Part shown: positions 1 through 41,447 of the stretch, one piece after another
Layout of the letters: each line of letters opens with the position of its first letter
Numbering within the stretch: position 1 is the stretch's first letter
Assembly (NCBI GenBank): GCA_024403415.1
Contig: JAKSRY010000021.1
Coordinates: forward strand, 1-41,447
Direction of reading: 5' to 3'
Length of the DNA: 41,447 nucleotides
DNA from: Lachnospiraceae bacterium
Lineage (GTDB): Bacteria; Bacillota; Clostridia; Lachnospirales; Lachnospiraceae
Made by a program: the position numbers and the translations under genes
The notes under the pieces: model-generated
What the model was told of the DNA's origin: nothing
Database searches by the model: none
Seen by the model: the letters and a program-made list of their open reading frames with translations, nothing else

Positions 1-138
1 TTTACATGGTATATATGGTCTTAATCTCATTTTCATTGTCTCCACATTTCACAAAATTAGAATTTATAGAACTAAGTTACCACAATATCAAAGTAATTGT
101 TTAACAAATAGCGATACGACATCCGAAAGTTGATATTC

Positions 139-171
139 AAAAAGGCGATGTGATTTGCATCTCACAACGCC
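139..171 (-). terminator. Intrinsic terminator after the GGDEF gene
   Basis: Read on the minus strand, arms GGCG/CGCC and TGTGA/TCACA (plus positions 144-153 and 162-171) pair with one internal mismatch and are followed by five T (plus A-run 139-143). It lies about 95 bases after the stop of the diguanylate cyclase. The rest of 1-264 holds no gene. Bases 84-137 resemble the upstream part of the repeat at 4825-4960 (a CATCCGAA core), and 177-200 resembles 3540-3565. Confidence 0.6.
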
Positions 172-264
172 CTTAAATATGTCACAATGCTAAAATTTTG
201 ATACTCTATCATGGATATAAAATATCACTGAATAAAATATACTTACTAATCAATAAGCAATATC

Positions 265-1818
265 CTATTTTTCTATATTATTAACATATAAGAATAGGCT
301 CTGATTATCATTACTGTAATCATCTGCTGGAATTATTTCCATCATAACCTGCTTAAACTCATCTCCAAATTTTCTTCTGTAAAAGATATGAAGTGAAGTT
401 TTATTGCCAGCAAAATAATCTCGCATATAATCGATATTTGTATATCTTAAATAACCCTCAAGGTCTTCTTCATAAACTTGACCTGATTCACCAAATGAAC
501 GCAACCATTCCGAAATACTATTCTCTGCAAATCCTTTTTCCTTTGTTTGCTCTGATACATCCATATTTACAATTGAGTACGTATCATCTGTAATGTTTAT
601 CTTAAGAATCTTTGTATAAAGGTTACATAGTGCCCTATGGGCATCGGCTTGGCCTCTCCTGTCCACTCCTTTTTTCTTGTAATGTGCAGACTTAGATTCA
701 TACATACGCTTATCAGCAACCGAAGCAACTTCAAAAATTGAAAGTCCCTGTATATCCTCAACCGTTACATATCCAAAAGACACAGAAAGACTATCTACTA
801 ACTTACCTTTCCAATTCTTTACTTCATTCTCAAATTCAGAAACTATTGTCTCTAAATCATATTTATCAATATGTAAAATGATAGTGAACTCATCCCCACC
901 CATTCTATATATCTTACCATATGAACTGAAGCATTTTTGCATGCACTGTGATGCACCTAAAATAATTTCATCTCCAGCTTCATGGCCAAGTGAATCATTA
1001 ACTACCTTAAGACCATTAACATCTAATGACATATATACAAGATCACTTGGATACTGGCCATCAAATAGTGCCACATCCTCTGAATAGGCTTTTCGATTTA
1101 ATACTCCCGTAAGTCCATCTGTAATTGATGCTTTACGCATAATTTTCTCACCGATAATGCTTGCATGTAAGTCCTCTTGGACAACAACTACATATACAAT
1201 CAAAAATGCAACAAGAGCAGCAACATAAGTAAAAATCAGCTGTTCATTTATGAGTACTATTATCATTGCAATAATTGGTGGTAGAAAATATAAGGCTACC
1301 GATATGGCAAATTTCTTTTCTAGGTGCTTTCTATGAATAAAGACAACACATAGGAAATATACGACAACAACAAACTGTGCTATTCCAAGATAATTATTCA
1401 GTACGCCATATACAGTTTTTCCATTTTCGATTCGATACAAGGCACCACTATACGCCCCATATACTACATACAGCACATCAAGAAATGAGCCAGCAAAAAC
1501 GATTCTGGCATATACCTTTGAAAAGTCACATTGTTCTCTAATTCGCTCTGTAATATAATACACAAATGCCGTAATAATAAAATCTGCACCTATATATGAG
1601 AATAGGTTAGTGTAAAAATGAATTACATCATTTCCACTAAAATCATCCATTATAAATGACACACCATCTGCCGCACTAAAAAAGACAAGGAATATAATCC
1701 CCCAAATCAAAGGCCTATTTTTCTGTTTCTTTTGCTCCTTGGTTGACAGTATCGCACATAGTATTACTATTGAAATTAATGCACACGCAAAATCTGTTCC
1801 CGCTATAAATAAATTCAT
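265..1818 (-). CDS. Membrane-anchored GGDEF diguanylate cyclase
   Basis: Predicted to make cyclic di-GMP from two GTP at the cytoplasmic membrane. The 517-residue protein starts with about seven hydrophobic segments (residues 5-215), a probable sensor region. A GGDEF domain follows (about 230-385) with an intact active site RMGGDEF near residue 305. No RxxD inhibitory site is visible just upstream of GGDEF, so feedback inhibition by product is not expected. About 110 residues follow the GGDEF domain and look like a small PAS-like or unknown domain, an arrangement I associate with Lachnospiraceae GGDEF proteins. The ribosome binding site before this ATG is weak (TGGATTG). A terminator lies downstream at 139-171. 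Monocistronic by layout. The cyclase call is secure; the sensed signal is unknown. Confidence 0.93.
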   Translation of the reverse strand: MNLFIAGTDFACALISIVILCAILSTKEQKKQKNRPLIWGIIFLVFFSAADGVSFIMDDFSGNDVIHFYTNLFSYIGADFIITAFVYYITERIREQCDFSKVYARIVFAGSFLDVLYVVYGAYSGALYRIENGKTVYGVLNNYLGIAQFVVVVYFLCVVFIHRKHLEKKFAISVALYFLPPIIAMIIVLINEQLIFTYVAALVAFLIVYVVVVQEDLHASIIGEKIMRKASITDGLTGVLNRKAYSEDVALFDGQYPSDLVYMSLDVNGLKVVNDSLGHEAGDEIILGASQCMQKCFSSYGKIYRMGGDEFTIILHIDKYDLETIVSEFENEVKNWKGKLVDSLSVSFGYVTVEDIQGLSIFEVASVADKRMYESKSAHYKKKGVDRRGQADAHRALCNLYTKILKINITDDTYSIVNMDVSEQTKEKGFAENSISEWLRSFGESGQVYEEDLEGYLRYTNIDYMRDYFAGNKTSLHIFYRRKFGDEFKQVMMEIIPADDYSNDNQSLFLYVNNIEK

Positions 1819-1930
1819 ATAATCAATCCATTTCTATTAATTTTACCCAAGTATATATTACCAAACACCATATTTATAGTAAATATAATCTAAATCACGT
1901 TATATCAATATTACTTTTAAAATAGAGCAT

Positions 1931-2070
1931 CAACATCCGAATATCGATGTTTATTATTGACAAATACAACTGTAATGATTATAGGCAAAACGAGTCCGAC
2001 AGCAGCTTTCATGCTACACATCAGACTCGTCAATTATCTTAGGATATCTAATTTACAGAAATTATTTCAC
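1931..2070 (-). repeat. Interspersed repeat A, copy 1
   Basis: One of three copies (also 4825-4960 and 11953-12072). The core is a 39-base hairpin at 1991-2029 with outer arms CGAGTC/GACTCG and an inner GTAGC/GCTGC stem. Read on the minus strand, differences between copies fall as G-U or G-C pairs. Bases 2024-2070 are identical to 12024-12070 (47 bp). On the plus strand, TTGACA (1957-1962), 17 bases and TATAGG (1980-1985) look like a promoter running into the hairpin. Which strand is transcribed is unresolved. Confidence 0.75.
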
Positions 2071-2083
2071 CTCCCCTCGAAAA

Positions 2084-2167
2084 CTAGGACAACCCCCAGT
2101 TTTCGGTTTTTATTGAAGTTAACGCAGCAAATACTGCTGATAATATCGCAAGTATAATCCACATCAT
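2084..2167 (-). pseudogene. N-terminal remnant of an EamA-type transporter (27 aa)
   Basis: A 27-codon reading frame beginning MMWIILAILSAVFAALTSI, which resembles the first transmembrane helix of EamA/DMT drug-metabolite transporters. It then runs into an unrelated short tail ending ENWGLS. A ribosome binding site (GAGGTAATT) precedes the double ATG. EamA transporters are about 140-300 residues, so this is only the first helix. Most likely a deletion remnant; a translated small membrane peptide is the alternative. Repeat A copy 1 begins about 15 bases after the stop, so the truncation point may lie at the repeat. Confidence 0.5.
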
Positions 2168-2248
2168 AATTACCTCGTTCATAGCCAAATCGGAATCTGG
2201 TTGTTCACCACTCCCGTTACTTATATTTATTATTGTTTTGATAGTCTT

Positions 2249-2686
2249 CTAGTAAGGTTCCCATTTTATATACTTTACATGGATAACTATATTTTCTTCA
2301 GGGCCCTCGTCCTCGCCTCTTGGGTCAATATGATCCTCTTTGATTTGGCCTCCGATAAATCTGACCCTATAGTACCCAGACATATCGATTGTCCCAGATA
2401 AGTTATCTTTTCCTTCTGACATAGCATTAATTAAGATAGGAGTATTCTTATCAACTTCCTTTGTTATTGTAAAATTATACCCCCTACTAGAATATGGTTC
2501 ACTACTCGAAAAGGTAATAATTTCGCAATTGTTTACAAGACCATCAATTGTCATTGTTGTTTCTATGTTTGTATTTTCCTGCGCATATGTGGTTATTGCA
2601 AATCCTGCGAAAAATACTGCCAATGTAGTACTTATTGCCACAACTGTTTTCCTAATCATCTTTGCTTTAATGTTCATTGTCTTCAT
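2249..2686 (-). CDS. Small secreted protein of unknown function
   Basis: The 145-residue protein has a clear Sec signal peptide: a basic start (MKTMNIKAKMIRK), a hydrophobic core, and a likely signal peptidase site after TYA near residue 35 (AQENTN). The mature part is about 110 residues, with the alternating pattern of a small beta-rich domain and an acidic stretch (PRGEDEGPEEN) near the C-terminus. It has no cysteines that suggest a lipoprotein and no sortase motif. Start supported by AGGAGG a few bases before the ATG. It lies about 130 bases after the C40-peptidase-like gene on the same strand, so the two secreted proteins may be co-expressed. I do not recognise the family. Confidence 0.75.
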   Translation of the reverse strand: MKTMNIKAKMIRKTVVAISTTLAVFFAGFAITTYAQENTNIETTMTIDGLVNNCEIITFSSSEPYSSRGYNFTITKEVDKNTPILINAMSEGKDNLSGTIDMSGYYRVRFIGGQIKEDHIDPRGEDEGPEENIVIHVKYIKWEPY

Positions 2687-2818
2687 AGTACTTACCTCCT
2701 TTGTTTGTGTTCAGGGACTTAACTTTGGGTTCATCCCGGATGTTTTCTATACCTGAACTATAACACAATGAGTGGTTACTAATTGGTTACTAAAATTTAT
2801 TCTTATAGAACGGATATT

Positions 2819-3337
2819 TTAGTAGATTGATTTTACGAAAATCATCTTTTTATGAACGGGGTCCTTTCGAACTCCCAATCCTTCAGTTGCAGAGTGAATC
2901 ATTTCACCGTTTCCGACATATATTCCGCAATGACCACTGCAGACACATATATCGCCAGGTTGTGGATTGCTTGTTTGAGGCCAGGTAAGAAAAGTATACG
3001 TAGTTCCTACGCGTGCATATCTACCTGTAATGCAATAAGATACAAATCCTGAATCATCAAACGCTCCGGGGCTACACGCTCCCCACACATATTCTGCTCT
3101 TCCGACCCAGCTTTCTGCTCTGGAAACTGCGTCCGAACCGCCACCCTGATAAATAGAATTTCCAAGAGCAACACCGGCAGCTTCTTTCAGGTCCATTTCA
3201 TCATATTCCAAATTATCTACCATATTTGTACTTGCAAATACTGGCTGTGATGGCAATACAGTTAACATCGTAACTGCAGCCATTACTGCTAATAAACTTC
3301 TCTTAATTATATTTGTTTTGTATATTCTGTTCATCAT
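2819..3337 (-). CDS. Secreted NlpC/P60 (C40)-like protein lacking the catalytic Cys
   Basis: The 172-residue protein has a signal peptide (cleavage near VFA-STN, about residue 35) and a C-terminal NlpC/P60 domain, the fold of cell-wall D-glutamyl-meso-diaminopimelate endopeptidases. The active-site block normally reads FDCSGFVSY; here it is FDDSGFVSY, with GAT at the Cys codon (Asp95; plus 3053-3055). The expected His remains (GHCGIYVG, His136), and the surrounding residues YVWGACSPGAF, TSNPQPGD and MIHS are well kept. It is therefore probably an inactive, perhaps wall-binding or inhibitory, homologue, or a recently mutated enzyme. The start is the ATG with GAGGTG upstream, not the GTG nine bases earlier. 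Confidence 0.82.
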   Translation of the reverse strand: MMNRIYKTNIIKRSLLAVMAAVTMLTVLPSQPVFASTNMVDNLEYDEMDLKEAAGVALGNSIYQGGGSDAVSRAESWVGRAEYVWGACSPGAFDDSGFVSYCITGRYARVGTTYTFLTWPQTSNPQPGDICVCSGHCGIYVGNGEMIHSATEGLGVRKDPVHKKMIFVKSIY

Positions 3338-3420
3338 AAAGAACACCTCGCTTTCTATTTAAAGAAAATAGTTTGTTTCGTTTATGGACACAGTATAATA
3401 AAGGTGGTGTTGCAAAAGTG

Positions 3421-3518
3421 TTGCAACAAATAAAAAATATTTTTAAAAAATAAAAAGGAACTATGATTGCTCATAATTCCTAGAAAAAACCGACTTAGAT
3501 TATTCCATCCAAGCCAGT
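3421..3518 (-). terminator. Repeat B copy 1: tandem minus-strand terminators
   Basis: Two hairpins in a row, read on the minus strand. The first is a 12-bp stem (arms 3507-3518 and 3489-3500) followed by a T-run. The second is an 11-bp stem with one G-U pair and a GCAA tetraloop (arms 3471-3481 and 3456-3466) followed by TTTTTATTTTTT. The block recurs at 7631-7728. It sits between the methyltransferase/AraC-remnant region and the C40-like gene, so it would stop transcription coming from 3912-4628. Confidence 0.75.
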
Positions 3519-3580
3519 TGAATTTCTGTAATATATAAAATATGTCACGATACTAAAATATTCATGTCCTGTCCCAATGA

Positions 3581-3910
3581 TATAAAAATATTTTTGACTA
3601 TATCAATACTCATATATACGAAAACCTAAAGGTATCTGATATTTCTGAAGCTTTCGGATATAACGAAAAATACTTATCTCATAAGTTCTCAGAAGTTACT
3701 GGCATGCCGTTAAAGCAATACATTATAAAGACCAAAATCGATAAGGCTAACTTCATGTTATCAGACACCAATAAGTCCATTTCAGATATTGCAACTGAAC
3801 TTTCATTTTCTGATAGTCACAACTTTGCCAGATGCTATAAGAAAGCTACCGGCCTTACGCCATCAGAATATAGAAATGCGTATAATAAGCGACTGCTATA
3901 CCATGTATAG
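3581..3910 (+). pseudogene. 5'-truncated AraC-family regulator (DNA-binding half only)
   Basis: An open plus-strand frame from 3581 (just after TGA) to the TAG at 3908-3910 encodes about 109 residues that make a complete AraC/XylS double helix-turn-helix: IYENLKVSDISEAFGYNEKY, then the hallmark KSISDIATELSFSD and the GLTPSEYR ending. The N-terminal ligand-binding half of a usual 270-300-residue regulator is absent, and there is no good start codon or ribosome binding site before the HTH; the first ATG (3704) falls inside the domain. This is a decayed gene whose 5' end was lost near repeat B copy 1. It converges tail-to-tail with the methyltransferase gene, 1 base apart. Confidence 0.8.
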
Positions 3911-3911
3911 A

Positions 3912-4628
3912 TTACTTTTTCCTTACATAGATAAGAACAAAGTTCAATAAATCATACAGACCTTTATCTAAGTATTCTTTATCTCTTATTGCAAATTCAT
4001 GGCAAGTCTCAAACCACTCCTGCCAGGCAACATCATAGCAGTCTGCTTCTAATACCGTTATTTCACAGGCATCGCCACATTCAGCTGTTAAGAGATTTTC
4101 CCACCACTTTGCAGTCTTAAATAGGTTTGAATCATCTCCCTCTGCCCATTCACAGAATATTTCCTTTAGCCTGCCTTTAGGTTCTTCCTTTAAGCCCGGT
4201 ACTGCTATCATAGCATATCCATTTCCCTTTATATATGGCAATATCTTTTCTGCAAATACGCCTTCTTTACACCCAAAATAATGATACGAATCTATACTTA
4301 TAATGGCATCAAAGTACTCCTGTGCAAAAGGCATGTCCATAGCATCACCATGAATTGGTATGATTACCTCCTCTAGATGATTTTGCTTAATTCTGCCATA
4401 ATTCTCTGAAGCAGGCACCCAAAGATCAAATGCATAGACATTCTTAGCACTAGTTTCATTTGCTATGAATATTGATGTTAGTGCACAACCACACCCTAAA
4501 TCTAATGTTCTATCAAAAATCGCACCTTCCGGCTTTCTACTAATAAGCTCACTAAGTAACCTAAATGAATTAGGTCCCATTAAATATTCTTTTGTAAAGT
4601 ATTTCCTATAATTATCTATATTCTTCAT
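3912..4628 (-). CDS. Class I SAM-dependent methyltransferase
   Basis: The 238-residue protein has a Rossmann-type methyltransferase fold. Motif I LDLGCGCALTSIFIA (about residues 42-56) binds SAM, an acidic residue follows at YAFDLW, GDAMDMPF is motif II-like, and DAIISIDSYHYFG corresponds to motif post-II. Similar proteins are annotated as methyltransferase type 11 or cyclopropane-fatty-acid-synthase-like. The substrate cannot be deduced. Start supported by GGAGGG about 8 bases before the ATG. Repeat A copy 2 lies about 200 bases upstream. No operon partners. Confidence 0.85.
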   Translation of the reverse strand: MKNIDNYRKYFTKEYLMGPNSFRLLSELISRKPEGAIFDRTLDLGCGCALTSIFIANETSAKNVYAFDLWVPASENYGRIKQNHLEEVIIPIHGDAMDMPFAQEYFDAIISIDSYHYFGCKEGVFAEKILPYIKGNGYAMIAVPGLKEEPKGRLKEIFCEWAEGDDSNLFKTAKWWENLLTAECGDACEITVLEADCYDVAWQEWFETCHEFAIRDKEYLDKGLYDLLNFVLIYVRKK

Positions 4629-4824
4629 ATAATTATCCCTCCAAATCCATTAATATCTATCTGATTATCTCTGAGTCACTTTACATTTACTAACCTTTTA
4701 AATCCACATCAATTATCGATTACAAACCACAATCACTGTGGTTGATTTTATCTTACATAAATCCTGTCAAACCCACAATAAAAACTTCAACAATATCAAA
4801 ATATCGTTTAAAAAAATGGAGCTA

Positions 4825-4960
4825 CAACATCCGAATGTTGATGTTTATTATTGAAAAATATAACTGCAATGATTATAGGCAAAACGAGTCCAACAGTAGC
4901 ATTCATGCTACACATCAGACTCGTAAATTATCTTAGGATTTCATATTTACAGAGAAAATT
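4825..4960 (-). repeat. Interspersed repeat A, copy 2
   Basis: Second copy of the repeat described at 1931-2070. The hairpin is at 4885-4923 with a perfect inner stem GTAGCA/TGCTAC and a 4-base loop on the minus strand. Outer-stem changes relative to the other copies are G-U compatible on that strand. The upstream part (CAACATCCGAATGTTGATG) forms its own small dyad. It lies in the 722-base gene-free stretch 4629-5350. Confidence 0.75.
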
Positions 4961-4983
4961 TAACCACTCCAGACAAATGAACC

Positions 4984-5036
4984 TTTTGATCAAAAGAAAG
5001 CGTAACTAAAAAAGATAGTTGGTTTTGTTCCAACTT
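4984..5036 (-). terminator. Perfect palindrome and probable small terminator
   Basis: CTTTTGATCAAAAG (4984-4997) is a perfect 14-base palindrome. Next to it, AGTTGG (5018-5023) and CCAACT (5031-5036) pair, followed on the minus strand by a T-run (plus A-run 5009-5014). On the minus strand this reads as a terminator for something upstream near 5040-5100, where I see no clear gene. The palindrome could be an operator; no gene is close enough to assign it. Confidence 0.4.
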
Positions 5037-5102
5037 GCTAAATGCTTGATTTTAATGGCTCCGAACCCCTCCAAACCTTTTTTTATAAATTCGGATGAGA
5101 AT

Positions 5103-5146
5103 AAAAAAAAATCGCTGAAACCTTTGATTTTACTAGGTTTCAGCGA
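5103..5146 (-). terminator. Strong intrinsic terminator
   Basis: A 12-bp perfect stem (arms 5112-5123 and 5135-5146, TCGCTGAAACCT) with an 11-base loop is followed on the minus strand by a run of T (plus A-run 5103-5111). It sits directly downstream of the tRNA-like 3' fragment, where a chromosomal tRNA terminator would be expected, and ends any minus-strand transcription coming from the island. Confidence 0.85.
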
Positions 5147-5158
5147 CATTCAGGCTAA

Positions 5159-5180
5159 TGCTGGTGGCCGGACTTGAACC
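5159..5180 (-). other. tRNA 3'-end fragment, probable attachment-site scar
   Basis: On the minus strand this reads as a T-loop (GGTTCAAGTCC) running into an acceptor-like 3' end GGCCACCAGCA, as in a tRNA whose acceptor stem is GCTGGTG/CACCAGC. The bases that should complete the T-stem on the 5' side do not pair, and no D- or anticodon-arm is present. Integrative elements commonly use the 3' end of a tRNA gene as att site and leave such a partial duplicate. With mobilisation genes on one side and chromosomal-looking genes on the other, this is a plausible element boundary. No integrase gene or second copy was found here. Confidence 0.5.
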
Positions 5181-5235
5181 ATTCACAGGCATAAAAAACG
5201 TTGAATTTACAAGGTTCTTGGCACTCTCAAATAAA

Positions 5236-5259
5236 CTGAACCACATTCTGAACCAAATG
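5236..5259. repeat. Tandem 12-bp repeat beside the att-like site
   Basis: CTGAACCACATT is followed at once by CTGAACCAAATG (10 of 12 identical). The palindrome ATGAGTTTTTACTCAT follows at 5257-5272. Short direct repeats like these flank many tyrosine-recombinase attachment sites as arm-type binding sites. That role is inference from position only. Confidence 0.4.
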
Positions 5260-5350
5260 AGTTTTTACTCATACTCTAATGTACCCTTAGGCTAAGAAAA
5301 ACCTGGCTTCTTTTTTTGTTAAATATATCTCATATAATTTCTCTTGAAGA

Positions 5351-6958
5351 TTAGTACTTATCTTCTATCTCATTTAAAACACGTGGTCCAACAAACTTTC
5401 CATTTTCAAAAATTATTTTTACCTTTTCGATAGACAATTTATCAATTCTTCGATCTCCACTTATATCTATTCTTCCTAAAATAACTTTTGTTGGCAATGA
5501 AGAGCTTACTATTTTATACTGTTTTTTGCTAACCATATCCTTGATGTATACGCCAGAGTACTCTGTATGATCTCCTACATTTTCAGCTTGCATATCATTG
5601 TTAGCAAAACACATTATTTCTTTATCTCCTGCATACACATAAAAAGCATCTCCTGCATGATAATTCATATACTCGCATAATAAATAGAAGTCATTCTCAT
5701 ATTCACGCTTTAAATATCCAAGTTCATTCAGTCGCTTTGCATTAAGATCATGGCTGCCTAATACTAAGAAAATTAGTTCTATTGTTGCATCTCTAATCTC
5801 TTCAATCTTGTCTATATCTTTAATATTATGCTTATGCGAATATCCATTTCTTATATCCTTATAATGAAATACCGCCTCCTTTATGTATGTCTTTGTAAAT
5901 GGATGTATCGTACCAATATAAGAATTGAATCTTTTATAATAAGTAGCAATAGAACCAAGTGTGTAATTGTCTTCATTTAACTCGGTTCCCCAATTATGTA
6001 ACTTAATAATTTCAAATAGCAACTGCTCGACTGTTTTAAAGTAACCAAGAGCCACCACTGAAAAATCTATTGCGCTTGCTTTTTTCATGGAATCATACAT
6101 CCATTCAGCAGTCACAAAACTTTCGGCAAAATCACTATTTCCCAACAATACACGATAATACTTCTTACTTATGAATTGATTTATTAATTCAGGTATATCC
6201 TTTTTATCTATCTCATATTTTCCAATCTTTTTAGCACCAATACTCTCATATTTATATTTTAGTATTTTGCTCTCTACTATTGTTCTGAAGTTGATAGATA
6301 CATCATTGGTTAACGTTTTTACCACAGAATAACCAAGCACACTGTTTACATTACTAATATAATTAATTAATGCTTCATTAAATTTATGAGCTTCATCTAT
6401 TCCAAAAATAGTCTCAAAGAAATAAATTAAGGGATAAGCAGTTGTTCCCTTACTTACATCATTGAGTTTTTCTTTATATCCAATCTGTTGTAAATATGCC
6501 TTATCCTTTAGAAAGTAGATAAACTTAAATTCTTTTGCTTCATATCTTACTAACAAATCCTTAATGTTATCAGAGGGCTCATCAGAGAGCATATAGCTAC
6601 ATTTTTCCATTTCTTTAAAAATAAATAAAATCTTAGTAGCCTTATCCAATATTATAAACTGAGCTGTTGTAAGAATTCCGTCCTTTTCAAATTCATTAAT
6701 GGGCATAAGCTCCTTGCTAAAAAAACGATTCATATATCCTATTATAGAGTATACTGTGTCAATTGATTTTCTTCTTGCAAATTCGACTACTTTTTCATAT
6801 TCATCCTGCCATTTGCCACCAAAGTCAAAAAAGCGATTATTTTGTAAATCAGCCCAATTATAAAAACACTCATCAACTCTCATTGAAGAGGGGTTTCTCA
6901 TAACCTTAATCTCCATGAGAGTCTTGTCAAATATTTCTTTATACTTAAATCCTTCCAT
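5351..6958 (-). CDS. Candidate HEPN-domain RNase / abortive-infection-type protein
   Basis: The 535-residue protein is not assigned to a named family. A helical segment (about residues 310-400) carries GYFKTVEQLLFEII and then DIRNGYSHKH, where R370 and H375 fit the R-x4-6-H catalytic motif of HEPN ribonucleases, with further helices after it (EEIRDATIELIFLVLG). The rest is mostly helical with no ATPase, nuclease or membrane motif. The last 110 residues look like a small beta-rich domain. HEPN RNases are typical effectors of abortive infection and toxin systems, and the gene sits at the island edge next to an att-like scar. The start is the ATG preceded by AAGGGTG, not the TTG 33 bases upstream. 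A 37-codon membrane-peptide gene precedes it by 56 bases on the same strand. Confidence 0.6.
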   Translation of the reverse strand: MEGFKYKEIFDKTLMEIKVMRNPSSMRVDECFYNWADLQNNRFFDFGGKWQDEYEKVVEFARRKSIDTVYSIIGYMNRFFSKELMPINEFEKDGILTTAQFIILDKATKILFIFKEMEKCSYMLSDEPSDNIKDLLVRYEAKEFKFIYFLKDKAYLQQIGYKEKLNDVSKGTTAYPLIYFFETIFGIDEAHKFNEALINYISNVNSVLGYSVVKTLTNDVSINFRTIVESKILKYKYESIGAKKIGKYEIDKKDIPELINQFISKKYYRVLLGNSDFAESFVTAEWMYDSMKKASAIDFSVVALGYFKTVEQLLFEIIKLHNWGTELNEDNYTLGSIATYYKRFNSYIGTIHPFTKTYIKEAVFHYKDIRNGYSHKHNIKDIDKIEEIRDATIELIFLVLGSHDLNAKRLNELGYLKREYENDFYLLCEYMNYHAGDAFYVYAGDKEIMCFANNDMQAENVGDHTEYSGVYIKDMVSKKQYKIVSSSLPTKVILGRIDISGDRRIDKLSIEKVKIIFENGKFVGPRVLNEIEDKY

Positions 6959-7014
6959 TTTATCACCCTTAACTAAACAGCGCACACCCAATTGGATATG
7001 CGCTTGGAAATTAG

Positions 7015-7128
7015 TTATTGTTCACAGGGACTGTTAAGGTAGTATTTTTTCACTACCGGAGTTGCCGCCAGAGCAAGCGCTCCTATAAGTTCGAGAACAA
7101 AAATAACAGTTTTTGGATTTACCTTCAT
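7015..7128 (-). CDS. 37-residue single-helix membrane peptide
   Basis: A short gene with an excellent ribosome binding site (AAGGAGG, about 7 bases before the ATG). The product starts MKVNPKTVIFVLELIGALAL, continues as one hydrophobic helix to about residue 25, and ends in a basic then polar tail (VVKKYYLNSPCEQ). It is followed after 56 bases by the HEPN-type gene on the same strand, so co-transcription is likely. Possible roles are a small partner, antitoxin-like regulator or membrane anchor for its neighbour, or a leader peptide; nothing in the sequence decides. Upstream, 7129-7361 holds no gene that I can see. Confidence 0.6.
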   Translation of the reverse strand: MKVNPKTVIFVLELIGALALAATPVVKKYYLNSPCEQ

Positions 7129-7361
7129 GGCATTTCCTCCTTAAGATAAAAATAGTAGGCACCCTTATGTTCGCACCCCTATACTAACTGTTTGTCCTAA
7201 TTTCGATTTCAATATACTATAACCCTTTATAATTTACAATTCAAAAAATCCATTATCTCTACAATCCCCAATGTATACATATCAGCATAGTATCATCAGC
7301 TCCATCTTTTATCATTTTGGGATATTCAAATATCTATTAAGTTCATCTTAGCTTATAATCA

Positions 7362-7598
7362 TCATAAGACTTCGTCATTTAATAGTTGCTGTTTCAACTC
7401 GGCTAAAAGGTCGCTGTCATCATCTTCCATATTTAGCAGTTCCTCTTCGCTTTCATCAATAAAACCATATAACCAATCTTCTGCATCTTCTATATCACTC
7501 AACCAGTTATCTATTTCTATATAACCTACAAACAATGAATCAATCGACGTTCCCAGCAAAAGCTTCTTATCTTCTATTACAATCGTTATTAATAGCAA
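7362..7598 (-). CDS. Short acidic protein, probably a truncated remnant
   Basis: A 78-residue frame with a strongly acidic C-terminal half (DESEEELLNMEDDDSDLLAE) and a tryptophan-containing middle (IDNWLSDIEDAEDWLYGF). It begins at a TTG directly after a stop codon and has no convincing ribosome binding site, which suggests that the 5' end of a longer gene was lost. It lies about 210 bases downstream of the relaxase terminator block. I recognise no family. It could also be a non-functional open frame. Confidence 0.35.
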   Translation of the reverse strand: MLLITIVIEDKKLLLGTSIDSLFVGYIEIDNWLSDIEDAEDWLYGFIDESEEELLNMEDDDSDLLAELKQQLLNDEVL

Positions 7599-7630
7599 TT
7601 ATACTTTACTATTAACTTTAATTATATCCC

Positions 7631-7728
7631 TTGCAACATAAAAAAATATTTTTAAAAAAATAAAAAGGAACTATGATTGCTCATAATTCCTAGAAAAACT
7701 GGCTTAGATTATTCCACTAAACCACAGG
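7631..7728 (-). terminator. Repeat B copy 2: tandem terminators after the relaxase
   Basis: Same block as 3421-3518. The hairpin at 7666-7691 is base-for-base the same as at 3456-3481, with its GCAA loop and T-run on the minus strand. The preceding hairpin (7701-7723) has diverged but keeps pairing. It lies about 80 bases after the relaxase stop and would terminate the mobilisation operon. Confidence 0.75.
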
Positions 7729-7808
7729 TCATGTATTACTAGTTCTGAAAATCAGAATTATATGAATCTATGCTATCGCAATGACAGTTCTATAACATCT
7801 TCAAAACA

Positions 7809-9632
7809 CTATCTTTCATAGTCATCATCATAATAATCTGCTTCAATTAATTCTTGTTCCATATATTCGTTTTCTGAGAGTTCTTCAAATTTTTCAATTT
7901 CTATTTTGCTATTTTTATTGCCTGTATAAATTGAAGAATATATCATATCCAAGTTATTTTCAGCTCTGCTTTCTTCTTCCATTGCTTTTGCTATCACATC
8001 ATCATAGTTGCTTCTCTTCTTTTTCTTTGGAACTATTCTTGTTCTTAATCTGTCAGAATGAGTCTCCTCTAAAACTTGCTTGTCTGAAATAATCTTGCGC
8101 TTATCATCAATTGCTTTTGATTCAACATTATTAATCCCTTCCGCAATATCAGAATGCATCTCTTTCGCAAGAGAATCAAAGTGCTCTTGCATAGTAGTCT
8201 TTTGATCTATATTTGATAATCTCTCTTCTGCTTCTTTATGTATTGCTTTCTCCTTTATTTTCATCAAAAATGCTCTTCGACTCTCGAACATTCTAGACTT
8301 TCTATACATTATTTCATTTTCATACGAAATAATGTGTCTCTGAATCATTGGTGTCATACCATAACAAGCTAAGACAAGAATGTCTCTTTTCCACTGATTA
8401 GCTAATTCCTTGTACTTCAGACAATGCGCATACCTTCTCTGTTCTTCATACTCTTCCTCAAAATACTTAGCTTCTTTATAGTAGTTCACTATTTTTTTTG
8501 CTACATTTTCCTTCTTCCACTTTTTGTTTTTAAGAATACCTTCTTTTACAAAGTCTTTGCCTGCATATGAACACAGATTCTTAAGCTCATCACTAAGTAC
8601 AACATCATCGATTAACTCATTGTTGTGCCTCTGTTGCACTGCTGCATCACAATAGCGATTGTTAAGATATTCAAGCAGATGTTCAAATGTCGTATCCATT
8701 TTTTCTTTATCTGACTCAATCGCTTCTATCACTCTCTTGTAAACAACCGTTGCTGTCTTCCCCACTTTAGGTTCTTCAACAAAAGGGAATGTTATTTCAT
8801 CTTTCTTAAGAACATAAGGATACTTTACCTTACGACTCTCTTTTCCCTTTTCCTTAAGACATACATTATTTCTTCTGTACATCTTGTTCTCTGCTTCTAA
8901 TACATCGTTTACCATATCAGTCATATAGTCTCGTTTAGAGTCCCACCATTCGATGGAATTCCAATTGTGTAAACATTCCGCAGGCATTCTTTCCCAAACA
9001 AGTCCGCCTCCTTTTTTCTTTTTTTGCTTCCCGGTTAATGGGTCAATGACAGGAATTCTATTTCCATTTGCATCTAGCTTATTAGGCCTGCTCTTCTGCT
9101 TGTTCTCCCAAGTTCCGTCTTCTTTGAATCCTCTAAGTGTCATCATTATATGCACATGGATATTTTTCCTGTTTTGATTAGGACAATGAATTGCAAACTC
9201 TACTGCCATTCCTTCTTTAGCTAATGCTGAAGCAAACTTTTTGCATATCTTAATAATCTGCACATTCGTAAGACAATTATCAAAAGAAAAAATCATTTCT
9301 CTGTAGAGTTGAGAATTTACATTCTTTTCTATAGCATCAACAGAATTCCAAAGTTTTTCTGGGTTGTTCTTAAATTCGACAGGTGCATTTTCTGGTAAAT
9401 ACATCTTTGTATATATAACTCCATTTTTATTTGAATAATCTATAATTATAGGTAGTGATGCAGTATGCGTAGCACTTCTGCTATACGAGTGCATCATTAC
9501 TTCATCCATACATCTACTTGATGCTGTAATGTAAGCTGAGTGTTCTAGTGCACTCATTTCTTTTCCGGTTTTCGAAGTCTTTGATTCGACATTTATACTA
9601 GAATGAAAAAAAGAGTTATGGTGAGCCAACAT
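7809..9632 (-). CDS. MobA/MobL-family relaxase (MobQ type)
   Basis: A 607-residue relaxase that would nick oriT and lead DNA transfer of a mobilisable element. The N-terminal catalytic domain (about residues 1-260) opens with NSFFHSSINVESKTSKTGKE, a divergent version of the usual MobA/MobL start. It carries the metal-binding histidine motif IHVHIMMTLRGF near residues 155-165, preceded by EFAIHCPNQNRKN. The C-terminal half is charged and helical, with basic stretches (KKKKR) and an acidic tail, suited to DNA and partner contacts. A ribosome binding site (AAAGG) stands about 9 bases before the ATG. Two small accessory genes lie upstream and an HTH gene beyond them. No type IV secretion genes are visible, so transfer would need a helper. 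Confidence 0.88.
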   Translation of the reverse strand: MLAHHNSFFHSSINVESKTSKTGKEMSALEHSAYITASSRCMDEVMMHSYSRSATHTASLPIIIDYSNKNGVIYTKMYLPENAPVEFKNNPEKLWNSVDAIEKNVNSQLYREMIFSFDNCLTNVQIIKICKKFASALAKEGMAVEFAIHCPNQNRKNIHVHIMMTLRGFKEDGTWENKQKSRPNKLDANGNRIPVIDPLTGKQKKKKGGGLVWERMPAECLHNWNSIEWWDSKRDYMTDMVNDVLEAENKMYRRNNVCLKEKGKESRKVKYPYVLKKDEITFPFVEEPKVGKTATVVYKRVIEAIESDKEKMDTTFEHLLEYLNNRYCDAAVQQRHNNELIDDVVLSDELKNLCSYAGKDFVKEGILKNKKWKKENVAKKIVNYYKEAKYFEEEYEEQRRYAHCLKYKELANQWKRDILVLACYGMTPMIQRHIISYENEIMYRKSRMFESRRAFLMKIKEKAIHKEAEERLSNIDQKTTMQEHFDSLAKEMHSDIAEGINNVESKAIDDKRKIISDKQVLEETHSDRLRTRIVPKKKKRSNYDDVIAKAMEEESRAENNLDMIYSSIYTGNKNSKIEIEKFEELSENEYMEQELIEADYYDDDYER

Positions 9633-9703
9633 TAAATCACAACCTTTCTATATATAATTTATATGCGTCTATAGCACGCTATTATTTTTGCTTTATTTAA
9701 TAA

Positions 9704-9744
9704 CTCTTCTGAAAAAACATATATTTAATGCTTCCTCAGAAGAG
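9704..9744. other. Inverted repeat upstream of the relaxase, candidate oriT
   Basis: Perfect 9-base arms CTCTTCTGA (9704-9712) and TCAGAAGAG (9736-9744) surround a 23-base AT-rich loop, about 70 bases upstream of the relaxase start. A second dyad, ATAGC-AC-GCTAT, is at 9671-9682. Relaxases usually act at an inverted repeat near their own gene, so this is the best oriT candidate here. No known nic consensus is recognisable, and a simple mRNA hairpin or terminator of the upstream gene is the alternative. Confidence 0.35.
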
Positions 9745-9810
9745 CTACAACCTTTATCAACAAGTTCTGCAAAAAACAAACATCACACTACTGCATCACA
9801 TCTGCATACG

Positions 9811-10392
9811 TCATCGAAATATTATCTTTCCATTTTTGTATGCTTCTATAAAAAACTTCAAAGCAAACGAATTGACAGTAGTCTTGTTAACGTATTTTTT
9901 GCTAATTTCCATGTATTCTTCATACACGTACTTTTCGTATGTCATCGTTTTTCTCACAGATTCGTTCTCGTTTTTTTTAAGTTCGCAAATCTGTGCATCT
10001 TTACCATCGTCTTGTTCATCATCATGACTTGTAATCGAAACAAAATCGTATATTGTTTTCAATGCTGACCAAGTGAACGCATATCCATTAGCGTACATTA
10101 CCAAAAGGTTGCTCTTGTTATCCACTTGACACATTTTCTTGTAAATATCGCAAATCTGCATCTTGTAATCCCGAGACTTTGCAATCTCTTCTAGAGTTAA
10201 CCCATCTTCTGGCGGATTATGGCCTTTTTCTGAGGTGTCATAATCCGAAAAGCTCCGAGAAATTCCTCTAGAAATATCAGATTTTATTCTTTCCAGGGCT
10301 TCCCTGTATCCCTCGACAGTACAAGTCTTAGCTTCAATTTTCTTTTTCTCTTTTTGATTTTCATTTCGGCCGTTACTGTTTGACATTGTCAT
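9811..10392 (-). CDS. Mobilisation-region accessory protein, unknown
   Basis: A 193-residue soluble, charged, mostly helical protein with no recognised domain. The first 25 residues are polar and low complexity (SNSNGRNENQKEKKK); the rest has helices such as VEGYREALERIKSDIS and TYEKYVYEEYMEISKKY. Two start codons compete: the ATG at 10392 lies very close to AGGAGG, while the ATG at 10386 (MSNSNGRN) has better spacing and may be the true one. It overlaps the end of the 92-residue gene by 20 bases and precedes the relaxase, so it is co-translated within the mobilisation operon. A relaxosome or accessory role is inferred from position only. Confidence 0.65.
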   Translation of the reverse strand: MTMSNSNGRNENQKEKKKIEAKTCTVEGYREALERIKSDISRGISRSFSDYDTSEKGHNPPEDGLTLEEIAKSRDYKMQICDIYKKMCQVDNKSNLLVMYANGYAFTWSALKTIYDFVSITSHDDEQDDGKDAQICELKKNENESVRKTMTYEKYVYEEYMEISKKYVNKTTVNSFALKFFIEAYKNGKIIFR

Positions 10393-10651
10393 TGCCCTCC
10401 TTTAATTCTAAAATAATTGCTTCTTTGTGGTTTTTTAAAAATTGCAAAAAAGCTCCCGCATAAAGTAAAACTGAATCTCCAAATATTCTGTAGACATTTA
10501 CCCCAAGCTTAAAGATTTGAGTATTCAGCATTTTTCTTTGCCTGTACTTTTCAAGTCTCTGCTGCTTTGTCTTCGAGAATTTCTTTTCTAGTTTTTCCTG
10601 AGCTTGTTCAAGCTCGGCAAGTTCTTTATCAATTTCTTCAATCGATTTCAT
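10373..10651 (-). CDS. Small coiled-coil mobilisation accessory (DUF3847/MobC-like)
   Basis: A 92-residue protein. The first 45 residues form a charged heptad-rich helix (IEEIDKELAELEQAQEKLEK) ending in a basic patch (KQQRLEKYRQRK); a second helical part follows. This layout resembles DUF3847-type and MobC-like proteins found next to relaxases in Firmicutes elements, which assist oriT binding. The likeness is by pattern, not by a specific motif. Strong ribosome binding site AAAGGAGC before the ATG. First gene of the block leading through the 193-residue protein to the relaxase. Confidence 0.65.
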   Translation of the reverse strand: MKSIEEIDKELAELEQAQEKLEKKFSKTKQQRLEKYRQRKMLNTQIFKLGVNVYRIFGDSVLLYAGAFLQFLKNHKEAIILELKEGNDNVKQ

Positions 10652-10860
10652 TTTGTTTCAGCTCCTTTCAACGCAGAAGATACAATAAAATATGTAAATT
10701 GTTCGAATCAGCCCTTACGCATCCCGTCGGATTCCCTATCTGTATTTATATGTAAAAATAATTTTTCAATTTTAAAGCAGTTTTAAATACCTACATATTT
10801 TTTCCTGTAATAATATGCAGACAATCATTCTCTCTTATGCTAAAAATTGAGAAATGCATA

Positions 10861-10890
10861 AAAAAAGAACTCAGTTAAGAGTTCTTTTTT
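10861..10890 (-). terminator. Bidirectional intrinsic terminator
   Basis: A 12-bp stem (10861-10872 with 10879-10890, core AGAACTC/GAGTTCT) and a 6-base loop, with A-runs and T-runs on both sides. It lies just after the HTH gene (10917-11786) and separates it from the mobilisation operon downstream on the minus strand. Confidence 0.85.
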
Positions 10891-10916
10891 TAATTCAAAT
10901 ATTTACTTACAATACC

Positions 10917-11786
10917 CTACATTGTCGGTTCTTCCGGTACTTTAGAATTGGCAATTAGCTTTCTTTCTTCCATTTTCCTTTTTCGCGCAAGCTCTTGGCA
11001 TTTCTTTCTGTTCTTTCGAATTACTTCGATATCATAGCCAATGAAACGAGCAAGCCTCTCGTTGGATAATGTGTCTGGCTTAACAACTTCGTTGTCGATG
11101 GTTATGCATTCTTCAGCCAACACGTTTACAAGTTCGTCCATTACGAAATTTTCGCGTCTTGGCTTCCTGATTTCCGGATTGTCTATCTTTCTTATTTTCT
11201 TGCTGTTATCACGAGTTTCGTTGATGTTTTTGAATTCGTCTTCAGAGAGCCTTGATTTAACAATCTTCAGATAATTGACTACGCTCTGTCGAGACACATT
11301 GTTTTTCGCAGCAATCTGACTTTGAGATATTCCTGCTTTATAGTCTTCCAATATTTTGCCTGCAAGTTCTTCCTGACGAACTGAGAAAATGTTTTTTTTC
11401 TTTTCTTTCTTTTTTGGAGCATTTTGGCAGAAGCTAGCCATATATGCCGACAGGCCAACATATTCCTCTACCTGATTGCAGCTCCAACCGTCTCCCAAAA
11501 GTTCTTCTGCCTTTTCTACTCTCAGATTGTAGAACGGGTCTTTCTGCATTAAATCAATTCTGTCAGCTTTGTCATCCTCCAGCCAAGTCGTATTAATCTT
11601 TTTAATAGCGTATACTGTATCCTTATGCTTCTTTGCTTTATCAATTGAAATCTGTATGCTTTTTGCTGGAACATTGTAAAAAGCGGCTATCTGCTCAACA
11701 GGCATATGAACTGAGTTAAGAGCCAGAACTTCTTTTCTTCTGTTATTTAGTTGCACAGGAATCTTTGTATACTTAACTTCTGCCAT
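10917..11786 (-). CDS. Multi-HTH DNA-binding protein of the mobile element
   Basis: A 289-residue basic protein with at least two helix-turn-helix segments: MPVEQIAAFYNVPAKSIQIS near residue 28, and SQSQIAAKNNVSRQSVVNYL near residue 158, the latter of resolvase/sigma-like type. A weaker third one (NERLARFIGYDIEVIRKNRK) lies near residue 245. The regions between are lysine-rich (KKKEKKK). Such proteins beside relaxases act as regulators or as partition/replication factors; no replication initiator or ATPase motif is visible. Start supported by AAAAGGAA. Repeat A copy 3 is about 170 bases upstream. It has its own terminator downstream, so it is a separate unit. Confidence 0.7.
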   Translation of the reverse strand: MAEVKYTKIPVQLNNRRKEVLALNSVHMPVEQIAAFYNVPAKSIQISIDKAKKHKDTVYAIKKINTTWLEDDKADRIDLMQKDPFYNLRVEKAEELLGDGWSCNQVEEYVGLSAYMASFCQNAPKKKEKKKNIFSVRQEELAGKILEDYKAGISQSQIAAKNNVSRQSVVNYLKIVKSRLSEDEFKNINETRDNSKKIRKIDNPEIRKPRRENFVMDELVNVLAEECITIDNEVVKPDTLSNERLARFIGYDIEVIRKNRKKCQELARKRKMEERKLIANSKVPEEPTM

Positions 11787-11952
11787 ACTGTTTCCTTTTT
11801 GCTTAGGTCATTCCTTCACGTTGTTTGAAATTTTTAATAATATGAGATTTGTCACATATCTATAAATTTATACGAACCATTTAACAAGATGGCTAATATT
11901 ATTTTACAGAAATTTCAAACTATTCTCAACGAAAATCCAATAATATCAAAAT

Positions 11953-12072
11953 ATCATTGACAAAGATAATAACAATGATTATAGTCAAAGCGAGTCCAAC
12001 AGTAGCACTTATGCTACATATCGGACTCGTCAATTATCTTAGGATATCTAATTTACAGAAATTATTTCACTC
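11953..12072 (-). repeat. Interspersed repeat A, copy 3
   Basis: Third copy, lacking the CATCCGAA upstream part. The hairpin is at 11991-12029 with inner stem GTAGCA/TGCTAC. Bases 12024-12070 match copy 1 exactly. Plus-strand TTGACA (11957-11962), 17 bases and TATAGT (11980-11985) form the best promoter match of the three copies. It fills much of the 408-base gap 11787-12194. The gap also holds a decayed minus-strand frame (12067 to about 12155, ending RDPNGRYKE) that has a ribosome binding site but no standard start codon. Confidence 0.75.
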
Positions 12073-12194
12073 TTTATATCTCCCATTCGGATCCCTATTT
12101 ATTTCATCATAAAATTCAATTGTTGATTTTGATATTACTTCGACTACGTTCGTATATATTCTTACTCCTCATATATACTAATATCCCAATCATA

Positions 12195-12509
12195 TCACAC
12201 GAGACCCTTCTCAATATATTTCTTATAAGATCTATGCCCACTCTTTAACACACTTTCAAGATTTTTCCTTGGAGTTTCTTTTATATCTTCTGCGATATAA
12301 TGTCTATTAGTTTTCATTTCTCCATTTGCGTTATACGAAATAATTCCAACAAGATTAACTCTTATATTTAATCCTGAAATAATATTATTTAACGTATATA
12401 ACTTTGCATTCGCTTCATATCCATTATTATCTCTACAACTTAGTTCAGCTACTAACTCATTTACTTTATTTTTATTGTATTTATATTTTTTGTAATTATA
12501 GAATTCCAT
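12195..12509 (-). CDS. Hypothetical protein (104 aa)
   Basis: A small basic protein with a strong ribosome binding site (AAGGAGG, about 8 bases before the ATG). It starts with a Tyr/Lys/Asn-rich stretch (FYNYKKYKYNKNK), then mixed alpha/beta predicted structure with ELSCRDNNGYEANAKLY and VNLVGIISYNANGE, and a basic C-terminus (SGHRSYKKYIEKG). No signal peptide or membrane segment. I do not recognise it. It is last in the small-gene row of 12195-15458 and is preceded by the repeat block at 12599-12685. Confidence 0.6.
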   Translation of the reverse strand: MEFYNYKKYKYNKNKVNELVAELSCRDNNGYEANAKLYTLNNIISGLNIRVNLVGIISYNANGEMKTNRHYIAEDIKETPRKNLESVLKSGHRSYKKYIEKGLV

Positions 12510-12598
12510 ACATAATCCTCCTTAGTATAATAGATCTGTCATAATTTGTGCTGCTTGTTCTCTCTTTGAGAACTATCCAGTACTTATTTTAAGTTTTT

Positions 12599-12685
12599 GC
12601 AGTATGTTCTATATGCTTGTAATTTATAGGATATACTGCATTTACTTGTTATAAGTTGTTATAGTCTGTTATCAGTTATTTTAGA
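12599..12685. repeat. Inverted repeat plus four 10-bp tandem units
   Basis: A long imperfect dyad (GCAGTATGTTCTATA at 12599-12613 against TATAGGATATACTGC at 12625-12639, 13 of 15 matching) is followed by four 10-base units: TTGTTATAAG, TTGTTATAGT, CTGTTATCAG and a degenerate TTATTTTAGA (12646-12685). One unit per helical turn suggests repeated protein binding, as in operators, iterons or recombination arms. It lies upstream of the 104-residue gene on the minus strand. Confidence 0.5.
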
Positions 12686-12720
12686 AATAAACACCAAATA
12701 ATCACCAAAAAGCACACTCA

Positions 12721-13092
12721 TCACATAGGTTCACACCAGCCATCTTTGAATATCACCTCTTCTGTAATATTATCTAGAACTTCAAAAAAATCAAATACAA
12801 ACCATTGCTTCCTTGCATTATTATGGTTGTAACTTAATCCATAAGTAAAAATACCATTTTCGTAGGAAGTATTATATTTGCCTATCCACTCTTCCTTTTC
12901 ATCATCATGTTTCCAGTTACTAATCTCTTTTATTCCATATTCATAAAATTCATCAGAATACTTTTCAGAAAGAAGCACATCAAACACACTATCCTGTACT
13001 TTTTCGTATTCCCCATTAAATAAATATCCAAACTGTTCCACATATTCTGGCTTTATTTTCACTATTCCAACATCTGCAACATAAAGACTCAT
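12721..13092 (-). CDS. Hypothetical acidic protein (123 aa)
   Basis: A 123-residue soluble protein, rich in aromatic and acidic residues, with no signal peptide or membrane helix (features include VGIVKIKPEYVEQFGYLF, WKHDDEKEEWIG, YGLSYNHNNARKQWFVFDFF). Size and composition recall the many small immunity-like or phage-borne proteins of Firmicutes, but there is no family match I can name. Clear ribosome binding site GGAGGAAT before the ATG. It follows the 38-codon gene by 40 bases on the same strand and is probably part of the same small-gene operon. Confidence 0.65.
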   Translation of the reverse strand: MSLYVADVGIVKIKPEYVEQFGYLFNGEYEKVQDSVFDVLLSEKYSDEFYEYGIKEISNWKHDDEKEEWIGKYNTSYENGIFTYGLSYNHNNARKQWFVFDFFEVLDNITEEVIFKDGWCEPM

Positions 13093-13132
13093 ATTATTCC
13101 TCCAGCATTACGATATATCTATCAATTTACCA

Positions 13133-13249
13133 TTACACATTTTTCTCTTGATAATACTTCAAACCATCTTCTATTGAATCATTGTTAAGATTCCATAATT
13201 TCCATTCTAAGCAATTATCAATAAACCATTTAGTATTTAATAGTGCCAT
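13133..13249 (-). CDS. Small hypothetical protein (38 aa)
   Basis: A short frame beginning MALLNTKWFIDNCLEWKLWN and ending GLKYYQEKNV, amphipathic and tryptophan-rich. AGGTG stands about 7 bases before the ATG, and the frame sits in an otherwise empty gap between the 123-residue and EF-hand-like genes on the same strand. No family recognised. The ribosome binding site and packing argue that it is translated. Confidence 0.45.
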   Translation of the reverse strand: MALLNTKWFIDNCLEWKLWNLNNDSIEDGLKYYQEKNV

Positions 13250-13313
13250 AATAATCACCTGTCATGAATATATGGTAATCTTCTTCTACCACTCCCTTAA
13301 TATAGACACCCTT

Positions 13314-13586
13314 CTACCAAGATTCGTATTCTTCCATATCAACATTATCCCAATCAACTTCATCCGGATCTAAATCGCCCATCTCTATAGCTTCACGAAT
13401 TTCCGATGCATCCATAAAATCTGGATCCAATTCGTCACTTTCTTTCATCATTTCGGCATCTTCTTCCGAAAGATATCCATCTCCTGTCGCTGCCAAATTC
13501 TGCATATAGATATCATCTAATATATCAACTCGACCATCGTAATTTGCATCAAATCCTACAATACTTTCCTTGTCAAAAAATCCCAT
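13314..13586 (-). CDS. Small acidic EF-hand/dockerin-like protein (90 aa)
   Basis: The protein contains a calcium-loop signature DANYDGRVDILD (positions 1, 3, 5, 9 and 12 filled by D, N, D, D, D with Gly at 6 and Val at 8), followed by a degenerate second loop ATGDGYLSEED and a very acidic tail. This is the pattern of bacterial EF-hand or single dockerin-type repeats. There is no signal peptide, so calcium binding would be cytoplasmic or the motif may be vestigial. The start is the ATG behind AAGGAG; an ATG 24 bases upstream lacks a ribosome binding site. It is close to the membrane-protein gene at 13625 on the same strand. Confidence 0.65.
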   Translation of the reverse strand: MGFFDKESIVGFDANYDGRVDILDDIYMQNLAATGDGYLSEEDAEMMKESDELDPDFMDASEIREAIEMGDLDPDEVDWDNVDMEEYESW

Positions 13587-13624
13587 ATAAATTCTCCTTA
13601 TACACACCAAAAACTTCGATTTGC

Positions 13625-13861
13625 TTAATATATTTTTGTATATAACATAATGATTGCACCAATCACATAGATTAACGCAGGTGATTGATTAGGATAAATC
13701 CATGTAACTATAATTCCAATCATCGCAATCACTGCCCAAAAATGAGAGACAAATCTACGAGATAACTTCGACCCTGAAGAGTTGCTGTCATGTGGCTTCT
13801 CACATATTCCTTTCTTATTAGGAACATCTATCTGTCTTAAAAAATTACCATTATCCTTCAT
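13625..13861 (-). CDS. Small membrane protein with two helices (78 aa)
   Basis: A polar N-terminal 35 residues is followed by two hydrophobic helices (HFWAVIAMIGIIVTWIY and ALIYVIGAIIMLYT) separated by a short PNQSP turn. Ribosome binding site AAGGAG about 9 bases before the ATG. It lies 26 bases after the Ser-rich membrane-protein gene (13888-14316), so the two are likely co-expressed. No family recognised. Confidence 0.65.
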   Translation of the reverse strand: MKDNGNFLRQIDVPNKKGICEKPHDSNSSGSKLSRRFVSHFWAVIAMIGIIVTWIYPNQSPALIYVIGAIIMLYTKIY

Positions 13862-13887
13862 ATTGTTTTACTCCTTATAATTATGAA

Positions 13888-14316
13888 TTACCAGTTCTCC
13901 CAGTAATCCTCTGCATCGCTGCCATCTGGCATACGTCCATCCCAATCGTCCATGAAATCATCAAAATCTTCATAATCATCACAATCAGGCATTGTATATG
14001 ACTTCTTTGAAGAAGTCTTTTTAGTAGAAGTAGAGTATGTCTTCTTACTTGATTTCGAAGAAGCACTTGATGAGCTACTGCTCTTCGAACTTGAGTAAGA
14101 TGACTTTGATTTAGAAGTATTATTCTCAGTAAATGGCTTATGAAGATAACAATATAAACTTCCATATGCAGCCGTACTTCTACATCCAGACTTAATACAA
14201 GTACTTCCAGATGAAGAAGAATTACCTGTTTTTCCAATATTTCCTATTATGCATATAATAGAGAATACTATTATTACTATATCCAATAGGCTAATGTTAT
14301 GTTTATCATTCTTCAT
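13888..14316 (-). CDS. Ser-rich membrane-anchored protein, copy 1
   Basis: The 142-residue protein has one N-terminal hydrophobic helix (ISLLDIVIIVFSIICIIGNI), then a short cysteine-containing segment (STCIKSGCRSTAAYGSLYCY; Cys/His spacing that could hold zinc), a long Ser/Lys low-complexity linker (about residues 68-105), and a very acidic, aromatic C-terminal tail (DDFMDDWDG, DAEDYWENW). It is probably anchored in the membrane with the tail presented on one side. Ribosome binding site GAGGAAG. A second copy is at 36587-37009; 14036-14253 is identical to 36729-36946. Upstream, 14341-14364 is also conserved in front of the other copy (23 of 24 bases). Function unknown. Confidence 0.8.
   Translation of the reverse strand: MKNDKHNISLLDIVIIVFSIICIIGNIGKTGNSSSSGSTCIKSGCRSTAAYGSLYCYLHKPFTENNTSKSKSSYSSSKSSSSSSASSKSSKKTYSTSTKKTSSKKSYTMPDCDDYEDFDDFMDDWDGRMPDGSDAEDYWENW
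14036..14253. repeat. 218-bp direct repeat, left copy
   Basis: Identical base for base to 36729-36946, in the same orientation, within the two Ser-rich membrane-protein genes. Weaker similarity extends over the whole 430-base genes and the shared upstream block. The pair brackets the defence island. Confidence 0.9.
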
Positions 14317-14373
14317 ATTCTCTTCCTCTCTCTGTACCTTTATAATGCACTATGTATAGTCCAAATATTTACT

Positions 14374-14685
14374 CTATGAGCACTTATAGCAAATATCATT
14401 ATGATATGGATTAGTACAATACAATTTCCCCCGGTCTGTATATATAACAGATATCGTGTTACATCTAACCATTTCGACTAACATGGATTCAACATCTGTT
14501 AATGACAGATATTTAACTAATCCATAATATGACTTTCCTTTAAACTGAGGGGCTATGACAGCATCTTTATTTCCTGTAAGAATATTACGAATTGTTCTTC
14601 TATATGCGTATCCATGATATTTGTACCTGGTGTTCTCTAAGTCTCTAATCATTGTGACAAGCAGATCATTAATTGTAATATTCAT
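14374..14685 (-). CDS. Small protein with RQC-like winged-helix pattern (103 aa)
   Basis: Start chosen at the ATG behind GGGAGG, giving MNITINDLLVTMIRDLENTR. The middle reads TIRNILTGNKDAVIAPQFKG and SYYGLVKYLSLTDVESMLVE, ending in VIYTDRGKLYCT. This spacing resembles the RQC winged-helix of RecQ helicases (a G-S/N-K block, a Y-G-L-x-K-x-L-S block, then a beta wing), but there is no helicase gene attached. It could be a stand-alone DNA-binding wing or an unrelated fold. Two cysteines at the end (CYKCS) may be part of a metal site. It lies just upstream of the Ser-rich gene on the same strand. Confidence 0.6.
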   Translation of the reverse strand: MNITINDLLVTMIRDLENTRYKYHGYAYRRTIRNILTGNKDAVIAPQFKGKSYYGLVKYLSLTDVESMLVEMVRCNTISVIYTDRGKLYCTNPYHNDICYKCS

Positions 14686-14830
14686 ATAGCCTAAACCTCC
14701 CAGAAAGAACTCTATTGATGATATATAAATCTTAAAATATTCCAAAGAATATAAACATGGCTACAAGTGCAAAAAAAGACCTCTTATTCCTGTTCTTACA
14801 GCGAATTAGAAGTCTTTTACATATAATGAT

Positions 14831-15088
14831 TTATTTGAAGCCTCTATTAAATATAATTTCACATTGTTCTATATACTTTATATATCTTATTGAATCTTGT
14901 TTTATAGCTATCTCTTTCATAGTAACTAACAACATTTCTATTTCATTTTTATTAAGGCCTAGTTGATTACAAATCTCTTTAGGTGATAAAGACCATAAAT
15001 CTTTAATAAATTTACAATTAGTTTGATTTTTAATCTTTTCTATAATTGCTTGCTCTGTGTTTAATATTTCAATAGGTTGCTCTAACAC
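14831..15088 (-). CDS. Small helical protein (85 aa), possibly HTH
   Basis: Starts at GTG with GGAG eight bases upstream; the first residues are MLEQPIEILNTEQ. The centre LSPKEICNQLGLNKNEIEML has the spacing of a helix-turn-helix (P-K-E-I-x-x-x-L-G-L-x-x-x-x-I), so DNA binding is possible. No membrane segment. The neighbouring small genes are on the same strand. No family assignment. Confidence 0.55.
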   Translation of the reverse strand: MLEQPIEILNTEQAIIEKIKNQTNCKFIKDLWSLSPKEICNQLGLNKNEIEMLLVTMKEIAIKQDSIRYIKYIEQCEIIFNRGFK

Positions 15089-15109
15089 TTAAATAACTCC
15101 ATACAATAC

Positions 15110-15340
15110 CTACACTCCAGTTGACTTGGCTCCAAATAAGATTATCAAAGCTCCTACCGGAGGACAAGCACAGCCAACTATGATTCCCAATACAACAAAT
15201 ATGCCAAACACAAATCTTCCACCTGAGCTACCACCTAAATTTCCATTTCCATATCCATGCTTATCATAATCATGAAGTCCATTTGTACCACCACAAATAC
15301 CACAATAGTCATTATCGTTATAGTTATTGTAATCACTCAT
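15110..15340 (-). CDS. Small membrane protein with N-terminal CxxC (76 aa)
   Basis: The N-terminus is Asn/Tyr/Asp-rich with CGICGGTNGLHDYDKHGYG (a CxxC and His residues that could bind metal), then a Gly/Ser linker and one hydrophobic segment with a hairpin shape (FVFGIFVVLGIIVGCACPPV, then GALIILFGA). The ribosome binding site is weak: AAAGG sits about 14 bases upstream of the ATG and overlaps the end of the preceding 37-codon gene, suggesting translational coupling. Unknown function. Confidence 0.6.
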   Translation of the reverse strand: MSDYNNYNDNDYCGICGGTNGLHDYDKHGYGNGNLGGSSGGRFVFGIFVVLGIIVGCACPPVGALIILFGAKSTGV

Positions 15341-15344
15341 AATA

Positions 15345-15458
15345 TTATTTCTTACCTTTCCTTGTATTATCTTCTATTCCAACCTTCTTAGCATATTCTT
15401 CATTATTTCTCATTTTTTCAAGTACTAAACATATCTTAACTCTTTCTTGTACACTCAT
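15345..15458 (-). CDS. Small helical protein (37 aa)
   Basis: A short frame starting MSVQERVKICLVLEKMRNN and ending in a basic tail (RKGKK), with a perfect AGGAGG about 6 bases before the ATG. It is the first gene of the minus-strand small-gene row, divergent from the XRE regulator; the gap between their starts holds the likely promoters of both. I have a vague impression of similar short proteins beside XRE regulators in Lachnospiraceae but cannot name the family. Confidence 0.55.
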   Translation of the reverse strand: MSVQERVKICLVLEKMRNNEEYAKKVGIEDNTRKGKK

Positions 15459-15533
15459 CTCAACCTCCTGCGCTAATTTTCAGCCTCATAAGCATATATC
15501 TCTGTGTATCTTTATTATTGGATAAGTTTAGTT

Positions 15534-15539
15534 TATAAT
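15534..15539 (+). promoter_or_regulatory. Possible -10 box for the XRE regulator
   Basis: TATAAT lies 80 bases before the regulator's ATG in an AT-rich gap shared with the divergent small-gene row. No good -35 hexamer stands at the usual distance, so this is tentative. Confidence 0.3.
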
Positions 15540-15618
15540 TTTAATCAGATCTAAAAAATGGTTGAAAGTGCGAAATAACATACTCTATTTTGCTATTCAG
15601 AATTTTTCGGAGGGTGTC

Positions 15619-16098
15619 ATGGGAAGAAAATCTATTAAAGAAAATAAAAATATATATCAGGAATACCGTGAGGAATGCGAATTCACCAGAGAAAAAGCCA
15701 GCGAGCTTATGGGCTTCGTTTCTGCTGACAGAATAGAAAAGATAGAAAACGAAAAATCTATACCTCATCCCGATGAAGTACTTGCAATGGCAAAATGTTA
15801 TGGTCACCATGAGTTATGTAACTACTTCTGCTCACATGAATGTCCAATCGGGCAGGAATATATTCCTGAGATAAGCATTAAGGATTTTTCTCACATAGTT
15901 CTTGAGATGCTTGCAACACTTAATTCTCTTAACAAAGACAAAGACCGACTAATCGAAATATCTGCTGATGGTCAGGTCACTGAAGATGAATATGAAGATT
16001 TCTTTGCAATACAGGAAAAACTGAATCAAATTTCTTTGACTGCTGATTCTATGCAGGTATGGGTTCAAAACACCTTAAAAGGATTTAGGAAAGCGTAG
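15619..16098 (+). CDS. XRE-family HTH transcriptional regulator
   Basis: A 159-residue regulator. Residues about 10-70 form a Cro/CI-type helix-turn-helix: YREECEFTREKASELMGF, then DRIEKIENEKSIPHPDEVL, the standard end of the XRE fold. A C-terminal helical domain (about 75-159) carries HELCNYFCSHECPIG, a cysteine cluster that could sense metal or redox, followed by helices for dimerisation. Start is the ATG behind GGAGGG; the frame is open further upstream but without a ribosome binding site. Transcribed away from the small-gene row, which it may control, and closed by a strong terminator at 16161-16200. Confidence 0.85.
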   Translation: MGRKSIKENKNIYQEYREECEFTREKASELMGFVSADRIEKIENEKSIPHPDEVLAMAKCYGHHELCNYFCSHECPIGQEYIPEISIKDFSHIVLEMLATLNSLNKDKDRLIEISADGQVTEDEYEDFFAIQEKLNQISLTADSMQVWVQNTLKGFRKA

Positions 16099-16160
16099 AT
16101 ATTCCTTAGTAATCCTTTTCATATTATATCTGTAGCCCAGTATCCGTCATTATGCCATAT

Positions 16161-16200
16161 AAAAAGGAACCAGTTTGAGTTTTCAAACTGGTTCCTTTTT
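16161..16200 (+). terminator. Very strong bidirectional terminator
   Basis: An 18-bp perfect stem (16161-16178 with 16183-16200, core GGAACCAGTTTGA) closed by a 4-base GTTT loop, with A/T-runs at both ends. It separates the convergent XRE regulator and HNH endonuclease genes and serves both strands. Confidence 0.92.
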
Positions 16201-16281
16201 ATGCTGTGGCAAAGAATAGATTTGCAAACTGCACATTTTTGAGGTTTAGTTCCATCTAAAAATTCAATAAATACTATAACC

Positions 16282-17502
16282 CTATTGAAAAATATTATTT
16301 CTATGATACTCTAAATACTTTTCATTATTAGCATTAATACTAAGGGTCATACTTTCATTAACATTCATAAATAATCTATTCTGCTCTGTCAATCTATCTG
16401 AAATCATTATTGTTCCATCATGTTTAAATGAAATATAGCCTCTGTCAAACAGTTTGTCATGGTTAGGACATAGCATAAAACCGTTATTGATATCTACACG
16501 TTCGGAAGGTTCACATTTACTCCAAGGTTTGATATGGCTTGCAATAAGCAAATCTTTATCTGAAACATTGCACAAACAACACTTTTTATATCTTCTAGAT
16601 AATAAATCTCTATATTCACTCTGATTAACTCTGACTTTCACTAGTGCATCACGTTCTTTTCCTTCGGCAGAAATATTGGCTATCTCTGACTCAATTTTTA
16701 CTACAATATCACCTAAATCAATATAATTTCCTAATTTATAATATGATTTATTGATATCTCCATAGTGAACAGACAACTCATAGTTTTGATTAGCAGCTTC
16801 ACAAGTTACTTGTTTTTCTGTCCATCCCCATTCATCAGCATATACACTATTAAACGCCACATTATTAATATCACAATTACGTATAAATAATGATATAGTT
16901 CCCATATTTTCTATTCTTTTATTTGAAGACTTACCATTACTCCGTAACCCTAATATTTGAATACATCTAGTCAAGGTATTATCCGAATACATGCACGGAA
17001 AGAAAAAAGGATATATCATCTGAAAATACTTTAGTATCGTTACATAGTTATACTGATACGAAATACCTTCCAACTTTTTATTCAATTCTTTATAATCTTC
17101 AATTGTATTTAATTCACTTTCACTTATCACTTTACAGCTTGCGACAATAATATCCCTTATAAATTCTGCTTTTTCTTTAGCTTCCACAAGAGTCAGTTTG
17201 ATATGTTTATTCTTATCATAATAAGTCCATACTCCATCTGCACCTTTATAAAGTATACTCATATACGCATACTCACTAGAAGCACCAAACTCTCTGTAAC
17301 AGGAATCCATCATTAATAAATGCATCATACTATCGGGAGTCTTATCAAATATATTTGCTAATAAGCTATCGGAATCCATTTCATTAAGCTTGTCAGGTGA
17401 GAACCTACTTATAAATGATTCTCTCATTTCCTCCATCTTATCTACAAATTTATTCTTTTTATTAACCTGTTCAGCAAACCAGGCGCAACTACCTTTCAAC
17501 AT
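16282..17502 (-). CDS. HNH endonuclease, probable restriction enzyme
   Basis: The 406-residue protein has a C-terminal HNH nuclease domain (about residues 300-375, HNH_2 type): CCLCNVSDKDLLIASHIKPW, then a conserved D-x-NNGFMLCPNHDKLFDRGYISF. The two CxxC-like pairs bind structural zinc and the His/Asn/His set is the metal-dependent active site. The N-terminal 290 residues are an uncharacterised, mostly helical region that may recognise DNA. HNH proteins of this shape occur as stand-alone restriction enzymes in defence islands. The ribosome binding site AGAGGGG precedes the ATG. It follows the type I R-M operon on the same strand after a 400-base gap. No cognate methyltransferase is adjacent, so a type IV-like (modification-dependent) role is possible. 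Confidence 0.8.
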   Translation of the reverse strand: MLKGSCAWFAEQVNKKNKFVDKMEEMRESFISRFSPDKLNEMDSDSLLANIFDKTPDSMMHLLMMDSCYREFGASSEYAYMSILYKGADGVWTYYDKNKHIKLTLVEAKEKAEFIRDIIVASCKVISESELNTIEDYKELNKKLEGISYQYNYVTILKYFQMIYPFFFPCMYSDNTLTRCIQILGLRSNGKSSNKRIENMGTISLFIRNCDINNVAFNSVYADEWGWTEKQVTCEAANQNYELSVHYGDINKSYYKLGNYIDLGDIVVKIESEIANISAEGKERDALVKVRVNQSEYRDLLSRRYKKCCLCNVSDKDLLIASHIKPWSKCEPSERVDINNGFMLCPNHDKLFDRGYISFKHDGTIMISDRLTEQNRLFMNVNESMTLSINANNEKYLEYHRNNIFQ

Positions 17503-17904
17503 AATGTCCCCTCTTTATATCGTTTCAGACTGTAACATTACAACTTTCTCATTCTTATTCCCAGTTATTGCATAATATAAACATTATCAAATAAGCAATA
17601 TTTTTCCGAATATTCCAAATATAAAAACTTCCGAATCTTTTGTTTCTTTCATTTATGCACCTAATACCAAAATTAACTCTATGATTATTTCAATATCATT
17701 AAATCGCTTTTACTTAGATATTTCTTCAGATGTAATATTGGCCCCAGAATCACTAGCGCTCATCAATATATGAATAATAATTTCTAAATAAAACAAATTC
17801 TTTTTTACATTTCTGCTATGTAATCCATCAAAATATCAATCAAAGACCTTGTTTTGGTTATTTCCTTCAAACATAGCTCCCCCTTGATTTATCAGACATA
17901 TTAA
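17503..17904 (-). other. Gap between hsdR and the HNH gene; only short remnants
   Basis: No gene of credible length. Just after hsdR, AAGGGGGAGC is followed by very short frames (12 codons from an ATG; about 21 codons from a TTG ending LIDILMDYIAEM). Around 17700-17770 an interrupted frame reads SASDSGANITSEEISK, stop, KRFNDIEIIIELILVLG. These look like decayed coding sequence rather than an intergenic signal. No terminator was found here. Confidence 0.4.
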
Positions 17905-20900
17905 TTATTGCCTCATTTCCCTATATAACATTCCTGCCAATACATTCATTACCGCATCATACTTCGCTTTATCTTCAAATAATGAAGCATAACTCTCCTG
18001 TGACTCCATATAACTATCCATAGCAGCTGTCTGAAATGCCATTGGGAATATACTTTCAACAAATATTCTAGGGTCTGATGTCTTTGCTGAACTTGCAAGC
18101 TTGTCATCTTTCTTAAGCTTATCGTGCAATGCTCCAAGCATTACCTTATCAGCTTCCGTAAAGTCACCTTTGTATCTGTCATTTACCTTTTCTAAAATTT
18201 CATCTAAAGTGCTCTTTTGTTTTAATCCCTGTACAGCTTTCTGCTTAACAGGCTCGTACTGTCCATCAATGTTGTCTAACCTAATCGCACCTTCGAAAGT
18301 TTTCTGTAGTTTGTAATATTCAAGTTTTAGCTTACCATCTAAATCTATAGGGTCTTCTGTATCTGCTGGCAATAAACCAATAAGATAGCTTAAGAATAGA
18401 TATTCCTTATGCATATCCTTATCAAACATTCTTACTACCTGAGTTACATAGCTGTACCATTTAAGCAGACTTCTTACTAATCTTCTGAACTGATATCTTT
18501 CTTCTTGGTTCTTAAGATTATATCTGTCTGCAACTGGCTTAAGTACTGATGTCATTCTACCCATAGCAGTTGCATCCTGCTTACCCGATTTGTTCCATAC
18601 CTCTATAAACGCAAAAATATCATTTTCGTTGTATATAGCATAATCAAGTAGTTCTCTTTCTGTCTGATAAATCAGATCAACATTCACTTCCTGCTCTAGG
18701 CTTGTCTCTTGATAGAATGGCTGGAATGCATCCAATATATCTTCTTTCTTATTAGCAAAATCAAGTACAAAGGTATCTACCTTGCCAGGACATGTTCTAT
18801 TGAGTCTTGATAAAGTCTGAACTGCTTTAACATTCTTTAATTTTTTGTCTACTATCATGGAATGAAGTAGGGGTTCATCGAATCCTGTCTGATATTTCTC
18901 TGCCACAATAAGTATATTAAAGTTATCATGAAACTCTGCTTTGGTCTGAGTTTCTGAAATATGGCTTCCATCCTTACGTACATTAAGACCTGACTCTGTA
19001 AACTCTTCAGTTCCATCCTGCACTGAACCTGAGAAAGCAATTAACACATCCATGTCTGTATATCCATGCTCACCGATATACCTTTTTATCTCATGGAAAT
19101 ACCTTACTGCAGCAAGTCTTGAATCAGTAACTACCATCATCTTGCCCTTGCCACCAATCTTATGTCTGGTTGTATCTCTAAATGTCTCTACAATAATTTC
19201 AGATTTCTGACTGATATTATAAGGGTGCAACTTCTCATACTTCTTAATAATCTTAGTAGCTCTGCTCTCAGGCAACTCTGGGTTTTCTTCTGTATTCTTA
19301 GCAATCTTAAAGCAAGTACTATAAGTCATATAATTTTGAAGTACATCAAGGATAAACCCTTCCTCTATGGCCTGTCTCATACTATAGATATGGAATGGGT
19401 GAAATGTTCCATCACTCCACATAGAGCCAAACATCTCAAGTGTTGGTGCCTTAGGGGTTGCAGTAAATGCAAAAAATGATAGATTCTTATGTCTGCCATG
19501 TGTAATAAGTTCCTGCACAAGCTTATCATTTTTATCTATTTCATCTTCTGACTTTCCTTCAATCTCAGCATATTCTCTTAATGCTTCTTCGGTATCTGCA
19601 AGAGCAGACTTAAGCTTCATCGCTGAACTACCTGTCTGTGAAGAATGAGCCTCATCCACAATTACAGCAAATGCTCTACCTGCTACTTGGTCGACTTCTT
19701 GGTAGATAACAGGAAACTTCTGCAATGTAGTGACAATAATTCTTACACCATTATTGATTGCATCTCTTAGGTCTCTTGAATTCTTGTCCTCACCTATTGC
19801 TTCTACTGCTCCAATTGTATGGTCAAAACTAGATATAGTTTCCTGCAACTGAGCATCAAGTACTGTTCTATCGGTTACTACAATAACACTGCTAAACACT
19901 GGCTTGTTATCAGTATCATGCAATGATGCAAGTCTATATGCTGTCCATGCAATACTGTTCGATTTACCTGAACCTGCACTGTGTTGAATAAGATAATTAA
20001 TGCCAGTTCCATTTACTCTAACATCTGCAATCAGTTTTCTTACAACATCAAGCTGATGATATCTAGGGAATATAAGAGCTTTCTTCTTAGTAATCTGCTC
20101 AGTTCCATTTGCAAGAAGCTTTTTATCTTCCTTTACCTGCAAGTGAATAAACTTCTGCAGTATATCCATCATGCTATCCTTCTGAAAAACATATTCCCAC
20201 AGATATGCAGTTGGATATCCATTAGGATTAGCAGGATTACCCTTTCCTCCATCATTACCTGCACCATTTGAACCTTGGTTAAATGGCAAGAAATATGTAT
20301 CCTTCCCAGCAAGCTTAGTAGCCATCCATACTTCCAGTTGGTCTACACAGAAATATACAAGTATTCTCTTATTAAACTGAAAACATATCTCTCTTGGGTC
20401 ACGGTCATACATCCACTGTCTTTTAGCGTTATCTACATTTTGACCAGTGTATTGATTCTTTAATTCAAACGCAAATACAGGAATACCATTGACAGCTATA
20501 ACCATATCTACAGAGTTGTTATTATCTGCTGAATAGTACCATTGTCTATTAACCGTAATCTCATTCTTTTCATAAAGGCTGGTAGCGGTCTGATTAAGTG
20601 TAGATTCTGGCTTAAAATAGCAAACTTTAAATGTAATTCCTCTATGCTTGAATCCATGACGCAATACAGATATTAGTCCATCCATATCACAAGCATTATT
20701 GAATGCCATACAGAACTTCTTCTCTGGTTCTATAGCATTCTGCATAGTAAATCTTTTCCACTCATTAGACTGTGTTCTTTGAATAAATCTAATCAAAGTA
20801 TCCTTATATAAGCCAAGCTGTGTGTCATACACATCATTGTTATGGGTATATCCACCTTCAGGTGACAGGAAAAATGCCTCTATATCTGATTCAAATCGTT

Positions 20901-20925
20901 TTTCAGTTGTTTCTGTTATGCTCAT
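17905..20925 (-). CDS. hsdR: Type I restriction enzyme R subunit (HsdR)
   Basis: The 1006-residue motor and nuclease subunit of a type I restriction-modification complex; it translocates and cuts DNA lacking the HsdM/HsdS modification. An N-terminal PD-(D/E)xK nuclease (D near 139 in DMVIAVNG, then FELKNQYTGQ near 155) is followed by SF2 helicase motifs: Walker A QHSAGSGKSNS near 317, VIVDEAHSSQTG near 424, SFFAFTATPKAPT, and the second RecA lobe with AEKYQTGFDEP and LSRLNRTCPGK. The C-terminal 250 residues fit the HsdR C-terminal region. Length is typical. Its start overlaps the stop of the DUF262 gene by 4 bases (ATGA) with GGAGGAT upstream, so it is translationally coupled as the last gene of the operon. 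Confidence 0.96.
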   Translation of the reverse strand: MSITETTEKRFESDIEAFFLSPEGGYTHNNDVYDTQLGLYKDTLIRFIQRTQSNEWKRFTMQNAIEPEKKFCMAFNNACDMDGLISVLRHGFKHRGITFKVCYFKPESTLNQTATSLYEKNEITVNRQWYYSADNNNSVDMVIAVNGIPVFAFELKNQYTGQNVDNAKRQWMYDRDPREICFQFNKRILVYFCVDQLEVWMATKLAGKDTYFLPFNQGSNGAGNDGGKGNPANPNGYPTAYLWEYVFQKDSMMDILQKFIHLQVKEDKKLLANGTEQITKKKALIFPRYHQLDVVRKLIADVRVNGTGINYLIQHSAGSGKSNSIAWTAYRLASLHDTDNKPVFSSVIVVTDRTVLDAQLQETISSFDHTIGAVEAIGEDKNSRDLRDAINNGVRIIVTTLQKFPVIYQEVDQVAGRAFAVIVDEAHSSQTGSSAMKLKSALADTEEALREYAEIEGKSEDEIDKNDKLVQELITHGRHKNLSFFAFTATPKAPTLEMFGSMWSDGTFHPFHIYSMRQAIEEGFILDVLQNYMTYSTCFKIAKNTEENPELPESRATKIIKKYEKLHPYNISQKSEIIVETFRDTTRHKIGGKGKMMVVTDSRLAAVRYFHEIKRYIGEHGYTDMDVLIAFSGSVQDGTEEFTESGLNVRKDGSHISETQTKAEFHDNFNILIVAEKYQTGFDEPLLHSMIVDKKLKNVKAVQTLSRLNRTCPGKVDTFVLDFANKKEDILDAFQPFYQETSLEQEVNVDLIYQTERELLDYAIYNENDIFAFIEVWNKSGKQDATAMGRMTSVLKPVADRYNLKNQEERYQFRRLVRSLLKWYSYVTQVVRMFDKDMHKEYLFLSYLIGLLPADTEDPIDLDGKLKLEYYKLQKTFEGAIRLDNIDGQYEPVKQKAVQGLKQKSTLDEILEKVNDRYKGDFTEADKVMLGALHDKLKKDDKLASSAKTSDPRIFVESIFPMAFQTAAMDSYMESQESYASLFEDKAKYDAVMNVLAGMLYREMRQ

Positions 20926-23030
20926 TCCATATCCTCCGAAGTATCTGCCTTATATGACTTTGCTGTATATGTAAAATCCTCTGATATATCCAAATCATAT
21001 ATCTTAAGAAGTTCTCTGATAAAATACATGCTATTACTTGCAGAAAAACCGCATGATATGAAGATTTCTGTGCCTTTTATCTTGTAATCACTACTTGTAA
21101 CCTTTGTATCATATGAAAATGGCACAATAGTCCACTTTGGGAATGTCTCATTATTTGCAGCCATTCGCTCAATCACTGTACTATCAAGTTCATATAGCTT
21201 TCTTGAGACTGAACGAATCATATCCGCATAACTATCTACATTTACTCGTTCTCCCAAAAGTTCATAGTAGAATGGAGTTTTATACGTAGCATCCTTATAA
21301 TTTTCACTTGTTAAAGTAATAAGTGATGGATCCTTATATTCAACCTGATGTTCAGGCTTAATAAGAGGAAATAACTTAATTACTTCATCCGCTAATCTGT
21401 TTGCTCTGGCACAAATTTTACCTACATTCCAAGTGTCTTCACTTTGAATATCTTTGTAAAGAATTACAACTTTTGTCTGTAATTCTTCTATCATTTTCTT
21501 TTTTTCTGCAAATGGTCTATCACCCAATTCACTGTTATATCCGGTGAGTGTCAAGTTGCCTAATGTATGCAGCCACTTTGCTTTGTCATATTCCCAATTT
21601 TCACCAAGCATATCTTGCCAAACCTTAGAAATATTCTTATTTTGAGGCATTACATGTTCTATGCTTAAGTTATCAGTCTGAATCTTCTCTTTTCCTTGGT
21701 TTTCAATTGCTATAAGAAGATAATTGCAGAGCGCATGTTTTTTGTATAAGTTGTTATTGATAAGAGCTTGTTTAAATATCTCATCATCAGGGAATACATC
21801 TCTTGATGTTAATGTAGTCATAAATGAAACTATTGCGTCATAATAATATTTTTTATTATCTTCATTTATGAATACACGGTTATATAACGTCTTATATAGA
21901 CCTCTTAATGAGTTAGAGTTAACTTCACAAATAATACGTCTAATACTATATGTAAGCAGGAATGATAAAACTTTCTCTAATTCTGACTCTTCTATTACTC
22001 CAGTCATGAAGTCATCAAAAATTTTAAATAAGAACAAATAAACAGTTGTCTGCTTTATATAATTCAAACCTTTAAGACATCTATTTGTCTCCGCACTTAG
22101 CTTATCATCTCCATTCACAAAGATATGGTATAGCTCAGCATAATGAGAAACGTCTTTTAACATTTCTTCGTTTGAAAAATTACTTTCTTTGAATACACTC
22201 TTAAATGCATCATAGGCTTCATTTTCTTTTGTAAAGCCTTCTTTCTTAAGATTTATATATTCAATGAAGAACACCGACATCTGTTCTTTTTTTACTAATC
22301 CTTCAATGTTAAGCCAATACTTTTCATAGAGATAATCCTGATCTGCATCTGTCATTAAAACAAAATTTCTAATTTGATCAGCAAGACTTAATGGAACACC
22401 TGTAGAGTTAATTCTTTCAAATATTTCCTGAGCATTATCCTCTGTATCTAGCTTAATCATTGCACAGGTAAGTTTTTCAATGCCTTTATATATTTTCTTT
22501 ATGTCTAGCTCACCATCAGACTCAAGTATGGACTTAATTTCATCACAAAAAATAGTGTAGTTAATCCAAATACCACTGCTTTTATCGATTTCATCATATT
22601 TTCCATCCATCAAAAGATATAACTGATTATTATCGCTTTTTATTGGCTTCAGCTTTAGCTTACTTGCAGTATCGACATCATATGTATCAAACTTATCCTT
22701 ATTAAATAATGATTCCTGTAGAAGTTCTTTTTCACTTTCTGTAGTAGCCTGATCCATTAATGCCTTTAACAATAGATAAATAGTAGTAAGTCTTTGCTGT
22801 CCATCAACAATCACATAATAATGAATGTTGTGCTCCTCTTTTAATGGTGCATAAACCACAGAACCACAGAAATGAGTTTTATCCTTTTTATAGGCTTCTA
22901 CGATATCGGCAAATAGCTTTACACACTGTTCACGTGACCACTCATAATTACGCTGATACACAGGAATAGCATACTGTCTCTTATTTGGTTCTATAAAGTC
23001 ATTTATTATTCTTCCACCTTCAATCTTCAT
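20922..23030 (-). CDS. DUF262/DUF1524 (GmrSD-type) protein inside the hsd operon
   Basis: The 702-residue protein combines an N-terminal DUF262 ParB-like domain (IPVYQRNYEWSREQC near 22-36 and the signature DGQQRLTTIY at 76-85) with a DUF1524 HNH-type nuclease region (about 455-520: SIEHVMPQNKNISKVW, LGNLTLTGYNSELGDRPFAE). This pairing defines GmrSD-type modification-dependent restriction enzymes, which hydrolyse NTP and cut modified phage DNA. A further 150-residue C-terminal domain follows. It overlaps hsdS by 4 bases and hsdR by 4 bases and has a perfect AAGGAGG inside hsdS. It is thus an integral part of the type I operon: either an added type IV activity against modified phage, or a regulator of the complex. 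Confidence 0.9.
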   Translation of the reverse strand: MKIEGGRIINDFIEPNKRQYAIPVYQRNYEWSREQCVKLFADIVEAYKKDKTHFCGSVVYAPLKEEHNIHYYVIVDGQQRLTTIYLLLKALMDQATTESEKELLQESLFNKDKFDTYDVDTASKLKLKPIKSDNNQLYLLMDGKYDEIDKSSGIWINYTIFCDEIKSILESDGELDIKKIYKGIEKLTCAMIKLDTEDNAQEIFERINSTGVPLSLADQIRNFVLMTDADQDYLYEKYWLNIEGLVKKEQMSVFFIEYINLKKEGFTKENEAYDAFKSVFKESNFSNEEMLKDVSHYAELYHIFVNGDDKLSAETNRCLKGLNYIKQTTVYLFLFKIFDDFMTGVIEESELEKVLSFLLTYSIRRIICEVNSNSLRGLYKTLYNRVFINEDNKKYYYDAIVSFMTTLTSRDVFPDDEIFKQALINNNLYKKHALCNYLLIAIENQGKEKIQTDNLSIEHVMPQNKNISKVWQDMLGENWEYDKAKWLHTLGNLTLTGYNSELGDRPFAEKKKMIEELQTKVVILYKDIQSEDTWNVGKICARANRLADEVIKLFPLIKPEHQVEYKDPSLITLTSENYKDATYKTPFYYELLGERVNVDSYADMIRSVSRKLYELDSTVIERMAANNETFPKWTIVPFSYDTKVTSSDYKIKGTEIFISCGFSASNSMYFIRELLKIYDLDISEDFTYTAKSYKADTSEDME

Positions 23031-24301
23031 GATTGAGGTACCTCCTTCTTGCCTGTAACATATTCGTAGATGAGTGATTTTTTATATAATTCCAGCTCTG
23101 ATAGCATTTTTTCTTTGTTTTCAATGAGTCCATCTATTTCACTGCATTTTGCATCTAAATATTCAGCAATCTCGTGCTGTTCATGTACGGGTGGTACTGC
23201 TATGCAAAAGTTAAGAAACTTATCTGCTTGCAATCGCCATCTTCCCAAGCCACTTACACCTTGCCCCAGTCCATAGAAAATCTTATTGCTATAACACATT
23301 TGCATCATATACAAATAGTAATGGCTATCATTTTTTTTGTCATTTAATACAAATACTCTATAGTCAGGGCTAGTTACACCTTCATATTTTGATATATCAA
23401 CCCAGCCTGTAAGTAGATCCATATGGTTCATAGCAAAATCCCCAACGTGGACTAATTGATAATTCGAGTAATTTTCAGCTAGCTGCCCTTCATTTTTAGA
23501 CAAGTCCTTTGGCTTTATACCTTTTTGTGTTATTGATAAAACAGTATGTCCCTCTTCACCTGCTATATCTTTCTGAATATGGAATACATATTTTAACCTG
23601 TTCATTTCCCAATCGACAGGTATTTCTCCAAACCAAACACTTCCACTATCCTTCATAGGACGTTCACCACGAACACCCTTTGTTACTGCTTCAGTAATAA
23701 CCGCTTGCTTTAATTTCTTGTATTCTTCAATAGATGCTTTGGTCTTTTCTATAACTGCATCTATGTAGGCACATTGTTGGTCAAGGTAATCTGCTATCTT
23801 TTGTTGTTCACGCATACTAGGCGAAGGAATTTTAAACCCAACTACCTGAGATGCGTTTATTGCAGGGTAACTAATTCCTACAGAGAACGCTTCGACCATA
23901 CTGATAAATGAATGAGCTAGAATTCCATATTGCAGAAAACTTGCATTAACATTCTTGGGTCTAATGACAACAAATCCTGTTGATGCTACCTGACCATCTA
24001 AGGTAACCTTTGCAACCGCCTTTAAATACGTTCTAACTGTGGATACAATAATGTCATTTTCCCTAACTATGCGACGCGCTCTTGATGGAGCATTTTTAAA
24101 TTTCATATGTTCTGTCCCTGTAATACCTTTACCATACTCCACAGAACCTATTTCAATGTAATCGAACTCATAATCATCATCTGTTGTCTCACCTAAAGTT
24201 TCATCATTATATGATGCTAAATACTTCAGTGGAATCATTTCCCATGTCTCTGGTATCTCACCAATCCATTCAATTCCTGAATCTTTCATTTGTCTGGCCA
24301 T
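23027..24301 (-). CDS. hsdS: Type I restriction specificity subunit (HsdS)
   Basis: The 424-residue subunit sets the target sequence for HsdM and HsdR. It has two target-recognition domains, each opening with the same signature: KDSGIEWIGEIPETWE near residue 6 and KDSGSVWFGEIPVDWE near residue 220. Each is followed by the conserved helical spacer (QQKIADYLDQQCAYIDAVIE near 180 and QHEIAEYLDAKCSEIDGLIE near 390). Two domains indicate a bipartite target, but its bases cannot be read from sequence. Start is the ATG one base after the hsdM stop, behind GGAGGTAAC; an ATG 27 bases upstream lies within hsdM. No second hsdS or inverted repeats for phase variation are present. Confidence 0.95.
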   Translation of the reverse strand: MARQMKDSGIEWIGEIPETWEMIPLKYLASYNDETLGETTDDDYEFDYIEIGSVEYGKGITGTEHMKFKNAPSRARRIVRENDIIVSTVRTYLKAVAKVTLDGQVASTGFVVIRPKNVNASFLQYGILAHSFISMVEAFSVGISYPAINASQVVGFKIPSPSMREQQKIADYLDQQCAYIDAVIEKTKASIEEYKKLKQAVITEAVTKGVRGERPMKDSGSVWFGEIPVDWEMNRLKYVFHIQKDIAGEEGHTVLSITQKGIKPKDLSKNEGQLAENYSNYQLVHVGDFAMNHMDLLTGWVDISKYEGVTSPDYRVFVLNDKKNDSHYYLYMMQMCYSNKIFYGLGQGVSGLGRWRLQADKFLNFCIAVPPVHEQHEIAEYLDAKCSEIDGLIENKEKMLSELELYKKSLIYEYVTGKKEVPQS

Positions 24302-24302
24302 A

Positions 24303-26060
24303 TTAGTTACCTCCAAACAATGCATCAAGACTTGACTGTATATCCAGCTCTAATTCATGCAATCTAGTTGCAATTCCTTCTACTGGTTCAGGTGCCTGAT
24401 ACTCATAGAAATATCTTGTCATAGGTATCTCATATCCAACCTTAGTCTTCTTCTTATCTATCCATGCATCTGGTGCATAAGGTAAAACTTCTCTTTCAAA
24501 ATATGTATCGATGTCTTCATTAAGTGGCACATTCTCTGTATCTCTAAGTGAAGCATCTGCCACTGGTTTATTCTTTTTAAGTACAGGCTGTCCATTCTCA
24601 TCTTTTTCGGGCTGTTCTACAACAATCTTACTGTAACCAAATTCTGTAGAATCAAAAATCTTGCTGTGACAGTAAACTCCATCCTTGTCACCATAGATTT
24701 TGTCATCAGAAAATTCACCATATGCTTGAGAGATTAACTCTCTACATAAGTCAGTAATATCATTTCTCTTTGTTCCAATAGATTTTCTTCTAGCCTCAGC
24801 ACAGTGTGACGCATCAATAAGCTGAACCTTACCTGCTCTATGTGCTGGCTTATTCTTGTTAAGTACCCAGATATATGTATTGATACCTGTATTCATAAAC
24901 ATATCAGTGGACATCTGAACGATAGCATCAAGCCAGTCATTTTCTAATATGTATCTTCTGATTTCAGAAGGTCCACTTCCAGCATCTCCAGAGAATAACG
25001 GTGAACCATTCTGTATGATTGCCATCTTTCCATTGGTAGCAAGCTTTGATAAACCATTGAGTACAAATAACTGCTGTCCATCTGATATCTTAGGAAGTCC
25101 CGGTGCAAATCTACCAAGTTCACCCTTTGCTGCTTCTGCCTCAACTGCTTTCTGCTCACGTTTCCAATCAATACCAAAAGGTGGATTAGAAATAATATAC
25201 TGGAACTGGTAACCACTAAACTGGTCTTCTGATAATGTGTCACCAAATCTCATATTGTTAGGGTCTCCACCACGTATCATCATGTCAGCCTTAGCAATAG
25301 CATATGTAGAAGGATTAAACTCCTGTCCAAAACAAGTGACATCTATCTCGGTATTTAGCTCATGGATTCGTTCTTCCATACAACTTAACATCTGCGATGT
25401 ACCCATAGCCATATCATACACAGTTACATTACCACCTTGAGATAAGTCTGCATCTGAAAGAAGTATATCCGTCATAAGATAAATAACATCTCTACTTGTA
25501 AAATGTGCTCCTGCTTCTTCACCAAATGATTCAGAAAACTTTCTGACCAACTCTTCAAAAATGTATCCACAATCTACTGTGCTGATTTTATCTGGGCCTA
25601 AATATCCCTTCTGTGAGTTAAACTCTTTTATAACAAGATATAGGGTATTAGACTCAACCATTCTCTTTATGATATTGTCAAAGTCGAATTTAGCAAGTAC
25701 ATCCTGTACATTGGCTGAAAATCCATTCAAATAGTCTCTGAAGTTTGCTTCGATATTTTCTGGATCTGCAAGCAATGACTCAAAATTATACTTACTAGTG
25801 TTGTAAAACTGATAGCCAGAGGCTTTTGTTAAAAAGCCATCAATTACAGCAAAACCTTTCACTTTCTCATACTGTTCCAGCACATCTTTATGAGTAGGCA
25901 ACAAGCAATCATGAAATCTTTTAACAACTGTCATTGGCAATATAACCAAACCATACTCATGAGGCTTAAATGGTCCTGCCAAATGTGTTGCTACATTCCA
26001 TATTACTGATGCTTTTTCGCTTATATTAGTTCCAACAATATTAAATTTTTCGTTTGCCAT
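24303..26060 (-). CDS. hsdM: Type I DNA methyltransferase subunit (HsdM)
   Basis: The 585-residue N6-adenine methyltransferase subunit has an N-terminal HsdM helical domain, then the catalytic fold with motif IV NPPF (SNPPFGIDWK near residue 293). Motif I, normally DPxCGxG, here reads VYDMAMGTSQMLS near 215, a variant I believe recurs in a Clostridia HsdM subfamily. Further blocks GQEFNPSTYAIAKADMMIRGG and GDAGSGPSEIRRYILENDWLDAIV are well kept. The start is supported by AAAGGAG. First gene of the hsdM-hsdS-DUF262-hsdR operon. The 127-base gap before it (26061-26187) should carry its promoter, but no strong -35/-10 pair stands out, so readthrough from the helicase operon is also possible. Confidence 0.95.
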   Translation of the reverse strand: MANEKFNIVGTNISEKASVIWNVATHLAGPFKPHEYGLVILPMTVVKRFHDCLLPTHKDVLEQYEKVKGFAVIDGFLTKASGYQFYNTSKYNFESLLADPENIEANFRDYLNGFSANVQDVLAKFDFDNIIKRMVESNTLYLVIKEFNSQKGYLGPDKISTVDCGYIFEELVRKFSESFGEEAGAHFTSRDVIYLMTDILLSDADLSQGGNVTVYDMAMGTSQMLSCMEERIHELNTEIDVTCFGQEFNPSTYAIAKADMMIRGGDPNNMRFGDTLSEDQFSGYQFQYIISNPPFGIDWKREQKAVEAEAAKGELGRFAPGLPKISDGQQLFVLNGLSKLATNGKMAIIQNGSPLFSGDAGSGPSEIRRYILENDWLDAIVQMSTDMFMNTGINTYIWVLNKNKPAHRAGKVQLIDASHCAEARRKSIGTKRNDITDLCRELISQAYGEFSDDKIYGDKDGVYCHSKIFDSTEFGYSKIVVEQPEKDENGQPVLKKNKPVADASLRDTENVPLNEDIDTYFEREVLPYAPDAWIDKKKTKVGYEIPMTRYFYEYQAPEPVEGIATRLHELELDIQSSLDALFGGN

Positions 26061-26187
26061 AATTAATTCTGCTCCTTTTATATGTAAAAGATTGAGTTCA
26101 ATTTGAAAGTAAAATCATATACCTAGATATTTTTTCGTATAAATACCTTTTTTCAGCACATAAATCACTTAAACTAATCAAAACACT

Positions 26188-29100
26188 CTATACTTCGTTG
26201 AAATATTGCTGAACATCTTTCCATACTTCTGAAATTGCATAATTACACAAACGATCAGAAATATAGATATTGTTATTGCACTTATCAATATTATATATTG
26301 CAGAATAGAAAATCACTTCTTTATTGTTTATAAAATACTTTCCATTCCTTTTCGTAATCATATACTTTGTTTCATGTAAAGAAGCAATTGCGTTTAGTCT
26401 CTCAACAAATTCTTCTGCCACTTTTGTCTCGATTGTTGGATTCACAAAACCATTTCTTATGAATTCAACAAACTTCATACCTAAAAATCTATCCAAATCT
26501 TCTTTATATTTTTGATTGCCAAAGTGTTGTATACAGTTAGGACAAGCTGTTGAGCAATCACATTCAGACAATATTTTAATAATTCTATCAAATATGTTAT
26601 CGATGAATTGACTTGCTCTACTTGCATATCCTGCACCCGAGCTTAAGCTATCATACAGATACACATCTGCATATAATTGTGTTCCTGCCATTCTTAATCT
26701 ATAGCCAGATTTAACATCGGTGTATTCGACATCCAATTCCCTACTAGTAGCAAGAGCTAATGCTTCAGCAAAAGTAGTAAGTGCTGGAATTAGCCATATC
26801 TTATACGGAGAATATAAATCCAACTTCGACGCATCCAATTTTATTTCCATGACCATCATATCTGTATTAAATTCATATCCTAAAAAGACATTCTTATAAT
26901 CATGAAAGCACTTTTGTGTGTCGTCTTTATAATATGGTATTTTATATGGTCTCTTCCTTTGCATCCTTTCCTTTTCAGAAACAGTAGCCGGTTCAATTGC
27001 TCCACATGTATAGCACAGTTCAAAGCCTTCATTATTAGGGCCTTGATTAACCATAACCAATTTCTGATTTTCTCTATTCTCTAGCTCTATATAACCAGAA
27101 GTACCAATCTTTTTTAATTCATGCCCTGATGGTAATGAAGCATATGAAGGTTCACTAGCATACGAGAGTTCCTGCATGTCTTGAGTTTCGGGAACATTTC
27201 TCCCGTTTCTTGCAGAAAATCCCCACGGTTTAATCATCTTATGATCTTCTAATTCATTTCCACACAAAGGGCAAGAATCATACTTGGCATCAACGCCAAA
27301 CCATCCACATAATTCACTCTTACAACATCTAACTATTTTTTTATTTTCTTCCAACTCAAGCCATGGTTTTGCGGCGCTATATTTTTCTTCTCGCTTAAAT
27401 TTCGTATAGTAGTTGAATAATCCTCCTGAAATATAAGTTTGTTTATTAACAACCAATCGCCTTCCGGGTGCATATTCACTCAAAGCAATATCTATACTTC
27501 TATCAGGACTTTCAACAACTACACCATCAAGGTTCTCAATCCAAAAATTGACTATATTCCTCGGAAAACTATAATTAGGAAGCATTCCTTCTGAAAACAA
27601 AACATCCATGAGCATGTATGTATTTGACCTATTATCTTCATTTTGTATAGGACTATATACAAACTCTGCTTCTTCGACTTTTCTCTTTAAGCCTTCCATT
27701 TTATTAAATAATTCAGACTTATATTCTTCCCAATCTAATCTACCATTAGGGATTATTCTCATCATTCTTTCGGTTTCTATTGGAGTATTAAATTCAACCC
27801 ATTTCAAGAAGTCCTTATAGTTAATATCTTGTGAACTATTAAAGAAATCAATTGTATATATCTCATCTAAACCTACTGCTTTTCCCCTCAGATATTCTTG
27901 AAGAAAAACAAGATTTACATGTCTTCGAATCAGCTTAGAATTGTCAGCATCTATCCACGGAATTCTTGGGCTTCCAGATATAATATCTTTCGGATGATTA
28001 AAATACCATGCATCATGAGGTCCGTTCTCAGTGTATGTTACAATTGATGAAACAGCCGCACCAGCTCTTCCTGCTCTACCTGCTCTTTGTTGATAATTTT
28101 CTCGCATTGGCGGAACATTTCTAAGGCCTACACTTGTTAATGAACCAATATCGATTCCCACTTCCATAGTTGTTGTACAACTAAGAACATCTATCGTTTC
28201 TTTTTCTTCTCCAACGGTTATGTCCCTAAATTCCAATTCGTATTTTTCTGTTGTACCCCAAACTTCTTTGTTTGAATCTTTATGCGAAAGCTGTGCAGTA
28301 TGTTCTTCAGTGATAATATTCCTAATCTTTTCACCTTCAATTGCCTTAAACACAGGTTTAGTCCATAACAAATATTGTGTCAGTTTAGATTTGTCTACTT
28401 CTTTTATATGTTTCTCACTTCCACAATATATACAATGTCCCCATAAGGTATATGTTGACATTCCAGAACATCTCTCACACTTATACCAAGTTGAATTCTC
28501 ACTTGTTTTTAATTCAAGCCTTGTTCCCATGATAAATCTTCTCTTATGCCCTCTGGTATTTGTATCCATCACCTTGGCAAGCCCCTCAAAACGCATAAGC
28601 AATTCATTTATTGATTCATCACTAATATTTCTTTCTACAAGTACTCTTCTTATATGTTCTGGGAATTTTAATTCTTCATCAATTCCAAGTTCTCCGCTTT
28701 CATATGAGCGTGTATTTCTCCTTACTTCATCTGGTATTTCTGGAAATACCGCAATTCTTCTAACCAATAGATATTGGATGAATGCATTATAGATATCACG
28801 AATTTCGTCAAAGGATAAATTTGTATTTTTACTAACCTTCTCGAGAATATCCTCTTCAAGATCCTCCCCTGCTTCACCACGTTCTGCTAATACAATCTGA
28901 CCCAATCCTAAATTATTATACGACCTAAAATTATCACTTATATTCTTAAGTAATAATTGATAAAACATCATAGGAGGGGTACCAATACTATCCTTCATTC
29001 TCCTGTACTTCATTCTTGAAGGTTCTGTATCCCCATAAAAATCGTCATATAATTTAAGTTGCTTCCTAAATAGCTCTTTTTCGTCTCCATAGAAGAACTC

Positions 29101-31467
29101 AAGTTCATTATCATAGACAACTTTCAAAAAAGCATAATATAAAAGATCGACGGTTTTTGAAGAATCCCTACTTTCATCTAGATATTTCTGTGCAAGAAAA
29201 ATGGCCTGTCTGCCAGCATCACCATCCGATGAAATAGTCATATCACGAGCCAATGTGGCAGCTCTTTGACGACTATCAGAAAATAGCAAAACTTTTCTTC
29301 CTTCATTCTTCAATTCTGGATTTTTAATAACTTGTGATTCAAACTGCTCTCTGACAATATTGGCAAAAGGTTCATTACCTCTTGTCACAAATGAAGTAAC
29401 TCTATTTTTATCTTTTCCACAATTAGGACAGGTTCCAAATGTGTATGCCTTACAAGAATCGTCATACAAATCGGTTCCTGGTATCAGTACCTTGATATAC
29501 CCGTCTTCACCCGCATATGACTCGTCTTCAAAAAGCATGCCATTTTTTGAGTTAATATATCCAATAACAGAATTATCTTTTGATTTTCCTTTTATTTTTC
29601 CTATCTTAAAGAAATCAGTTCTTTTTTCTGGCATTAACCACAAATGAATTTCTTGTGGGTCTTTTAACAATTTATTTTTTCTAGGCCATAAAAAATGGAA
29701 ACTTTCAAAATCATAATCATGCCTATCAATAAATGCCTTTATATACAACGTACCGCATTTTCTATCCATCATTAATTCAAACATTCTTGAACCACAGCAT
29801 GGGCAAAAGTCTGTATTTTTATCTGAAATATGTCCCAATTGTATCCCCATTCCAGAATGAGATTCAGTGCAATTTGGGTTTAAGCACGCAAAAATACCTT
29901 GCAAACCTCGGAACATCATATGAACCTTGGATCCCAAGAGAATCTTTCCCGTCGAAGATTTCGCCATTATTCCTAGTTGCAAAACTGCTTCAAGCGCTTT
30001 TTCTGCCAATTCAGATGGCACTTCATCCAAAAAAGATTCTTTTGCAATATCTTTTAGTGCCTTTCCACCGGACTGACAAACAAGTAGTACTTTTTTAAAT
30101 ACTCTTTCAGAAGACAACGTATCATATAACCATAACCTTATTGAATCTTCATCATCTTCTGGCATACACCCCACATTATTCCTTTGAGCTATTTTTCTAA
30201 TCTCTTCATATTGTTTAGAAATACTTCCTTGTAAATTTTCTAATGATAAGCTTGCATAAAACGAGGCATCTTCCATTGTTCCTCGACCATCATCAACGAT
30301 GCTCTCGATTGTTTCCCTAATAATAGAAAAACTCTCATCCCCATTTCTTCCTGTTAATTCATTAGCAAACTTTTGGATTGCATCATCATTATCTGTAGCC
30401 ACACTGGCGCTAGTCAAAATACACTGTATTTTATCTGCATCGATTCCTAACCTATCCATAAGCCTTCGAATAAGCAACGAAACCTCACCGCCTGGTGCCC
30501 CTCTATACATATGAGCCTCGTCAATTACCAACAATAATTTGTTCTCTTCGTTACAATTAAGCCAATCGATTGTCTTTTCCCAAATGATTGACTCAATCGG
30601 ACGCATCAACATATATTCAAGCATACTGTAGTTTGTAATCAAAATATCTGGACAAATATGCTGCATCTCATATCTTGTATAGAGTTCGGCGTCTCGCGCA
30701 TTAGTAGCCTGAGTTCCCGAAGCCAAATGATTGGCAAATTCTTCAAGATTCTTTGAAGGAATTCGGCCAATTTTTTCTAATTCAGAAAGTGAAGGATTTT
30801 TAAGGTAGTTATCCCTGATTACTTTAGCCAACTTCTTGTTTTTCTCATAATCATTACTACCCGCATACGGTGTTCTTCCTGTGTACATTCCAAATCTTGC
30901 ACGTCGGCATTCTGTGTTTTGAGAAAGGATAGTGTGATATGCATCATCTTTTCTACCAATGATGTTTCGCATTCGACCAAGTTGATCTGAAACTAAGGCA
31001 TTCATTGGATATAAAACTAAGGCTCTTATTCCCTCTTGTTTCCATGATTTTTTTCTATTGTGTGCTTCTAAAATTAATTTAGTCAAAATAGGCCATAAAA
31101 AGCACTCCGTTTTGCCTGAACCTGTACCAGTAGTAACAATAATATTCTTATCCGAAAAATAATTTTCCACTGCCTTTATCTGATGAAGAAAAGGTGTTTT
31201 ATATACACCAAGTTTTTTATCAGCCAGTTCTTCTAAAATAGCTTTAACTTCAGCATTAATATTAGCTTCAGCAAATCCTATAGGTGATTGCTTATATACT
31301 TTGGCTATTTCAACATATGGCTCTTGATATATTACTCCAGCAGTATCAAGTAATTCATTTGAAACACTTAATAGTAAATCATTCTCGGCAAAATATTGTG
31401 CCTTAATATAATCTGCTAGCTTTCCTTTTAAATTGTCATGTGTTTTTCGAATACCAATTTCAGGCAT
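26188..31467 (-). CDS. Large DEAH helicase with DUF1998-type C-terminus
   Basis: A 1759-residue SF2 helicase. Helicase lobe 1: TTGTGSGKTECFLWPIL (Walker A, near 112), LVLYPMNALVSDQ, LLVIDEAHMYRGAPGGE (near 315), LTSASVAT. Lobe 2: LLFSDSRQRAATLARDM, SCTTTMEVGIDIGSL, and QQRAGRAGRAG (arginine finger block, near 1126). Several zinc-ribbon pairs are inserted: CLNPNC/CPCC near 527-556, CERC/CIYC near 998-1014, CPLC near 1400. The last 200 residues have the DUF1998 pattern (SSGAGYASRA, then CDCSTACPNC near 1640). This architecture is shared by DruE (Druantia), MrfA and DrmA/DrmB-type proteins. Start at the ATG behind ATGGAGG; another ATG 12 bases earlier overlaps the upstream stop. Last gene of a coupled four-gene operon. 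Confidence 0.9.
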   Translation of the reverse strand: MPEIGIRKTHDNLKGKLADYIKAQYFAENDLLLSVSNELLDTAGVIYQEPYVEIAKVYKQSPIGFAEANINAEVKAILEELADKKLGVYKTPFLHQIKAVENYFSDKNIIVTTGTGSGKTECFLWPILTKLILEAHNRKKSWKQEGIRALVLYPMNALVSDQLGRMRNIIGRKDDAYHTILSQNTECRRARFGMYTGRTPYAGSNDYEKNKKLAKVIRDNYLKNPSLSELEKIGRIPSKNLEEFANHLASGTQATNARDAELYTRYEMQHICPDILITNYSMLEYMLMRPIESIIWEKTIDWLNCNEENKLLLVIDEAHMYRGAPGGEVSLLIRRLMDRLGIDADKIQCILTSASVATDNDDAIQKFANELTGRNGDESFSIIRETIESIVDDGRGTMEDASFYASLSLENLQGSISKQYEEIRKIAQRNNVGCMPEDDEDSIRLWLYDTLSSERVFKKVLLVCQSGGKALKDIAKESFLDEVPSELAEKALEAVLQLGIMAKSSTGKILLGSKVHMMFRGLQGIFACLNPNCTESHSGMGIQLGHISDKNTDFCPCCGSRMFELMMDRKCGTLYIKAFIDRHDYDFESFHFLWPRKNKLLKDPQEIHLWLMPEKRTDFFKIGKIKGKSKDNSVIGYINSKNGMLFEDESYAGEDGYIKVLIPGTDLYDDSCKAYTFGTCPNCGKDKNRVTSFVTRGNEPFANIVREQFESQVIKNPELKNEGRKVLLFSDSRQRAATLARDMTISSDGDAGRQAIFLAQKYLDESRDSSKTVDLLYYAFLKVVYDNELEFFYGDEKELFRKQLKLYDDFYGDTEPSRMKYRRMKDSIGTPPMMFYQLLLKNISDNFRSYNNLGLGQIVLAERGEAGEDLEEDILEKVSKNTNLSFDEIRDIYNAFIQYLLVRRIAVFPEIPDEVRRNTRSYESGELGIDEELKFPEHIRRVLVERNISDESINELLMRFEGLAKVMDTNTRGHKRRFIMGTRLELKTSENSTWYKCERCSGMSTYTLWGHCIYCGSEKHIKEVDKSKLTQYLLWTKPVFKAIEGEKIRNIITEEHTAQLSHKDSNKEVWGTTEKYELEFRDITVGEEKETIDVLSCTTTMEVGIDIGSLTSVGLRNVPPMRENYQQRAGRAGRAGAAVSSIVTYTENGPHDAWYFNHPKDIISGSPRIPWIDADNSKLIRRHVNLVFLQEYLRGKAVGLDEIYTIDFFNSSQDINYKDFLKWVEFNTPIETERMMRIIPNGRLDWEEYKSELFNKMEGLKRKVEEAEFVYSPIQNEDNRSNTYMLMDVLFSEGMLPNYSFPRNIVNFWIENLDGVVVESPDRSIDIALSEYAPGRRLVVNKQTYISGGLFNYYTKFKREEKYSAAKPWLELEENKKIVRCCKSELCGWFGVDAKYDSCPLCGNELEDHKMIKPWGFSARNGRNVPETQDMQELSYASEPSYASLPSGHELKKIGTSGYIELENRENQKLVMVNQGPNNEGFELCYTCGAIEPATVSEKERMQRKRPYKIPYYKDDTQKCFHDYKNVFLGYEFNTDMMVMEIKLDASKLDLYSPYKIWLIPALTTFAEALALATSRELDVEYTDVKSGYRLRMAGTQLYADVYLYDSLSSGAGYASRASQFIDNIFDRIIKILSECDCSTACPNCIQHFGNQKYKEDLDRFLGMKFVEFIRNGFVNPTIETKVAEEFVERLNAIASLHETKYMITKRNGKYFINNKEVIFYSAIYNIDKCNNNIYISDRLCNYAISEVWKDVQQYFNEV

Positions 31468-31478
31468 AGAATCCTCCA

Positions 31479-32504
31479 TTATGAGACAACAACAGCTCCA
31501 AGATTTACTATTTCATTTATAACCAACTGCTTAAATTTAGCAGGAAATACACGAGAAAATTTTGCATCACAATGCAAATTTGGCCATGATAAACTATAAA
31601 GCAACTTATTTTCATACTCTGGCAATCTACTTGGATATTTCAATACAAAGTAATCTCCCATATCCTTCATCTTAAATTCAGCAGGCGTTTTGTTACTCCT
31701 GTTTAAAGCGTACATAATTCTATATTCTTCGCGATTATCCATATACCAAGGGTCCAGAGTAGATATTAATTCCCTTCCAGCTTCTTTCTTTAACAGAAAA
31801 TAACCAGGTTCAAAAGTATTCATATCTCTTAAAAGATATAATCCATCCTCACACTTTTCTTTATCAAACGGTACCCACGATTTAGCATAACGACCTTTCA
31901 TGCCAACCTTAAAAATTTCATATTGACCAACAATACGCCTTTCACTCCAATCAAAATGTTTACGTATATGTTCACAATAATCATCACCACTAATGGAGAT
32001 TAATCTATTCGGCTTTATAGCTTCTTTATTTTTACTCTCAGACCATTGTGATAAACCAATTGAGATGCAATTTCTATCATAAGTACTATTCCCAAATACA
32101 TGAATCCATTTATCATAAGCTACACTTTTTGCCGGTACTGGAGCTAATAATCTACCATCTATTTCAGCAATTTCTCCCAAATATATCATTTCCTGAATGA
32201 TTTCACCTGCCAAAACACTTGCCTTGTCTTTATCCTCATCATTTATCCACCCATCCATTGTAGGGAATAAACCCAAAAAACCACTGGCAACTTTATATAA
32301 GTAGCTCTGAACGTACATTATATCTGGAAACTTTTTCTCTATATCGGAAGAATAATCACTTATAGAATTTCCATATAACAACGTCCTCACCCAGCATGCT
32401 AATCCTGAATATATAAGACGCTGATTATATTCCTTTTCCATTTCCTCTTCATATTTAAAAATATTTAGATCAATTGACATCTGTCTTTTCAAAGTATTAT
32501 TCAT
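31479..32504 (-). CDS. Helicase-operon component of unknown family (341 aa)
   Basis: A 341-residue soluble protein with no motif I recognise: no P-loop, nuclease, methyltransferase or membrane signature. It is helical at the N-terminus (residues 10-120, for example EEEMEKEYNQRLIYSG) and then mixed alpha/beta with many aromatic residues (WVPFDKEKCEDGLYLLRDMN, YSLSWPNLHCDAKFSRVFP). Its ATG overlaps the stop of the coiled-coil gene (ATGA) and its TAA shares a base with an ATG of the helicase frame, so it is translated in step with both. It is about the size of a DNA-end or adaptor subunit, but that is a guess. It belongs to the operon and presumably works with the helicase. Confidence 0.7.
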   Translation of the reverse strand: MNNTLKRQMSIDLNIFKYEEEMEKEYNQRLIYSGLACWVRTLLYGNSISDYSSDIEKKFPDIMYVQSYLYKVASGFLGLFPTMDGWINDEDKDKASVLAGEIIQEMIYLGEIAEIDGRLLAPVPAKSVAYDKWIHVFGNSTYDRNCISIGLSQWSESKNKEAIKPNRLISISGDDYCEHIRKHFDWSERRIVGQYEIFKVGMKGRYAKSWVPFDKEKCEDGLYLLRDMNTFEPGYFLLKKEAGRELISTLDPWYMDNREEYRIMYALNRSNKTPAEFKMKDMGDYFVLKYPSRLPEYENKLLYSLSWPNLHCDAKFSRVFPAKFKQLVINEIVNLGAVVVS

Positions 32505-34369
32505 TGTTCTATACTTTCTAACAATTCCTCTGATATTTTTATTTCATTTTCAATCAAGTTGTTTTTTAGTATCTTCTTTTGATTAGCATCTAATAGAACC
32601 AATGTTTCAAGACTCAGCAAATCTTCATATACCTTTTCCTCATTATGGTCTGTCAATTCCATTATTCTTGAAAGTATATATCCTCTTGTCTGTGGATACA
32701 TATCTGAAATATTTATCCCTTTCAGCAACTTCAAAACATTTTTATGGACATTGTTCGTTTTACCTATTTTATAAACAGGAAATACCTGTGATGAATCGGC
32801 GAAAATCAACTCCCCTATGTTTTTCATAGAAGTTACATTCACTTTCAATAATTGAATGTAATTGTAGAAGTAATGATATACATATTTGATACATTCAGTA
32901 CTTTCTGCACATAGAATAATCTGCTTGTCTATTTCTTCTCTAAAAACAGGCAACAGTATTTCCTCATTCATACGTCCAAACGCATCTTCAATAATAACAG
33001 TCTTTGTATCTGCTTCTTTGATTGTTTCTATTAACCCATCGGTGCCATCACAGCCAATGGATATAGAGATTATTGTAGGTCTTTCAGCATAACGAACCGC
33101 AATCAGCGCTTCTGCTACACGTCTAGAACCAAAACCACACAATAATGGTACTAGCCCAATATCAATTGCTGCATTAAAATAATGATCTATCGAACTATCC
33201 TCTGGCTCATTTCCTACAACATCCATATTGATTCCCACTGAAACATTATACTGTTTATACTTTTCATATTTTTCAGCTTCCGGAACAGCTTTTCCTTTAT
33301 GAACTAAAAAAGAGTTTGAAGCTATTTCGTCTAATTTTGGGAGATTATTTTCTTTACTATTATCTAGCATGAGCTCCTTATTAATATCATTATTTTCTTC
33401 AAGTTGCTGAAGAATTTCCTTTTGAGTCTCTATTTTTTCTTCAGTACTCAACAATTCTTCCCGCATCTTGGCTATTTGTTCTTCAAGTTCTTCTTTTTTC
33501 TTAATCAGCTTCTCTTTTTCTTCTTTTAATGCATTATTAGTAATAATCTGTTCTTTATTAGCTCTTTCAATTTCCCTCTTCCATTCATTTTTATATTTTT
33601 CTTTATCTTCATCGAATTTATGAGTCAGTCGTTCTATTTCTGATTCCTGATTACTAATGATTAACTTATTTTCCTCAATAGTCTTTTCATGCTTAACTAT
33701 TGTCTTTCCCATATATTCAATATCTTTGTTCAATTTGGAAATACTACTTGAATATTCTTTTCGTAGTTCTTTTACTGTCCTATCATGCTCCAATCCCTGT
33801 TCTTTTAATGCTCTCGCAATTTCCTCTTGCTTTAATCTCTCATATTCTTCTTTCTTTAATTTTTGCTTCCATAGAAACAATATTTCATTTTTTCTTCCAT
33901 CTTCTATATCAACATCAGACAGTTTTAGTTGCAAAAAGAATAAATCAATGTCTATTTTGTTGAATTCATCCATCAACTCAAACTCTTTAAGGATTTCCAC
34001 ACACTTTATTGGCTCCATATCCTTAAAATTTTCTGAAGTTAATTTTTCTTTTTCATATGTTTTCAAAAAATCCTCAAAATTATTTCTTATGGTGTCCACC
34101 TGATCAAAAATAATTTTTTTAATCATAAAATCGTCATTCATATACAATTTGAATATTATATTGGGCAAATTTTTCTTAACATTCTGGTCTCCTGGATTCA
34201 TTTTACCTAACAAAGAGATATATTTTGAATATGATTTTATGTGTTTCTTAAAAGGAACCAGTAAAGTATCTAATCTAATTTCACTAATGACCAATCTAAC
34301 TTCCTCTTCAGTCAAAATATCTGAATAATCATTTAAGGATTTATTCATTACAATATTGTTCATTGTCAT
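32501..34369 (-). CDS. Coiled-coil protein with degenerate ATPase-like domain (622 aa)
   Basis: Three parts. Residues 1-165 are helical. About 170-345 form a long charged coiled coil (heptads such as KKEEYERLKQEEIARALKEQ). About 350-622 look like a RecA/AAA-type core that has lost its nucleotide site: PLLCGFGSRRVAEALIAV near 405 stands where a P-loop GxxxxGKS would be but lacks the Lys, followed by TVIIEDAFGRMNEE near 455 (Walker B-like) and QIILCAESTE (sensor-like). This resembles the shape of McrB- or SMC-like defence proteins but is not assignable. Bases 33814-33905 recur exactly at 36442-36533. Coupled by ATGA overlaps to both neighbours; GGAG lies before its start. Confidence 0.75.
   Translation of the reverse strand: MTMNNIVMNKSLNDYSDILTEEEVRLVISEIRLDTLLVPFKKHIKSYSKYISLLGKMNPGDQNVKKNLPNIIFKLYMNDDFMIKKIIFDQVDTIRNNFEDFLKTYEKEKLTSENFKDMEPIKCVEILKEFELMDEFNKIDIDLFFLQLKLSDVDIEDGRKNEILFLWKQKLKKEEYERLKQEEIARALKEQGLEHDRTVKELRKEYSSSISKLNKDIEYMGKTIVKHEKTIEENKLIISNQESEIERLTHKFDEDKEKYKNEWKREIERANKEQIITNNALKEEKEKLIKKKEELEEQIAKMREELLSTEEKIETQKEILQQLEENNDINKELMLDNSKENNLPKLDEIASNSFLVHKGKAVPEAEKYEKYKQYNVSVGINMDVVGNEPEDSSIDHYFNAAIDIGLVPLLCGFGSRRVAEALIAVRYAERPTIISISIGCDGTDGLIETIKEADTKTVIIEDAFGRMNEEILLPVFREEIDKQIILCAESTECIKYVYHYFYNYIQLLKVNVTSMKNIGELIFADSSQVFPVYKIGKTNNVHKNVLKLLKGINISDMYPQTRGYILSRIMELTDHNEEKVYEDLLSLETLVLLDANQKKILKNNLIENEIKISEELLESIEQ
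33814..33905. repeat. 92-bp direct repeat, copy in the coiled-coil gene
   Basis: Identical to 36442-36533 in the same orientation. It encodes the start of the coiled coil (RKNEILFLWKQKLKKEEYER). The other copy is fused to a GNAT fragment. Confidence 0.92.
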
Positions 34370-35940
34370 AGCAAACTCTCCAAATCTTTTAGTATCTCAA
34401 CTGCTCTAAGTGGCATCTTCCCATTAATTTTCCACTTCATCAAATATTTGTATAATTCTGGTATTTCACTTTTTGTTATATCAAGCCATTTATCAACTGA
34501 TTCATCTGTTTCGATCAATTTACCATGGCAATGATAAATTTTGAAAACATAATCCTCATAGTCAATTCTCTTTTTACTATCTTTTTTTTCTATATTATCA
34601 GTCACTTTGGGAACAATTACTTTATTTCCAAAAGGTTCAAAAGACAGCATCAGCATGTTGTCTTTAGGTAACTCATCAATTCTTTTTGAAGCACTTTTTT
34701 TAACATAATTATCTCGAAAAGAAATGATCTGAGATTTATAATTACTATTCAAAAGAATTGGATTTTCAAAAGATTCATTCAATAAATTATCATCAAAATC
34801 TACATTTCTGCCATCATCCAGTCGAACAACTGCATTGTATTCAAACACACGATTTCGAGTAAAATTATCTCTATTGTGTGTAAGAAGATATCTAATTTCT
34901 TTTGCATAGATATTGAAACTATAATCCGACATAAGTAACGAAGTGTTAATAGTTGAACATTTTAATATATTCTCATTTTCGTTTAGCTTATACGGAATAG
35001 CATTCCCCCACCAAAACACTTCCTGATTAGCTTCCTTTTTGTGATACATATATGCTTCACGATCATTGTCATGATATATGAGTTCTTTTCCTTCTATTAC
35101 TGCTGGAGGCCATAAAGGAACCAATTCATCACTTTCATTTATAAGTTGATATCCTTTACTCTGTATATATGCTATAGACTCATCAGTAATCTGAGTCACT
35201 TTCACAGAATAAACATCATATTCTATTGAAAACGTTTTTCCTGGAAATTCAAATGTTCCTTTTCGTTCAAAGTGTAGTCCATTCTTATTTTTGATTGTTC
35301 CTCTATTATGGACAAATAAATATTCATTTCCAACAACTATATTAGCTAATTGCCCTACTCTCACTCCCCCAGAGTTATCCACCTTGAATAAATCATTGTC
35401 AAAATCCAATCCCCTAAATCCAAGAAACCATTTTCTCCTTATTTCTTCATTAAACGTCTTGAAATTATCTGGTTTTACATATATCCATCTAGCGCTTGTT
35501 TTAAGCCTATATTTTCTGAAATTCCATGCACTAAAAATTTGGTCACGACCATCATCAATTACTCTTATTTTTCCATCTACATCTTCGATTTGTTTCATCG
35601 TACTACTACTTAGTGGCGGAAAAAGAGCCACTATTTCGTATTTATTATTACTTCTTTCTATCAGATGAAGTGGAACTCCTCCATTAAAAATACATATTCT
35701 ATCTTCATTACTATTAATAGACCCATTTGGGGTGCCATTACTTGTATATCCTTCACATGCCATTTGTTGCGGAGTTCTATTCGAAATTGGATTATGTGCA
35801 AAATAAGGAGCTCTAACTCTCCCCTTTCTAACATGTATATCTTCTTTGCAAAAAAAACATTTATAAGTGGAATACGGACTGGCATTTTGGGCTGACACCT
35901 TTCGACCATATCCATCTATTCCGTATTCTATCGAAGCCAT
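34366..35940 (-). CDS. CoiA-like zinc-finger protein, first gene of the helicase operon
   Basis: A 524-residue protein. The N-terminus carries a CoiA-like zinc module: YKCFFCKEDIHVRKGR (C28, C31), then APYFAH (H49) and C62, the C-x2-C, H, C pattern seen at the start of competence CoiA-like proteins. The remaining 450 residues are beta-rich with many aromatic residues and no catalytic motif I can identify; the PD-(D/E)xK nuclease block of true CoiA is not apparent. The start has GGGGGAAAG just upstream. It shares an ATGA overlap with the coiled-coil gene. As leader of an operon ending in a DEAH/DUF1998 helicase it may recognise foreign or single-stranded DNA; that is inference. Confidence 0.75.
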   Translation of the reverse strand: MASIEYGIDGYGRKVSAQNASPYSTYKCFFCKEDIHVRKGRVRAPYFAHNPISNRTPQQMACEGYTSNGTPNGSINSNEDRICIFNGGVPLHLIERSNNKYEIVALFPPLSSSTMKQIEDVDGKIRVIDDGRDQIFSAWNFRKYRLKTSARWIYVKPDNFKTFNEEIRRKWFLGFRGLDFDNDLFKVDNSGGVRVGQLANIVVGNEYLFVHNRGTIKNKNGLHFERKGTFEFPGKTFSIEYDVYSVKVTQITDESIAYIQSKGYQLINESDELVPLWPPAVIEGKELIYHDNDREAYMYHKKEANQEVFWWGNAIPYKLNENENILKCSTINTSLLMSDYSFNIYAKEIRYLLTHNRDNFTRNRVFEYNAVVRLDDGRNVDFDDNLLNESFENPILLNSNYKSQIISFRDNYVKKSASKRIDELPKDNMLMLSFEPFGNKVIVPKVTDNIEKKDSKKRIDYEDYVFKIYHCHGKLIETDESVDKWLDITKSEIPELYKYLMKWKINGKMPLRAVEILKDLESLL

Positions 35941-36070
35941 AACTTTCCCCCTATGGTTAGTGTTGCTAAATTCATACCATCAACCTATATCCAGAGCTTA
36001 TCAAAAATGTCATAAATCAGCATACCAACCTCAATATGCAACGAACCAAACACATATACTTTCCCATATA

Positions 36071-36533
36071 TTAATATACCATAGTTTCGTTATCCATTAC
36101 AGTTTTCAGCAATTCCTTCCTATCAATCCTGTACTGTAAAACCATGCCTATAAGTTCCTCAGGCTCACATAAAAATTCATCTGCTAAACATACTATATGT
36201 TCATCAATCATACTGAGATTTTCTTTTCTGAACTCTTCCAATTCTTCACCATGAAGCACGAACTCGGTTATTCCATCTGGATATGCACCAAGACCTCTCA
36301 ATAATTTCTGTGATGGTTCATTATCGATATCAATCAGAAACTTATAAAAACGATTCCCTGTTATTTCAGTGACTTTATTCATGAATAAAGTTAAAGCATT
36401 TGTTCCATATCTTTTATTTCTATATTCCTCCAGCAACTCAATCGCAATTTCCTCTTGCTTTAATCTCTCATATTCTTCTTTCTTTAATTTTTGCTTCCAT
36501 AGAAACAATATTTCATTTTTTCTTCCATCTTCT
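36071..36533 (-). pseudogene. Chimeric remnant: coiled-coil fragment fused to a GNAT acetyltransferase C-terminus
   Basis: The 5' 92 bases (36442-36533) are an exact copy of part of the coiled-coil gene (33814-33905). They join in frame (EEIA then IELLEEY) to the back two-thirds of a GNAT-type N-acetyltransferase: EEYRNKRYGTNALTLFMNKV is the acetyl-CoA-binding motif (Gly replaced by Arg in R-x-x-G-x-G/A), followed by FYKFLIDIDNEPSQKLLRGL. The N-terminal strands of the GNAT fold are missing. A stop codon precedes the copied piece, there is no ATG, and only a TTG could start it. It is most likely a dead recombination product. Confidence 0.75.
36442..36533. repeat. 92-bp direct repeat, copy in the GNAT remnant
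   Basis: Exact copy of 33814-33905; see that entry. The repeat ends abruptly on both sides, with unrelated sequence beyond. Confidence 0.92.
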
Positions 36534-36586
36534 TAGTTAGGTAAAATACAATAATATTTCAAAAAATTATAATTTAAAAACATGAA

Positions 36587-37009
36587 TCACCAGTTTTCCC
36601 AATAATCCTCTGCATCACTGCCATCGGGCATGTAACCATCCCAGTCATCCATGAACTCATCATAATCTTCATAGTCATCACAATCAGGCATTTTATATGA
36701 CTTCTTCGAAGAAGTTGAAGATGTTGAATATGTCTTCTTACTTGATTTCGAAGAAGCACTTGATGAGCTACTGCTCTTCGAACTTGAGTAAGATGACTTT
36801 GATTTAGAAGTATTATTCTCAGTAAATGGCTTATGAAGATAACAATATAAACTTCCATATGCAGCCGTACTTCTACATCCAGACTTAATACAAGTACTTC
36901 CAGATGAAGAAGAATTACCTGTTTTTCCAATATTTCCTATTATGCAGATAATAGAAAAAACTATTATTACTATTTCCAATAATCCGATGTTTGATTTGTT
37001 ATTCTTCAT
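36587..37009 (-). CDS. Ser-rich membrane-anchored protein, copy 2
   Basis: The 140-residue paralogue of the gene at 13888-14316: the same N-terminal hydrophobic helix, the STCIKSGCRSTAAYGSLYCY segment, the Ser/Lys linker (a few residues shorter near TYSTSSTSS), and the acidic tail (DEFMDDWDGYMPDGSDAEDY). Differences are concentrated at the two ends, while the central 218 bases are identical. The upstream block 37076-37099 matches 14341-14364 with one mismatch. No strong ribosome binding site directly before the ATG, but GGGGGAACATTAAT is near. It brackets the right side of the defence island. Confidence 0.8.
   Translation of the reverse strand: MKNNKSNIGLLEIVIIVFSIICIIGNIGKTGNSSSSGSTCIKSGCRSTAAYGSLYCYLHKPFTENNTSKSKSSYSSSKSSSSSSASSKSSKKTYSTSSTSSKKSYKMPDCDDYEDYDEFMDDWDGYMPDGSDAEDYWENW
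36729..36946. repeat. 218-bp direct repeat, right copy
   Basis: Right partner of 14036-14253: identical, same orientation, 22.7 kb apart. Confidence 0.9.
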
Positions 37010-37200
37010 ATTAATGTTCCCCCTAATCTATATATCTACAACTTCACCTATTGTTATTTAACTTCCTTGTATCTATATAATGCACCATGTATAGTCCAAT
37101 TATTTTCCCTTTTGTTACCAAGTGGCTTAATTAATGAGATTATCTGACCTAATCATCTGATTATCCATTTAGAGACAATAAATTATTGCTTTCAAAAATA

Positions 37201-37242
37201 AAAACAGAACTAGTTGTGTTTCCCTCATCCTAGTCCTGTTTT
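37201..37242 (-). terminator. Terminator after the metallophosphoesterase
   Basis: 13-base arms (37201-37213 and 37230-37242, AAAACAG-ACTAG type) pair with one mismatch around a 16-base loop, and a T-rich tract follows on the minus strand. It is about 60 bases beyond the stop of the gene at 37303. Confidence 0.75.
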
Positions 37243-37302
37243 ATATCTGGGTTTGGTCAAAAGTATCGAGAAATATATACTCACAAACAAATACCCATAA
37301 CA

Positions 37303-37953
37303 CTATTCAACATAAAATTCCTTAAAATCTTCCAACCTCAAACATCCTAATCTTCCGGATTTATATCCGGCTCCACAGTCAATTAGATAAACATTCTCGA
37401 TATCGTTTTTCCAAATAAGATTTCCTGATGGATTATAATGTCCGCAAACAGATATGTATCCTTCAGTTCCTTTTTTATAAAAATTCTCATCACCATACAT
37501 ATATACTGATTTATCACAAATTACACCGGGTTTCGTTGTCATTGCATGTGCTAGTAAAAATATATGTTTTCCTACCTCAATCTCTTCTTCAAATGACCAG
37601 TTATAAATATTTGCTGCCAATCTCAGCATATCGGCTACAGGTAATCGATTACTAAGAATTTCAAAAGTATTATAACGATATTCCGGAATCTTCTTTCTCT
37701 TTTTCTCTGGTGTATTGTAGTATGCCAAAATATAATCAGCTAATAAATAATCATGATTTCCTGCAAGTACCTTACAACTGTCTTTCAATTTTAAAATTTC
37801 ATAATATACTTCCAACGGCTGAGGATTGTAATCGCTTCTATCAAATATATCCCCTAAAATATACAGCTTATCGCCCTTTGAAAAATCAATCTTTTTTAAT
37901 AGCTTAGTAAATCTTTCATAATTGTTATGAATATCAGCTACAACATAATGCAT
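37303..37953 (-). CDS. Calcineurin-like metallophosphoesterase
   Basis: The 216-residue protein has the metallophosphatase motifs in order: VVADIHNN (D7, H9), LGDIFDRSDY (D35, D38, R39), VLAGNHDYLLA (N66, H67, D68), then LAHAMTT and ISVCGHYNPSG supplying the later His ligands. It belongs to the group of serine/threonine phosphatase-like and Ap4A-hydrolase-like enzymes. The substrate could be a phosphoprotein or a dinucleotide and cannot be fixed from sequence. Start chosen at the ATG behind CGGAG; the frame is open 78 bases further upstream without a ribosome binding site. Single gene with its own terminator. Confidence 0.88.
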   Translation of the reverse strand: MHYVVADIHNNYERFTKLLKKIDFSKGDKLYILGDIFDRSDYNPQPLEVYYEILKLKDSCKVLAGNHDYLLADYILAYYNTPEKKRKKIPEYRYNTFEILSNRLPVADMLRLAANIYNWSFEEEIEVGKHIFLLAHAMTTKPGVICDKSVYMYGDENFYKKGTEGYISVCGHYNPSGNLIWKNDIENVYLIDCGAGYKSGRLGCLRLEDFKEFYVE

Positions 37954-38299
37954 TATTACTACTCCGTTAAACTTGAAACAAATAATGGTGCTACAAACTG
38001 CATAGAAAGAGTATCCGCGTGCATCTATCAAGTCGTGACCACCCTTTGTGACACTTCCATTTATTTGGTAATAATGATTTAATAACCCGCAATCAAATAA
38101 AAAAATGCGATTGCTTACTGGTTATTATTTTCAACTTTTCAAATTATTTTTATTAAAAATAGAGTGTCACCGATACCGCAACGATACTAAAAAGTACCAA
38201 GACCTTTGGGAACAACTTCTATAAGTAAATTTGTACCTTTTATAATTTGTGCTTATGCAATAAATTACGATCCACACCGAAGCTTAAACTTAATCTGAC
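37954..38299. other. Intergenic stretch with an imperfect stem-loop
   Basis: No gene of credible length. An interrupted hairpin at 38081-38126 pairs AATAACC with GGTTATT and GCAATC with GATTGC. It lacks a clean T-run on the minus strand, so its role as a terminator of the 38300-39325 gene is doubtful. Confidence 0.4.
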
Positions 38300-39325
38300 T
38301 TATTTTGCAAATATTCCATAATATTCTATATCATTTCCCAAAAGTGACAGTTTAACTGAATTTTCAAAGACAAATCGAATAGCCGCTGGTAAATCTTCTT
38401 TATCAGATGCGGCTCTGATTTCATCATTGCCACCAAACGGATAATCCCAGGTTTTATCAACAGATATCTCAGAAATCTTTTCTCCCTCAAATTGTTTATA
38501 AAATAAGCTTTGACAATTCATAAATGAGTCTTTAATATAAGGTTCTCCATATTTCTCAACATCATTTGGCACATAATCAGATACCCGTTCTATGGCGCTA
38601 TATGTTATGTTTTCTAGTATTCTATATTGAAACAGACCCATAGCATGAATGACAATATCTACAGCAAAATCATCAAATATAAGTACAATTGACCCGCAAT
38701 CTTCAAACCCTATACTTTCTGTTTTTTGGGGATAATTATGCTCAAAATGACCTATATAGTCATGTAGGTCTATCAATAACATCCTAAGTGTTTTTCCTTC
38801 AATCAACACCTTGAAAAGCTTTTCGAAATCAGTAGCCGAATATATCCATTTATACTCAACAAGTGTATCATCAGGAATGGGAACTTTTATATAATCCAAT
38901 TTGCCATATCTGTTCCAGTCAATTCTGTTAAACTCATCTTTAATATTTTTAACAAAATTCTTTAATCTTTCACCTGACAAGTCAACTTTAATGGTAACAC
39001 CTGCATGGTTATAAGGCGTATATTCAGCAAATAGATGTAAACAATCATCAATATTTTCCAATCTAAAGAAAGGAAACTTTCTATCTTTTATAATATATTT
39101 TTCTTTTTTAACATCATTATTGTAGAAATCGTCAGCATGTTTAATTATTTCTTCATACGCACTCTTTTTATATATAAAAAATCCAATATAATGACCGGTT
39201 TCAGAGGTAATCTCAGTTCTAATAAAAGGATTACGTCTATTATTATCTGTATTGATGTATTTATGCATTGTGATATGCACATAATCTTCTATAATAATTT
39301 GTTCATTATTTTGATATATACTCAT
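38300..39325 (-). CDS. Hypothetical protein (341 aa)
   Basis: A large soluble protein, rich in aromatic and acidic residues, without signal peptide, membrane helix or recognised motif. Segments such as DDFAVDIVIHAMGLFQYRI and LRMLLIDLHDYIGHFEHNYP suggest an alpha/beta fold. The general style (cytosolic, acidic, single gene between unrelated genes) is like many immunity-type or orphan proteins of Firmicutes, but this is not evidence of function. Two starts compete: the ATG at 39325 (MSIYQNNEQ) has AAGGGATG some 11 bases upstream, while the ATG at 39337 is too close to it. Confidence 0.6.
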   Translation of the reverse strand: MSIYQNNEQIIIEDYVHITMHKYINTDNNRRNPFIRTEITSETGHYIGFFIYKKSAYEEIIKHADDFYNNDVKKEKYIIKDRKFPFFRLENIDDCLHLFAEYTPYNHAGVTIKVDLSGERLKNFVKNIKDEFNRIDWNRYGKLDYIKVPIPDDTLVEYKWIYSATDFEKLFKVLIEGKTLRMLLIDLHDYIGHFEHNYPQKTESIGFEDCGSIVLIFDDFAVDIVIHAMGLFQYRILENITYSAIERVSDYVPNDVEKYGEPYIKDSFMNCQSLFYKQFEGEKISEISVDKTWDYPFGGNDEIRAASDKEDLPAAIRFVFENSVKLSLLGNDIEYYGIFAK

Positions 39326-39391
39326 AGCAAACCACATCCCTTGAACAATATTGGTTGTAGATTATTTCCTTCTTCAAATTAGCTTCACTTA

Positions 39392-40144
39392 CTACATTCT
39401 TCCTTTATGGTAATACCAAATAAGATGGTCAAAACCATTTCGACTTATCAGTTCATCAGCAGAATATCTTATTTCATCTATTTCTTTACGATATTCTTCA
39501 TATTTACTAAGGTCATACTTTTTCTTGTCAATCCCGTAATATTCAAGGTACATTGGAAGATTTTTTCTTAAAATACTATCATAGATAGAATAATTATCTT
39601 GATATTCCGTTCCTTCAAAAAGATAAAAGCATGCATAATGGCAGAACTTGCTTGCAAAAGATGGATTATACCTTGCTCTGACTTCAGCTGATGTCTTTTT
39701 TTCAATTGCATGAAAGAGTTCCAAATCACCATGCTCGGGATTCTTTAAACATTCGATCAACTTATCTTTGCCGAAGTTATATATTCTTCTTGCTATTTCT
39801 TCTCTTCCACAACGGTCTGCATTAAGATGTGTACTGTTCTCCCTATCAACAGCTTCTATAGTTCGTTTTATAGTTTTATAATACGAATATCCCTCTGCTG
39901 TCTTGTCAGAAATCATTTCTTTAAGTTTAGTAAACCAAAAAGCAGCAGAGCCCTTGTAATTACTTTTATTATCCGGACCTGCGTCCTTTTTTGAGGATTT
40001 TATATAGTCAGAATCGTTCATTATCATAGCTTCGACAATAGCAACATTCTGCTTTGTCAATTTGGCAAGTGTATGACTACCAAACGTAACCTCTTCGACC
40101 ATAAATTTATTTGCTAAACCAAGTTCTTCTGTAATCAGATTCAT
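39392..40144 (-). CDS. Hypothetical protein (250 aa)
   Basis: A 250-residue soluble, helical protein of a family I cannot name. Conserved-looking blocks are RYNPSFASKFCHYACFYLFE and a C-terminus NGFDHLIWYYHKGRM. The SFASKFCHY block faintly recalls helix-hairpin-helix glycosylase-like proteins (8-oxoguanine glycosylase OGG fold), which would mean DNA-base repair, but no catalytic Lys/Asp pair is evident. The start is the ATG behind AGGGG at the usual distance; a TTG 54 bases upstream is not supported. It is followed by the 341-residue gene and preceded by the ADP-ribosylglycohydrolase gene, with gaps of 66 and 123 bases, so the three may be one transcript. Confidence 0.6.
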   Translation of the reverse strand: MNLITEELGLANKFMVEEVTFGSHTLAKLTKQNVAIVEAMIMNDSDYIKSSKKDAGPDNKSNYKGSAAFWFTKLKEMISDKTAEGYSYYKTIKRTIEAVDRENSTHLNADRCGREEIARRIYNFGKDKLIECLKNPEHGDLELFHAIEKKTSAEVRARYNPSFASKFCHYACFYLFEGTEYQDNYSIYDSILRKNLPMYLEYYGIDKKKYDLSKYEEYRKEIDEIRYSADELISRNGFDHLIWYYHKGRM

Positions 40145-40267
40145 GACTATATCCCCTACACTGCACAATCTTTCATTAACTCCATTATATCTTAACAATG
40201 GCGTCTTTCAAATCTACGACTATAACTGACTTATTTTTATTGCTAAACATATAGTTTCTTATTCGAT

Positions 40268-41239
40268 TCAATGTTCCATCACCATCTGCTCGATCCATTC
40301 TCTTTTTTGAATGACAGCAAGCCAGTCAGAAGGTATCTCATCTATTCCATAATATAAACCGGCCAGTCCTCCTGCTATTGCTGCGACAGTATCTGAATCA
40401 TCTCCGTAATTAACTGCTTTTAACAGACCTCCGCTAAAGCTGGTCGTATTAATCAAAGACCAGACTGCTGCCTCCAGAGAATCAACTACATAGCCGCTAA
40501 ATCTTATATTTTTATCAGAAATGTACTTTAACTCATCGAGATTGAACAGCCTTCCGAAATGTGCAAGCTCAGTCAGGTTTGCTATATCCTTTCTGTAATA
40601 TGCAAGTCCTGCATCAATTCCTCTTTGGAGACATTCCTGAAGGGACTGCTTATCTTTATTATTAAGAATTTCTTTCACGCAAAAATAGTACAGGCCACAC
40701 GCCATATTGCTTCGCAAATGATTATGTGTAAGGGCCGCTATATCATGAATGTCCGCAATTGCCCTGTTATCATCATATGTTGGATCCTCTCTATTTTTAT
40801 CATAGGCATACAAACATACAGGCATTATTCTCATGAGAGCTCCGTTTCCATTCGCATACTCGCCCTTTTTCCCACACGTTTTGTAATCAGGATTTCTCGA
40901 AAAATTAGTAATCGCCGCAATGCAGGTACTACCATGATCAAAAGACTGTCCAAATGGTGTATATTCCCCTTTTGCATACCATCTCAAAAAATTAATCATA
41001 ATGCTTCCGGGATCAAGTCTCTTCTTTATGTTTATGCTGTCAAGCGTAGCCAGTGTCATGCTGCTGTCATCAGACCAGGTTCCCTCAGGCATATTAAAAG
41101 TGCCATAGCCTTCCATACCGGTCACCGGACCACGCTTTCTGTTTTTTATTTCTTTTGGATACATGAATTGCACCGGCAAACCCAATGCATCACCAACAAC
41201 TACACCCATTATTCCATCAAGCCAGTATTTATTTCTCAT
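40268..41239 (-). CDS. ADP-ribosylglycohydrolase (DraG-type)
   Basis: The 323-residue enzyme would remove ADP-ribose from proteins, nucleic acids or small molecules using two Mg2+ ions. Family marks in order: GVVVGDALGLPVQF (residues 12-25), GTWSDDSSMTLATL (S56, D57, D58, first metal set), GNGALMRIMPV, HNHLRSNMACGLY, and NYGDDSDTVAAIAGGLAGLY (second metal set). Length is normal for the family. The start is the ATG behind AAGGTGG at good spacing; the frame is open 48 bases further upstream. No ADP-ribosyltransferase partner is visible in the window. Confidence 0.92.
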   Translation of the reverse strand: MRNKYWLDGIMGVVVGDALGLPVQFMYPKEIKNRKRGPVTGMEGYGTFNMPEGTWSDDSSMTLATLDSINIKKRLDPGSIMINFLRWYAKGEYTPFGQSFDHGSTCIAAITNFSRNPDYKTCGKKGEYANGNGALMRIMPVCLYAYDKNREDPTYDDNRAIADIHDIAALTHNHLRSNMACGLYYFCVKEILNNKDKQSLQECLQRGIDAGLAYYRKDIANLTELAHFGRLFNLDELKYISDKNIRFSGYVVDSLEAAVWSLINTTSFSGGLLKAVNYGDDSDTVAAIAGGLAGLYYGIDEIPSDWLAVIQKREWIEQMVMEH

Positions 41240-41447
41240 CTGCATCCACCTTTCTTTAATAAACATGCCGGTTAATATCTTATGCACCCATTATACATAC
41301 TCTGTGTTACATACCGGTCGCCTCAAAAGCGACTAAGTAAAATCAGAATATTTCATATCTTTCGCATTCCCAAAGAGGTACTTGCAAGTGCAGTTTTGTC
41401 GAAAGTATGTTTGTAAACTCACTTATTATTTATAAGGCGTTAATGTC
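41240..41447 (-). promoter_or_regulatory. Upstream region of the ADP-ribosylglycohydrolase gene
   Basis: On the minus strand TATAAT (plus 41290-41295) stands about 50 bases before the start codon and could be a -10 box; the -35 is not convincing. A small dyad, GTCGC-7 bases-GCGAC, lies just upstream (about 41319-41335) and might be an operator. Nothing else is seen to the window edge. Confidence 0.3.

Follow-up and report, generated by a model that had tools for sequence, protein, structure and literature searches.

The question raised by this locus is whether four tightly packed genes of a Lachnospiraceae bacterium make up a defence system of their own or belong to one that already has a name. 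The window, i.e., the whole stretch of 41,447 nucleotides that was analysed (contig JAKSRY010000021.1), bears these genes on the minus strand at positions 26188–35940. In a preliminary description they were regarded as a helicase operon and possibly as an undescribed system; the operon is real, with the coordinates, order and strand assigned to it there, and its identity is the subject of what follows.

The four genes and their kinship with Druantia type I

All four genes are open reading frames and follow one another in the order B-C-D-E, which is the usual order of Druantia type I. The druB homologue (34366–35940, 524 aa) encodes a CoiA-like zinc ribbon followed by domains that are beta-rich and weakly Ig-like, with a helical C-terminus; the druC homologue (32501–34369, 622 aa) encodes a helical N-terminus, a coiled coil at about residues 157–324 and an AAA+-like core without P-loop at about residues 355–613; druD (31479–32504, 341 aa) has no recognised domain; and druE (26188–31479) codes for an SF2 DEAH helicase with the MrfA Zn-binding domain. 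The overlaps are 4 nt between druB and druC and 4 nt between druC and druD. The 1759 residues and the 1-base overlap previously attributed to the helicase gene are each valid alone but refer to two different starts: from the first ATG (31479) DruE has 1763 aa and druE overlaps druD by 1 nt, while from the second ATG (31467), with GGAGG just upstream, the protein has 1759 aa and the two genes stand 11 nt apart.

DruE matches the PADLOC model DruE1 (PDLC00013) with 1833.9 bits over residues 7–1761, in agreement with the MrfA/Druantia-type helicase first proposed, and among the matches listed (the best 25 of 33 families) DruE2, DruE4 and DruE3 score 630, 550 and 520 bits, respectively. Its Pfam domains are DEAD, Helicase_C and MZB, and the P-loop, the DEAH box and motif VI are kept in all 92 DruE proteins examined, that of the window included; DruE is the sole recognised active enzyme among the four. 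DruD matches DruD1 (PDLC00008) at E 3.5e-14 over residues 3–339 and DruB matches DruB1 (PDLC00005) at E 3.8e-7 over residues 6–67, corresponding to the zinc ribbon only, whose CoiA-like nature is supported by a CoiA_N match of 26.0 bits, just below the Pfam cut-off of 26.3. No PADLOC DruC model, DruC1 included, matched DruC. Profiles of the DruA-less clade described below (window first, 25–33 rows) were compared with those of the other, mostly DruA-bearing lineage (10–12 rows), and hhalign paired DruD at 99.2% (1e-19), DruB at 99.4% (6e-22, 273 columns) and the C-terminal half of DruC at 97.8% (1e-12), the operon position of DruC being also the same. The PADLOC matches of DruE, DruD and DruB, taken with the profile comparison, identify the operon as genes B to E of Druantia type I, and this identity is almost certain.

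Druantia type I is defined as DruABCDE in PMC13316683 and PMC7251935. The window shares with it the four homologues, their order and a DruE1-type helicase, and differs in that druA was found neither in the operon nor in the assembly nor elsewhere in the clade, R-M genes are adjacent and the DruC1 model is unmatched. This last point, together with the limitation of the DruB match to the zinc ribbon, could be read as the mark of a genuinely new system having only the helicase in common with Druantia; such a reading is very improbable, since DruE and DruD match the Druantia I models over nearly their full length and profile comparison pairs all three partners with proteins of the DruA-bearing lineage, in the same gene order. 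The earlier statement that no named system has this partner set is thus superseded, the partners being homologues of DruB, DruC and DruD, and the profile-HMM search suggested in the preliminary description gave partner matches to a named system, an outcome that the description itself had set against novelty.

The labels Druantia II, Druantia III, DISARM, Dpd and MrfA were rejected on PADLOC scores. DISARM consists of DrmA, DrmB and a methyltransferase; with it and with ARMADA the operon has in common a YprA-family helicase and, in some DruA-less relatives, an operonic MTase, whereas the DrmA score of the window helicase is weak (47 bits vs 1834 for DruE1). MrfA/YprA proteins share the DEAH core and the MrfA Zn-binding domain with the window DruE, 6znp being among its solved relatives, but DruE is more than twice as long (1763 aa vs 751) and is located in a defence operon. 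Druantia systems combine one common helicase with subtype-specific partners, as stated in PMC13192584. Type II (DruM/F/G/E) has, according to PMC12458937, a partner in which a coiled coil is combined with an inactive NTPase, while the best fold matches of the window DruC are RavA/MoxR-type AAA+ proteins. Type III (DruH-DruE) possesses a fast-evolving partner, DruH, that bears Ig-like domains (PMC13192584), a feature only weakly present in the window DruB, and a DruE bearing PLD nuclease domains (PMC12458937); the window has four genes. The PADLOC matches of the three partner proteins contain neither DruH nor DrmB and, in complete lists, none of DruM, DruF and DruG. By the ARMADA definition of PMC12458937, no BrxHII-like helicase or PglX-like MTase was recognised with Pfam among the up- and downstream ORFs beside the operon.

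As for the predicted structures, the AF2 model of DruB (pLDDT 81, pTM 0.62) shows the zinc ribbon followed by the beta-rich, weakly Ig-like domains. A nuclease was sought in this protein: the CoiA match is confined to the N-terminal zinc ribbon, and neither the best 50 of 612 Foldseek matches nor the 50 VIA-align matches listed, which in both cases covered mainly residues 268–362, included a conspicuous nuclease. In the DruC model the C-terminal region has an AAA+ fold, and the Walker A P-loop GxxxxGK[ST] occurs in 0 of 85 DruC proteins; because of this absence DruC is predicted to be a pseudo-enzyme, a coiled coil bearing a dead AAA+ ATPase, in line with the degenerate ATPase core previously noticed. 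Against PDB sequences the DruB and DruD profiles gave no match and the DruC profile gave coiled-coil matches, and PHROGs contained no match for DruB, DruC or DruD.

DruA and the inheritance of the operon

A PF14236 search did not find druA in the operon or in the window assembly, which is 87% complete; alone this result is weak, because 14 control genomes were silent too. Repeated over 12 DruE-bearing genomes, the same search gave a match only in G330 (3.2e-84), which indicates that it works, and none in the other 11. Relatives were collected as 108 mapped loci, 80 of which are the best-scoring of 567 candidates, so that the DruA-less share is biased towards the window. After dropping two duplicates (L067, L102) and 11 distant viral loci, 95 DruE proteins were placed in a tree built with FastTree, which is not a careful phylogeny, with three viral rows (L109, L110, L112) as outgroup and 92 rows left. 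The DruA cluster has 14 members, labelled by sequence cluster with Pfam checks on L095, L080 and L023, and all of them fall within two outer groups, one of 3 rows and one of 13. The window belongs to the 76 rows that remain, which make up a single clade (support 99) without a recognised DruA. The rows nearest to the window are L060 (DruE 62% identical), L027 (Clostridium bowmanii) and L028. Where druB is present with 2.5 kb or more of sequence upstream (71 loci), DruA is missing in 60 (58 in the clade, while L083 and L087 are outside), with the caveats that contigs may end early and that the whole-genome test comprises 12 genomes. Seven short stretches of DruE (6–21 residues) are found mainly in the DruA lineage.

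No DruA having been found in the 76 clade rows or in 11 of 12 genomes, its absence looks old and inherited, and since DruA was not found the window holds a variant rather than a strict type I member. It belongs to a Druantia I branch without DruA, present in several phyla of this sample, and is not an undescribed system. The novelty resides in the DruA-less clade and not in the window itself: what is left of the initial claim is the absence of DruA and the MTase/R-M coupling in part of the clade, and in open-access papers, supplements excluded, no account of a DruA-less Druantia I was found. In viral contigs a first scan gave no relatives and a second one gave 16 loci, i.e., the 3 outgroup rows, the 11 omitted loci and 2 (L107, L108) within the DruA-less clade; 12 plasmid records contain distant DruE relatives.

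Directly upstream of druB, at 36071–36508 on the minus strand, a C-terminal GNAT fragment is joined to a partial druC copy. Its Pfam GNAT matches are below cut-off (4.5e-4), and a degraded DruA was considered and rejected, ordinary GNAT models having matched and the DruA model not; Pfam DUF4338 is elsewhere termed a GNAT domain (PMC10853773). An exact 92-nt repeat joins 36442–36533 to 33814–33905 (druC codons 155–186), and its upstream copy is in frame with the truncated GNAT gene. The copy inside druC aligns with homologues, therefore the upstream one looks derived, by a recent duplication or as an assembly artefact. The upstream flank had no match in 5 congeneric genomes.

This broken fragment and druC piece occupy the place that druA takes in 6 of the 14 DruA-bearing loci, the only ones in which druA immediately precedes druB (-1), and for this reason, as well as for the five-gene definition of type I in PMC13316683 and PMC7251935, the locus could be considered an incomplete Druantia I that has lost druA and is decaying or inactive. 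Decay is nevertheless improbable: the four genes are open, the helicase motifs of DruE are intact, the lack of DruA appears ancestral across the clade and the upstream fragment resembles ordinary GNAT proteins and not DruA.

Among 397 sampled genomes of the family, one and the same set of 10 contains both DruE (E up to 1e-100) and DruD (E up to 1e-5), while DruB occurs in those 10 and in 6 more, with short partial matches in 5 and a nearly full-length one in G415, which is 78% complete. Genes B, C, D and E are each present once in 78 of 92 loci (window included), in identical order and strand in 75 of these 78 (the exceptions are L072, L085 and L088), with median B/C, C/D and D/E spacings of -4, -4 and -1 nt; the remaining 14 loci include contig-end cuts, split genes and unrecognised partners. 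Given the same order and strand in 75 of 78 loci, the arrangement is conserved and not due to chance, and the genes travel together, as expected at the outset. For G415 itself, with its nearly full-length DruB (L143, G415:C162:394-1947), the DruE search was empty; this DruB lies possibly on a fragmented contig or is possibly a DruB without DruE.

Methyltransferases and restriction-modification genes around the operon

The type I restriction operon reported beside the helicase gene adjoins druE with a gap of 127 nt and, on the minus strand, has the order hsdM-hsdS-GmrSD-hsdR. It comprises the adenine methyltransferase gene hsdM (24303–26060; N6_Mtase, HsdM_N), the specificity subunit gene hsdS (23027–24328; Methylase_S), a GmrSD-type nuclease gene (20922–23030; GmrSD_N, GmrSD_C) and hsdR (17905–20925; HSDR_N, SWI2_SNF2, T1R_D3-like). 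The previous assertion that there is no methyltransferase holds within the four-gene set, but the very next gene encodes HsdM. A consensus scan of 25900–26320 found no terminator-like site between druE and hsdM, and hsdM is possibly co-transcribed with druE. The GmrSD-type gene is enclosed in the type I R-M operon (17905–26060) with 4-nt overlaps on both sides.

Flanking ORFs of at least 130 aa within four genes were clustered for 89 loci, shorter ORFs and genes past the fourth being left uncounted. A D12 adenine MTase is found downstream of druE in 15 loci, at -4 to +53 nt in 14 of them (7 nt in L075) and at 282 nt in L021, where the ORF is shorter. A C5 MTase is present in 11 loci, at -2 relative to druB in 10, with a REase at -1 beside druB that is of the Eco47II type in 7 loci and of the EcoO109I type in 3 (Pfam on representatives) and is spaced from druB by -4 to +50 nt in all 10 of them. 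In 5 further loci, the window among them, an N6-type MTase occurs alone. The D12 and C5 labels were given by cluster, with L017, L013, L084 and L107 as Pfam-checked members, and the N6 labels by motif, all six being Pfam-checked. Near a near relative of the window operon at L028 (15581–20286) two Eco57I-type methyltransferase genes follow, the larger of which carries an HSDR_N domain.

A MTase lies within four genes in 31 of 76 clade rows vs 0 of 16 others; it is missing within this distance in 45 of the 76, and both flanks are present in 24 of these 45. Among loci with both flanks, DruA and MTase co-occur in 0, DruA stands alone in 9, MTase alone in 21 and neither is found in 26 (Fisher p 0.019, the kinship of loci being ignored). 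On the tree there are 3 changes of DruA and 11 of MTase, and their mutual exclusion is represented by 3 independent pairs, too few for a tree-aware test. Type I and IV R-M systems are reported to be enriched near some Druantia III clusters (PMC13192584), and the MTase link may therefore be partly ordinary island clustering, while the operonic spacing in the D12 and C5 branches argues for more than this there. The MTase adjacency in much of the clade hints at a different recognition of self and invader.

On this basis DruBCDE could be viewed as a methylation-licensed restriction system, attacking, as in DISARM or BREX, DNA devoid of the marks of the adjacent MTase, with the type I R-M operon (or the D12 or C5 module) as an integral part. 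The D12 and C5-set spacings just described and the position of hsdM 127 nt past druE fit with it, and so does the pairing of related helicases with a PglX-like MTase in DISARM and ARMADA (PMC12458937). It is all the same unlikely, because 45 of the 76 clade rows lack a MTase within four genes, the MTase types vary between loci and the C5 cases have a REase, so that the R-M pair may act alone. Equally doubtful is the wider proposal that DruA-less DruBCDE forms a Druantia type of its own, licensed by methylation, in which an exchangeable MTase/R-M module replaces DruA; if true, this module would be a D12 adenine MTase, a C5 MTase with an Eco47II/EcoO109I-type REase or a type I R-M system, and the clade would link Druantia to the methylation-based DISARM, BREX and ARMADA.

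Proposed working of the system and its genetic setting

The best explanation is that druBCDE is a variant of Druantia type I that lacks DruA, with the working proposed here, which as a whole is probably correct; the mechanism taken alone is a reasoned guess that may well turn out otherwise. The mechanisms of Druantia type III have already been worked out, and a literature search found no mechanistic paper on type I. The dead AAA+ coiled-coil protein and the fast-evolving zinc/beta-domain protein offer hypotheses for a scaffold and a sensor. Next to the observed gene identities, operon conservation, motifs and predicted folds, the sensor, scaffold and effector roles that we infer, as well as the link with methylation, would be the following. 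DruB, weakly Ig-like and fast-evolving, would sense a phage product or structure, and DruC with DruD would constitute a non-catalytic scaffold relaying the signal. DruE would then load onto phage replication intermediates containing ssDNA and spend ATP to unwind or remodel them, with the consequent arrest of phage replication. It is plausible that the four proteins form one putative complex. No nuclease was recognised in them, hence any cutting would be due to neighbours or host enzymes; the adjacent MTase or R-M module, a type I R-M in the window, might serve in self-marking or in nuclease supply.

The existence of a natural DruA-less lineage suggests that DruBCDE is passed on as a unit and makes the role of DruA testable by comparison of lineages; it also suggests that some branches have been recruited into restriction-modification operons.

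Other features of the contig concern its mobility and its edges. The HNH, type I R-M and Druantia genes lie between direct repeats of about 440 nt (13875–14319 and 36574–37012, 87–95% identical), which code for a small serine-rich protein and of which a third copy is located on another contig (G000:C39:13861-14401). The HNH endonuclease (16282–17502) has a C-terminus like that of phosphorothioate-dependent restriction enzymes (NF045808, 42 bits, cut-off 180). A MobA/MobL-type relaxase encoded at 7809–9632 of the same contig suggests a mobilisable element. The upstream edge contains genes for a calcineurin-like phosphoesterase (37303–38031) and an ADP-ribosylglycohydrolase (40268–41287), beside which are two ORFs of no recognised family (38300–39337 and 39392–40198).
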